Source: Loxodes magnus
Taxonomy: Eukaryota; Ciliophora; Karyorelictea; Loxodida; Loxodidae
Direction: 5' to 3'
Length of the DNA: 64,000 bases
Assembly: GCA_946699065.1 (NCBI GenBank)
Contig: CAMPDV010001963.1
Location: 1 to 64,000, forward strand
This document shows, piece by piece, positions 1-64,000 of the stretch. The first letter of the stretch is position 1. Each line of letters starts with the position of its first letter. The notes under the pieces are model-generated. The model was not told the origin of the DNA, did not search any database, and was given only the letters and a program-made list of their open reading frames with translations. Position numbers and translations under genes: made by a program.

Positions 1-1215
1 TATAAGCATCTATACAAGTTTATATTTAACCTCAATTAACCATTAATAGAAAATAAATATTATGGATAATATATAACTTTAAGATATTTAGATTCAAACC
101 TATTATAATAATTAAGTATTATAATCCTTAATAGATAAGTAATTTAACATTTCTATGTAGCTATTACTCAAATAATGATATAGAGCATTTAACTTAAATA
201 GATTTATTTATGGATATAAATCATTATTTAAATCCTATTTAAAACAATAGATAAAGACAAATCATTTTATTTTAATGGTTAAATCAAAATCTTTATTTTA
301 TCATTTATTAATCTTTTATATAGAGAAAGTCTATTACAGGGCTAAAGTAGATGCTTTATCTTAATAAATTTTTTTAATTATTGGCTTTCATGACTATCTC
401 TAAGAATTATATAAGCTAAATTAAGATTATATTTTTAATTTTAGCTTGCAATTAATAAGATAAAAGTGTGGTAAAAAGAGTTACTTTTTCAATTATGTGT
501 TATAGATGTAGTTATTTTAAAGTAATTTTAAAATTAAATTAGGTTTATATATTCATTTGCAAAGCTTATTTGCATAGTTTCTTAGAAATTATTTAAAAAC
601 TAATATAAATCATTTAGATTAAAATTAAGCAAAGAAACTAAAAAGTAAACTTAATAAATATTGCACTACAAGCAATCTTCATATAAAGGAGAAGTATTTA
701 CTTAAGAGATATCTTCTAGAAATTCTGACATTCAAATTATCTAATTTCTTGATTAAGCCGCTACATTACTACATATTATAAATATAACTATAAAATTCCT
801 CTGAAAAGGTATAATATAAAATATTTAAAAAATTAAGATAATAATAATTAGATATATAATCTAATTTGCTAATAAGAGTTAAATTAGAATAGGATACTAA
901 TATATTAATTTAAGAATAAATTAACTACTATATCTTGCTAAATTAACCTTAACAAAATATTTATTTTATAGTTATTGCATAACTTTAGGTTTTACTTCAT
1001 TCAATTTTAATTATAGATATAAGTTATAAATATTTTAAATAAATAATAAATTTATAACTAACTACTAAATTATCTTTATTATGAAATTTTATAAATTATA
1101 AAGCTTTCTAAACTTATAAATAATAGAAATGTATTGCTATTTAATATTATAGCTAATATTAAAATCTTAATATAAACTATCTAAATATACATCTTTCATA
1201 TAATTTATTAAAAAA
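1..1215. other. AT-rich intergenic sequence
   Basis: No gene recognised. At about 500 the sequence keeps the right-hand edge of a block that in copy 2 carries an extra tRNA-Tyr (22,247), so part of that block may have been lost here. Confidence 0.6.
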
Positions 1216-1286
1216 TTGTCCCACCGAGACTCGAACTCGGATTGTTGGATTTAGAGTCCAAAGTGCTACCATTACACCATAGGACC
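1216..1286 (-). tRNA. tRNA-Gln, anticodon CUA (reads UAG)
   Basis: Read on the minus strand this is a 71-nt cloverleaf. The acceptor 5' strand is GGTCCTA, the D arm contains GTGTAATGGTAGCAC, the anticodon stem is TTGGA/TCCAA, the loop is CTCTAAA and the T arm is CCGAG-TTCGAGT-CTCGG. Positions 34-36 are CUA, which pairs with UAG. This agrees with UAG being read as Gln in the genes here, and the loop matches the UAG-reading tRNA-Gln known from Tetrahymena. An oligo-T tract follows the 3' end. Oddity: position 72 is A opposite G1, so the first acceptor pair is mismatched, unlike copy 2 where it is G-C. The discriminator is A. Confidence 0.93.
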
Positions 1287-1626
1287 TCGTAATTTTATAT
1301 CTCAAAAAAATGAATAAAACAATCAAATAAATTTCCTAGCGTTTGATTTTAAATGATTTAAACTCTTTAACTTAAAAATTTGCATGTCTTTAATTATTTT
1401 AACTAAGCAAATAACTTTAATTTAAATTATTTTTAACTTTCTTAGTGTTTATGCTATCTATCCATATTTTCTTTTAAGAGTTTTAGATATTATTTTGCTT
1501 GTTATATTTATATTTAAATCATAAATTTTAGTTATGTTTCTATTATGTTTTTTAATTACTTAGATCAAATAATTTTTCTTATAAATCTTGCTTATAACTT
1601 TTCTCTAGATTAAATAATTATTGCTT

Positions 1627-2032
1627 AACTTCGGATTACAAGGTTTTCTTTTAGTAATAATTTATAAAATGACAAAAAGTATAATTATCTTTTTCTAAGT
1701 ATCTATAGTTACTTTTATAATTCCTATAACTCTTTTATGAATTATTAGTAAAAGTGACTTACATTTATTATTAAATATATCTATTAAATTGTGCTGCTTC
1801 ATGCTCTTGCTAATAAATTTTATTGAGGGAGTATATTACTCCTTCAATTCTTATTTTATAAAGTTTCCCTTATTATTTTCTATCAATAAGTTTCAAACAT
1901 TTTAATTATTCTTAGTTGAAAAATTTCTTCTATTTTTCATAATCTTATAGGAGCATCAGACTCTCTATTAGATTCATTATTTTAAAGTAATTCTCAGATA
2001 TTGTTTACAGTTATCTATTTGGTTTCTTCTAT
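1627..2032 (-). pseudogene. N-terminal fragment of the kinase-kelch gene, decayed
   Basis: This stretch aligns base by base with the first ~135 codons of the kinase gene at 44,446-46,372, for example the segments encoding the DIWELL and APIRLW regions. The initiator ATG is ATA here and a frameshift separates the segment encoding APIRLW from the glycine-loop segment. No catalytic loop or kelch part is present nearby. It is a truncated, non-functional duplicate. A Trp codon that is TGG in the intact gene (APIRLW) is TGA here, which is compatible with TGA as Trp although a pseudogene base change proves little. Confidence 0.82.
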
Positions 2033-5000
2033 ATTAACTAAGATTTGTAGCTTAAATAATTTTATATCAATCTTGCTATTATTTTTATTCCTCCATACCT
2101 TTAAACTATTACTTATCTCTCTTTTATATTTCATTTTTTATTTTCCCTTAAGTTCTTCTAAGAAATAGAAGGCATATTAGATATTACTAAAAATTAAAAA
2201 ATATACTAAGAATAGATCCAAGCGATGACTAATAATATAAGGATAAAAGTAGTAATAAGTGTAAGATTTAAAGGAGATAGTAAAATAATAAAAGCTCCTA
2301 ATCTATATTATAATTGTGTTTATAGTGAGATGCTTTAAATTATACTGCATACATTAAATAAAGATAAGCATGATGTATATAACTAGATAACCTTTAAATA
2401 TAATAGATTATATAAAGCTATCATTACTTTTTAGTTAGGTAGTTAATAAAAAGATTAATAATTCTGGTAAAAATGGTTATAAAGTACATTTATTAAAAGG
2501 TTATTTATATCTGCAATGCATCTATAGACTAATAATAGTTGTTTAGCTCTTAATAGATATTGAGATTTAAATATCTATGTAACTACTTGATTAAACTAGT
2601 TAAATGTAGATAAAGAAAAGCTATTAAAATATTAAAGATTATTAACTTAGCTTTATCATTAATTAATTAAGGGTTAATTTAATAGTTCATATAATACATA
2701 TATAAGCTAATACCTTAATAATCAATTATGCATTATTATAACTATAAAAAGGAGATATTCAACTATAGCTAAGCTTTATTAGTTTTAAGAGAAAAATATT
2801 TAATTATGACTAAACAAAGTTAAGACTGCTTATTGTCTATTTTATTAAGAATATTAACTAAGAGCTTGGGATTTGGATCTAAGTTATAAAATGTAAAAGT
2901 TAAATTTAGTCTAATTAATAAAATAATCACTTAAGTAATTAAATCTAATATAAGCTTTAATAAGAACTATTTAAATACAATTTAACAGTGTAAAGGTATC
3001 TTCAGTTAGTTATTTACTTAGAAATAGCTTTAATATAATTGGTTAATAATGAGAAAATAAATTATACCAAATAGCTATTTAAAGTATTGCTAAATTTATT
3101 ATATTATTAATTTTAATGTTTATCATATATAGCTTCTATCTATTCTAAGAGTATATTATATTAGATAGAGAACCTTGATAGAATTCCTATGTTCAATAGA
3201 TTATTCTGCTTTAATGCAGAATATAGTGATATAATTTATTTTTATATTCTTTATATCAGCATAATGTTTAAGTCCATAGCCTTTTAACTACATAAGTTTA
3301 TATTAAATTAACTTCTTTATTAATTAAACTAATAGCTCTAAATAACAATAGCTATTAAAGATTTAATAAAGCCTTAATATCTAAATGAAATGCTTTACTA
3401 TTGATTTAACTCTAAGAATGTAATTTTATATAGTATATGGATTATTTATCTCTACATAGCAAATAGTCTCTCCTTATATCTTTAACTCTATAAATCATTA
3501 AATATACTAAATGTACTTCTAACTTCATAACTTATTAGTCTTTATATAAAGCTAAAGAAATTATCAAGTAGTTAGTTATCAAACTATTTAAGTCTAAATT
3601 CAATTTTTTCAAGGGTAACCAATAAAATTCTATTACATGGATAAAGAAACTCAAAACAGTTAGCATTATTTTCCTTTAAATTGGCCTTTGATAGAGAAGT
3701 ATTATTTATATAAAGGGGAATAGAAGATAGCATTTAACTAATTAAATTAGAATTCATAAGTTTAGAATTTCTTTTGCTTTATTAATTTAAATCTAATATT
3801 TATACCTTTATTTAAGGGAAATTATGAGATTTAATTATAATTATTAAAATGAAAGTTGAAAGAGTTAAAAATTTGCTAGGAGTAAAGAATAATACACTAA
3901 GCAGGTAATCTTGGAAAGGTGTTGGGAGTTGAAGCAATATAGGGGAAAGAATAAGTTCATAATAACTAAAATTAATTAAGAGGCCTCAAAAGGCTAAGAA
4001 CAAATTAAGATGATTTTAGAACTTACTTAAATGAAAATAGCAAGTTCTGGTGATCGATATAAGCTGAGTTTTCTATAATATAATAGAGCTAAAATGTGTA
4101 TCTAATAGAAGAGGCACATTAGTTAGATGGAAGCATTTAAAACTTTTAAGGCTAAATATGCGAGAAATAATATAAAAATAAAAAAACCTACAGCTAGCAT
4201 ATTTAGCTATTTATATTAATAAGCAAGGAAATATTGCTAACTAATAAAAATTAGAAAGCTTATAACTTTAAATAGAAATAGCATTGGTTAAAAATAAAAA
4301 AAACATAAATTTGTTTTAATTTAAAAAAGAGTTAGATAGAGCATCCTCAAGATGGAACTAAAGTAAATCCAAGGACCAAAATTAAAATCTTGCTTTTAGG
4401 TTAGAATAATACAAAGATCACTACTTTTGTTTCTAATATATTTGCAAAGTAATTTTAATCCATAAATCTAAAAGTATAAAGAAATTTAGCTTATTTATTC
4501 CTTTATTATTTAACCAATAATTACATGAAGTACACATATATAAATTATAAAAAACCCAATCCATCAAAGATAAATAAGTGCATTAGAATTTTATTGAGAT
4601 AACTAAAAATAATCAAATAAATAAGAAAATAGAAAATAGTATCTCATGGTAAAAACGAAATGAAAGTATCTCAATACTTATAATATAAATATTATATTTA
4701 ATGCTAAGTGCTACTCTTATATAACTTAAGTTGTAATATAAATTAAATCATTCTAAGAAAAAAAAGTTATTGCTTCGTATGTTGCAAAAGGGGAAAGATA
4801 ATAATAAAGAGCTGAGAAATTCTAGCATTATAATTCGTCAATTTTTAATTAAAGTCTTTTTATTAATTAAGTATAAAAGCATTAGTTATATATCTATACT
4901 AATGGAAATTAATAATAAATAAGAACTAAATTTTATAAGTTTAATTATAAGAAACAACTATATAGTTATAAATTAACACTATGCATTTGAAATAATAAAA

Positions 5001-6890
5001 AGAGCTAAGCATAAAATAGTGTATGCAATTAGATTAAACTAAATAATAATCAGTTAAAAAATGTAAAGCTGCTAGAATAATAAAAGAAAGAATTTTAAGT
5101 GAAATAAATTAAATATATGATATCAACATTTATATAAGTTCTATACCCAAAAAATAAATGTTTATCTCAAATATTTCTTAAATTTTAATTTATCAAGCAA
5201 GTGCTTGTATCTATAATGAATTTTATAATTTAAAGGTATGAAAAGTTTATCAACTATTTATAAATTGAGCCTTTGTTGTTAACTACTTTATCGTGGAGTT
5301 AGTGAAATAATTAAAATAAGGTAGATAAAATATTTTAATTTTAGCCTATTATTATGATTTTATCTTTTTCTACTTCTAAGAAAAATTTAATTTTTTTTTA
5401 AATTAATAGAAGAAATCTATTAAAGACTTAACGAAAGTAAGCTAATTTACTATAAAAGACTAGAGTATTTAAATTTAATATAATAATTAAAAATTAATAA
5501 AAGCTAATTATTTTAATATAGCCATTTATTCTATCTAAATAAAATTTAAATGTAGCTAAGTTTTGTTTATATAAGCATGCTTAATCATTAGAATAAAATC
5601 AATATAATGCTAAGATTTAACCAATTTAATTTAAAATAAAACTTTTTAAGTGCTATTAATGAGTTTTAAATAAAAGCTAATTATTGTTATAATGTAATTA
5701 GACTCTATTAATTTTCTTGCTAATAATTAAATTGTATTGGCATATTTATTCTAATTTTAATATTTCTTTACAAGGTTGCTTATTTTATATTTATTACTTA
5801 TACTTATACTTATACTTATACTTTTATTTTATAATATAAATCCTTCTATCTAGTTACCAATTATATGAAATGCTTTGGCATACTCATATACAGAAGGTTG
5901 TATTTATTGGAATTTATCAGTTTTATTATAATTTTAGAATGTAATAAAAGTATTTTAGGATTATATATACTTATTTATATTTTGCATTTATGGAATAGCT
6001 TCAACATAAGTTTTTTGAGAAAACTTAATATCTTTACATCTAATATACCATTTCAGAAAATCTCTTTAATTTTATTAAGCTTTAATACTTTTATACGATA
6101 TAAATAAGGATAGAAGCTATAAAACTAAGAATATAAACTAAAGGTAAAAATAGTTAAGAAGCTAGTAAATAATACTTCCAGTTCTAATTAATAAATGGCT
6201 TAGATATTATAAATATTTTAGTTATAATCTAAACTAAAGATACCAAAAGCTAAGAGTAAAGATATATTATTTTATTATTATTACTAGTCAGTCATTTCTC
6301 AATTGTAGAATAAGCTTAAATTTTAATTTACAGACATATCTCAGATTAAATAAATAAGTAAAATATCCAATTTTAAGTTTTATTTTTAGAAGAAGGCTAA
6401 AATAGAATGTTACCTAGGTATAAATGATATAAGGAATTAATGCTAAGAATTAGATTTAGTGAAACTAGAATTTTAAGAGATATATAAATTAAAATTTTCT
6501 AATTAGAGAGATAAAGCTTTATGTAAAAATAGCCTAAATAATAATAATTAGTTAGCAGTTAATAGAGATATTAGCTTTATCTTAATTACTTTAAATAAAA
6601 TTTTAAACAGTAAATAGTAATAAAGTTATTATATAAAAGAGCTTAAAAGAGAGAAACATTTTGGTTATATATCTACTAAGTTAATTACACATTTTAAAAT
6701 TAAGGCTTTTTCTTCAATCAATTTATTAAAACTCTTTTTATTAATATAACTTAAAATCGAAGCTTTAGTTCTTAAGATTTGCTAATAAATACACTTAAGA
6801 AAAAATTGAAGTAACTAAATAAAAGGGAAAAATTGATAAAAGCTATAAAAATTAAAATTTAAGGTAAATATACATTTAATTAAGCGCAGA
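2033..6890. other. Long AT-rich region without a recognisable gene
   Basis: Almost five kilobases with no motif I can name. The stretch about 3,840-4,190 is less AT-rich and can be read on the plus strand as a basic, Trp-containing peptide, but other frames look equally acceptable, so I make no gene call. A spurious TAA/TAG-free frame lies at 5,865-6,107. Confidence 0.5.
5796..5820 (+). repeat. ACTTAT hexamer microsatellite
   Basis: Four ACTTAT units in a row plus a partial unit. The corresponding site in copy 2 (around 27,840) is shorter and interrupted, so the locus has changed since the duplication. Confidence 0.8.
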
Positions 6891-7600
6891 TCATTTAAAG
6901 AGATAACCACCCAACTAAGCTAAGCAAAATCCTAATAAGAATATGAAAACTGCTACTAAAACTTTCTATCCTTTCTTACTTTCGTCTTTGCCTTCTTGAT
7001 TCTTCATTTTATCAATTTCTATTATTTTTTAATTTCTCTTTCTCTTGCAGTTCGTTTTCTAGCAAAAACCATAGTCATATTGGGAATAAATTTCTGAATA
7101 AGTTGAGGAAAAATTAAACAAAGATTGAGAATGTAGTAAGATTTTTTATTAACTAAGGTAGTTTAGGCTAATTAATTTTCTATATTAGATGCATATGATA
7201 TTTCTCTTATTTTTCTTAGTTTAAACTTTAATTTATTTTAGAATATTCTAGAGTTTTCTTTTCTACTTGGAGAATTTCTGTACTTCTACAATAAAACAGA
7301 TTTCTTATGCTCTATTTCCTCGTTAGATATAATACTGCTAGCACTTATAGGACTAATAGGACTAATAGGACTAATTGGACTACTTTCATTGTTAGTTTTA
7401 CAAAAATTACCAGAACTATTACTTTCTAGCTCTACTAGGGGATAAAAAGATGGTTCTTAAATATTTTTTTATTGCAACGTTGGACTAGAAGAATTGTTTT
7501 ATTCTAAAGGAATAAATTAAGGTTGATTTATGTAGGGACTTGTTTCTTGAGGAATGAGTTATAGAGAGCATTAATAATTATAATATAGTTTAAATAAATG
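6891..7600 (-). CDS. Ser-Pro-Ile repeat protein with C-terminal membrane anchor (copy 1)
   Basis: On the minus strand a Ser/Pro/Asn-rich segment contains four consecutive Ser-Pro-Ile units (7,350-7,376 plus a divergent unit) followed by a basic region. After one change of reading frame, which I attribute to an unplaced short intron, the 3' end encodes a charged stretch and then a hydrophobic helix (VLVAVFIFLLGFCLAQLGG) and stops at TGA (6,891-6,893) four residues later, as in a tail-anchored protein. The start is not determined; 7,600 is approximate. The family is unknown to me. The frame choice around the repeats rests on the sensible composition of flanking sequence, so confidence is moderate. 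The nearest gene is far away and no operon is implied. Confidence 0.45.
7350..7376 (+). repeat. GGACTAATA 9-bp minisatellite, 3 units
   Basis: Three units; on the minus strand each encodes Ile-Ser-Pro. The same array has 25 units in copy 2 (29,385-29,609). Confidence 0.95.
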
Positions 7601-9035
7601 GTTTAGAATTATGTTAATAATCTAATAAAGTTAAGTTTAATATGGTTTGGCATCTAAGAAGAAAGCTATATGAGTGTAAATATTTTGGGTTTGTAAGTGA
7701 ATTATTAAAGATGGTAGTAGCAATTTAATGAAGTTATATAGTTAGATGTATTTTTAATGACTATAAATTAATAAATATGGTATAATTTTTTAGTATCATT
7801 AACTTAAATTCCTTAGCTAAAAGGTTTGTAAGGTTTTAAATAATGAAAGCAATATTTTAATAAAATTTGTATTGATTACTGAAGGAAATAATTAAGTATT
7901 AATGAACTTATAATTATTATATGATACAAGCAAATGAATGCTAGAATATCAGTATCAATACATCGTACTATCTTATAGTTTTATGTTCCTATATTATTAA
8001 AATATATAAGCTTATCATTTAAAAGTTAGATTAAAGGAAAATCAACTATACTTATAAGTTCTTTAAGATAATTAAGAAAATATATGTAAACTGATTTCAT
8101 CATTTAAGTAATAAGTTAAAGTCTTTTCTAAATTACTATACTTTGCTAAGGCTATATTCAAAGTATTAGTAACTAACTATAAAAACAATCCAACAAAAAG
8201 AAACCTAAAAATCATTTTCTCATTTAAACAGCAATTCATAGTTCTCAAAATAGAGAAGCGTTGATGACATTGTATTCAGTTTTAGTAAATTAGAATGAGA
8301 TTAAAATAACTAGAAATAATTACCATAGCCTTTAGATATCTGCTTTAAAGAGCTTAATTATTATGATTTAATGCTCTAAGCTAGATTAAACTTAAAATGT
8401 TTACTTTATTTAAATCTAAGTCTTAAATATAACTATAATGCTAACAAGAAATTATTATATCAACGATAATTCAATTAAAACATATCAAGTATTCTAAGAA
8501 ATCTCTTTAAAGACTTTATTAAATTCACTGCTATTCAATCAATTACTTCTAAATAAATATCCATCTCGTTAAACTTAAAATCTAAAATAGGTAATTGTGA
8601 TAGAGTTAATATCAACCATCTTGTACTTTAATAGTATTTGAAGGTAAAGCTTTGTATATTAAAAATTATATTAATGAACCTTTATTAAGTAATTTTATAT
8701 TTCTATAAACAAGAACCAAACCTATGGCATAAGATGCTACTTAGATCAATCTAGTTATTAGGATATAAGTTATTACTTAAAATTTCAGACAATAAATATA
8801 AATATAGGATTGTACCTTTTCTCTTAAATCTGCTACTATAAAATACTTATTGCCCAACTAAAGTATATGCTACCTTAAAATATTTTAGACATTATTGGTT
8901 TTCAAGTTTATTAAACTTAGTAGTATACAGAGATAAAATAAAGGCAAACAAAAATTTAAGTGTGTAATATATAAAAAGTCATTTTATCTAGATAAGCTAA
9001 AACATTTTTAATAAGTAACTTAGATAAATAATAAA
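7601..9035. other. AT-rich intergenic sequence
   Basis: No gene recognised on either strand. The 5' end of the SPI-repeat gene may extend into its left part. Confidence 0.5.
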
Positions 9036-9119
9036 CCGGCAATAGCTCAGCTGGAAGAGCATGAGACTGTAGAATTAGTGGAAATCTCAGGGTCCTCGGT
9101 TCAATCCCGAGTTGCCGGA
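9036..9119 (+). tRNA. tRNA-Tyr, anticodon GUA, with 11-nt intron
   Basis: The acceptor CCGGCAA pairs with TTGCCGG (9,112-9,118) and the discriminator is A. C1-G72 is the eukaryotic Tyr identity pair. The anticodon stem is TGAGA/TCTCA, GTA lies at 9,069-9,071 and G37 at 9,072. An 11-nt intron (9,073-9,083) sits in the canonical place directly after position 37, leaving a 73-nt mature tRNA. TTTT follows the 3' end. The antisense reading ...QLGIEPRT... is a shadow of the tRNA. Confidence 0.96.
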
Positions 9120-9192
9120 TTTTGATATTTAAACACATAAAAAATAAAATAATAGAAACTAATTATGACAACTAAACGTTTAAGATACCTCT

Positions 9193-9251
9193 ATCTATAT
9201 TAATAAAGCATTTAGATATAGCTTAGATAAACAAGGTTTATTAATATAGAT
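9193..9251. repeat. Inverted repeat (hairpin) downstream of tRNA-Tyr
   Basis: Perfect 15-bp arms, ATCTATATTAATAAA at 9,193-9,207 and its complement at 9,237-9,251, separated by 29 nt. The same structure occurs at 31,428-31,486, and a diverged form follows the third tRNA-Tyr near 22,390-22,490. Function unknown; it moves with the tRNA. Confidence 0.75.
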
Positions 9252-11088
9252 GGGGCTATTTTATAGTAATCTTTAAATCCAATTACATTTATAACTTAAA
9301 TTGAAAAACTGAATAGTATACTTTCTTAGATATCTCATAAAGTATTTTATAAATTGTTTCATTTTAAAATAAAATAAAGTGACTAGAAAGCAAATTAACT
9401 ATATTAGAATCAATAAAGCTTTAAACAATAATTAGATATCTAAAAATAAGTATTTAGTTATTATCTGTTAGAAGCTTTTATATCTTAATACATTAAGTTA
9501 TTAATAAGCGCTTAATTAGAATATTCCTTGGTGTCTAAGTTAAAGAATTAGTAGTTTACTAACTTACCAAAATAAAATAAAATAATAAGTTTCTAAAAGA
9601 AAGAAATTTTAAATATGATCCAAGAAAAAGTCTAAGAAATATGAGATAATTGATAATATAAGTACTAGATTACGGTATTGCTATATTTTGCAAGTTATTA
9701 TAAAATTTATTAGCGTAAGCAATATTGTAAGTTAAACTAAATGAATACTGTTTTTATTACTGATTTAAATCCTTCAATAGTTGAATGAAAAGCATTATTG
9801 ACCTTAAAAACTTTTTTGATTAATAGTTTATATGCTTGCTTAGTTATAATCTTCAAATACATAATTTATTCACTTAATTTTACATGAAATATTGAAGAAA
9901 AAATTATTTACATAATCTTGCTAAAATAGCTATTATGGAATCAAATAAATGCTGAATAAATTAATTAAATGATCTCCTTACATATAGTAATAAAATACCT
10001 GCTTTATAGAAATATTTTAGATAAGCTTGCAATCCTTAATTTAGGATTAAGTATACACATTAAAATTATAAATCAACAAGTATGTTATTAAACTTTCATT
10101 TTTTCCTACTAAGAATCATATTAATTTATACCCATATATCTAAAATGCTATTTCTATATGGTTCGTCAATCTTTTAATAATCTGGTTAATATAAACAAGT
10201 TTTAAAGAAAAGAATATTATAAAACTTAGTAATGAACTAACTACTTCAAAATTTCTTATTTCACTAACCAAACATTTTCCAATAAAAAATCACTAATTTA
10301 TCTAGAATATAGATATAAGATAGAAATATACTTATATATTCTAAATTTTATTATTGAAAGATAATAGATACATATATACCTCACTTTTATTTTCCTTTTA
10401 TACTACTAACCAAATTTCTAAATGTTCTTAAAACCTTTTTCTTAGCTTTAGTTAGAATAGGCTGAAGTATATCAATGAATTTTTAATTCTAATTTAAATT
10501 ATAAATAATTAAGCTAGATCTAATATTAGTACTTATCCTCTCTTATCTTTCTCTCGATATTTATTAGTATTTTATATAGTGAGAGAAGTGACAAATTGCT
10601 GAAGGAATTAGATTTTAAGAAGTGAAGTAGAGAAAATAGGAGTCAGGAGTAGAAAAGATATTAGTTAGGGATTAGTTTCTAATAGAAGATACATTTTTGA
10701 ATGTAACTTGACTGGATAATTAAGACTTAGTAATTGATATTACTTAATCAAGGATTTTGTCTCTTAGGATATCAAAAGAGGATAGTAAAAGGAAAATAGT
10801 TCTAGTGGTTGTAGGTAGTAAAAGTATAGAAGCTTATGGAATTACATAACTTTTACAGATCCTGAGTATACTAAAGAAGTAGAGACAATTTTTATCTTGC
10901 TACGTATTATAATTGGAGAAGAATAGAAATTTTATAGAGTTATTAATTATATCCTATTCTAGAAAAACTTTTGTAAATGCTCAAGTTGAAATACTTAATT
11001 TATTAACTAATCAATATAAAGGAAAATAACTCTTACTTTGGAGATATACTAAAAATCTAAGGCCTAAGCATTTTCATGCTTTATATTA
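9252..11088. other. AT-rich intergenic; right end may be the 5' part of the next gene
   Basis: No gene recognised to about 10,580. From about 10,600 the base composition is less AT-rich and the frame of the downstream membrane-protein candidate continues open upstream to here, so its first exon may begin before 11,089. Confidence 0.4.
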
Positions 11089-13065
11089 ATGGTGTTGATC
11101 TCAAAAAAGCTGATTGGGATGGATACTGATTTACCAATTGACGCTCGAAATTACTAATGAATATTTGGATAAAATTAATTCCTAGAAACATACAGAAATC
11201 AAATTAGCAATAAGACTTAGAACTAATCTAATTAATTTATTTTTAATTCTCTAGGTTTATTAATATCTGCTGAGTGTCTATAGCTAGATTATTTAGTTAA
11301 AACATTTAATTAAATATTAGTATTCTAAAAGTAAAATTATGAAAGTAAAGAAGTCTCAAGTTTCGTGAAGAAAGAAATTAAAAAGGAGTATAACTTTATA
11401 ATATATAACCTATAATAAAAGCTAACTAAGAAAAATAGGCAAAATAGATCTAGAAAGTAGATCAATAGTATTCACATAGCAAGTTATTTTTCTTGATGTT
11501 CGCTCCTCCTGTAAATAAAGTTTAAATAGAAGTATCTTACTCGAATAACTATAACTATACAAATCCAGATGGTACTTAGGCACTTATCTAGTAAAGGTCA
11601 TTCTAGCAATTGAACTTGGAATTATGGAAATTAATGAAAGATATTATATTTTGCAGAACTTCACCTTAATAGCAATCGGGTATGGATTTGGAACTACAAA
11701 GTGGAATGTTGATTATATTGAGTAAAAATATTAAGAATAAAAAGACTATCTAGGAGTTGTAATACTAGCTCCTTTTACTTCCTAAATGTTGTAAAATTTG
11801 CTTTTGTACCTGCATTAACAAAATAATTTTATACCAGTAGTAGGGGAAAGGACAACAAACGCTATACTATCTAACAAAACAGCGTTTCCAGGTTTTGTTA
11901 CGACAATTTATTCAGATGCTTTTATGTCATTTTCATAAGTAAGAATTTTCTAAATTTACAACTGAACCAAAATATCTATTATTTACAGATCGTAAAAATG
12001 ATCTTAAGTTCTTGAACATAAAATTAGTCTGAACTCTATTAGTAATAATATTTTCCATATATGGATATACGAAATGAAAAAGCTTAAAAGATAAGAACTA
12101 AAAGAAAAGCAATTAAAGTGAATTTCTAAATTTCTTTTTGTTTTTTTCAATACTTAGCCAAAAAAGCTTGTTCAAGTTCTTCTTACAATAAGTGATATTT
12201 ATAACTGTATAGAAACTGCATATGTAAATAGATAATCTTGGATTTAAGAAAGCTTTTCATAGAGCAATTGTTATATTTTATGTTGGTAGAAAGATCATAA
12301 GAATTTGGTTATTATTGGTTCAGAATACTTTTTCTTTTATATTTCCTCCATCAGCTTCTTAAGACCTTTAGCATAGAAAATTCAAATAGAAACAGTAAAA
12401 AGCAGCCAGTTTATTGCCTCACTTTGTAAGCAATTTTCCAAGCTTTTCCAGTTTTATTGTAGTAATCACTATATTATAAGCACTAAAAGATTTATGCTGT
12501 CTTATTTATAATCTTATTTAACTTATTCTCATTAGCTATGATAAATATAAGACTTATAATTATGGAAGAATACACTGCGCTTATATAGGACGAACATTCT
12601 ACTATTTTAACTAAGACATCAGAAGCAAAGAATTAGATATTATGAGTAGTTCTTTTGCTATCAAGTTGAATATGCAAAGTGAATGGTATTTTAGTTATCA
12701 TTTACAAAAATTACTCTAAGATTTGCTTAGAAAAAAGCAAGACAACAATTTTTGGTTAGGATTGCATTTAAGCCTGCTGCAAATATTAACATGCTAAGTC
12801 ATTTATTGGGATAAAAGCAGTAATTAAAAAAATTTCAATTAAATCACCTGTTAAGATCAAAAAGATTCATCCTAAAAGACAAATTACTATTTAATCAAGC
12901 TAGATTTAATCTGATGAAAATGTTCGTAAAAAGAAAAATGAGAAAAATCAAGAAGAAACAAGTTAATTAAATTAGACTTTTATTAAAGAAGCAGACAACA
13001 CACCAGAACAAAACACTTTGGCAGAAAAAATTTTCAATTTTATTTATAAGGATTTTAAGTCCTGA
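11089..13065 (+). CDS. Possible multi-pass membrane protein (copy 1)
   Basis: One plus-strand frame reads from an ATG at 11,089 to a TGA at 13,063-13,065 (or, if that is Trp, to TGA at 13,177-13,179). It contains several hydrophobic stretches and, at about 12,420-12,540, a segment (QAIFQAFPVLLQQSLYY, then an FIILFNLFSL helix) resembling the E-A-x-P-Q-x-x-x-Q helix pattern of XK-related and similar protist membrane proteins. The C-terminal ~80 residues are charged and rich in Lys/Glu/Gln. The resemblance is weak, with Gln where Glu is usual. Competing frames look acceptable in places, and the start is uncertain. I regard coding as likely but the family as a guess. Copy 2 is frameshifted at 34,570. 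Confidence 0.4.
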
Positions 13066-13179
13066 AATTTAAGAAAGATTAAAGTAAAAATGCTCAAAAT
13101 TTATCTCTTTGAACGGGAATAAAATCCATTGATGAAAGCCACAAAAATATTTAGTAATTCTAGATGTTAAATCGCTTGA

Positions 13180-14100
13180 TTATCATTTAAACTATTTCTT
13201 TTATTCTGTCTTATATAAAAGCAAAGTATTTACTTCAACAGCTTTCTTTATAAAGTATTTAAGCAGCCTATCAAATAAAATAAAGCCTATTCTTTATTTT
13301 AGAAGATAATCAAGCAGAATTTAAGAGTTTATACTTAATAGTAAACCAGAACTAAAAGTTCATTCTAAGATTTACTTATTATTTTACCTTTTAGCTATAT
13401 ATTAACTGCAATCATTAATCTACTTTAAATATATCCTAGGAAAAAAGTTTTATTATTGATTATGATTATAGTACCTTAGATTCATTCTATAATAAACTGA
13501 TGGTTTTGTCTATCTTCCAAATATCAAGTAGTTAAGTTCTTAAAATATTTTCTAGACTATCTTAGTTATTTTTTCCTTATTTTATATGAGATTTTTAATA
13601 CATCAAAAAATTTAGCTTGGAAAGAATATTCTTAGTAATATTATCACTGTGGAAACAGATAACTAGCTAAGAAAAAAATAAATGAAGTGCAAGAATCCAT
13701 AAAACTATTAACTAGGACTAAATGGAAAAAGTTTTTTGGTAATTATATTAAGAGGTATGACTTAAATAAGCATTAGATAAGTATATTCTTCATAATACAG
13801 AATCTAATTAATCTTAGTTTGTGTATTTTTAATTAACTCCTTTTTCTATAAATAAAAATAGATAAAAAGGACTAAGAGTAATTAAGATATTGCTAAAATA
13901 AAGGCTAAAATAGAGTTTATATACTCGCTCTTCAAACTAATTACTTCAATAGAAATATACTTCGAGTCTTTGATATTACAATATAATATCTATAAAGTTA
14001 TAAAGCAGGATGTATTATATATGAAAATATCTATTTTAAATATAATAAAACAATTGATTAATTAATTTAAATTCTTAGAATTTAATTAAAAAAACTGAGA
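13180..14100. other. AT-rich intergenic sequence
   Basis: Nothing recognised on either strand. Confidence 0.5.
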
Positions 14101-14109
14101 TTATAGATT

Positions 14110-14410
14110 GTGTAGTACCACGATGGCACGCAGTTCTTTAATTAAAATTTTTAAAAGTTTAAAAAAATACTACTTTTCTGTCTTCCCTGTGCTAGCATCT
14201 CTTGAAAATTCTTATCTCCCATAGAACCAGTGTTGGAGTGCTTCCCTAAAAAACCTTAGCATCTGGTATCGTTCAACATATGTTACTTGATATTTCGGCT
14301 TTGTCTAGCTTGAATACAACCTAGATACTTTTTCCTGTCTTCACAAAGGTTACTTTACAATGCCAGAGTTTTCATTGATCACATTGGAAGGATTTTCCCT
14401 CCCTATTTAA
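14110..14410. other. GC-raised 300-bp island, coding or structured RNA unresolved
   Basis: This block is distinctly less AT-rich than its flanks and lies just beyond the 3' end of the large OSCA-LNR gene. Its left edge contains short complementary elements (ACTG at 14,094-14,097 and CAGT near 14,131, around GTACCACGATGGCAC). All three minus-strand frames look equally protein-like and none shows a domain I can name. I could not match it to U1, U2, U4, U6, SRP, RNase P or U3. By eye it is identical in copy 2 at 36,343-36,643. Confidence 0.4.
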
Positions 14411-14472
14411 AATAAAATATAAATAATAATAAAAAGAAATATTAATTTTAATAATAGAATTTAAATTTTTTG

Positions 14473-17400
14473 TCATTCTTGATCAATCACTTCTCCAAAA
14501 TCTTTATTTTCTCTTCTTACCCTTTAATTTATATACTGTTCTTTTTAATTTTTTATGCTTCTCTCCATAATTTCTTCCTTTATCATTTATTTTTAACTTG
14601 TATTATCATGCTTATAATCATTAAATTCTAATTGCATTTCTTAATCAAAAGACACTTATTTTTGTTTAGACCTGTTGATATTTTCCTGGGTGATATCAAT
14701 AGCTTCTATTTCGCTTTATAAATTTGACTTTTTTTCTTGTTAATCCTTTCTTTAAGATATTAGAGTATCCTAACAAGTTTAGAAACCAACATATTTCTCG
14801 TCACTTGGAAAAAGTTCTTTTAATATTTTAGAATACTTTGAGTCTTAGTACAGATCATATGAAATGTTCTCCCCTTTCCTTATAATATTGACTTCTAAAA
14901 TAAAAAATTACTATTTTTAAAAGCTAACTATTCGCAGTAAGGATTAACTGAAGCCTTTTATTTTCTTAAACATTGCTTATATAGAATAAAGCATATTTTC
15001 ATTAAAAATACTAATAAAATAACTGCAATGTTAAAATATCCAGATGGACTATTTAGTTTTTCTTATATTGAACTCTTAGAGCATCGATAAACGTCTTCAT
15101 AATATTAGGTTGAGTTTCCATATAGTTAAAAAAGCTTACATGCACTTTTATCGTAGTCACATTCTATAATATCGCATTCTTAGTCGCAGATAAGGTTTTC
15201 CAAATTATTTAAGCCACATTTATTTTTCTTACATGCTGATTCATTGAATTAACTAGGATAATCTTAACAATCTTTATTTTCTTATCTGCACTCAGGTATA
15301 TTGCATTTCACATCGCATATAGAGTCTCTAAAAAAACTCTAAGGACACATATCAGGACATATACTACAATCCGATCTGTCATAGAGACACATCTCAATAT
15401 TGCATTCTTCATCACATATAGAATCTCCAAGTCAATATAGTTTACATCCAAGTTTTTAGCATTATTCTTCTTGAAAAGTTATTTCTTTTATTTTTTATAC
15501 TTTTATATGATATAAGCAATCCCCTAAATCATTTGAACACTCTTCAACGTTACATTAATCATCGCAAATATTATCATTAATATAGTAAAAAAAGCATTGC
15601 TATTTTAAATCACAAGTCAAGCAATCTTAACTATCAAAATTGCATTATATGTTATTGCACTCTTGTTCGCATTTTCAATTGCCAATTTGATTTCAATTAC
15701 AATCTTTATTGCAATATTAATCATTAGATTATGTTATTGTTTAGCTAGTCTGTTAACAATCTAGAAGATCGTTAAAGCAACCGCTATTATAACACTACTA
15801 ATTGCAAATGCCATTTCCTATTTCTTTTCCTAAGCATTTTCCTTCTTTGTCACATGTTTAATTTTAGCAATCTCCACCATCAAATCCACATAAAATGTGA
15901 AAGCATTCTCATTGACATTTACCGTCTCTTATTTCTTCTCATTTGCATTAAGGTTAACAATGGGTAAAGTTCATTTAAATATACTTATTATATTACTCGC
16001 AATCTCCCTTGTCAAAGTTTTTTTAAGGATTGTTACAAAGAGCATCACACCATCCATTTTAAAGCTATTTTCGAAAACAAATAGTATTCCAAAATTCATT
16101 ATAGCAAGCATTTGAATCCCATCCACACAAGTAAGTGAAGCATTCTTAATCGCATACATTATTATTGAGCATATCTTAAGTGCATCCTCGACTACATTAA
16201 ATTTTATCCTGCATTTCTCTTTAAGCTTAAGCTTTATTTTATAAATATTCTTTGCAATCACCTTTGTCAAATTAGCATTCCTCTATATTGCATTGTAAGT
16301 CGCATCAACCATCTTCGAGTTGTTTAATGAAGCATAGCTAATTCATATCACAATAACAATCAGAACCATCTCAATTGCAATCTTTATTGAAGCAAACTTA
16401 GGAACACACACCATCTCCTATATTTTTTCATTGACAATCTACACTACAATAATCTTAAGGATCATGCTGCTATTCGCAATCGCCTCCATCATAGTCACAT
16501 TCTTCTGTATTGTATATTTCTTCACATACTCCGTTACTTTTTTACATTAAGTTGCATCCTAAACCTCCACAAATACATTCTCCGTTATCATAATTACAGG
16601 ATAGAATGTTACATTATATATCGCATTTCTTATTATTCAGCATAGATTCTGGACAATAACATTTCTAATTATTTAAGCAGTCTGCTCCATCAAAGTCGCA
16701 CATACTATTGAAACATTATAAATCACATTCACCATTGTTTATATCATTTAGCTTATTGCATAAAAGACTATTTTCTTAGTCTGTATAGCATATGCAATGA
16801 TAATTATCATAATCAAATTGCTCTTAGTTGCATTCTTGATCACATTCCCTATTATATAACAAATTATCGCTGCAAAATTAGACATTTGAAAGAATGCAAT
16901 CTCCTCAGTCATAACTGCATATAGTGGTATTACAAGAAAGTTTGCAAAATCCATTGCCAAGTTCTTCTTACGAGCATGAACAATTCTAACTATATTAGCA
17001 ATCAAATTAATCGTAATAGCATTCTGGAATGTTACACTCTGGTTCGCATATGCCATTATTTATTTAAGTATAATCGCATTTCGTAAAGTTTAAATTGCAG
17101 CAATCATATATGTCGAACATACAACTTTTAGTTAAGCATTATTATTAGCATTTTCCATCTCCCAGAAATTAGTATTAGCATACTTTTTATGAATCTTATA
17201 ATGGTTCGTTCGTGTTTGGATCTAAGTTATTACAGCTAATTTCAAGTTTATCCAAGCAATCTTAGGAATTTAAATCATATTGGCATTCAGGATTGAAGCA
17301 TTCCCAATCACAGTTTTGATATTCAAGTTTTCGTACTTAGCATAATTATTTTGAATCACAAGTAGCACAGTCACCTCAATCATATAGACATTCTTCAACG

Positions 17401-19967
17401 TTACATTTGATATCACATATATTGTTACCAAATTAAAGTATTTAACAATCTTAGCAGCAATCTCCATAATCAAATTAGCAAGTTGAAATTTTACATTCAC
17501 TATCACAAATTCCATTTCCTCACTTCTCAGCTGTACATTTTGAGTTTTAAAAGCAGCAATCTCCATTATCATAATTGCATTCTTATATTAAGCAATCAGT
17601 ATCACATTCAGAATTTTACATTTTTTCCTTGTCACACTTTTTTCCTGATTTTTCATAGCAGCAATTCCAATTTTACCACATGCATTGCTATGTGTTACAT
17701 TGCGAATTGCAACTTAAACTATCATGTTACAAATATTCCAAGCTACATGTATCTGAACAGATTAATGTTTCTTCGCTTTATAGTATCCTTGTTTTCTAAG
17801 CTGATTTTAAATTATACCAATAGAAATAATTGGCATAGCTAGAAACATAAGTTTCATATTTCTGAGGAAATATATCTGACCAGCCATAGATGAATATGGC
17901 AAAGACTGCATGGATGATAACAAGTAAATTAAGTAAATTCAAGATGCTTTCTTAAATCCTATGAGAGATTTTAGGAGGTTTTTTATAATGCTTAAATAGC
18001 AAAGCTTTATCTATTCAATAATTTAAGAAAACTACTATAAAAGCGATGTATGTTAAAAAGGGAATTCCTGCTGAATACACAAAGACTGTGAAGAGTACGG
18101 CTAATATTTCCGAGTACATTATTGAAATATTGAATTCAGGTCCAACCATGCTTCTGTTGAGTTCCAACTAATTTTTAGCTTTCTTTTTCTTTAAGTTCTA
18201 TAATAGTTTCTATAAAGGCCATAATAAGAGTTTGGTAATAGTTGGTTATACAATGAAAGCAAATATAGTTAAAGTAATAGAATTTCCAACGTCTAGGTAT
18301 CAATATCTAGTAAAATCTTCATATTTATCAAGATTAGCAATTAGAGTGATAAAGGCAGTATTAATAAACGAAGCTATGAATATTTTAGCCAAAATAGATT
18401 TATATATTTAACTTAAAGTCTAATTTCCTTAGAACTTCGTGAGGACAGCAAAAATTAAGTTGATGAGAGTATTTAAGACTATTATTATGATAGTATTTGA
18501 AGTTTTCTAGGTAATTAGTTACAACTCTTTCGTTTTGAAATCCTAGCAGAATGAAGATAATTCAGTATCTTCAAAAATAATTTCGTTTCAATCTTGTTCT
18601 AAGCATCAGCAATAATAGCAAATGTCGTTATTTATAAAAGTCTTAGAAGCAACTTCTAATGGAAATTTTGAAATATCGAAAGTAGTTTTATCCTCTACAA
18701 TTTTAAAATATACTTAACACTCTGGTTTTGTAAACATATCTCACTCTATATCTTTAAGTTGCTTTATCAAAAATACCGCTCCTATTAATATAGCTATAAC
18801 TGATATCCACGAGAAAAGTGCTCTCACTATTTTTTTGTGTTTATCTAAATTTTCCCATATAATATTCTCAGGAATTTCAGCTTCTTATACCACTAAAGAT
18901 TTAACTCCGTTCCATTTTAACTTAGAAGATTATAGAATTTATAAGCCGAATCTTTTGCCATATTCTTTTAGGCACTATTGCTATGATTCTTTATATTAGA
19001 ATATTACAAAGACTTTTTCTATGCTGAAGCTCTGAATGTTCTAATGTTGCTATTTTTATTCTTTTATCTTCGATTCAATTTTATCTAATTTTCTGACTTA
19101 TTTCTCTTTATTTTTATTTTGAGCAATCTTTTGTAATATTTTTGCCTTTTCATTACTAAGCTATAGTATGGTTTTAAAATTCCTTGCGAAGCTAACTTCA
19201 TAGACTTCTCCAAATCTGAGTTTGAAAAAATCTTGAACTTCCCTCTAAGTAATTCCTGAAGTTGGTAAACCGTTAATTTCTACTGCGTATTATTAGACTG
19301 AAAATTCTGTTTCTTAGTAGCTTCTTTTGATTCTATGGAGTCTAAACTTGTAAAAATATATGAAAATTATTAAAATAAGAGAGTTCGCAAAATCTACTGC
19401 TGAATATATAAAAAGCTTTTATTTAGACTCATCCAGTAATTTTTCTTCTTTCTCTTTTTAGTCTTCCTTTATATAGTCGTCGAGCCATTAAAGTTAAAAT
19501 CCTTTATCTTTTGATAATCTTTGATAGACCAAAGTTTCGTTAAAATGTAAAGGCACTTTGCTCGAGCCAGTATCTAAATTTCCAATAGTAAAATAGTCGA
19601 TAAATTAAGCTGACATTCCACTGAATCAACCCCCTTAATAGTTTTATATGACCAAATATGTGGAGTTAGCACAGATAATAGCCAAGCAGAAGGCTAATCA
19701 TTTTAGGAAATCAAAATATAAAAATAATCCTAGTCCATACTTCTTTAGTACGCTAATATCAGTCTTAAAAACTGGATATTGACAATGATTTTGTGAATCA
19801 TAAGCTGAATTTTATAGCTTATACATATTAGCGATGACTAAATTAGGCTTTTACTAATAACTCTATAAGGAATCAATTCCTGTTATAAAGTCTGTAGTAT
19901 CCTCTAAAGGTCTTGATAAAACTAACTGAGAAAGTCTTCTCTCAACACCTTCATAAATTTAAGCCAT
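14473..19967 (-). CDS. OSCA/TMEM63-like channel fused to ~22 Notch (LNR) repeats, copy 1
   Basis: The minus-strand gene runs from ATG (19,965-19,967) to TGA (14,473-14,475). Removing one 17-nt intron leaves 1,826 codons. Residues ~1-700 follow the CSC1/OSCA/TMEM63 plan: TM helices at ~80-108 and ~187-212; a cytosolic RRM-like domain opening with YAVEINGLP and closing near EKVFVIFQYKES; the family hallmark IPENIIWENL at ~365; then several TM helices including the stretch GPEFNISIMYSEIL...YSAGIPFLTY...NYWIDKALL. Residues ~730-1,625 hold about 22 Lin-12/Notch repeats with the C-x3-C...C-x-x-D-x-x-D-C pattern (CDYDGGDC, CGFDGGDC, CNYDNGDC). A final TM helix (YFNIAVILLVFLMKICFIL) and a charged tail follow. 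At least a dozen internal TGAs fall where Trp is expected (NYWIDK, CNWDGSDC). The channel part is likely in the plasma membrane with the LNR array outside the cytosol, to judge from its Cys content. Confidence 0.93.
14895..14911 (-). other. 17-nt spliceosomal intron in the OSCA-LNR gene
   Basis: GTAATTTTTTATTTTAG on the minus strand. Without its removal the cytoplasmic tail changes frame; with it the tail continues in a charged, Glu/Lys-rich frame to the TGA. It is identical in copy 2 (37,128-37,144), and total length minus 17 is divisible by three in both copies. Confidence 0.8.
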
Positions 19968-21736
19968 TTTATAACGTAAATTAAAGAAAAAGAGTTTGCT
20001 GCTTTATTTAAATTAAACTTAAACAGACTAAAATTTAAATAACTCAATCTCCTTTTAATTTCCTAAGAGTTTGTCTACACTAAAATCTTTTTAAAGCTTT
20101 AAATTTAGTTATTAATTTCAATAAATTTATTAATTAGCCTAGTGTTAAGGCAAAGGATTTGATCTTGTAAATTATGTCTTAGTTAATTCTTAAGCAACCT
20201 ATTTAAGTTTGTTTATCTAATTTATAATTATTAGATTTATATCTAGAGGTATATTTAGTATTTTCTTGTAGATATATCAATTTTATCCCTTCTAATAATC
20301 CTTTAACTTACTATTCATGCTAAATACTTATTCCTCTCTGCTCCCCTCTTATAAAAATTTAGTGTCTAAAACTCGAAATCCTCATATAAGAAAATTTAAA
20401 ATTTAGAAAATTTAAAAGTTAATTATTTTAGAACTTTCACCAAACTTAGGAGTTCTAAGGTATAAAACTATAAAAAACATCAGCTATCATAAGAATTACT
20501 AGCCTTCCTTGTTAATTTAGCTCTGAAAATTAAAGTTATTTAATATATAAGCTTTATAATTTACTATTTAATTGATTATTTCCATAATAAATAATTTCTC
20601 TTTAGGAATTTTAGTTTTTTAAGTTAGAAGCTATATATAATTACATTGCTTCATTTATAAAAATAGCTATTTTAAAAGAACCAATCAATACATGTGAAAT
20701 CTCTAAATAGAAATTATACATCCAAACAAATAAAAAATTAATTGAAAAAGAGAAATAATAATTTCTATAATTTCTCTTTTGATCCTTTTATAAAAAAGCT
20801 AAGGTTGTATTGATAATGCAATATCTAATTAAAAGTGTTAAAAGATTGTAGAGATGTAAATATTGCTATTAGCATATTAAATATTAGTTTACTAAAATAA
20901 TTCAATGAAACTTCATTCTACTATTAATACAAATGATTAAGCTTCATTTCGTTAGATAAAAATTTCTTAGTTATTTAGCTAACATCATATCTAAAACTAA
21001 TTTATCTTAACTTTATTATTTTAATTATATACTTTGCTAAAAGAATCAAATATTATGCTTTATAATAAGCAAATAAAGTTGATTAAGAAACTAAATACAC
21101 TTTTTATTTATTTTTTTGAATAGCATAACTAACAGTGAGTAATCATGCTTTAGGGTTTTTAATTTAAATAATAATTTATCTTAAAATATTTTATTTATAC
21201 TCCAACTATTCAGAATCTTAGATCTTTATCTTAGTTCTTTTGATTTAATATTAAAATAACAAACTTAATTAAATGTTTCTAGTTCAAATTATTTAAAGTA
21301 GCTATGAAATATATCTAAAGAATCACTTATTTTTTACTCACTGAACGCTTTAATATTTCTTACCTAGCTTAAGCTTCTATGATAATTTAGCAATTTGTTC
21401 TTCTGTTTTATTATATTAATTAATTTGCTTCTATCTATAATTTGAGCAAGATAGCTAGCTTAATAATCTTTAATCTAAGTTTTACATTTAATTATTAAAT
21501 AAACGTCTTAATCATTAAATTTATCCTTTCTAAAATCATTTTAGTTATCATATATAATCTAATTTATAACTAAGAGCATATTTATAGATCTCAAATGTTC
21601 CAAATAATCATTAGGTTTAAACTATTACCTATTTAAAAGAAAAAATAAATACTGAGCATGATGTTATATCCTATTATGTATGCTAAGCTGTTTTAAATAG
21701 CCTTTATATTTTTTAGTTGATAACTAGCTTTTTCTA
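19968..21736. other. Spacer between the two large repeats
   Basis: The 5' flank of the OSCA-LNR gene. Up to about 20,340 it keeps patchy similarity to 42,195-42,541, for example around the sequence encoding NLNRLL on the minus strand. The rest is AT-rich with no recognisable feature and no counterpart in the window. Confidence 0.6.
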
Positions 21737-22206
21737 TATAAGCATCTATACAAGTTTATATTTAACCTCAATTAACCATTAATAGAAAATAAATATTATG
21801 TATAATATGTAACTTTAAGAGATTTAGATTCAAAGCTATTATAATAACTAAGTATTATAATCCTTAATAGATAAGTAATTTAACACTTCTATGTAGCTAT
21901 TACACAAATAATGATATAGAGTATTTAACTTAAATAGATTTATTTATGGATATAAATCATTATTTAAATCCTATTTAAAACAATAGATAAAGACAAATCA
22001 TTTTATTTTAATGGTTAAATCAAAATCTTCATTTTATCATTTATTAATCTTTTATATAGAGAAAGCCTATTACAGGGCTAAAGTAGATGCTTTATCTTAA
22101 TAAATTTTTTTAATTATTGGTTTTCATAACTATCTCTCTTAAAATTTTAGCTTGCAATTAATAAGATAAAAGTGTGGTAAAAAGAGTTACTTTTTCAATT
22201 ATGTGT

Positions 22207-22490
22207 ATTTTATTATTTTTAATCAATAGCTTAGATAAATAATAAACCGGCAATAGCTCAGCTGGAAGAGCATGAGACTGTAGAATTAGTGGAAATCTCA
22301 GGGTCCTCGGTTCAATCCCGAGTTGCCGGATTTTGATATTTAAATAATAAAAAATAAAATAATAGAAACTAAAGTCTAAATAACTACCTCTATCTATTTT
22401 GATAAAACAAGTCCTTCAATTAAATCCATTTTAATATTTATTAGCTTTAAAATAAAAGTAAATAGATAAGCAAGGCATATTTTAATATAG
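22207..22490. other. tRNA-Tyr-bearing block present only in copy 2
   Basis: Copy 1 runs from AATTATGTG directly into TATAGATGTAGTTATT, whereas copy 2 carries this block in between. Its flanks resemble those of the tRNA-Tyr loci at 9.0 and 31.3 kb on both sides, including a diverged form of the downstream inverted repeat. It is therefore a duplicated tRNA locus, either inserted here or lost from copy 1. Confidence 0.8.
22247..22330 (+). tRNA. tRNA-Tyr, anticodon GUA, with 11-nt intron (third locus)
   Basis: Identical over all 84 nt, intron included, to the gene at 9,036-9,119, although the flanks are diverged. That suggests selection or gene conversion on the tRNA. TTTT follows. Confidence 0.95.
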
Positions 22491-23165
22491 GTGTAGTTAT
22501 TATAAAGTAATTTTAAATTAAAATTAGGCTTATATATTATATGTATAACTTATTTGTATAATTTCTTAGAAATCCCTTAAAAGCTAATTCAAGGCTCTTA
22601 AATTAAAAATTGAGCATATTTTTTAAAAAGTAAACTTAATATATTAGAATAATATTGAATCTTCATATATGGAAGTAGTAGAAACTTATGAGACACCTAC
22701 TAGAAATTCTTATATTTAAATGCTCTAATTCTAGATTTAGCTGCTATATTAACGCATATCATAAATAAAACTATACAATTTCTTAATATATAATATAATA
22801 TAGTTTTTAAAAGAGTAAGATAATAATAGCTAGCTATATAATCTAGCTCATTAATAGATTGAATTAGAATAGCTACTAGTATATTAATTTAAGAATTAAT
22901 TAATTACTTAATCTTGCTAAATTAACATTACCATTATATTTATTTTATAGCTATTACATAACTTTTAGGTTTTGATTTACTAAATATTAATTATAAGTAT
23001 AAGTGCTAAATCTTTTAACTAAAATAAGAAATTTAGATAACTATTAAATTATCTTTATTATTGAATGTTATAAATTATAAAGCTTGCTAAATTTATAAAT
23101 AAGAGAAGGTTATTACTATTTAATTTTATAAACTATCTAAATATACCTTTCATATAATTAAAAAA

Positions 23166-23236
23166 TGGTCCCACCGAGACTCGAACTCGGATTGTTGGAT
23201 TCAGAGTCCAAAGTGCTACCATTACACCATAGGACC
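23166..23236 (-). tRNA. tRNA-Gln, anticodon CUG (reads CAG)
   Basis: Positional counterpart of the CUA tRNA at 1,216-1,286. The 71-nt cloverleaf is the same except that the loop is CTCTGAA, giving anticodon CUG, and position 72 is C, restoring a G1-C72 pair. It therefore reads the canonical Gln codon CAG rather than UAG. An oligo-T tract follows the 3' end. Confidence 0.93.
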
Positions 23237-23576
23237 TCATATTTTTTTATCTCAAACAAATTAATAAAATAATCCAATAAATTTCATACTGTTTGCTTTT
23301 AAATTATTTAAACTCTTTCGCTTAAAAATTTGCATGTCTTTAGTTATTTTAACTAAGCAAATAACTTTAATTTAAATTATTTTTAACTTTCTTAGTGTTT
23401 ATGCTATCTATCCATATTTTCTTTTAAGAGTTTTAGATATTATTTTGCTTGTTATATTTATATTTAAATCATAAATTTTAGTTATGTTTCTATTATGTTT
23501 TTTAATTACTTAGATCAAATAATTTTTCTTATAAATCTAGCTTATAACTTTTCTCTAAATTAAGTAATTATTGTTT

Positions 23577-24074
23577 AACTTTGGATTATTTGATACAAAG
23601 TTTCCTTTTAGTAATCATTTATAAAATGACAAAAAGTATAATTATCTTTTTTTAGTATCTATATTTGATACTTTCAATTACTAAACTGATCTTCACACTC
23701 TTTTTCTTACTTTTCTTATTCACTTTTCTTAGAAATCTTATTTTTTAGTAGCTACCTTTATAATTCCTATAACTTTTTCTAAATTATTAGTAAAAGTGAC
23801 TTACATTTATTATAAAATATATCTATTAAATTGTGCTGCTTCATGCTCTTGCTAATAAATTTTATTGAGGGAATATATTACTCCTTCAATTCTTATTTTA
23901 TAAAGTTTCCCTTATTATTCTCTATCAATAAGTTTCAAACATTTTAATTATTCTTAGTTGAAAAATTTCTTCTATTTTTCATAATCTTATAGGAGCATCA
24001 GACTCTCTATTAGATTCATTATTTTAAAGTAATTCTCAGATATTGTTTACAGTTATCTGTTTGGTTTCTTCTAT
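23577..24074 (-). pseudogene. Decayed kinase N-terminal fragment, copy 2, with insertion
   Basis: Copy-2 counterpart of 1,627-2,032, with the same lost start codon and frameshift. It is further interrupted by an 87-bp insertion at 23,664-23,750. Confidence 0.8.
23664..23750. mobile_element. 87-bp TA-bounded insertion, IES-like
   Basis: Copy 1 and the intact kinase gene both read TCTATA followed by GTTAC or GCTAC. Copy 2 reads TCTATA, then this pyrimidine-rich segment ending ...TTTTTTAGTA, then GCTAC. The site is thus flanked by a duplicated TA, as expected for an internal eliminated sequence or a TA-targeting element. It is too short to encode anything. A simple indel is the alternative. Confidence 0.5.
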
Positions 24075-27000
24075 ATTAACTAAGATTTGTAGCTTAAATA
24101 ATTTTATATCAATCTTGCTATTATTTTTATTCCTCCATACCTTTAAACTATTACTTATCTCTCTTTTATATTTCATTTTTTATTTTCCCTTAAGTTCTTC
24201 TAAGAAATAGAAGGCTTATGAGATATTACTAAAAATTAAAAAATATTAAGAATAGATCCAAGCGATGACTAATAATATAAGGATAAAAGTAGTAATAAGT
24301 GTAAGATTTAAAGGAGATAGTAAAATAATAAAAGCTCCTAATCTATATTATAATTGTGTTTATAGTGAGATGCTTTAAATTATACTGCATACATTAAATA
24401 AAGATAAGCATGATGTATATAACTAGATAACCTTTAAATATAATAGATTATATAAAGCTATCATTACTTTTTAGTTAGGTAGTTAATAAAAAGATTAATA
24501 ATTCTGGTAAAAATGGTTATAAAGTACATTTATTAAAAGGTTATTTATATCTGCAATGCATCTATAGACTAATAATAGTTGTTTAGCTCTTAATAGATAT
24601 TGAGATTTAAATATCTATGTAACTACTTGATTAAACTAGTTAAATGTAGATAAAGAAAAGCTATTAAAATATTAAAGATTATTAACTTAGCTTTATCATT
24701 AATTAATTAAGGGTTAATTTAATAGTTCATATAATACATATATAAGCTAATACCTTAATAATCAATTATGCATTATTATAACTATAAAAAGGAGATATTC
24801 AACTATAGCTAAGCTTTATTAGTTTTAAGAGAAAAATATTTAATTATGACTAAACAAAGTTAAGACTGCTTATTGTCTATTTTATTAAGAATATTAACTA
24901 AGAGCTTGGGATTTGGATCTAAGTTATAAAATGTAAAAGTTAAAGTTAATCTAATTAATAAAATAATCACTTAAGTAATTAAATCTAATATAAGCTTAAT
25001 AAGAACTATTTTAAATACAATTTAACAATGTAAAGGTATCTTCAGTTAGTTATTTACTTAGAAATAGCTTTAATATAATTGGTTAATAATGAGAAAATAA
25101 ATTATACCAAATAGCTATTTAAAGTATTGCTAAATTTATTATATTATTAATTTTAATGTTTATCATATATAGCTTCTATCTATTCTAAGAGTATATTATA
25201 TTAGATAGAGAACCCTGATAGAATTCCTATGTTCAATAGATTATTCTGCTTTAATGTAGAATATAGTAATATAATTTATTTTTATATTCTTTATATCAGC
25301 ATAATGTTTAAGTCCATAGCCTTTTAACTACATAAGTTTATATTAAATTAACTTCTTTATTAATTAAACTAGTAGCTCTAAATAACAATAGCTATTAAAG
25401 ATTTAATAAAGCCTATATATCTAAATAAAATGCTTTACTATTGATTTAACTTTAAGAATGTAATTTTATATAGTATATGGATTATTTATCTCTACATAGC
25501 AAATAGTCTCTCCTTATATCTTTAACTCTATAAATCATTAAATATACTAAATGTGCTTCTAACTTGATAACTTATTAGTCTTTATATAAAGCTATTAAGA
25601 AATTATCAAGTAGTTAGTTATCAAACTATTTAAGTCTAAATTCAATTTTTTCAAGGGTAACCAATAAAATTCTATTACATGGATAAAGAAACTCAAAACA
25701 GTTAACATTATTTTCCTTTAAATTGGCATTTGATAGAGAATTATTATTTATATAAAGGGGAATAGAAGATAGCATTTAACTAATTAAATTAGAATTCATA
25801 AGTTTAGAATTTCTTTTGCTTTATTAATTTAAATCTAATATTTATACCTTTATTTAAGGGAAATTATTAGATTTAATTATAATTATTAAAATGAAAGTTG
25901 AAAGAGTTAAAAATTTGCTAGGAGTGAAGAATAATACACTAAGCAGGTAATCTTGGAAAGGTGTTGGGAGTTGAAGCAATATAGGGGAAAGAGTAAGTTC
26001 ATAATAACTAAAATTAATTAAGAGGCCTCAAAAGGCTAAGAACATATTAAGATGATTTTAGAACTTACTTAAATGAAAATAGCAAGTTCTGGTGATCGAT
26101 ATAAGCTGAGTTTTCTATAATATAATAGAGCTAAAATGTGTATCTAATAGAAGAGGCACATTAGTTAGATGGAAGCATTTAAAACTTTTAAGGCTAAATA
26201 TGCGAGAAATAATATAAAAATAAAAAAACCTACAGCTAGCATATTTAGCTATTTATATTAATAAGCAAGGAAATATTGCTAACTAATAAAAATTAGAAAG
26301 CTTACAACTTTAAATAGAAATAGCATTGGCTAAAAATAAAAAAAAACATAAATTTATCTTAACTTAAAAAAGAATTAGATAGAGCATCCTCAAGATGGAA
26401 CAAAAGTAAATCCAAGGACCAAAATTAAAATCTTGCTTTTAGGTTAGAATAATACAAAGATCACTACTTTTGTTTCTAATATATTTACAAAGTATTTTTA
26501 ATCCATAAGTCTAAAAGTATAAAGAAATTTAGCTTATTTATTCCTTTATTATTTAACCAATAATTACATGAAGTACACATATATAAATTATAAAAAACCC
26601 AATCAATCAAAGATAAATAAATGCAATAGAATTTTATTGAGATAACTAAAAATAATCAAATAAATAAGAAAATAGAAAATAGTATCTCATGGTAAAAACG
26701 AAATGAAAGTATCTCAATACTTATAATATAAATATTATATTTAATGCTAAGTGCTACTCTTATATAACTTAAGTTGTAATATAAATTAAATTATTCTAAG
26801 AAAAAAAAGTTATTGCTTCGTATGTTGCAAAAGGGGAAAGATAATAATAAAGAGCCGAGAAATTCTAGCATTATAATTCGTCAATTTTTAATTAAAGTCT
26901 TTTTATTAATTAATTATAAAAGCATTAGTTATATATCTATACTAATGGAAATTAATAATAAATAAGAACTAAATTTTATAACTTTAATTATAAGAAACAA

Positions 27001-28925
27001 CTATATAGTTATAAATTAACACTAAACATTTGAAATAATAAAAAGAGCTAAGCATAAAATAGTGTATGCAATTAGATTAAACTAAATAATAATCAGTTAA
27101 AAAATGTAAAGCTGCTAGAATAATAAAAGAAAGAATTTTAAGTGAAATAAATTAAATATATGATATCAACATTTATATAAGTTCTATACCCAAAAAATAA
27201 ATGTTTATCTCAAATATTTCTTAAATTTTAATTTATCAAGCAAGTGCTTGTATCTATAATGAATTTTATAATTTAAAGGTATGAAAAGTTTATCAACTAT
27301 TTATAAATTGTGCCTTTGTTGTTAACTACTTTATCGTGGAGTTAGTGAAATAATTAAAATAAGGTAGATAAAATATTTTAATTTTAGCCTATTATTATGA
27401 TTTTATCTTTTTCTACTTCTAAGAAAAATTTAATTTTTTTTTAAATTAATAGAAGAAATCTATTAAAGACATAACGAAAGTAAGCTAATTTACTATAAAA
27501 GACTAGAGTATTTAAATTTAATATAATAATAAATAATTAATAAAAGCTAATTATTTTAATATAGCCAAATCTAATCTATCTAAATAAAATTTAAATGTAG
27601 CTAAGTTTTGTTTATATAAGCATGCTTAATCATTAGAATAAAATCAATATAATGCTAAGATTTAACCAATTTAATTTAAAATAAAACTTTTTAAGTGCTA
27701 TTAATGAGTTTTAAATAAAAGCTAATTATTGTTATAATGTAATTAGACTCTATTAATTTTCTTGCTAATAATTAAATTGTATTGGCATATTTATTCTAAT
27801 TTTAATATTTCTTTACAAGGTTGCTTATTTTATATTTATTACTTATACTTATATTGATACTTTTATTTTATAATATAAGTCCTTCTATCTAGTTACCAAT
27901 TATATGAAATGCTTTGGCATACTCATATACAGAAGGTTGTATTTATTGGAATTTATCAGTTTTATTATAATTTTAGAATGTAATAAAAGTATTTTAGGAT
28001 AATATATACTTATTTATATTTTGCATTTATGGAATAACTTCAATATAAGTTTTTTGAGAAAACTTAATATTTTTACATCTAATATACCATTTCAGAAAAA
28101 GCTTTTTAATTTTATTAAGCTTTAATACTTTTATACGATATAAATAAGGATAGAAACTATAAAACTAAGAATATAAACTAAAGGTAAAAATAGTTAAGAA
28201 GCTAGTAAGTAATACTTCCAGTTCTAATTAATAAATGACTTAGATATTATAAATATTTTAGTTATAATCTAAACTAAAGATACCAAAAGCTAAGAGTAAA
28301 GATATTTTATTATTATTACTAGTCAGTCATTTCTCAATTGTAGAATAAGCTTAAATTTTAGTTTACAGACATATCTCAGATTAAATAAATAAGTTAAATA
28401 TCCAATTTTAAGTTTTATTTTTAGAAGAAGGCTAAAATAGAATGTTACCTAGGTGTAAATTATATAAGGAATTAATGCTAAGAATTAGATTTAGTGAAAC
28501 TAGAATTTTAAGAGATATATAAATTAAAATTTTCTAATTAGAGAGATAAAGCTTTATGTAAAAATAGCCTAAATAATAATAATTAGTTAGCAGTTAATAG
28601 AGATATTAGCTTTATCTTAATTACTTTAAATAAAATTTTAAACAGTAAATAGTAATAAAGTTATTATATAAAAGAGCTTAAAAGAGAGAAACATTTTGCT
28701 TATATATCTACTAAGTTAATTACACATTTTAAAATTAAGGCTTTTTCTTCAATCAATTTATTAAAACTCTTTTTATTAATATAACTTAAAATCGAAGCTT
28801 TAGTTCTTAAGATTTGCTAATAAATACACTTAAGAAAAAATTGAAGTAACTAAATAAAAGGGAAAAATTGATAAAATCTATAAAAATTAAAATTTAAGGT
28901 AAATATACATTTAATTAAGCGCAGA
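24075..28925. other. Long AT-rich region, copy 2
   Basis: Counterpart of 2,033-6,890 with scattered substitutions. No gene recognised. Confidence 0.5.
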
Positions 28926-29833
28926 TCATTTAAAGAGATAACCACCCAACTAGGCTAAGCAAAATCCTAATAAGAATATGAAAACTGCTACTAAAACTTT
29001 CTATCCTTTCTTACTTTCGTCTTTGCCTTCTTGATTCTTCATTTTATCAATTTCTATTATTTTTTCATTTCTCTTTCTCTTGCAGTTCGTTTTCTAGCAA
29101 AAACCATAGTCATATTGGGAATAAATTTCTGAATAAGTTGAGGAAAAATTAAACAAAGATTGAGAATGTAGTAAGATTTTTTATTAACTAAGGTAGTTTA
29201 GGCTAATTAATTTTCTATATTAGATGCATATGATATTTCTCTTATTTTTCTTAGTTTAAACTTTAATTTATTTTAGAATATTCTAGAGTTTTCTTTTCTA
29301 CTTGGAGAATTTCTGTACTTCTACAATAAAACAGATTTCTTATGCTCTATTTCCTCGTTAGATATAATACTGCTAGCACTTATAGGACTAATAGGACTAA
29401 TAGGACTAATAGGACTAATAGGACTAATAGGACTAATAGGACTAATAGGACTAATAGGACTAATAGGACTAATAGGACTAATAGGACTAATAGGACTAAT
29501 AGGACTAATAGGACTAATAGGACTAATAAGACTAATAGGACTAATAGGACTAATAGGACTAATAAGACTAATAGGACTAATAAGACTAATAGGACTAATA
29601 GGACTAATTGGAGTACTTTCATTGTTAGTTTTACAAAAATTACCAGAACTATTACTTTCTAGCTCTACTAGGGGATAAAAAGATGGTTCTTAAATATTTT
29701 TTTATTGCAACGTTGGACTAGAAGAATTGTTTTATTCTAAAGGAATAAATTAAGGTTGATTTATGTAGGGACTTGTTTCTTGAGGAATGAGTTATAGAGA
29801 GCATTAATAATTATAATATAGTTTAAATAAATG
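28926..29833 (-). CDS. Ser-Pro-Ile repeat protein with C-terminal membrane anchor (copy 2)
   Basis: Counterpart of 6,891-7,600 with the same C-terminal hydrophobic helix and TGA stop (28,926-28,928). The Ser-Pro-Ile tract is expanded from 3 to 25 nine-base units (29,385-29,609). All added units are multiples of three, so the frame is kept. Three units read Ser-Leu-Ile through a GGACT to AGACT change. As in copy 1, one short intron or frame change between the repeat part and the anchor is unplaced, and the start is approximate. Confidence 0.45.
29385..29609 (+). repeat. GGACTAATA 9-bp minisatellite, 25 units
   Basis: 225 bp, 25 units without any length irregularity, with a few AGACTAATA variants in the right half. 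It explains 198 nt of the register shift between the two large repeats. On the minus strand it encodes (Ile-Ser-Pro)n. The plus-strand Thr-Asn-Arg and minus-strand Leu-Val-Leu readings are shadows. Confidence 0.98.
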
Positions 29834-31270
29834 GTTTAGAATTATGTTAATAATCTAATAAAGTTAAGTTTAATATGGTTTGGCATCTAAGAAGAAAGCT
29901 ATATGAGTGTAAATATTTTGGGTTTGTAAGTGAATTATTAAAGATGGTAGTAGCAATTTAATGAAGTTATATAGTTAGATGTATTTTTAATGACTATAAA
30001 TTAATAAATATGGTATAATTTTTTAGTATCATTAACTTAAATTCCTTAGCTAAAAGGTTTGTAAGGTTTTAAATAATGAAAGCAATATTTTAATAAAATT
30101 TGTATTGATTACTGAAGGAAATAATTAAGTATTAATGAACTTATAATTATTATATGATACAAGCAAATGAATGCTAGAATATCAGTATCAATACATCGTA
30201 CTATCTTATAGTTTTATGTTCCTATATTATTAAAATATATAAGCTTATCATTTAAAAGTTAGATTAAAGGAAAATCAACTATACTTATAAGTTCTTTAAG
30301 ATAATTAAGAAAATATATGTAAACTGATTTCATCATTTAAGTAATAAGTTAAAGTCTTTTCTAAATTACTATACTTTGCTAAGGCTATATTCAATGTATT
30401 AGTAACTAACTATAAAAACAATCCAACAAAAAGAAACCTAAAAATCATTTTCTCATTTAAACAGCAATTCATAGTTCTCAAAATAGAGAAGCGTTGATGA
30501 CATTGTATTCAGTTTTAGTAAATTAGAATGAGATTAAAATAACTAGAAATAATTACCATAGCCTTTAGATATCTGCTTTAAAGAGCTTAATTATTATGAT
30601 TTAATGCTCTAAGCTAGATTAAACTTAAAATGTTTACTTTATTTAAATCTAAGTCTTAAATATAACTATAATGCTAACAAGAAATTATTATATCAACGAT
30701 AATTCAATTAAAACATATCAAGTATTCTAAGAAATCTCTTTAAAGACTTTATTAAATTCACTGCTATTCAATCAATTACTTCTAAATAAATATCCATCTC
30801 GTTAAACTTAAACTCTAAAATAGGTAATTGTGATAGAGTTAATATCAACCATCTTGTACTTTAATAGTATTTGAAGGTAAAGCTTTGTTTATTAAAAATT
30901 ATATTAATGAACCTTTATTAAGTAATTTTATATTTCTATAAACAAGAACCAAACCTATGGTATAAGATGCTACTTAGATCAATCTAGATATTAGGATATA
31001 AGTTATTATTTAAAATTTCAGACAATAAATATAAATATAGGATTGTACCTTTTCTCTTAAATCTGTTACTATAAAATACTTATTGTCTACTAAAGTATAT
31101 GCTACCTTAAAATATTTTAGAGATTATTGGTTTTCAAGTTTATTAACCTTAATAGTATACAGAGATAAAATAAAGGTAAGTTTTAAAAATTTAAGTGTCT
31201 AATATATAAAAAGTCATTTTATCTAGATAACATAAAACATTTTTAATAAGTAACTTAGCTAAAAAATAAA
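29834..31270. other. AT-rich intergenic, copy 2
   Basis: Counterpart of 7,601-9,035; nothing recognised. Confidence 0.5.
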
Positions 31271-31354
31271 CCGGCAATAGCTCAGCTGGAAGAGTATGAG
31301 ACTGTAGAATTAGTGGAAATCTCAGGGTCCTCGGTTCAATCCCGAGTTGCCGGA
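31271..31354 (+). tRNA. tRNA-Tyr, anticodon GUA, with 11-nt intron (copy 2)
   Basis: Counterpart of 9,036-9,119. The only difference is C to T at 31,295, the last base of the D stem, which turns the 10-25 G-C pair into G-U. That is tolerable, so the gene is probably still functional. Confidence 0.93.
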
Positions 31355-31427
31355 TTTTGATATTTAAACACATAAAAAATAAAATAATAGAAACTAATTA
31401 TGACAACTAAACGTTTAAGATACCTCT

Positions 31428-31486
31428 ATCTATATTAATAAAGCATTTAGATATAGCTTAGATAAACAAGGTTTATTAATATAGAT
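31428..31486. repeat. Inverted repeat downstream of tRNA-Tyr, copy 2
   Basis: The same perfect 15-bp arms (31,428-31,442 and 31,472-31,486) as at 9,193-9,251. Confidence 0.75.
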
Positions 31487-33323
31487 GGGGATATTTTATA
31501 GTAATCTTTAAATCCAATTACATTTATAACTTAAATTGAAAAACTGAATAGTATACTTTCTTAGATATCTCATAAAGTATTTTATAAATTGTTTCATTTT
31601 AAAATAAAATAAAGTGACTAGAAAGCAAATTAACTATATTAGAATCAATAAAGCTTTAAACAATAATTAGATATCTAAAAATAAGTATTTAGTTATTATC
31701 TGTTAGAAGCTTTTATATCTTAATACATTAAGTTATTAATAAGCGCTTAATTAGAATATTCCTTGGTGTCTAAGTTAAAGAATTAGTAGTTTACTAACTT
31801 ACCAAAATAAAATAAAATAATAAGTTTCTAAAAGAAAGAAATTTTAAATATGATCCAAGAAAAAGTCTAAGAAATATGAGATAATTGATAATATAAGTAC
31901 TAGATTACGGTATTGCTATATTTTGCAAGTTATTATAAAATTTATTAGCGTAAGCAATATTGTAAGTTAAACTAAATGAATACTGTTTTTATTACTGATT
32001 TAAATCCTTCAATAGTTGAATGAAAAGCATTATTGACCTTAAAAACTTTTTTGATTAATAGTTTATATGCTTGCTTAGTTATAATCTTCAAATACATAAT
32101 TTATTCACTTAATTTTACATGAAATATTGAAGAAAAAATTATTTACATAATCTTGCTAAAATAGCTATTATGGAATCAAATAAATGCTGAATAAATTAAT
32201 TAAATGATCTCCTTACATATAGTAATAAAATACCTGCTTTATAGAAATATTTTAGATAAGCTTGCAATCCTTAATTTAGGATTAAGTATACACATTAAAA
32301 TTATAAATCAACAAGTATGTTATTAAACTTTCATTTTTTCCTACTAAGAATCATATTAATTTATACCCATATATCTAAAATGCTATTTCTATATGGTTCG
32401 TCAATCTTTTAATAATCTGGTTAATATAAACAAGTTTTAAAGAAAAGAATATTATAAAACTTAGTAATGAACTAACTACTTCAAAATTTCTTATTTCACT
32501 AACCAAACATTTTCCAATAAAAAATCACTAATTTATCTAGAATATAGATATAAGATAGAAATATACTTATATATTCTAAATTTTATTATTGAAAGATAAT
32601 AGATACATATATACCTCACTTTTATTTTCCTTTTATACTACTAACCAAATTTCTAAATGTTCTTAAAACCTTTTTCTTAGCTTTAGTTAGAATAGGCTGA
32701 AGTATATCAATGAATTTTTAATTCTAATTTAAATTATAAATAATTAAGCTAGATCTAATATTAGTACTTATCCTCTCTTATCTTTCTCTCGATATTTATT
32801 AGTATTTTATATAGTGAGAGAAGTGACAAATTGCTGAAGGAATTAGATTTTAAGAAGTGAAGTAGAGAAAATAGGAGTCAGGAGTAGAAAAGATATTAGT
32901 TAGGGATTAGTTTCTAATAGAAGATACATTTTTGAATGTAACTTGACTGGATAATTAAGACTTAGTAATTGATATTACTTAATCAAGGATTTTGTCTCTT
33001 AGGATATCAAAAGAGGATAGTAAAAGGAAAATAGTTCTAGTGGTTGTAGGTAGTAAAAGTATAGAAGCTTATGGATTTACATAACTTTTACAGATCCTGA
33101 GTATACTAAAGAAGTAGAGACAATTTTTATCTTGCTACGTATTATAATTGGAGAAGAATAGAAATTTTATAGAGTTATTAATTATATCCTATTCTAGAAA
33201 AACTTTTGTAAATGCTCAAGTTGAAATACTTAATTTATTAACTAATCAATATAAAGGAAAATAACTCTTACTTTGGAGATATACTAAAAATCTAAGGCCT
33301 AAGCATTTTCATGCTTTATATTA
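31487..33323. other. AT-rich intergenic, copy 2
   Basis: Counterpart of 9,252-11,088, including the less AT-rich right end that may belong to the next gene. Confidence 0.4.
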
Positions 33324-35299
33324 ATGGTGTTGATCTCAAAAAAGCTGATTGGGATGGATACTGATTTACCAATTGACGCTCGAAATTACTAATGAATATT
33401 TGGATAAAATTAATTCCTAGAAACATACAGAAATCAAATTAGCAATAAGACTTAGAACTAATCTAATTAATTTATTTTTAATTCTCTAGGTTTATTAATA
33501 TCTGCTGAGTGTCTATAGCTAGATTATTTAGTTAAAACATTTAATTAAATATTAGTATTCTAAAAGTAAAATTATGAAAGTAAAGAAGTCTCAAGTTTCG
33601 TGAAGAAAGAAATTAAAAAGGAGTATAACTTTATAATATATAACCTATAAGAAAAGCTAACTAAGAAAAATAGGCAAAATAGATCTAGAAAGTAGATCAA
33701 TAGTATTCACATAGCAAGTTATTTTTCTTGATGTTCGCTCCTCCTGTAAATAAAGTTTAAATAGAAGTATCTTACTCGAATAACTATAACTATACAAATC
33801 CAGATGGTACTTAGGCACTTATCTAGTAAAGGTCATTCTAGCAATTGAACTTGGAATTATGGAAATTAATGAAAGATATTATATTTTGCAGAACTTCAAC
33901 TTAATAGCAATCGGGTATGGATTTGGAACTACAAAGTGGAATGTTGATTATATTGAGTAAAAATATTAAGAATAAAAAGACTATCTAGGAGTTGTAATAC
34001 TAGCTCCTTTTACTTCCTAAATGTTGTAAAATTTGCTTTTGTACCTGCATTAACAAAATAATTTTATACCAGTAGTAGGGGAAAGGACAACAAACGCTAT
34101 ACTATCTAACAAAACAGCGTTTCCAGGTTTCGTTACGACAATTTATTCAGATGCTTTTATGTCATTTTCATAAGTAAGAATTTTCTAAATTTACAACTGA
34201 ACCAAAATATCTATTATTTACAGATCGTAAAAATGATCTTAAGTTCTTGAACATAAAATTAGTCTGAACTCTATTAGTAATAATATTTTCCATATATGGA
34301 TATACGAAATGAAAAAGCTTAAAAGATAAGAACTAAAAGAAAAGCAATTAAAGTGAATTTCTAAATTTCTTTTTGTTTTTTTCAATACTTAGCCAAAAAA
34401 GCTTGTTCAAGTTCTTCTTACAATAAGTGATATTTATAACTGTATAGAAACTGCATATGTAAATAGATAATCTTGGATTTAAGAAAGCTTTTCATAGAGC
34501 AATTGTTATATTTTATGTTGGTAGAAAGATCATAAGAATTTGGTTATTATTGGTTCAGAATACTTTTTCTTTATATTTCCTCCATCTGCTTCTTAAGACC
34601 TTTAGCATAGAAAATTCAAATAGAAACAGTAAAAAGCAGCCAGTTTATTGCCTCACTTTGTAAGCAATTTTCCAAACTTTTCCAGTTTTATTGTAGTAAT
34701 CACTATATTATAAGCACTAAAAGATTTATGCTGTCTTATTTATAATCTTATTTAACTTATTCTCATTAGCTATGATAAATATAAGACTTATAATTATGGA
34801 AGAATACACTGCGCTTATATAGGACGAACATTCTACTATTTTAACTAAGACATCAGAAGCAAAGAATTAGATATTATGAGTAGTTCTTTTGCTATCAAGT
34901 TGAATATGCAAAGTGAATGGTATTTTAGTTATCATTTACAAAAATTACTCTAAGATTTGCTTAGAAAAAAGCAAGACAACAATTTTTGGTTAGGATTGCA
35001 TTTAAGCCTGCTGCAAATATTAACATGCTAAGTCATTTATTGGGATAAAAGCAGTAATTAAAAAAATTTCAATTAAATCACCTGTTAAGATCAAAAAGAT
35101 TCATCCTAAAAGACAAATTACTATTTAATCAAGCTAGATTTAATCTGATGAAAATGTTCGTAAAAAGAAAAATGAGAAAAATCAAGAAGAAACAAGTTAA
35201 TTAAATTAGACTTTTATTAAAGAAGCAGACAACACACCAGAACAAAACACTTTGGCAGAAAAAATTTTCAATTTTATTTATAAGGATTTTAAGTCCTGA
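33324..35299 (+). pseudogene. Possible multi-pass membrane protein gene, frameshifted (copy 2)
   Basis: Counterpart of 11,089-13,065. At 34,566-34,576 a run that is TTTTTCTTTT in copy 1 is one T shorter, which shifts the frame in the middle of a hydrophobic segment and disconnects the rest of the protein. If the copy-1 frame is right, this copy is broken. A homopolymer base-calling error is possible. Confidence 0.35.
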
Positions 35300-35413
35300 A
35301 ATTTAAGAAAGATTAAAGTAAAAATGCTCAAAATTTATCTCTTTGAACGGGAATAAAATCCATTGATGAAAGCCACAAAAATATTTAGTAATTCTAGATG
35401 TTAAATCGCTTGA

Positions 35414-36333
35414 TTATCATTTAAACTATTTCTTTTATTCTGTCTTATATAAAAGCAAAGTATTTACTTCAACAGCTTTCTTTATAAAGTATTTAAGCAG
35501 CCTATCAAATAAAATAAAGCCTATTCTTTATTTTAGAAGATAATCAAGCAGAATTTAAGAGTTTTACTTAATAGTAAACCAGAACTAAAAGTTCATTCTA
35601 AGATTTACTTATTATTTTACCTTTTAGCTATATATTAACTGCAATCATTAATCTACTTTAAATATATCCTAGGAAAAAAGTTTTATTATTGATTATGATT
35701 ATAGTACCTTAGATTCATTCTATAATAAACTGATGGTTTTGTCTATCTTCCAAATATCAAGTAGTTAAGTTCTTAAAATATTTTCTAGACTATCTTAGTT
35801 ATTTTTTCCTTATTTTATATGAGATTTTTAATACATCAAAAAATTTAGCTTGGAAAGAATATTCTTAGTAATATTATCACTGTGGAAACAGATAACTAGC
35901 TAAGAAAAAAATAAATGAAGTGCAAGAATCCATAAAACTATTAACTAGGACTAAATGGAAAAAGTTTTTTGGTAATTATATTAAGAGGTATGACTTAAAT
36001 AAGCATTAGATAAGTATATTCTTCATAATACAGAATCTAATTAATCTTAGTTTGTGTATTTTTAATTAACTCCTTTTTCTATAAATAAAAATAGATAAAA
36101 AGGACTAAGAGTAATTAAGATATTGCTAAAATAAAGGCTAAAATAGAGTTTATATACTCGCTCTTCAAACTAATTACTTCAATAGAAATATACTTCGAGT
36201 CTTTGATATTACAATATAATATCTATAAAGTTATAAAGCAGGATGTATTATATATGAAAATATCTATTTTAAATATAATAAAACAATTGATTAATTAATT
36301 TAAATTCTTAGAATTTAATTAAAAAAACTGAGA
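35414..36333. other. AT-rich intergenic, copy 2
   Basis: Counterpart of 13,180-14,100 with a two-base length difference near 35,563. Nothing recognised. Confidence 0.5.
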
Positions 36334-36342
36334 TTATAGATT

Positions 36343-36643
36343 GTGTAGTACCACGATGGCACGCAGTTCTTTAATTAAAATTTTTAAAAGTTTAAAAAAA
36401 TACTACTTTTCTGTCTTCCCTGTGCTAGCATCTCTTGAAAATTCTTATCTCCCATAGAACCAGTGTTGGAGTGCTTCCCTAAAAAACCTTAGCATCTGGT
36501 ATCGTTCAACATATGTTACTTGATATTTCGGCTTTGTCTAGCTTGAATACAACCTAGATACTTTTTCCTGTCTTCACAAAGGTTACTTTACAATGCCAGA
36601 GTTTTCATTGATCACATTGGAAGGATTTTCCCTCCCTATTTAA
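36343..36643. other. GC-raised 300-bp island, copy 2
   Basis: Same sequence as 14,110-14,410, without differences that I noticed. Nature unresolved. Confidence 0.4.
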
Positions 36644-36705
36644 AATAAAATATAAATAATAATAAAAAGAAATATTAATTTTAATAATAGAATTTAAATT
36701 TTTTG

Positions 36706-39700
36706 TCATTCTTGATCAATCACTTCTCCAAAATCTTTATTTTCTCTTCTTACCCTTTAATTTATATACTGTTCTTTTTAATTTTTTATGCTTCTCTCCA
36801 TAATTTCTTCCTTTATCATTTATTTTTAACTTGTATTACCATGCTTATAATCATTAAATTCTAATTGCATTTCTTAATCAAAAGACACTTATTTTTGTTT
36901 AGACCTGTTGATATTTTCCTGGGTGATATCAATAGCTTCTATTTCGCTTTATAAATTTGACTTTTTTTCTTGTTAATCCTTTCTTTAAGATATTAGAGTA
37001 TCCTAACAAATTTAGAAACCAACATATTTCTCGTCACTTGGAAAAAGTTCTTTTAATATTTTAGAATACTTTGAGTCTTAGTACAGATCATATGAAATGT
37101 TCTCCCCTTTCCTTATAATATTGACTTCTAAAATAAAAAATTACTATTTTTAAAAGCTAACTATTCGCAGTAAGGATTAACTGAAGCCTTTTATTTTCTT
37201 AAACATTGCTTATATAGAATAAAGCATATTTGCATTAAAAATACTAATAAAATAACTGCAATGTTAAAATATCCAGATGGACTATTTAGTTTTTCTTATA
37301 TTGAACTCTTAGAGCATCGATAAACGTCTTCATAATATTAGGTTGAGTTTCCATATAGTTAAAAAAGCTTACATGCACTTTTATCGTAGTCACATTCTAT
37401 AATATCGCATTCTTAGTCGCAGATAAGGTTTTCCAAATTATTTAAGTCACATTTATTTTTCTTACATGCTGATTCATTGAATTAACTAGGATAATCTTAA
37501 CAATCTTTATTTTCTTATCTGCACTCAGGTATATTGCATTTCACATCGCATATAGAGTCTCTAAAAAAACTCTAAGGACACATATCAGGACATATACTAC
37601 AATCCGATCTGTCATAGAGACACATCTCAATATTGCATTCTTCATCACATATAGAATCTCCAAGTCAATATAGTTTACATCCAAGTTTTTAGCATTATTC
37701 TTCTTGAAAAGTTATTTCTTTTATTTTTTATACTTTTATATGATATAAGCAATCCCCTAAATCATTTGAACACTCTTCAACGTTACATTAATCATCGCAA
37801 ATATTATCATTAATATAGTAAAAAAAGCATTGCTATTTTAAATCACAAGTCAAGCAATCTTAACTATCAAAATTGCATTATATGTTATTGCACTCTTGTT
37901 CGCATTTTCAATTGCCAATTTGATTTCAATTACAATCTTTATTGCAATATTAATCATTAGATTATGTTATTGTTTAGCTAGTCTGTTAACAATCTAGAAG
38001 ATCGTTAAAGCAACCGCTATTATAACACTACTAATTGCAAATGCCATTTCCTATTTCTTTTCCTAAGCATTTTCCTTCTTTGTCACATGTTTAATTTTAG
38101 CAATCTCCACCATCAAATCCACATAAAATGTGAAAGCATTCTCATTGACAATCGCCGTCTTCTACTTCTTCTCATTTGCATTAAGGTTAACAATGAGTAG
38201 AGTTCATTTAAATATACTTATTATATTACTCGCAATCTCCCTAGTCAAAATTTTTTTAAGGATTGTTACAAAGAGCATCACACCATCCATTTTAAAGCTA
38301 TCTTCCAAAACAAATAGTATTCCAAAATTCATTATAACATGCATTTGAATCCCATCCACACCAGTAAGTAAAGCAATATTAGTCGCATTCATTATTATTG
38401 AGCATATCTTAAGTGCATCCCCGGCTACATTAAATTTTATCCTGCATTTCTCTTTAAGCTTTATTTTATAAATATTCTTTGCAATCACCTTTGTCAAATT
38501 AGCATTCCTCTATATTGCATTGAATATCGCATCAACCATCTCCAAGTTGTTTAATGAAGCATAGCTAATTCATATCACAATAGCAATCAGAGCCATCTCA
38601 ATTGCAATCTTTGTTGAAGCAAACTTAAGAACATACACCATCTCCTATATTTTTTCATTGACAATCTACACTACAATAATCTTAAGGATCATGCTGCTAT
38701 TCGCAATCGCCTCCATCATAGTCACATTCTTCTGTATTGCATATTTCTTCACATACTCCGTTACTTTTTTATATTAAGTTGCATTCTTAACTTCCACAAT
38801 CACATTCTTCGTTATCATAATTACAGGATAGAATGTTGCATTATATATCGCATTTCTTATTATTCAGCATAGATTCTGGACAATAACATTTCTAATTATT
38901 TAAGCAGTCTGCTCCATCAAAGTCACACATGCTATTATAGCATTATAAATCGCATAAACCATTGTTTATATCATTTAGCTTATTGCATAAAAGACTATTT
39001 TCTTAGTCTGTATAGCATATGCAATGATAATTATCATAATCAAATTGCTCTTAGTTGCATTCTTGATCACATTCCCTATTATATAACAAATTATCGCTGC
39101 AAAATTAGACATTTGAAAGAATGCAATCTCCTCAGTCATAACTGCATATAGTGGTATTACAAGAAAGTTTCCAAAATCCATTGCCAAGTTCTTCTTACGA
39201 GCATGGACAATTCTAACTATATTAGCAATCAAATTAATCGTAATAGCATTCTGGAATGTTACACTCTGGTTCGCATATGCCATTATTTATTTAAGTATAA
39301 TCGCATTTCGTAAAGTTTAAATTGCAGCAATCATATATGTCGAACATACAACTTTTAGTTAAGCATTATTATTAGCATTTTCCATCTCCCAGAAATTAGT
39401 ATTAGCATACTTTTTATGAATCTTATAATGGTTCGTTCGTGTTTGGATCTAAGTTATTACAGCTAATTTCAAGTTTATCCAAGCAATCTTTGGAATTTAA
39501 ATCATATTGGCATTCAGAATTGAAGCATTCCCAATCACAGTTTTGATATTCAAGTTTTCCTACTTAGCATAATTTTTTTGAATCACAAGTAGCACAATCA
39601 CCTCAATCATATAGACATTCTTCAACGTTACATTTGATATCACATATACTGTTACCAAATTAAAGCATTTAACAATCTTAACAACAATCTCCATAATCAA

Positions 39701-42194
39701 ATTAACAAATTGAAATTTTACATTCACTATCACAAATTCCATTTCCTCATTTCTCAGCTGTACATTTTGAGTTTTAAAAGCAGCAATCTCCATTATCATA
39801 ATTGCATTCTTATATTAAGCAATCAGTATCACATTCAGAATTTTTAATTTTTTCCTTGTCACACTTTTTTCCTGATTTTTCATAGCAGCAATTCCAATTT
39901 TACCACATGCATTGCTATGTGTTACATTGCGAATTGCAACTTAAACTATCATGTTACAAATATTCCAAGCTACATGTATCTGAACAGATTAATGTTTCTT
40001 CGCTTTATAGTATCCTTGTTTTCTAAGCTGATTTTAAATTATACCAATAGAAATAATTGGCATAGCTAGAAACATAAGTTTCATATTTCTGAGGAAATAT
40101 ATCTGACCAGCCATAGATGAATATGGCAAAGACTGCATGGATGATAACAAGTAAATTAAGTAAATTCAAGATGCTTTCTTAAATCCTATGAGAGATTTTA
40201 GGAGGTTTTTTATAATGCTTAAATAGCAAAGCTTTATCTATTCAATAATTTAAGAAAACTACTATAAAAGCGATGTATGTTAAAAAGGGAATTCCTGCTG
40301 AATACACAAAGACTATGAAGAGTAGGGCTAATATTTCCGAGTACATTATTGAAATATTGAATTCAGGTCCAACCATGCTTCTGTTGAGTTCCAACTAATT
40401 TTTAGCTTTCTTTTTCTTTATATTCTATAATAATTTCTATGAAGGCCATAATAAGAGTTTGGTAATAGTTGGTTATACAATGAAAGCAAATATAGTTAAA
40501 GTAATAGAATTTCCAACGTCTAGGTATCAATATCTAGTAAAATCTTCATATTTATCAAGATTAGCAATTAGAGTGATAAAGGCAGTATTAATAAACGAAG
40601 CTATGAATATTTTAGCCAAAATAGATTTATATATTTAACTTAAAGTCTAATTTCCTTAGAACTTCGTGAGGACAGCAAAAATTAAGTTGATGAGAGTATT
40701 TAAGACTATTATTATGATAGTATTTGAAGTTTTCTAGGTAATTAGTTACAACTCTTTCGTTTTGAAATCCTAGCAGAATGAAGATAATTCAGTATCTTCA
40801 AAAATAATTTCATTTCAATCTTGTTCTAAGCATCAGCAATAATAGCAAATGTCGTTATTTATAAAAGTCTTAGAAGCAACTTCTAACGGAAATTTTGAAA
40901 TATCGAAAGTAGTTTTATCCTCTACAATTTTAAAATATATTTAACACTCTGGTTTTGTAAACATATCTCATTCTATATCTTTAAGTTGCTTTATCAAAAA
41001 TACCGCTCCTGTTAATATAGCTATAACTGATATCCATGAGAAAAATGATCTCACTATTTTTTTGTGTTTATCTAAATTTTCCCATATAATATTCTCAGGA
41101 ATTTCAGCTTCTTATACTACTAAAGATTTAGCTCCGTTCCATTTTAACTTAGAAGATTATAGAATTTATAAGCAGAATCCTTTGCCATATTCTTTGAGGC
41201 ACTTTTGTTATGATTCTTTATATTAGAATATTACAAAGACTTTTTCTATGCTGAAGCTCTGAATGTTCTAATGCTGTTATTTTTATTCCTTTATCTTCGA
41301 TTCAATTTTATCTAATTTTATGACTTATTTCTCTTTATTTTTATTTTAAGCAATTTTTTGTAATATTTTTGCTTTTTCATTACTAAGCTATATTATAGTT
41401 TTAAAATTCCTTGCGAAGCTAACTTCATAGACTTCTCCAAATCTTTACTAGAAAAAATCTTGAACTTCCCTCTAAGTAATTCCTGAAGTTGGTAAACCGT
41501 TAATTTCTACTGCGTATTATTAGACTGAAAATTCTGTTTCTTAGTAGCTTCTTTTGATTCTATGGAGTCTAAACTTGTAAAAATATATGAAAATTATTAA
41601 AATAAGAGAATTCGCAAAATCTACTGCTGAATATATAAAAAGCTTTTATTTATACTCATCCAGTAATTTTTCTTCTTTCTCTTTTTAGTCTTCCTTTATA
41701 TAGTCGTCGAGCCATTAAAGTTAAAATCCTTTATCTTTTGATAATCTTTGATAGACCAAAGTTTCGTTAAAATGTAAAGGCACTTTGCTCGAGCCAGTAT
41801 CTAAGTTTCCAATGGTAAATTAATCGATAAATTAAGCTGACATTCCACTGAATCAACCCCCTTGATAGTTTTATATGACCAAATATGTGGAGTTGGCGCA
41901 GATAATAGCTAAGCAGATTGCTAATCATTTTAGGAAATCAAAATATAAAAATGATCCTAGTCCATACTTCTTTAGTACGCTAATATCAGTCTTAAAAACT
42001 GGGTATTAGCAATGATTTTCCGAGTTTATAACTGAATTTTATAACTTGTATATATTAGCAATCACTTAGTTTGGTCTTTACTAAGAACTCTATAAGGAAT
42101 AATTTCCCTGTATACAGTCTGTAGTATCCTCTACAGCTCTTGTTAAAATTAACTAAGAAAGTCTTCTCTCAACAGCTTCATAAACTTAAGCCAT
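36706..42194 (-). CDS. OSCA/TMEM63-like channel fused to ~22 Notch (LNR) repeats, copy 2
   Basis: ATG at 42,192-42,194, TGA at 36,706-36,708, same 17-nt intron; 1,824 codons after splicing, so intact like copy 1. Domain order is the same: two N-terminal TM helices, RRM-like domain, the IIWENL hallmark, the TM bundle, ~22 LNRs, a last TM helix and a charged tail. Divergence from copy 1 is uneven: clearly raised over the first ~75 codons (MAQVYEAVERRLSQL versus MAQIYEGVERRLSQL, then many changes), low through the channel, and moderate in parts of the LNR array, for example around 38,140-38,400. This looks like patchwork conversion between older paralogues, or relaxed or diversifying change in the ectodomain. 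Confidence 0.93.
37128..37144 (-). other. 17-nt intron in the OSCA-LNR gene, copy 2
   Basis: Identical to 14,895-14,911. Confidence 0.8.
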
Positions 42195-44445
42195 TTAATA
42201 GCTTAAACTAAATAATAAATAGTTAATTATTATATTTAAAATTAAATAAAAGAGCTTAGAAAATCTAAACCTAGGAATTACTCTTTCTCTTATTAATTTC
42301 TAAGAGATTGTAGATTTTAACAAAGCATTATAAGATTTAATTTTTCCTAAGAAAGTAAATTATTTATTATCCTTATATTAAGATAAAACAACCTGAATTC
42401 ATTTACTGAGTCTTCGTTAATTCTTAATAACCTATTTAAGTTTGCTAGCAAATTAGTTATTCTAGGATTTAACTTCAATAGTATATTTACATCTTCAGTG
42501 AGATAACTAAATTTTATCCTATTCAATAACTCACTTCTCAATTTTAGTTATTTGAGTATATCATCTTTTTCCTAATTTAATTTGCTTATAACTAAGAGAG
42601 CCTTTCATATTAAAACTAAAAGGCTTTAGATAGAAAGCTTATTAGGAAAATAGCAGTTAGGTTTGGAGGATTGAGTATTATCCTCAGTTTCATTAGAGTG
42701 ATTAACCTTCTTTGATATTTTCGCTCAAAATGATAAAATTTATTTAGTTACCAGTTATTTCCTTTGAGTATTAAATTAATTGCATAGAAAATAAAGGACA
42801 ATAAATAATTAAAGCTACAGAGTCCTTACTCTATATAAGTATTAATCTTCACATATTAAAGTTGTTTCATTTATTATTCAATAACTTAGAATGTTAACGT
42901 TAGTTCTTTCCATTTATAAAGAAGAAGCATTATTAAAATCCTTTTATTATAATTTAGCATCATTTTCTTAAGAAACTGAGTAACTGCTTTATGAATCAGT
43001 AGTTTATTACTGATTTATGATTTTTAACTCTCTAATATAATTTTATCATAGAAGTAAGAGTATCTAGAATAGTTTATTAACAATGCTTCTTATTCTTTTA
43101 TTAATCTATTAATCTAATTCAACCTTAGAAAATAACTAGTTAAATATCTATAAAGAAGTTTAGTCTAAAGCCTCTATAATTTCCATAATTAAATAGACTT
43201 CCGATTATCTCTAATTAATCTAACCTATCTCTAGCTTTAAAGCTTTTCTGCCTAAGCTTATCTTTAGTTCTTATATATTCTACTTTATAAGCTAGAATAA
43301 ATTTTAAATCTTCTTTATTACAACCAAATATAAGGTTTATAGTATTAACATTATAGATAATAATTTGATAATTAATAGCATAGAAGGTTTAATTTAAGAA
43401 AGAAGTATTAATAGATTATCTAAGGGTAGTAGTTGTATTACTTTAATAGGCTTTATAATATTTTTACTCTAGTCCTTTATTACTAAACAGGTGCCTATGT
43501 AGCTCTTTATAGTGATTTCATTTATATATATAAGAAGCAAAAGTTAAGGCTAGATATAATCTAAAGCTTTTGATATAAAGGCAGTATAATAAATAAATGG
43601 TATAAACCTTAATATTAAAGTGGAAGTATATTAAAGGAATTAGATGCTTGCTTTATAACTATTTACTATAATTTTAGTAGCATTAGAGCTATATTAATGT
43701 GAGATTGCTTTATGTTTAATGCTAACAATATATTATTAGCGTAAACTGATGTAAAGCTAATAAATTAACAGGTTAAAGTTTAGAATTAAGCAGCTAATTA
43801 TAAATCAGCTTACGAAAGAATGAAGCCCAACCAAGATAGTAAGAGATTAAATTTTCAAATTTTAGAGAATAAACTATCCTCTGATAATTTTAAAAAAGAA
43901 GACCATTAATTATAAAGTATTTAAGCTAAACAAAGCATCAATGCAAATAATAATAATTACATAACTATGAAATTTTTTAGTGACTAAGTAAATTAAATTA
44001 CAACTACTCAAGGAATATCTTAAAAATGATGCTGAAGAACTATTTATAACTAATTAATTTTGTATATATCTTAGAGTAATATAATAGCACATATTATCAT
44101 TAAGCTTCTTCAATAAATCCTAAAGAAAATTCTTTGAAAAGAATGGGAGAAGAAAATTAACCTTACTTAATCAGTTAATTAAATTTAAGATATTCTTTTA
44201 TGAATACTTGAACAGAAGGAAAGAAGAGTGCGAAAATTATATTTAAGGGTTTTATCTACCCGGATATGAGCCATAGTAGGTTGGGACTCTGTATCTAAGT
44301 CAAATATTGAATAACTTCATCAAACATAGAAGCAAAGTATAGAGAATTGATGTAAATCTATAACCTTTGACTTTAGCATACTATTTATATAATTATTAAT
44401 CTAAGCACTTAAATATGATTATAATTTAATAAGATTTAGGTTTTC
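42195..44445. other. AT-rich intergenic
   Basis: The left part (to ~42,541) has patchy similarity to the 5' flank of the copy-1 OSCA-LNR gene. A minus-strand 64-codon frame at 42,347-42,541 (MRSELLNRIKFSYL...) keeps the short NLNRLL match with copy 1, so it could be a small real exon, but the copy-1 version is otherwise very different. Nothing else recognised. Confidence 0.45.
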
Positions 44446-46372
44446 TCATTTAAACTAAAAGGATTCTTTTTCCGGTTCTCCTAATTGCTCCTATATAGAT
44501 TATTTTGACTACTCAAATAAAATTGAACTCCATTAATCTTTTTATGCATCATAGATATATATTTTTTCTCTATCAAATACGTATATTTAATTTCTATCAA
44601 TAATAGAACTTTAGTAGCAAGGTTATCCTGGATAAGGCTTATTTGATATTTTAATCAATTATGGATTATTTCTTTCTCACTTCAACTAGTAAACACCATC
44701 AAGAAACTCGCCAAATACGTAAACTATTCCTTGTTCTTAATCTTTTATTATACTGATTGATGAGCTTTAGGGCAAACAGATCTTAGCTTTTTCCCAAACG
44801 TTTAAATTAGTATTATATACTTAAACTTATCCCAGTCTTTAGTAATCTTTATCGATTCCTCCTAGCATTACTATGTCTTAATCTACTAATATGCAACCTT
44901 AATTTTTTCCTTGGAACTCTATATCTTCAAGTTAAAAAATTGTTGTAAATTGAAATCAAAGTATTCGCACTTTTACTGATCTTATTAACTAGATAAATTT
45001 CCTGAAATAATATAGATATATCTATTGTTATTTACTATTCTTTAAACTAATCCAGGACCACTTCTAGGAGATATCATTTCTACTGTAATCAATACTTAAA
45101 AAGATTCTCTCTCAATTACCTAAAAGCTTTTAGGAAAGGCTCCGTTTGTTTTTCCTCCTGCAAGGAAAATAAGATCCTAAGTATAATAAACAGAACTTTC
45201 TTCATCCATTCTAATTTAACTTTTTTGAATTTTTTATTCTTAAAAAGAGATTCCAGTTTTAATTAAGCGTGTATTAGTATCCTTTAAGAAGAAAATATTT
45301 GGATTCATTTTACCGTCAAATGAACTATTAAATGAAAAACTATTAGAGTTAAGGACTATTATGAGGTATGGCAATTCATTGAACTTAAACTTTGACATTT
45401 GGATTATTTATCTAAATTGATAGCTAGTTTTTACTTAATTTGCTTTAGCTTATATCTGAATTCTTAAATGCTAGGTCTTTCTTAATAATTATAACTAAAT
45501 GATTTAGTTAAAAGATCTGCAAGCATTTCCTCTTTCTATATTTCAGCTGAAAATTATGGATGCAATTTTTGCTAAAATGCTAGTTAACGAATTTATCTGA
45601 AAGATGCTTAATTTGGTCAAGGTATTGTTTCGTTAAAAATTTCGATAGCGACACAGGCTAATGACCAAATATCACTTTAAATATAAACGCTATTATTAAA
45701 TAATTCAGGCGCCATCCATTAAATTGTTCCTCTGATTTTTGAAGTTATAGAGCTTTATTGCTAAGTACTGATAACAAAATCTACTTTTATAGGAGAGTCA
45801 TTTTCATCCATTAAAATATTTAGTGAATTAATGTCTAAATGAATTAAACCTTCGTTGTGAATAGCCATAACTCCTTAGGCAATCTAACCAAGCAATGTTA
45901 TCTTTTTTATAAATCTGGCTTATGGGTTTTCTTTAAATTAACTGAACAAAGTTTTATTTTGGATAATTCAATATAAGGTTCCTCTTTAGTAATAATTCGT
46001 AAAATGACAAAAAATATAGTTATGTTCTTCTGAAGTATCTATAGCTACGCCCTTAATTCTTAGAACTCTTTTGTGATTTATTAGCAAAAGTGACTTACAT
46101 TCATTATAAAAGTTATCAATTAATTATTGCCAGTCAATAGGCCATATTTACTAGAATATTCTAAGAGCATAATCTACTCCTTCAATTTATATTTTATAAG
46201 TTTTCCCTCATGTGTTTTCTTCAATAAGTTTCAAACAATTTAAATCTTCTCGACAAGGAAAAAGCTCTTTATAACTCCATAATCTTATAGGAGCAGTAGG
46301 ATCTCTACTAGCTCCATTATTTTTAAGTAATTCTCATATATCTTCTACAGATATCTATTTGGCTTCCTCCAT
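44446..46372 (-). CDS. Divergent protein kinase-like domain with C-terminal kelch repeats
   Basis: ATG at 46,370-46,372, TGA at 44,446-44,448. Residues ~45-330 follow a TKL-type kinase fold: a glycine-loop-like segment, a YALRIF strand, IHLDINSLNIL, KVDFVIS, GTIQWMAPE and SDIWSLACVAIEIF...IPWPN. Key residues are altered: the VAIK lysine is Arg, HRD is HLD, the catalytic-loop Lys is Asn and DFG is DFV, so it may be a pseudokinase. A kelch-type domain follows (LIFLAGG, YIYIISGN, CEYFDFN, IVMLGG, VQVYNTNLNVW). Five internal TGAs read as Trp, including the conserved IPWPN. Two frame changes interrupt the gene: one near 45,412-45,434, where a 23-nt GT...AG intron would restore the frame, and one near 44,927-44,945, where no GT...AG fits and a single-base indel is likely. 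Confidence 0.85.
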
Positions 46373-47499
46373 TTTAATGTTGATTTATAATAAAGCTATT
46401 ATTTCATAACTTTATATATCAATCTTTACTAGAATATAATACCCTCCATACCCTTAAACTATTACTGACTCTCTTTAATAATTCATTCTTTCTATTTGTT
46501 TTATCTTAAACCCTTTTAAGAACAAGAAGCTTTAATTACTATTAATAAAGATTAAAGTACTTAAATGATATAATTAAAGACATAACTAGATCTAGTAATA
46601 TTAAAGTAGAAATGACTAGGAAGATGCAAGTGAAGTAGTAAAAATAACTAAGTCTGACAAGAATTTTAAATTACTCTATAATATAAAATTAGTTTAATAC
46701 TCACTAGCTTTATATTATATTTAATACTTACTCTCTTTAACTCTTTACATCTTAACTTCTATCGTTTTCTATCTAAGTTAAATTACCAATCACTAAGGCT
46801 AAGCATTAGTATACTAACTACTATAAACTATGCTTCTTTAAGTTAATTTATTTTTGTTTATGTAGCCAAGTAATTATTAATTAAAAGGAAGTTAAAGGTG
46901 TTTATATAGTAGAAGCATCGAAATGCTTAGTATAATAAAGAAGACTCAAAACACTTAAATGATTAATTCTCAATTTCATCTTATTCTACAATTAACTGTA
47001 GCTTATTCAGCATCTAATCATATAAAAGCTAAGACTAATACAGTATCTACATTAGTAACCAAGCATATTTAGTAAAGCTAATAAATAAGCAATGTATATA
47101 AAGAATAATGATAATTAACTCTAAACCAAGCACTTAACTTTAAATCTCTATTTTACTATTTAATGTAATTAGTTAGATTAGGATAAAGAAAGCAATTCAA
47201 AAAAGTAAAGATAATTAGCTTAACCAAAGTACCTAGTAATTCCTTAAGAGATTATTTAATAGTACTTAACAAGAGATAATAAGTTTAAATTTTATTTTAA
47301 CTAATTACCAATTATAGCTTAAATGAATACGCATATTGTAGTCAAGCTTACTTTTTTTATAAGTGAAATATAAGGTATAATTTGATATGTATATATTGGG
47401 TAATTAAAGAGAATCTTTCAATTCAGAACTAAGTTATAACATTAAAAATATAGCAAAGTTTGTCCAAATTATAACGAACATGATTCCCTTCTACTTATA
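46373..47499. other. AT-rich intergenic upstream of the kinase gene
   Basis: No feature recognised. Confidence 0.55.
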
Positions 47500-49921
47500 A
47501 CTTTTTTAATTCAATTACTCTTTACTACTCAAGTTCTTTTAATACTGAATTTCTACTTCTTTTCTTACTTTTCTTCTTTCCTTACCTATTTTATCCCTTC
47601 TACTTATAACTTTTTTAATTCATTTTTTTTTTCACTTTTTTACAATTTTTTTTTTCTTTTTTGTATTTAAGAAATCATTATTTTTTAGATTTTATTTTTT
47701 AATACTTAATATTTATATTCCTTAATATTTATTTATTTTTTTTATTCTTTTTAAATATGTTTTTTTTAGTTCAAAATACAGATTGTTAGGTATTTTTATT
47801 TTTTTATTTCGATTTATCATTTTTTTTAATTTCTAGTTTTTTTTTTCAGATTTATCAATTATCATTTTATTTTAACTTACTTTTTGACATTTTTTTTACT
47901 TTTATTCATTATTTTATTTATTTTTTTAAAGCTTGTATTGTTTTTATTATAAATTTTTTTCTCATTTATTTGGATTTTTTCTCTTTTTTTTAATTTTAAT
48001 TTTTTTTAATCATATTTCCCCGGTGTTAATTACATACTTTGCAATTTTTGCAATATGTTTTTTGAAATTCCAATCTATATATTAAATTTTATTTTTATAA
48101 TTTCTATATAGTTTTACATAAATTAGTTATTTTATAAGTAACTTTATTAACTTTTTTTGATCTTAATACTCGGACTTAAGATTTTAGAAGACAATGATTT
48201 CGGCTAACAAGTTTTATCATTTTTAGTTGTTAAGTCTATTATTTCTTAGGCTGCTTATTATTTTTATAATATTATTAAGAAATTTTTTTAATTACTAAAC
48301 AATCATTACAACTGATATTTTCTTTGTAGATGAAACACATAATTTTATTTTTTCTTTATATATTCTGACTACTTATATTAAACTATCTCTTTTATTTTTC
48401 AAAAATTCTTTTTTTATTATTTTTCAATTTATCTTATTAAATATTCTAATTTTTTAAATGAAGATTTAAAAAAAATATCTTTCTTCATCTTTTCATCTCT
48501 TCTCTTTCATAAGGTTGCCTTTATATTATTTATTTTTTATTTACTTTTTTATTTATCTAATTTTCAATATTTTTGTCTTTGCAATTTTTTATAATTTCAA
48601 TACTTCTTGTTTTCTTACGTTTCTTTTATTCTCTTTTACTATTAAACTCCTTTAAAATCCTGATATTCTCTTCACATTACACTTTAATTTACGTTTACTT
48701 CGTTGTCTTTCAAATTTTTGTTCCTTTTTTGCTTTAAGATAATATAATAATATTTTATTGTGGCATCAAATTTATTTAGCTTACCATGAATTAGAGTTTA
48801 TAGAGTTTTGTAGTAATCAATAGATCTCGAGATCGTAATCTTTATGATTTTTTGGATCGTAAATTATTATAACATTTTTATTTTCTCCTCTTGCTAATTC
48901 TTGTAATTAGAATCCATATTGTTTCTCTCAATGTATTTTATATTTTTGGAGTTTCTAAGAATGGTAAAAATATTTTTTCTTGCAAAGTCTTCTGTTTGGC
49001 GAGCATAAGATTATGAATAGACTTAAGGTTTCTCTTTCAGTTACTTAAGATTTTTTCTTCTTAAATCGTTAACACTAATTAACCTTGTGTCCATACTTAT
49101 AGCATTATCAACATTTAGTTTTTATTTTCTAATAGAATAGGTTTTAGTTCGGCTTCTTTTCCTTATTATTCTGAATTTGATAGTTAATTGAGCTTGGTGT
49201 GATCCAGTTAACTGATCCTCTGGTAAAAATTTTATCTTAAATTTCATTCGATTTGACCAATCTATCTTTCTATCAATTTCTAAGGAAATAGTCATTTTTT
49301 TAATTTCTTGCTTAGAGTCCTATTAATTTACCAATTAGTTAATGTTAGCATGAGAGATTAAATTATTTATTTAAAGTCTTAAACTTTTTTTCTAGCTTCT
49401 ATTATCCAATTGTAACAATAGAAATCGTTAGCAATTTCGATTAATTATTAGATTTTGTTGGAGATTTCTATTATTTTTTAGATGCCATTTTATATTAAAT
49501 TATATTATATAACAAATTTATCATTATTTTTTAAACAAGTAAAAACAAATCATCCAAGATTAGTCCATCCTAAAATTCTTCTATAGTGTAAATCTCCAAA
49601 AGAAACTCTACACTTTTCCTTTCTCTCTTAATTATATTTCTTTTTTTGTTTTTTTTAATTTAATCTAGTTAGTTATCTCTTTTCATCATTATCTATTCTT
49701 ATATTCAAATTATTTTTACTTCTCTAAATATTTTATAAGATAATTCTTCTTTAACTTAGTTTTTCTTATCAATAAGTCTAAATAATTAAATTTATAAATA
49801 TTTTAATATTTTTATTATATCGAAGCTTACTTTATTCTATTTTCTAAATTATTTTTTTATTATTCATGATTCTATTATTTTTTTATTTAATATAATTACG
49901 TTTTATTCCTTTTCCTTATTT

Positions 49922-50158
49922 TCAAAATATTTTAGTCCATTCCAAAATATTTTAGTCCGTTCCAAAATATTTTAGTCCGTTCCAAAATATTTTAGTCCGT
50001 TCCAAAACTTTTTAGTCCGTTCCAAAATATTTTAGTCCGTTCCAAAACTTTTTAGTCCGTTCCAAAATATTTTAGTCCGTTCCAAAATTTTTTAGTCCAA
50101 TCCAAAATTTTTAGTCCATTCCAAAATTTTTTAGTCCAATCCAAAATTTTTAGTCCAT
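49922..50158 (+). repeat. 20-bp tandem repeat TCCAAAATATTTTAGTCCGT
   Basis: About 12 units. Early units are nearly perfect; later ones degenerate to AAAATTTTTTAGTCCAA forms. Each intact unit contains the palindrome AAAATATTTT. Confidence 0.93.
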
Positions 50159-50205
50159 CAAAAAAAATATCTTGCAGTGTAAAACGCTGAGCAAAAAAAG
50201 GCTTT
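50151..50205 (+). repeat. 55-bp motif, first copy
   Basis: Begins TAGTCCATCA and contains AGTGTAAAACGCTGAGCAAA. A near-identical copy lies at 50,558-50,612, 407 bp away in the same orientation, with unrelated pyrimidine-rich DNA between. The first copy abuts the 20-bp array. Confidence 0.88.
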
Positions 50206-50557
50206 CACCATTTTTCCCTTTATAACACTTCTCATTTTCTTAAAAAAAATTCCCCTCTAACATCCGACTCATCCCAAAAACACTCCATTAATCTTTCCTT
50301 TCACCTTCTCTTACTCTTATCACCAAATTACTTTTTACTCATTTTCAAAAATCAAAAAATTTTATTCTCGCTCATTCACAAAATATTTTGAAAAATAATT
50401 TTCAAATTTTTTTATTCCTAACTCTATTTTCATTTAACCAAAAAAATTTGTCCCTTTCTTAAATTTTTTACCTTTTTTCAAAAAATATCCTATACAATTA
50501 TTTCTTTTTTACACATAATTCATTCCATCCCTCCCCCTATCCACTTTAACCCTCCTC

Positions 50558-50612
50558 TAGTCCATCAAAAAAAATCTCTTGTAGTGTAAAACGCTGAGCA
50601 AAAAAAGACTTT
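50558..50612 (+). repeat. 55-bp motif, second copy
   Basis: Differs from the copy at 50,151 at only a few positions. It is followed shortly by the 10-bp array. Confidence 0.88.
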
Positions 50613-50634
50613 TTTATTTTTCATGAATTTCAGC

Positions 50635-50740
50635 CACTTCTTTACACTTCTTTACACTTCTTTACACTTCTTTACACTTCTTTACACTTCTTTACACTTC
50701 TTTACACTTCTTTACACTTCCTTGCACCTCTTTATACTTC
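50635..50740 (+). repeat. 10-bp tandem repeat TTTACACTTC
   Basis: Eight perfect units followed by degenerate ones. Confidence 0.93.
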
Positions 50741-51320
50741 TAATCTACTTCCTTTAACTCCACTATCTCTTTCTACGCACTCATTTATTTTACACTCCTT
50801 CTCCCTTCTTTCAATTTTCTTTATTCTTTCCTTTGTTACCTTTTCTTCTTTACTTCAAAATTTTTTCCCTTTCTTACTTACATTTTTTTCTCTTACAAAA
50901 AAAAATTTTTTTTTCTTTTTATTCTTTTTTCTTTTTTCTCTTACTTTTCTTTTCTTTCTTGCTTTTTTAATTTTTTTCCTTTCTTAATTTCCTTTTTTTC
51001 CTTTTCTTTTTCTTTTTTTTCTTTTTCTTTTTCTTTTTTTTCTTTTTCTTTTTTTTCTTCTTTTCTTTCTTACTTTCCTTTTCTTACTTTTTTTCTTTTC
51101 TTTCTTACTTTCTTACTTTCCTTTTCTTACTTTTCTTACTTTTCTTACTTTTCTTTTATTCTTTTTCTTTTTTTTATTTTCTTTGGTTTTTTCTTCTTTT
51201 TTTCTTTCTTGCTTTTTTTTCTTTTTTTTCTTTTTTTTCTTCTTTTTCTTCTTTTCTTTCTTACTTTCCTTTTCTTACTTTTTTTCTTTTCTTTCTTACT
51301 TTCTTACTTTCCTTTTCTTA

Positions 51321-51510
51321 CTTTTCTTTTTCTTTTTTTTCTTTTTTTTCTTTTTTTTCTTTTTTTTCTTTTTTTTCTTTTTTTTCTTTTTTTTCTTTTT
51401 TTTCTTTTTTTTCTTTTTTTTCTTTTTTTTCTTTTTTTTCTTTTTTTTCTTTTTTTTCTTTTTTTTCTTTTTTTTCTTTTTTTTCTTTTTTTTCTTTTTT
51501 TTCTTACTTT
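51321..51510 (+). repeat. 9-bp tandem repeat (T)8C
   Basis: About 20 units of eight T and one C inside a wider T/C-rich tract (about 50,880-51,630). The long Phe/Leu plus-strand frames here are compositional artefacts. Confidence 0.9.
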
Positions 51511-51650
51511 TTTTTTTCTTTTCTTTTCTTTTCTTCTTTTTTCCCTTTCTTACTTTTCTTTATTTTTTCTTTTCTTCTTTTCTTCTTTTCCTTTTTCTCT
51601 TTTGTTTTTTTTATTTTTATTTTCTTATTTCATTTAACTCACTCTTCACT

Positions 51651-51835
51651 TACTCTATTCATACTCTATACATACTCTATACATACTCTATACATACTCT
51701 ATACATACTCTATTCATACTCTATTCATACTCTATACATACTCTATTCATACTCTATTCATACTCTATACATACTCTATACATTTCTATACATACTCTAT
51801 TCATACTCTATACATACTCTATTTATAAACTCTAT
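51651..51835 (+). repeat. 11-bp tandem repeat TACTCTATACA
   Basis: About 16 units alternating between TATACA and TATTCA endings. Confidence 0.92.
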
Positions 51836-51939
51836 TTATATAATTTATATACCATCTAATTATACACATAATTTATAATACTCTAATTTACTTTTAATAC
51901 TTTATAATCTTTAAATCACTTTAATATACTTTAAATACT

Positions 51940-52005
51940 TTAATTCACTTTATAATACTTTATAATACTTTATAATACTTTAATAACTTTATAATAATTT
52001 TAAAT
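51940..52005 (+). repeat. 10-bp repeat ACTTTATAAT
   Basis: Several imperfect units immediately 3' of the TRIM-like gene. Confidence 0.8.
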
Positions 52006-52042
52006 ATAATTACTTATAACTGTACTCGTTAAGAGATAAAAC

Positions 52043-54325
52043 TCACTCACTCAATTGCATAGATTTCCACTCTCTATCCTTCAAAGCACCAACTTTTATG
52101 TCGTAATAATATATCACATTTGCCTATGACTTAGAATCACTACTCCACATCCATATGACATTATTCACTTATTGACCATTGTATCAGAAACCAGTTTTGC
52201 TTGTATCTTAAGGATATTAACTACCATCCCTTATCATGGACCTAGTGTCAAACACACAAGTTTACTTAAGATTATTATTTCTGTCCCAAATATAGGCACA
52301 CTCAGTCTCATTCACTCACACACTTGCCAAACCAAATGCCGGCTTAGGTAACTACATCCCATACTACTAATACACACTCAACATCACGTCATATGATGAT
52401 ACCAAACTTGAACTACGGAAATTATTAGATAAATCTGAACTTTATATTTCGCCACCCACTATCCACACTCTCTCATGTGATACCCATATTCCATTAGCAT
52501 TGATACAATCCTTATTACTCAACAATGACACAGACTTATTCAAAACCATGTCGTACACCTCGAATGAATTAAGGTAATTATAATAATCATGAGATGATGC
52601 AGACTTTGATTAAGGATCCAACCCTCCTAATATATACAACAATCTGTCATTGTCATATCCCATTTAAGAAATATGTCTTAGCTAGATCAAAGAAGCTGAG
52701 GCTTTTATCACTGAATCACTACCTATAGTTATTTATAAGATCTTATCCAGATGTGATTTAGTTGATTTACCACCCACCTAGATTAGTAACTCATCAGAGA
52801 TCTAATGTGTCGAGGATCAATTAAAAGAGATTGGAGTCATTGATGCTACCACATTGTAAACACAGGAGCCATTGATACTGTCCAACTAAAAAGATTAGAT
52901 CTTATTGGAACTTGGGAATATTCTACTATATACTGCTATCCTTGGTGGAGAATTATTCACTCTCTTAGCCAAATTATACTTGTAACTTGACTCTCTCAAT
53001 AAATCACTCCAACCATTATCCTTATGTTATTGAACTAATATCTTATATTCCTCCAATGACTATGAAAGATCTTATAACTATTATTCCTTTTATCTAAGCT
53101 AGTCAGTATTATTCTTATTATCTGCTTCCAATTAACTAAATGCAGACTTCATACTCTCCTACTCCTTCAATAAGATATTTGTCTACTCTTTGTATCTGAG
53201 ATTCTCTTAAGATGATTTAGCTATCTAGTCTTATAACTGATTGAAGGATTATTGACTAAGAGCTAATTCCTATTGAAGAATGAGTTTTTGTTGTTGCAAC
53301 TCTTAAATGTCTTAAGCATACTTGATTTACTTGGCCTGAAGTTATTAGTCCTTAATTATTAACTAATGTTGAAATTCTTATTCTTTATTTTCTTACTAGA
53401 GGTGCTATTTCTGCATGTCTTAGTATAAACGCTTTATTACTAACTATAGTTGCTTAATCTAGCTTGCTTAGGCTTTCTAACTCTAGTAAACTTGGTTAGG
53501 CTAAAGCTACTGCATTAGATAAGAAATGATAAAATTCTAGAGAGCCTATAAGCTTAAATTCTCGCGACATATAACAGAGGATGATTGGGAGATACTCTAG
53601 AACCTTTCCTAGATTGCTAACTCAAATTGATTCAACTAGTTCCTTTTATTCTCACACTGATTGATATTATCCTAGGAACTATTTGAGATAGCTTCGACCT
53701 AACTTCCTATCACCTGATAGTAATCAGATGTTTCTTTAATAAACTAAATTTGCTTCTTTATTTAGTATTATTAATCATTCACCATCTTCTACCACGCCTA
53801 CTTGATACTCTACTTGATCTATTGCTATACCTAAACCATATTAGCCATTCTGGATATCTACAATTAACTTATCTGACTATACCATTAATACAATGTAGAT
53901 ATATATTAGATTAGTCTCTACTTGATAGCTCTAAAAGTGGATTCCAAGTAACTCTTTAAATGCTAGATTGCATTCTACGTAGCGATACATCTATGTCCTT
54001 AATGCGATATCTAATAACATTGTACACATATTCTTATGCTGTCCTATACGCAATATAGAGTTAAGGAATACTATCTATGAATAGGGCAGATGTCCTAAGG
54101 ATTGATAAGGCTCTATGCCTATTGCCTTACTAGATCTGGGATTTGTAGTTACTCAATTGGTCTTTACGTAATGATGTTATGCTTGTTGCATAAAAACTTT
54201 TGTTGTAGTCTATAAATGCCTTTCAAGCATTTCTCACAGAGAATACATCCACAGTCCAACTACCTAGGCTTTTTAAGCTCTTAGTTGAAATCTTCTTCAC
54301 ATAATTCACACTTGGCTGCTGACAT
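52043..54325 (-). CDS. TRIM-like protein: RING-like, B-box, coiled coil, kelch
   Basis: A single intron-free frame from ATG (54,323-54,325) to TGA (52,043-52,045), 760 residues. N-terminus: RING-like C6-x2-C9 ... C25-G-C27-x2-C30-x2-C33 ... C46-x2-H49. B-box: C80-x2-H83 ... C92-x2-D95 ... C100-x2-C103 ... H108-x2-H111, a complete zinc ligand set. Residues ~120-450 form a long Gln-rich coiled coil. The C-terminal ~300 residues are kelch-like (LLYILGGLD, NSFEVYDM, VWIVGG, SYDVM). This is the usual order of a TRIM-type ubiquitin-ligase scaffold, but the RING spacing is unusual and ligase activity is only inferred. Gln is written mostly as TAG and TAA, with some CAG and CAA. Three internal TGAs read as Trp (FNW, SVW, GFW). 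The gene is less AT-rich than its surroundings. Confidence 0.92.
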
Positions 54326-55969
54326 TTTAATTTTTTATTGAGTAAAAAATAAAAATGCTACTTAATATTTGATTGGATAGAAATAACTTAAGAAAATAAT
54401 TTAAATTAAACTAATTGAATGAAAATAGTTATTAAATTAAATAGAAGAATTAACTACTTTTAAAATTATTACATAAAATGGAAGAAAATAACCTCTAAAA
54501 GGAATAAATTACTTATAAAACTTAATATTTAGAAATAGATGAAACTAATAAAAAGAACAAACAGAAAAGAAACATGTGATACTTTTAAAATTAGTAATAA
54601 CTAAATTATTCTAATTTTATTAAGAAACATAATATACACTAAATATAGATATAAATAGGTATCTAACCAAACTCATATAAAATTGATTTAATGAAAAGCT
54701 TTTTCAAATTATAGTAAGCACATAAAGCAAAATGTGCTATTTTTAGATAAAAAGATAAAATAGATTATGAATTATAATTTTAATTAATGCAGAAGAGAAA
54801 GTAAAGCTGAATTAAATAATAAACAATTATTAATATTTCTAAATAAACTAAGGATAACAGTAAAGATATAATGGAGTAATTTAACACATAGAATTTTATT
54901 TAAATGAGAGAAGTATCTTCTAAAAGCAAGTACCTTGATGATCTTAAGATTAATTCTTTTTACCTGAATAATCATATAAAATTTAAACTATATTACTTAC
55001 TTAATCTCTTCTAAAATGCTTAGCCTTTCTGTAAGATAAATAAAATATATTAGACATTATAAAACTTTTTAGCAGGAGCTAGATAAAGTAATTTCTAAAT
55101 TATGCTATTAATTAGAACTAAATTAGCCAAGAATAATTCCTATTGATTAATTTTTACATGTTTCATGTCTAAGATGAAGGAGAAATATCAGCAAAATAAA
55201 GAAAATTAAGAAAGTAAAGGGACTTTTAGGAGGAATAATTCAACTAAAGGCAAGTTCAATTAACTGATGGAAAGCATGGAATAATTAGAAAAGAAATAAC
55301 TAAAATAACAATCTGAAATTTTAATACTTTGCATTTAATCAGAGTAAAAGCAGAAATGCTTAGTTATCGAAAATCTTAAAAAATAGAAGACTATATTCAG
55401 TTGATCTTTTCTATACCATATCATTATAAAAAGCTAGAAACAGTATTTTAGAGAGGTATCCTGAAGTTAGTTAAATAAAATTCATAACCCTAATTACTAA
55501 ATTACAAGCATTGGGACCTGAAAGAATATGTGAAGATGAGAAAAACCTAAGACTAGACTATCTGGTTTCCGTTCCTTAAATAATTAACCTAAGATCTATA
55601 CAAGAACTAATCAAAGTATAGTATTAAGAGAAAAGGAGAAAATGCTTATCCAGCTGAGCTAAAGCAAAAATAGAAAGAAAGAAAAACAATTAAGACGTAA
55701 TTCTATAAAAGATAGGGAAAATTCTTCCATTTTATGTTTAAAAGGAAGAAGTAACTTAAAAATAATAAATCTAGTAGTTAATTCAGTTCAAGGCTTACTA
55801 ATTTAACAACTATCTCAAAATATTTTTTTTTAATATATTTAAAATTGAACTAAGAAAGTATCTTCTATTATGTAAGATGCAAGATTACTTATTTACGATA
55901 TTCATTAATATTAGAATATTTTATCTATTTAACTAAAACTAAGGTTTATACTCAAATAATTAATTAATT
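54326..55969. other. AT-rich; possible small gene from 55,150
   Basis: Nothing recognised to ~55,150. From 55,150 to ~55,820 the plus strand is less AT-rich and begins MSKMKEKYQQNKENQESKG, but the best frame changes within ~150 bases and no domain is visible. Treat as a hypothetical or decayed gene. Confidence 0.35.
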
Positions 55970-57230
55970 GTTTAGAAATTTAAGATTTGTTTTTTATTTC
56001 ACTAATGATCTCCTAAATTTATAAATCTTAATTTGAAAATTCATTATCATTATTTAAATGAGTTTTGTATATTTCTTCAGCTTTGCTTTCGTATTAGATA
56101 TTTATCAATTCTTAATAATTGAAAATCAAGTTATTCTGACATCTAAGTTGTCTCTTTTCTTTTTACTATTTTTTTAATAATAACTCTTAATATCACTACA
56201 ATCTAAGCTGTAGATTAAAATTCTCTGAAAGTTTATAATCTGAAGGCGTTGAAATTTAAAGTTCTGTTTTATTTTTCTCTTTCTTCTTAATAAAGACTAT
56301 TGAGTATTTTCCTTTTTGTTTCACTTTTTCCTTTTCAAAAATAACTTACAGATTCCAAATAGCTTCATCTCTTAATTAATCATAACAGTTTATTTTGATT
56401 TAGTCTTCGACTTTAATATCTTTAATCAGATTCTTACATTTATGCCTCATTGTATGTTTCTTTTGTAGTTACTTTACAAATAAAAATTTTAAATTTTTTT
56501 GCAACTTAACGTAGTACTTTCTTACAAAACTTCATAGAAAATAACTAACTTCAGTTTACTTTATATCCTTCTATTATACTTACAATAGTTAAGTACCAAA
56601 TTATAGTACAGAAGAAGTTTAGGATATCATTAGTGCTTACAAAGGTAAATATTCTTAGAGTTATTATAATGATTGCAGGAAATGCTGATTGCTCGAGCTT
56701 GATCCAATCTTAGCTATTTATTGCTCTTCTATTATTGATAATATTTTAAACCTTTAACTATTAAGCTTAAGTAGTAAATTTTTCAATGCTTTAAAAAGGA
56801 TAGTTCTATTGACAGTTTGTTTAACTTAAATAGCGCTTAGAATTAAGGTAATCTTTCGATTTATTAGAACTTAGTCTAGCTATAACCTCTTATATAATCT
56901 GATAGTTTTCTAATAAGTATCATCTTGATATATTAATATTGTTTATATAACAATCTTCTAATCTAGACGCTTTCTAGAGCTATATCTTACAATTTCTCTT
57001 CTATAAACTTAAACTTTAATATTTTCCTACTTTTATTCCTTTTTAATTGTATCTTTTATTTACCTATCATCACTAATTTCTTCTCATTCTTCAAATGTTA
57101 AATAATAGTCGTCTTATGTATGTTCATCTCTATTATAAATGAATCTTCAACCTTTGTCGCTCGTAAAAAGCTAAAAGTCTAATTTGATTGAATTCCTAGG
57201 TTTCTCTTTTAAATTCCTTCTTTTAATTTT
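55970..57230 (-). CDS. Hypothetical protein, paralogue of the gene at 61.9-62.8 kb
   Basis: One minus-strand frame reads without implausible composition through this interval and contains RLYKRLQLDQV followed by VNRT. The gene at 61,880-62,790 has RLYKRLQQDLV and INRT at the same spacing, and the two also match at nucleotide level around CTCTTATATAA (56,890 and 62,535) and CTTATGTATGTT (57,113 and 62,765). The shared frame is the main evidence for coding. The C-terminal part (~56,000-56,450) is rich in Lys, Glu and Gln. No known domain; start and stop not determined. Confidence 0.4.
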
Positions 57231-60025
57231 GCAATTCAATAAATAGTAAAAAGTAAGTTTTTAAAAGTAGCAGATCTTAATTAATGATAGTAACTCTAAG
57301 TCATATAATTAGCAATAAGATTATAAATAAAAAAAACTATAAGGTTAGATAATAAAGACTAGCTCTTTCTATTTCATCATCAATAATAGCAAAAGATAGA
57401 AAGAAAAGGGTTTCAATTAGAGAATTCAAAGGTTTAGGATAAGAATAAAATCAGTTTTCGCTTAAATTTCAGTTTTATCATAACTAATACTTACTCTAGT
57501 CAGATATAAGTAACATTATTTAAACATTTAAGAATATAAAAAGACGGATGATTGAAGAGTTTCTGATCATTCAAATTAATACTACAATACAATAAAAAGC
57601 AGCAAAATTAATATCTTTAAAGATATCTCTATATTAAAGTGAATGATAAATCTCTATCTAAGATTAAATATTTGTGAATCTTAACTATATTGAATAATTG
57701 AAGCTATTAATACTATTTTGTCTAAGTAAAGAGACTAAAAAAAGGAATTGATAGTGTCAATAAACTATAAAAATTTACTTTCTGAAGAAAAACTCAAATA
57801 AATCTAAACTTTCACAACACAATTTGATCATTACAATAAAGTGTTAACCTTAGTTTTGTATTTAATCCTTGTGTTCTAATAAACAGATATTTCAAAAATT
57901 AATTTTACTGGTTTAAAACAACTAAGTTCTCACTTTATATAAACTCAGAACGGTGTCTTATTGTATAGAGGTAGGATGATTTGCCGATTTTCTTCTTCAA
58001 ACAGAGATTACTATGTTATGAATGCTTGCTTGATAGTCAAATATTTCAAAAACCTACCTAAATAGAATAATTATTTGAAAATTTTCCTTTTAGAACTTGA
58101 ATCCAGCTAGAGGCTTCTCTAAGTTATTAGATATAGTCAGATAATTAAAAGTTTTGCTTTTGTCATTCTTTAGATTAGATATTTTAAAAAATATGATTCT
58201 TTATCAATAAGCAAATCATTTAGCTTATATTAGGTAGAAACTAAGTGATTCATTAATTAAATAAATACAAAAAGAGATACTAGCGATATACTCACTTTCA
58301 TTAGCAAATATCTAAGATATTAAAGATACCATAGAAGTATAATCATATTTTAAAGTTAAGTATGATGGATAATATAATCTACTAATAGCAAACGAGTAAC
58401 ATCTAATAACTAATATAGAAACAGATAGCTTAGAAGAAAGATTATTTTAAAATTAATATTTAGAGTTAAAGATATTACTATGTATAGGAAGGAGTAGACT
58501 GACGCTAAAGAGTATCAAGCATCTTACGATTATTGATGCTCTTTAAATTGGGAATTAGAAAATTACATTTTTAATATTTTGCACATAGATAAAAAGTATA
58601 GTAAATAGCTATTGAGAACTGGTACTATATCCATAATACTTAAATGGCTTTATCATTATAACTAATAGGAAAGAATGATAATAACTAGTATTTTAGTTTA
58701 AGATTATTAAAGATGAAAAATTCTTAGTAATTTCACTCTTATTGAAATAATACCAATCTCTTGCATTTAAAGAATAGACAATTTCTTTTATTTCTTAGCA
58801 TAAAAATAATAGGTACTATTTGAGTTTTAGTAAGCTAATACTGTATTAATGTTGGTTCTCTTGCTTTTTGATATAATAAGCATATAGCTATAGTTAGTTA
58901 TGCTAAAGTTTGATATGATTATATAGAGTATTTTGATAGTAAGATAAGCAGTGTAACTTATATTTGCTTAGATTTAAGTTCTTAGGTAAAAATAAGCTTA
59001 AATGATAGTATAATAAACCCTATGCAAGATTCTTAAAGTAAGTATGCTAAATGAGAGCATTAATTTACTTGTTGCTCTGTAATCATACACATAATTCATA
59101 TTGTTGGTCTTATAAAGAGAGTAATAGAAAGAAAAATCAGCTTAGAGTTAAATATATTTCTCAACAGTAGAATGGCTTTGATTTTGATCATATGAGTAGC
59201 TTGTAAGAGTTATATTGTTCTTTAGAAGGGCTAGAGAAGTAAGATTCATAAGCTGTAGTATTTTTAAGTTTTAAATTACTTTCTTCTTTAGAAATTGGAT
59301 TCAAAACTCGAAATCTCTCAGCTTTTTAGATTTTATAGCAAAAAACAGAAATAAATCTAAGAGGCTAGGTTGACTTAGAAAAACTAGGATTTTACTGGAT
59401 TGAGAAAGGAGTAAAAGCAGTACTTTATAAAAATAAAGATAAGAACAGAGGAGTAAGGATTTTAGATTTATAAAAGGAGCTCAGTAAATTTAGGCGGTAT
59501 TAGTGTAATATACAAATTTAAACTCTGAAATAATAAATCCTCTAATAACTAAAATACCTTAAATTAAAAATTATAATACTAAAGTTTAAAAATCTTAGTA
59601 TTAATAAAGACTTTAAATAAGTAAGAAAGTATCTAACTATCAAAAGATACTAATTATATCTTAGTTTAATAGTAATGCTTAAAAAGTAAATTAAAGATAT
59701 TTATTTAATTAATTTAGTTATTAATAAAGATAAGACTTTTAGTCAATATCTATTATTCAAATCATTATGCCTAAACATCAAAAACTATTAACATTTCAAA
59801 TTCACAATACAATTCAAGTCTTACCCAAATGGAGGATAAGTTAAGTCTGCTGACTTATTTTTTAATCAAACTTCTTAAATTACTTAGTTTTAAAATAGAC
59901 TCTCAAACAAAAATAATTCATTACTGTAGCTAGATTGTTTTTAAGCAAACAACGCTTCTAAAAAATGCAACAGCTAGAAGGAAAAAACCATTTTTACAAA
60001 ATATTAATTTAAGAAGAAGAGAAAA
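57231..60025. other. AT-rich intergenic
   Basis: No gene supported. Short less AT-rich patches near 57,900-58,150 and 59,280-59,500 show no motif. Confidence 0.45.
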
Positions 60026-60850
60026 ATGAAAAATTCTAACTCTTCATAAAATTAATTAACTGAAGGTTATTAAGTGAAGGTTAAAGAAATAGAAAAGAAG
60101 GAAAGAAATTACTAAAGTTAATAAAATTATAGAGGAATCAGGTATTAATGAAAGTTGATTGAAGATTTAATAATTTGCTACACAAGCATATCATTACAAT
60201 TAAGTTATAATACAGCCAAAAGGAACAAATAAAAAAGATCAAAAAGAATCTTAAAGAAATAACAAATCTAATTATTCGAAGCCTAATTTTGTTTTTAGAT
60301 AATAAAATTAATTGAATAAAAGTGACAGAAACATAAACCGGAAGAGAAAAAGTCTGTATATTATTTCAATGTAGAAAAGATGAGCAAACTATAAGAAAGA
60401 CTAAATGATAAACCTTATTATCAAACTAAATAAAAAATAGACTAAGAATAAGAGTAGAGGGTTAAATATTTTTAGAAGAGAAACTGGCATGAAAGTAAAA
60501 ATCTAAAATTTGATTATTATTTTAGTAAGTAAGCAGAGCAAATTTAAGTGACTCATAGTTAATTAAAAATGAATTTGGTAAAAAGAGACTGAAATCTAAT
60601 AAATTTTAGAAGATACTAATTGGCTTAAAAAAGTTAGTCAAGTCCAGAAAATTTTACTTAAGAAGTTTTATTAACTTAAAAACCAAATTTTTAACTGATG
60701 TTAGAAGGAAAATGAAGTCAAGATAGCAATATACTTAATCTATAATAAAATTAATCATATAGTTAAATCTCATACCTAGTTGAGGAAACAATAGGAACAA
60801 AATGATACTGTAGAAAGATTAAGAAGGAAGTAGAAAAAGCTTAAGCTTGC
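60026..60850 (+). CDS. Hypothetical Lys/Gln-rich protein
   Basis: From ATG at 60,026 (MKNSNSSQNQLTEGYQ) one frame keeps a charged, hydrophilic composition for about 270 codons, including the stretch VYYFNVEKMSKLQERLNDK. No domain recognised, no clear stop, and in this code an open frame is weak evidence. Confidence 0.3.
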
Positions 60851-61879
60851 AATCTTCATAACTCTAAATAAACTAAGTTGTTCATGAGCTTAAATAAATT
60901 GAAATTAAAGTCTAGAACTTGTGTAAAGAACATCAGCTTTAATTATCTATCATATGTACTTGAGATAATTAACTTGCATGTAATACTTGCCTAATATCAA
61001 CTCACAATCATTAAAATATACTTATATAGGAAAAAATTAGGGTCCTATAGGAGTAAAATAAAAAAGCAGTTATTATTAAATTAAACTATGCATTTATAAG
61101 ATAAAATAGCTATTTTTAGTAAAGCTTAATAACAGATAAACTAATCAAAGCTTGCTACTAGAAATACCATACTAGAAGCAAGTGAGCTAATAATTTCCTA
61201 GGTTATTCATATTTGCTAATAGTACTTTAATTAAATTTTAAGCTAATTAGATAGATCAAAAGATAAGATTAATTCTAACTTATCGAAAGTACATAATTAA
61301 TAGTAGCAAATAAAATGACTATGTCTAACTCGAAGAGATTATTATAGATAAATGTGAGTAATAAGCAGGAAATAGATAGTTTATAGCACAGTTACTTAAC
61401 TAGAAACTAAATTAGCAGGATTGAAATATTTAAGATTAAGTAGGTTAATATATCTATTATAATGGTTTATAAAAGATATATGGATGCAAGTTATTCAAGA
61501 ATAAAAAGAAAAAATAGATAACTAAAGAAAAAACATAGAGGACTAACTATCAAATCTAAATATAATATTAACTGACTAAGATCAATAATTATAAAAATAA
61601 AAAGAGTAAAGAGAAAATTAAAAATAGCAAATAGAATATAATAGATAAAATAGAATAACCTATTAATTAATAAGCTACTTTATTTTAAGAACACAATAAA
61701 CAACTTTGAAAAGAATAGTTTTAAACTAAAAGTAACTTTGATACTTTATCTTTTTTAAATTATTAAATATATATAAACAATAAACTGAAAGCTAATTAAG
61801 TTATAAGGAAGCAATTTCCTTTGAATAGCTACTTCTTTAAATATCTTCTTAAGCTAATCACTTGTGCTACTTATCAACT
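60851..61879. other. AT-rich intergenic
   Basis: No feature recognised. Confidence 0.45.
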
Positions 61880-62790
61880 TTTAAATTTGTCTTCAGTTTG
61901 GTTTCTTAAATATAAAATTAGTCTTCCACCAAGTTCGAGATCTCGTATCTTCATTCTCAGCTACTCCATTTTTAATTCACTTTTTCTTTTTTAAAATTTA
62001 GCTTACATTTTCCTTAAAACTTAATCTCTTTTGGATCTTGTTTCTTCTTTTCGCATTCTCTACCTTTCTTAATCTGGATTCTGGGTATACTTATTAAGCA
62101 TCTTTATATACTTCTTTCTTTAAGAAACATAGCAGATTCTAGTATTTATGTATAGCTTAATGTTAAACCTTGTTACAAAGCTCCTTAAACTCTTAGGTAT
62201 CACCAGCTTAAATTACGTTCTTATATTATATTTTTCCTATTTAGATTACCGAAATATTGTAAAGAAGTATTTTAAGAATCCAATAGTACTTTGGTGCTAA
62301 ATATCCTGAGGAATAGTTTTTCTAAATAGGAAGAACTGGTTATTCTAACCTATTCTAATTTGGCTACATATTCTACTTTCAATAGTTGATGTATAGCTAG
62401 CAACTTAGCTTGCAAATCTGAGACAAAAGTAGTCAAACGTCTTTAAATATTGGTTCTGTTAATCTTTTCTTATACTGAAGTGTTCTTTGAGCAAACATAT
62501 TTATCAATTACCTAGACTAAATCTTATTACAACCTCTTATATAACCTGTCATAATAACTAGTTAGAGATATCTTAGATATTAAAGTATTTCTAAAATAAA
62601 TAATATCTCTTATGAATAATTAAACTTATAATGTATTTTGCTACTTCTCTTTTATTAGATTTAGATTTACTATTACTTAGCTTTCTTCTTTATTGGATCT
62701 ATATTTTATTTTACCCTCCAAATATTTTTTGTTCTAATACTTGAATTGCTTATAATTATCTACCTTATGTATGTTAAATTTCTATATTTA
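61880..62790 (-). CDS. Hypothetical protein, paralogue of the gene at 56.0-57.2 kb
   Basis: The minus-strand frame fixed by similarity to the 56-57 kb gene: SYYDRLYKRLQQDLVQ, then SVQEKINRTN, then a Leu-rich helical region and a basic C-terminal part (KKGRECEKKKQDPK). The N-terminal portion is more diverged, and the frame there may differ from the one that fits the core. No known domain; ends not determined. Confidence 0.4.
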
Positions 62791-64000
62791 AGGATAATTA
62801 AAGTATTTTCTACTTATTGGATATTAACAGTCTAATCCTCATTATTTATTTTCCTTTTCATTTAATCCTTTTTAATTTCCTTCATTTAAAACAATATAAT
62901 TAATTTATAGTTTTAGCTTAATTAGAAGACAAATCTAACTATCTAGTTTTATAAGATAGTTAGATAACCATAAGTATAATAAAGAAAAGTGATTATAAAA
63001 AAATATACTATCAATATACTTTACTACAGCATATCAAATGCTAAGAAGTTTAGATCTTTAGTTTCTATTTGATAGAAATGAAGCTACCCAATATTTAAAT
63101 ATCAAAATATAATTAAAAATAATAACAAAAAGAGATATAGGAGCATGCATTAGACTATAGAGTGTAACTACAAGTCATCCACTCATTAATTAAAACTAAG
63201 AAAAGATCAAGTAGAAAAATTAGATTTAAATACAGAAACTTATTCTTATGGAAGCCTTAAGAATAGAAGGTCTGTTAAGCTAAATAACACTATAGAAGAA
63301 GTTTCTAAACATATTTCCTAAGCAATTTTCATTCTAATATTCGAAATATAAAGCGGCATTAACTTGATTTCCCTTTAGCTAGCTAATAAGCAAGTAGAAA
63401 GATTATCTTTATTGGTTATTTATTTTAGAGACTTGAACTATCAGCAAGCATATACGTTAGCAGTAATTTAAATTTGCACAAGGATACATAATTAGTCCAG
63501 CATCTTCTCATAAGCTTTACTTTGAGTCTTTAAGCTTAGTTTTAGTTACTTACATTTAATATTTGTAAAATGCTTTGGTAATAAAGCAGCTATTATTATA
63601 ATTAAGATAAACTTTACTTTATTCAGCTTTAAAGCTGCTTAGTCTAGTTTCTATTTTTCTTAATCTTCTTTTCAATTATATTAACTATTTTATCATATTG
63701 TTAAGTTAGATCTTTTCATTAGTAAGTAAACTGGTTGATTTTTTATTATCAAAAGTCTTAAGATATTAAAGATACCAAGAAGAATAATTAGTAATAAGAT
63801 CAAGCAGTCAACATAGTCTGTTATAGCTTAAACCAAGGATCTTATTTATAAATATAAAGCAGATAGCTCAGAAGGAAGATTTATAAAAGGACTAAAAAGA
63901 ATAATGAAATTATATATTAAAGAAGCATTATGAAATCCATATTCAGCTAAGAATTTATATTAAACATAATAAGAGAGAAAGGCAGATTCATCTTAACATT
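62791..64000. other. AT-rich sequence to the end of the window
   Basis: No feature recognised. Confidence 0.45.

Follow-up and report, generated by a model that had tools for sequence, protein, structure and literature searches.

The window analysed here, a stretch of 64,000 nucleotides from Loxodes magnus, carries two tandem copies of what is very probably a single gene, in which an OSCA/TMEM63-type part is joined to an array of 23 LNR modules. At both loci a single frame comprises the channel part, the LNR array and a TM helix, with a charged tail following after a splice. Taken as a whole, the explanation that we consider best, and hold at about even odds, is a channel lacking TM0 whose LNR array sits in the TM9-TM10 loop and would pass force or binding to the gate. 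The features that define the two copies are as follows.

14,473 to 19,967, minus strand: copy 1, OSCA/TMEM63-type protein with LNR array, 1,825 aa when spliced, TGA stop at 14,475-14,473
36,706 to 42,194, minus strand: copy 2, tandem duplicate, 1,823 aa when spliced
14,895 to 14,911, minus strand: proposed 17-nt intron of copy 1, GT..AG, GTAATTTTTTATTTTAG
37,128 to 37,144, minus strand: proposed 17-nt intron of copy 2, identical in sequence to that of copy 1
14,476 to 14,894, minus strand: exon 2, coding for the greater part of the charged cytosolic tail, in a frame other than that of the LNR part
14,473 to 14,475, minus strand: TGA stop of copy 1, the first in-frame TGA past codon 1512

The unspliced proteins of the two copies are 96% identical. 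A plus-strand reading was ruled out: the gene is encoded by the minus strand, from 19,967 to 14,473 (42,194 to 36,706 in copy 2). In PMC11441545, karyorelict genes are described as reading TAA/TAG as Gln and TGA as Trp internally, with TGA as the stop at the gene's end, and as having introns mostly of 17 nt; the proposed intron and TGA stop match this pattern. The intron is our choice among many GT..AG pairs, and its removal leads into the tail frame, which ends at the TGA (14,475-14,473) where the first-pass annotation had placed the end. That annotation had described one continuous frame, which is correct for the channel, the LNRs and the last TM helix, while the tail is read in a different frame, entered across the intron. 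Its argument that more than 1,820 codons stay open is void: reading TAA/TAG as Q and TGA as W leaves every frame open, and open-frame length is no evidence here. Four TAA/TAG to CAA/CAG swaps between the copies are consistent with Gln, and no TGA-to-TGG swaps were seen.

The case for a single gene comes from selection and from the junction. Between the copies, exon 1 gave a dN/dS of 0.26 (p about 1e-14); four of the other frames gave 0.74, 0.86, 0.97 and 1.29, and the fifth, antisense, gave 0.43 and was also significant. Codons 78-735 (channel) gave 0.20 (p 3.8e-8) and the remainder of exon 1 (LNR part) 0.29 (p 2.5e-6); by this comparison of sequences, both parts of both copies are under purifying selection. 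No in-frame TGA occurs from codon 651 to codon 816, a span across which TM9 ends (702) and beyond which the third LNR core starts (821). That two adjacent genes, or an assembly join, have been misread as one is very improbable: such a misreading draws support from the TM7-TM8 stretch directly before the junction, where the gene's frame is not the one favoured by codon usage, but the junction lacks an in-frame TGA, the frame is identical on either side of it, selection acts on the two parts alike, and the join is present in both copies. The fusion claimed in the first-pass annotation is thus supported, by the two dN/dS values, a single in-frame indel and a TGA-free junction, in both copies. GC content at the junction (0.28-0.32) exceeds that of the upstream flank (0.18-0.25); values of 0.35-0.40 are reached past the gene's downstream end, and GC was accordingly dropped as a strong coding marker.

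When three 5-kb stretches of the window were searched with Pfam in six frames, together with ten selected ORFs, no further OSCA or LNR gene came up. Searches for relatives returned 8 and 71 pattern matches in viral contigs and 69 matches, from two short peptides, in prokaryote genomes; none was confirmed, which is what a ciliate gene would lead one to expect.

The channel part of copy 1 is laid out as follows.

19,737 to 19,967, minus strand: hydrophilic N-terminus, residues 1-77, proposed start codon at 19,967-19,965
19,638 to 19,739, minus strand: TM1 region, residues 77-110, by hydropathy; RSN1_TM match only in copy 2
19,335 to 19,421, minus strand: TM2 region, residues 183-211
18,849 to 19,292, minus strand: PHM7_cyt cytosolic domain (Pfam), residues 226-373
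18,846 to 18,863, minus strand: IIWENL motif, residues 369-374, at the position of OSCA DIYWPNL / DVFWSNL, matched by eye in the alignment
18,741 to 18,839, minus strand: TM3 region, residues 377-409
18,426 to 18,506, minus strand: TM4 region, residues 488-514
18,327 to 18,407, minus strand: TM5 region, residues 521-547
18,210 to 18,281, minus strand: TM6 region, residues 563-586
17,991 to 18,140, minus strand: TM7 and TM8, a single hydrophobic stretch, residues 610-659
17,862 to 17,960, minus strand: TM9 region, residues 670-702

Membership of the OSCA/TMEM63 type is supported by the cytosolic domain together with a 7TM match below cut-off. In Pfam searches of pieces, PHM7_cyt was found between TM2 and TM3 with 44.0 bits in copy 1 and 47.2 in copy 2 (E 3.6e-11 and 3.8e-12), passing the curated cut-off of 27, and RSN1_7TM with 24.4 and 28.2 bits (E 2.3e-5 and 1.6e-6), just below the cut-off of 28.7; comparison pieces of OSCA1 and TMEM63B scored 282 and 197 with the latter profile. 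RSN1_TM matched in copy 2 with 17.8 bits (cut-off 27), from model position 63 of 156, and had no match in copy 1. The three matches stand in the correct order. The profile search for the CSC1 domain, whose failure the first-pass annotation had named as a refutation, thus gave matches above cut-off for the cytosolic domain and slightly under it for the 7TM region. In other comparisons, TM7-TM8 aligned with TMEM63 without gaps, the MAFFT alignment being poor elsewhere; the TM7-TM9 piece searched alone had no Pfam match; phmmer with the channel part against the PDB found no OSCA/TMEM63 chains to E 10; hhalign against four PDB-derived sequences reached a probability of 10% and E 0.0031 in one comparison; and the model that AlphaFold built from two rows for this part was not usable, with a pLDDT of 33.5.

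Features shared with OSCA/TMEM63 proteins, the mechanically activated channels also named CSC1-like or DUF221, are PHM7_cyt between TM2 and TM3, the 7TM region (matched just below cut-off) in its order, a W-x-N-L motif preceding TM3 and the TM7-TM8 alignment. The Loxodes protein differs in having a TM3-TM4 loop with five cysteines and about 940 residues, including the 23 LNRs, from TM9 to the last helix. PMC6235563 describes the extracellular side of OSCA1.2 as free of structured domains, short linkers excepted; in TMEM63A, a soluble N-terminal extracellular domain extends from M0 (PMC10319725) and is not equivalent to the Loxodes array. TMEM16/anoctamin proteins are described in PMC6235563 with helices TM1-TM10 and no TM0, a plan that the Loxodes protein would share; it also gave a weak Pfam hint of TMEM16 (E 0.23 and 0.38, not significant), but its cytosolic domain is PHM7_cyt.

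As outlined in PMC10636204, the OSCA/TMEM63 plan comprises eleven helices, TM0-TM10, with the N-terminus outside, and TM0 of TMEM63 couples to TM6 and is the proposed sensor of membrane tension. Hydropathy gave ten helices in the Loxodes protein against these eleven, with no hydrophobic stretch for TM0 across residues 1-76, and the RSN1_TM match of copy 2 starts past model position 62. The two copies are separated by 8 indels and 103 substitutions in the stretch ahead of the ATG, compared with one 6-nt indel and about 150 substitutions within the gene, and some 20 bases lie between the last upstream indel and the ATG; since this upstream stretch is 33% diverged (103/312 aligned bases), its indels may partly reflect divergence. 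The proposed start codon is supported, not proven, and TM0 is likely to be absent. Because the eleven-helix plan is not found, we regard the protein as a putative TM0-less relative of OSCA/TMEM63 rather than a regular member.

We predict that the protein is probably a working channel or scramblase. A degenerate, non-conducting family member whose membrane part merely anchors a surface protein would accord with the 7TM score below cut-off and with the failure to find TM0, but the channel part is constrained at least as much as the LNR part (dN/dS 0.20 versus 0.29), and we judge this alternative unlikely.

The position of the array relative to the membrane turns on two further segments.

17,760 to 17,861, minus strand: linker joining TM9 and the LNR array, residues 703-736, with no hydrophobic stretch and no in-frame TGA
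14,961 to 15,050, minus strand: last TM helix, proposed TM10, residues 1640-1669

Nine helices precede the array (residues 610-659 counted as two), none lies between residues 702 and 737, and one follows. Loops TM6-7 and TM8-9 have a K+R content of 28-30%, the cytosolic domain of 19%, the tail of 18% and the array segment, which contains 134 cysteines, of 7%; K+R fails to separate some loops (N-terminus 10%, TM1-2 12%, TM3-4 11%, TM5-6 13%, and 0% in the nine residues of TM4-5). In a noisy pairwise test, the last helix outscored the nine other segments against TM10 of TMEM63A/B (z 4.4/4.5; runner-up 2.9/3.0) and had no match in TM10 of either OSCA1 or OSCA1.2 (z 0.7 and -0.8). The noise is evident from TM9, which was not recognised as TM9 (z 1.1, 1.2, 0.3 and -1.2), and from a wrong pair, the TM2 segment with TMEM63A TM9 (z 3.6). 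A chimera with the LNRs excised scored no higher once the last helix was added (RSN1_7TM 25.2 versus 28.2 bits; hhalign 29.1 versus 29.4); in OSCA1 and TMEM63B the RSN1_7TM match stops short of TM10, so Pfam cannot test this helix.

These data, with moderate support, suggest that the last helix is most simply TM10 of OSCA/TMEM63, which would place the array in the extracellular TM9-TM10 loop rather than behind a complete channel; such an insertion is probable. To the same moderate degree they suggest a protein with TM1-TM10 present, TM0 absent and both termini cytosolic. The first-pass annotation had instead let the LNR ectodomain follow a channel already complete, with the last helix as an extra anchor. 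The moderate match to TM10, missing for OSCA1/OSCA1.2 in a noisy test, leaves that plan some room, but no helix from TM9 to the first LNR could act as TM10, and an array following a complete TM10 would be cytosolic, at odds with its 134 cysteines and low K+R. Helix count and sidedness leave the plan unsupported, and we consider it quite unlikely.

15,138 to 17,759, minus strand: array of 23 LNR modules, residues 737-1610

The array itself is borne out, at 23 cores in each copy where about 22 had been estimated (the first core was placed by hand and re-registered to residue 753). Pfam found 21 LNR stretches in copy 1 and 20 in copy 2 (E 5.7e-86 and 3.2e-82). The cores follow the pattern C..C..C-x3-C-x4-C-x6-C, the last four cysteines being complete in 19/23 with the first core hand-registered. 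At the acidic/Asn calcium-ligand positions of LNRs (C3-3, C6-4 and C6-1), N/D occurs at C3-3 in 21/23 cores, D at C6-4 in 21/23 and D at C6-1 in 17/23, again with the first core hand-registered. The 23 modules thus mostly retain the cysteine pattern and these ligand positions; calcium binding itself is predicted. Linkers between modules span 13-37 residues. The array also shows signs of growth through copying of two-module units.

In the PDB, phmmer with the LNR part returned Notch1, Notch3 and PAPP-A chains, and a three-module model (pLDDT 63) retrieved regions of Notch2, Notch1 and Notch3 (best E 3e-4), making Notch receptors the nearest solved structures both by sequence and by model. Notch receptors have three LNR modules, in contrast to 23 in Loxodes, and lack its multipass channel-like membrane part; PAPP-A, a secreted protease, shares LNR modules outside Notch but has no channel part. 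Pfam to E 1 on the unspliced protein, hence without the spliced exon-2 tail, found LNR, PHM7_cyt and RSN1_7TM and nothing else, including no Notch HD (NOD/NODP), EGF or ankyrin match. The likeness to Notch drawn in the first-pass annotation extends to the LNR modules but is otherwise weak, and with the HD domain not found we rejected the Notch force-switch analogy as such.

Under the mechanism that we propose, the protein would act at the cell surface as an OSCA/TMEM63-like cation channel, and perhaps as a lipid scramblase too, with its LNR chain, stabilised by calcium, attached at both ends to the membrane bundle, at TM9 and TM10. The chain would bind an external partner (cell coat, prey or substrate), and tension or binding passed from it to TM9/TM10 would shift the gate. 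With TM0 absent, pull transmitted by the array would matter more for gating, and tension in the bilayer less. That the array gates the channel by force is possible, if doubtful. We give serious, though less than even, weight to the same protein using its array as an adhesion or ligand-recognition module, with gating by binding, by osmotic stress or independent of the array. In favour of this reading, no Notch HD domain was found; the LNR fold depends on calcium and is not bound to force as such, and the LNRs of PAPP-A are said to serve recognition; and 23 modules with 13-37-residue linkers could make a long recognition surface. Recognition alone, however, leaves unexplained why the array is joined to the membrane bundle at both ends. 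The alternatives weighed here partly overlap with the best explanation of a TM0-less channel, and our estimates for them are not additive to one.

A bolder, and rather improbable, extension is that this lineage lost TM0 and gained a 23-module, calcium-tunable LNR filament in the TM9-TM10 loop, shifting from force-from-lipid to force-from-filament. Conceivably, a force-from-filament channel would serve contact or gravity sensing in karyorelicts, as with the Mueller organelles of Loxodes. OSCA/TMEM63 proteins are taken, in PMC10636204, as channels opened by membrane tension. If confirmed, the Loxodes protein would serve as a natural experiment on whether pull from an outside tether can open channels of this family. 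If true, it would raise the questions of whether the shared pore can run on such a tether without TM0 and whether LNRs serve as calcium-set springs outside Notch, and it would offer an example of an LNR array built within a membrane-protein loop.

The protein that joins an OSCA/TMEM63-type membrane part to LNR modules is encoded on the minus strand of 14,473-19,967 (copy 1; translation with TAA/TAG as Gln and TGA as Trp), and under the same code copy 2 (42,194 to 36,706) likewise carries it on the minus strand; it is absent from the plus-strand translation of 14,473-19,967. The first-pass annotation described one continuous frame, which holds for the union of the two parts in both copies but not to the end, as the tail lies in another frame. 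Its argument from an intact frame of more than 1,820 codons is weightless: since no frame can close in this code, every frame stays open and its length carries no weight. We therefore sought evidence independent of stop codons.

Between the copies, exon 1 has a dN/dS of 0.26 (p about 1e-14), with 0.20 over codons 78-735 (p 3.8e-8) and 0.29 beyond codon 735 (p 2.5e-6), compared to control values of 0.86 and 0.74 in the other sense frames and 1.29, 0.97, and 0.43 in the antisense frames (0.43 being significant too). Exon 2 and the last helix differ by 0 synonymous and 3 other changes, too few for dN/dS. Inside the gene there is a single 6-nt indel against about 150 substitutions, and 24 substitutions fall in the first 160 coding bases, which align without a gap. 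The ~320 bases upstream of the ATG contain 8 indels (six 1-base, one 4-base, and one 10-base, the nearest about 20 bases before the ATG) and 103 substitutions over 312 aligned bases, though this 33% divergence, far above that of the gene, weakens the contrast. At the junction, TGA, the sole stop of this code, does not occur in frame between codons 651 and 816, so the channel part could not terminate past TM9 (residue 702) and before the third LNR core (821). GC is 0.28-0.32 at the junction, 0.18-0.25 upstream, and up to 0.35-0.40 in downstream non-coding stretches; the codon score over TM7-TM8 does not favor the gene's frame. The dN/dS values and the TGA-free junction indicate that the channel and LNR parts are very probably one gene, under selection.

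The final ~145 codons of the long-frame reading differ in look from the remainder, and another frame gives a plausible charged tail. A 17-nt GT..AG stretch, GTAATTTTTTATTTTAG (14,895-14,911, identical in copy 2), bridges the two frames, and the codon-usage score shifts weakly from the first to the other near it. Because it was picked from many GT..AG pairs by low GC and length, we propose it as a candidate intron. The spliced frame stops at the TGA at 14,475-14,473, giving products of 1,825 (copy 1) and 1,823 (copy 2) residues. Intron length in Loxodes magnus is reported to have its mode at 17 bp, with heterotrich introns at 15-16 bp, and UGA is described as the sole Loxodes stop, read as Trp when the poly-A tail is far downstream (PMC11441545). 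In the channel gene, 18 in-frame TGA codons fall within codons 90-1512, and none lies between codon 1512 and the stop; four codons swap TAA/TAG for CAA/CAG between copies, as expected of Gln, and no TGA/TGG swaps were found between them. The proposed intron's length, the TGA distribution, and the Gln-type swaps fit a karyorelict gene.

Whole-protein Pfam searches recovered the cytosolic domain PHM7_cyt (E 3.4e-9 and 4.4e-10 in copies 1 and 2), LNR (5.7e-86 and 3.2e-82), and, weakly, the 7TM region RSN1_7TM (0.25 and 0.015). On pieces, PHM7_cyt reached E 3.6e-11 and 3.8e-12, RSN1_7TM 24.4 and 28.2 bits against a cut-off of 28.7 (E 2.3e-5 and 1.6e-6), and the N-terminal RSN1_TM matched copy 2 only (E 0.0028), beginning at model position 63 of 156. 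The Pfam domains of the channel part stand in OSCA/TMEM63 order. In a MAFFT alignment with OSCA1, OSCA1.2, TMEM63A, and TMEM63B, TM7-TM8 and the post-TM8 loop are gapless against TMEM63, and TM3-TM6 align poorly. For the channel part, phmmer against the PDB found no OSCA/TMEM63 member, one hhalign comparison gave a probability of 10% (E 0.0031), and AlphaFold yielded no usable structure; the TM7-TM9 piece alone had no Pfam match.

The array of about 22 Lin-12/Notch repeats claimed earlier stands, with the number corrected to 23 cores per copy (the first set by hand at residue 753, replacing a scripted false core at 737). In each copy, 19 of the 23 cores keep the module's last four cysteines complete. 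At C3-3, C6-4, and C6-1, which we take to be the calcium-ligand positions, N/D occurs in 21/23, D in 21/23, and D in 17/23 cores, respectively. A three-module model derived by aligning all 21 copy 1 triplets (pLDDT 63) matches the negative regulatory regions of Notch2, Notch1, and Notch3, as well as PAPP-A (18 structure matches with E up to 10, four with E ≤0.001), with low TM-scores by query length (0.22-0.28). Cores 12-23 have a two-module period (mean BLOSUM 28.5 at offset 2 versus 14.6 at offset 1, without shuffles) and alternating linkers (17, 33, 18, 27, 20, 28, 18, 33, 16, 26), suggesting that this distal half probably grew through pairwise copying of modules.

Hydropathy gives nine helices ahead of the array (counting the 50-residue stretch 610-659 as TM7 and TM8), no helix in residues 702-737 between TM9 and the array, and a single helix after it. 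OSCA/TMEM63 proteins have helices TM0-TM10, with the N-terminus outside and the C-terminus inside (PMC6235563; PMC10636204). If the first helix is TM1, the N-terminus would lie inside, TM9 would exit outward, the array would stand outside, and the last helix would return as TM10. K+R make up 28-30% of the TM6-TM7 and TM8-TM9 loops, 19% of the cytosolic domain, 18% of the tail, and 7% of the array segment; their content is non-discriminating elsewhere (N-terminus 10%, TM1-2 12%, TM3-4 11%, TM5-6 13%, 9-residue TM4-5 0%). The last helix tops ten segments against TM10 of TMEM63A (z 4.4; runner-up 2.9) and of TMEM63B (z 4.5; runner-up 3.0), and does not match TM10 of OSCA1 or OSCA1.2 in the same test (z 0.7 and -0.8). 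This test is noisy, since it misses TM9 and scores a mismatched pair (TM2 segment/TMEM63A TM9) at z 3.6. An LNR-excised chimera including the last helix gained no score over the piece without it. Insertion of the array in the extracellular TM9-TM10 loop, with the last helix as TM10, is therefore suggested mainly by helix count and sidedness.

Both copies lie in a ~22 kb tandem duplication (units 1-20288 and 21737-42519), 97.6-98.3% identical in two main blocks and 84-91% near its start. The gene's first 77 codons have a dS of 0.36, versus 0.06 for the remainder; gene conversion downstream is one possible explanation. Other features of the window are:

1216-1286 (-) and 23166-23236 (-): paralogous tRNA gene pair, one per tandem unit, with CTA (TAG-reading) and CTG (Gln) anticodons
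9036-9119, 22247-22330, and 31271-31354 (+): tRNA gene, 3 copies, anticodon ambiguous (ARAGORN)
11606-12013 (+): ANF_receptor ligand-binding domain match near the channel gene, E 5.8e-8
29374-29612 and 7339-7382: 9-nt repeat TAGGACTAA, numbering 26.6 copies in one tandem unit and 4.9 in its counterpart
45458-46180 (-) and 44524-45018 (-): protein kinase domain, E 1.1e-28; Kelch matches weak and below their cut-offs, E 2.4e-5 and 3.1e-4
49923-52000: cluster of several tandem repeats, strong strand asymmetry (GC skew -0.73 in kilobase 50-51, -0.96 in kilobase 51-52)
53984-54310 (-): B-box zinc finger, E 3e-8; RING match E 0.0015, below cut-off

The paired tRNAs differ at 2 of 71 bases, one in the anticodon and one near the 3' end; by eye, the latter disrupts the first acceptor pair in the CTA gene. 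The CTA tRNA is perhaps a glutamine suppressor arisen by duplication, consistent with TAG as Gln.

On the claim that no described protein combines OSCA/TMEM63 and LNR, we found no description of the combination, or of TMEM63 in ciliates, among the open-licence papers listed by our searches; ciliate annotations may nonetheless already contain such a protein without comment. In Notch, LNRs shield a cleavage site within the HD domain, whereas Pfam found no HD domain in the unspliced translation of the channel gene, and the force-switch analogy should thus not be pressed. The most economical reading is a putative channel or scramblase whose TM9-TM10 hairpin would bear a long, calcium-stabilised LNR chain; pulling or binding at this chain would act upon TM9/TM10. 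The cytosolic tail could be a brake on this activity; TMEM63B is described as a lipid scramblase restrained by its own C-terminal tail (PMC13332465).

Residues 1-76 contain no hydrophobic stretch, and the distribution of indels favors, but does not prove, translation from 19,967. Together with the RSN1_TM match from model position 63, this suggests a product that probably lacks TM0, with an upstream exon the less likely case. For TMEM63C, TM0-TM6 coupling is reported as important for activity, and TM0 has been proposed to tilt upon membrane thinning (PMC10636204). An OSCA/TMEM63 relative without TM0 would be interesting in itself.
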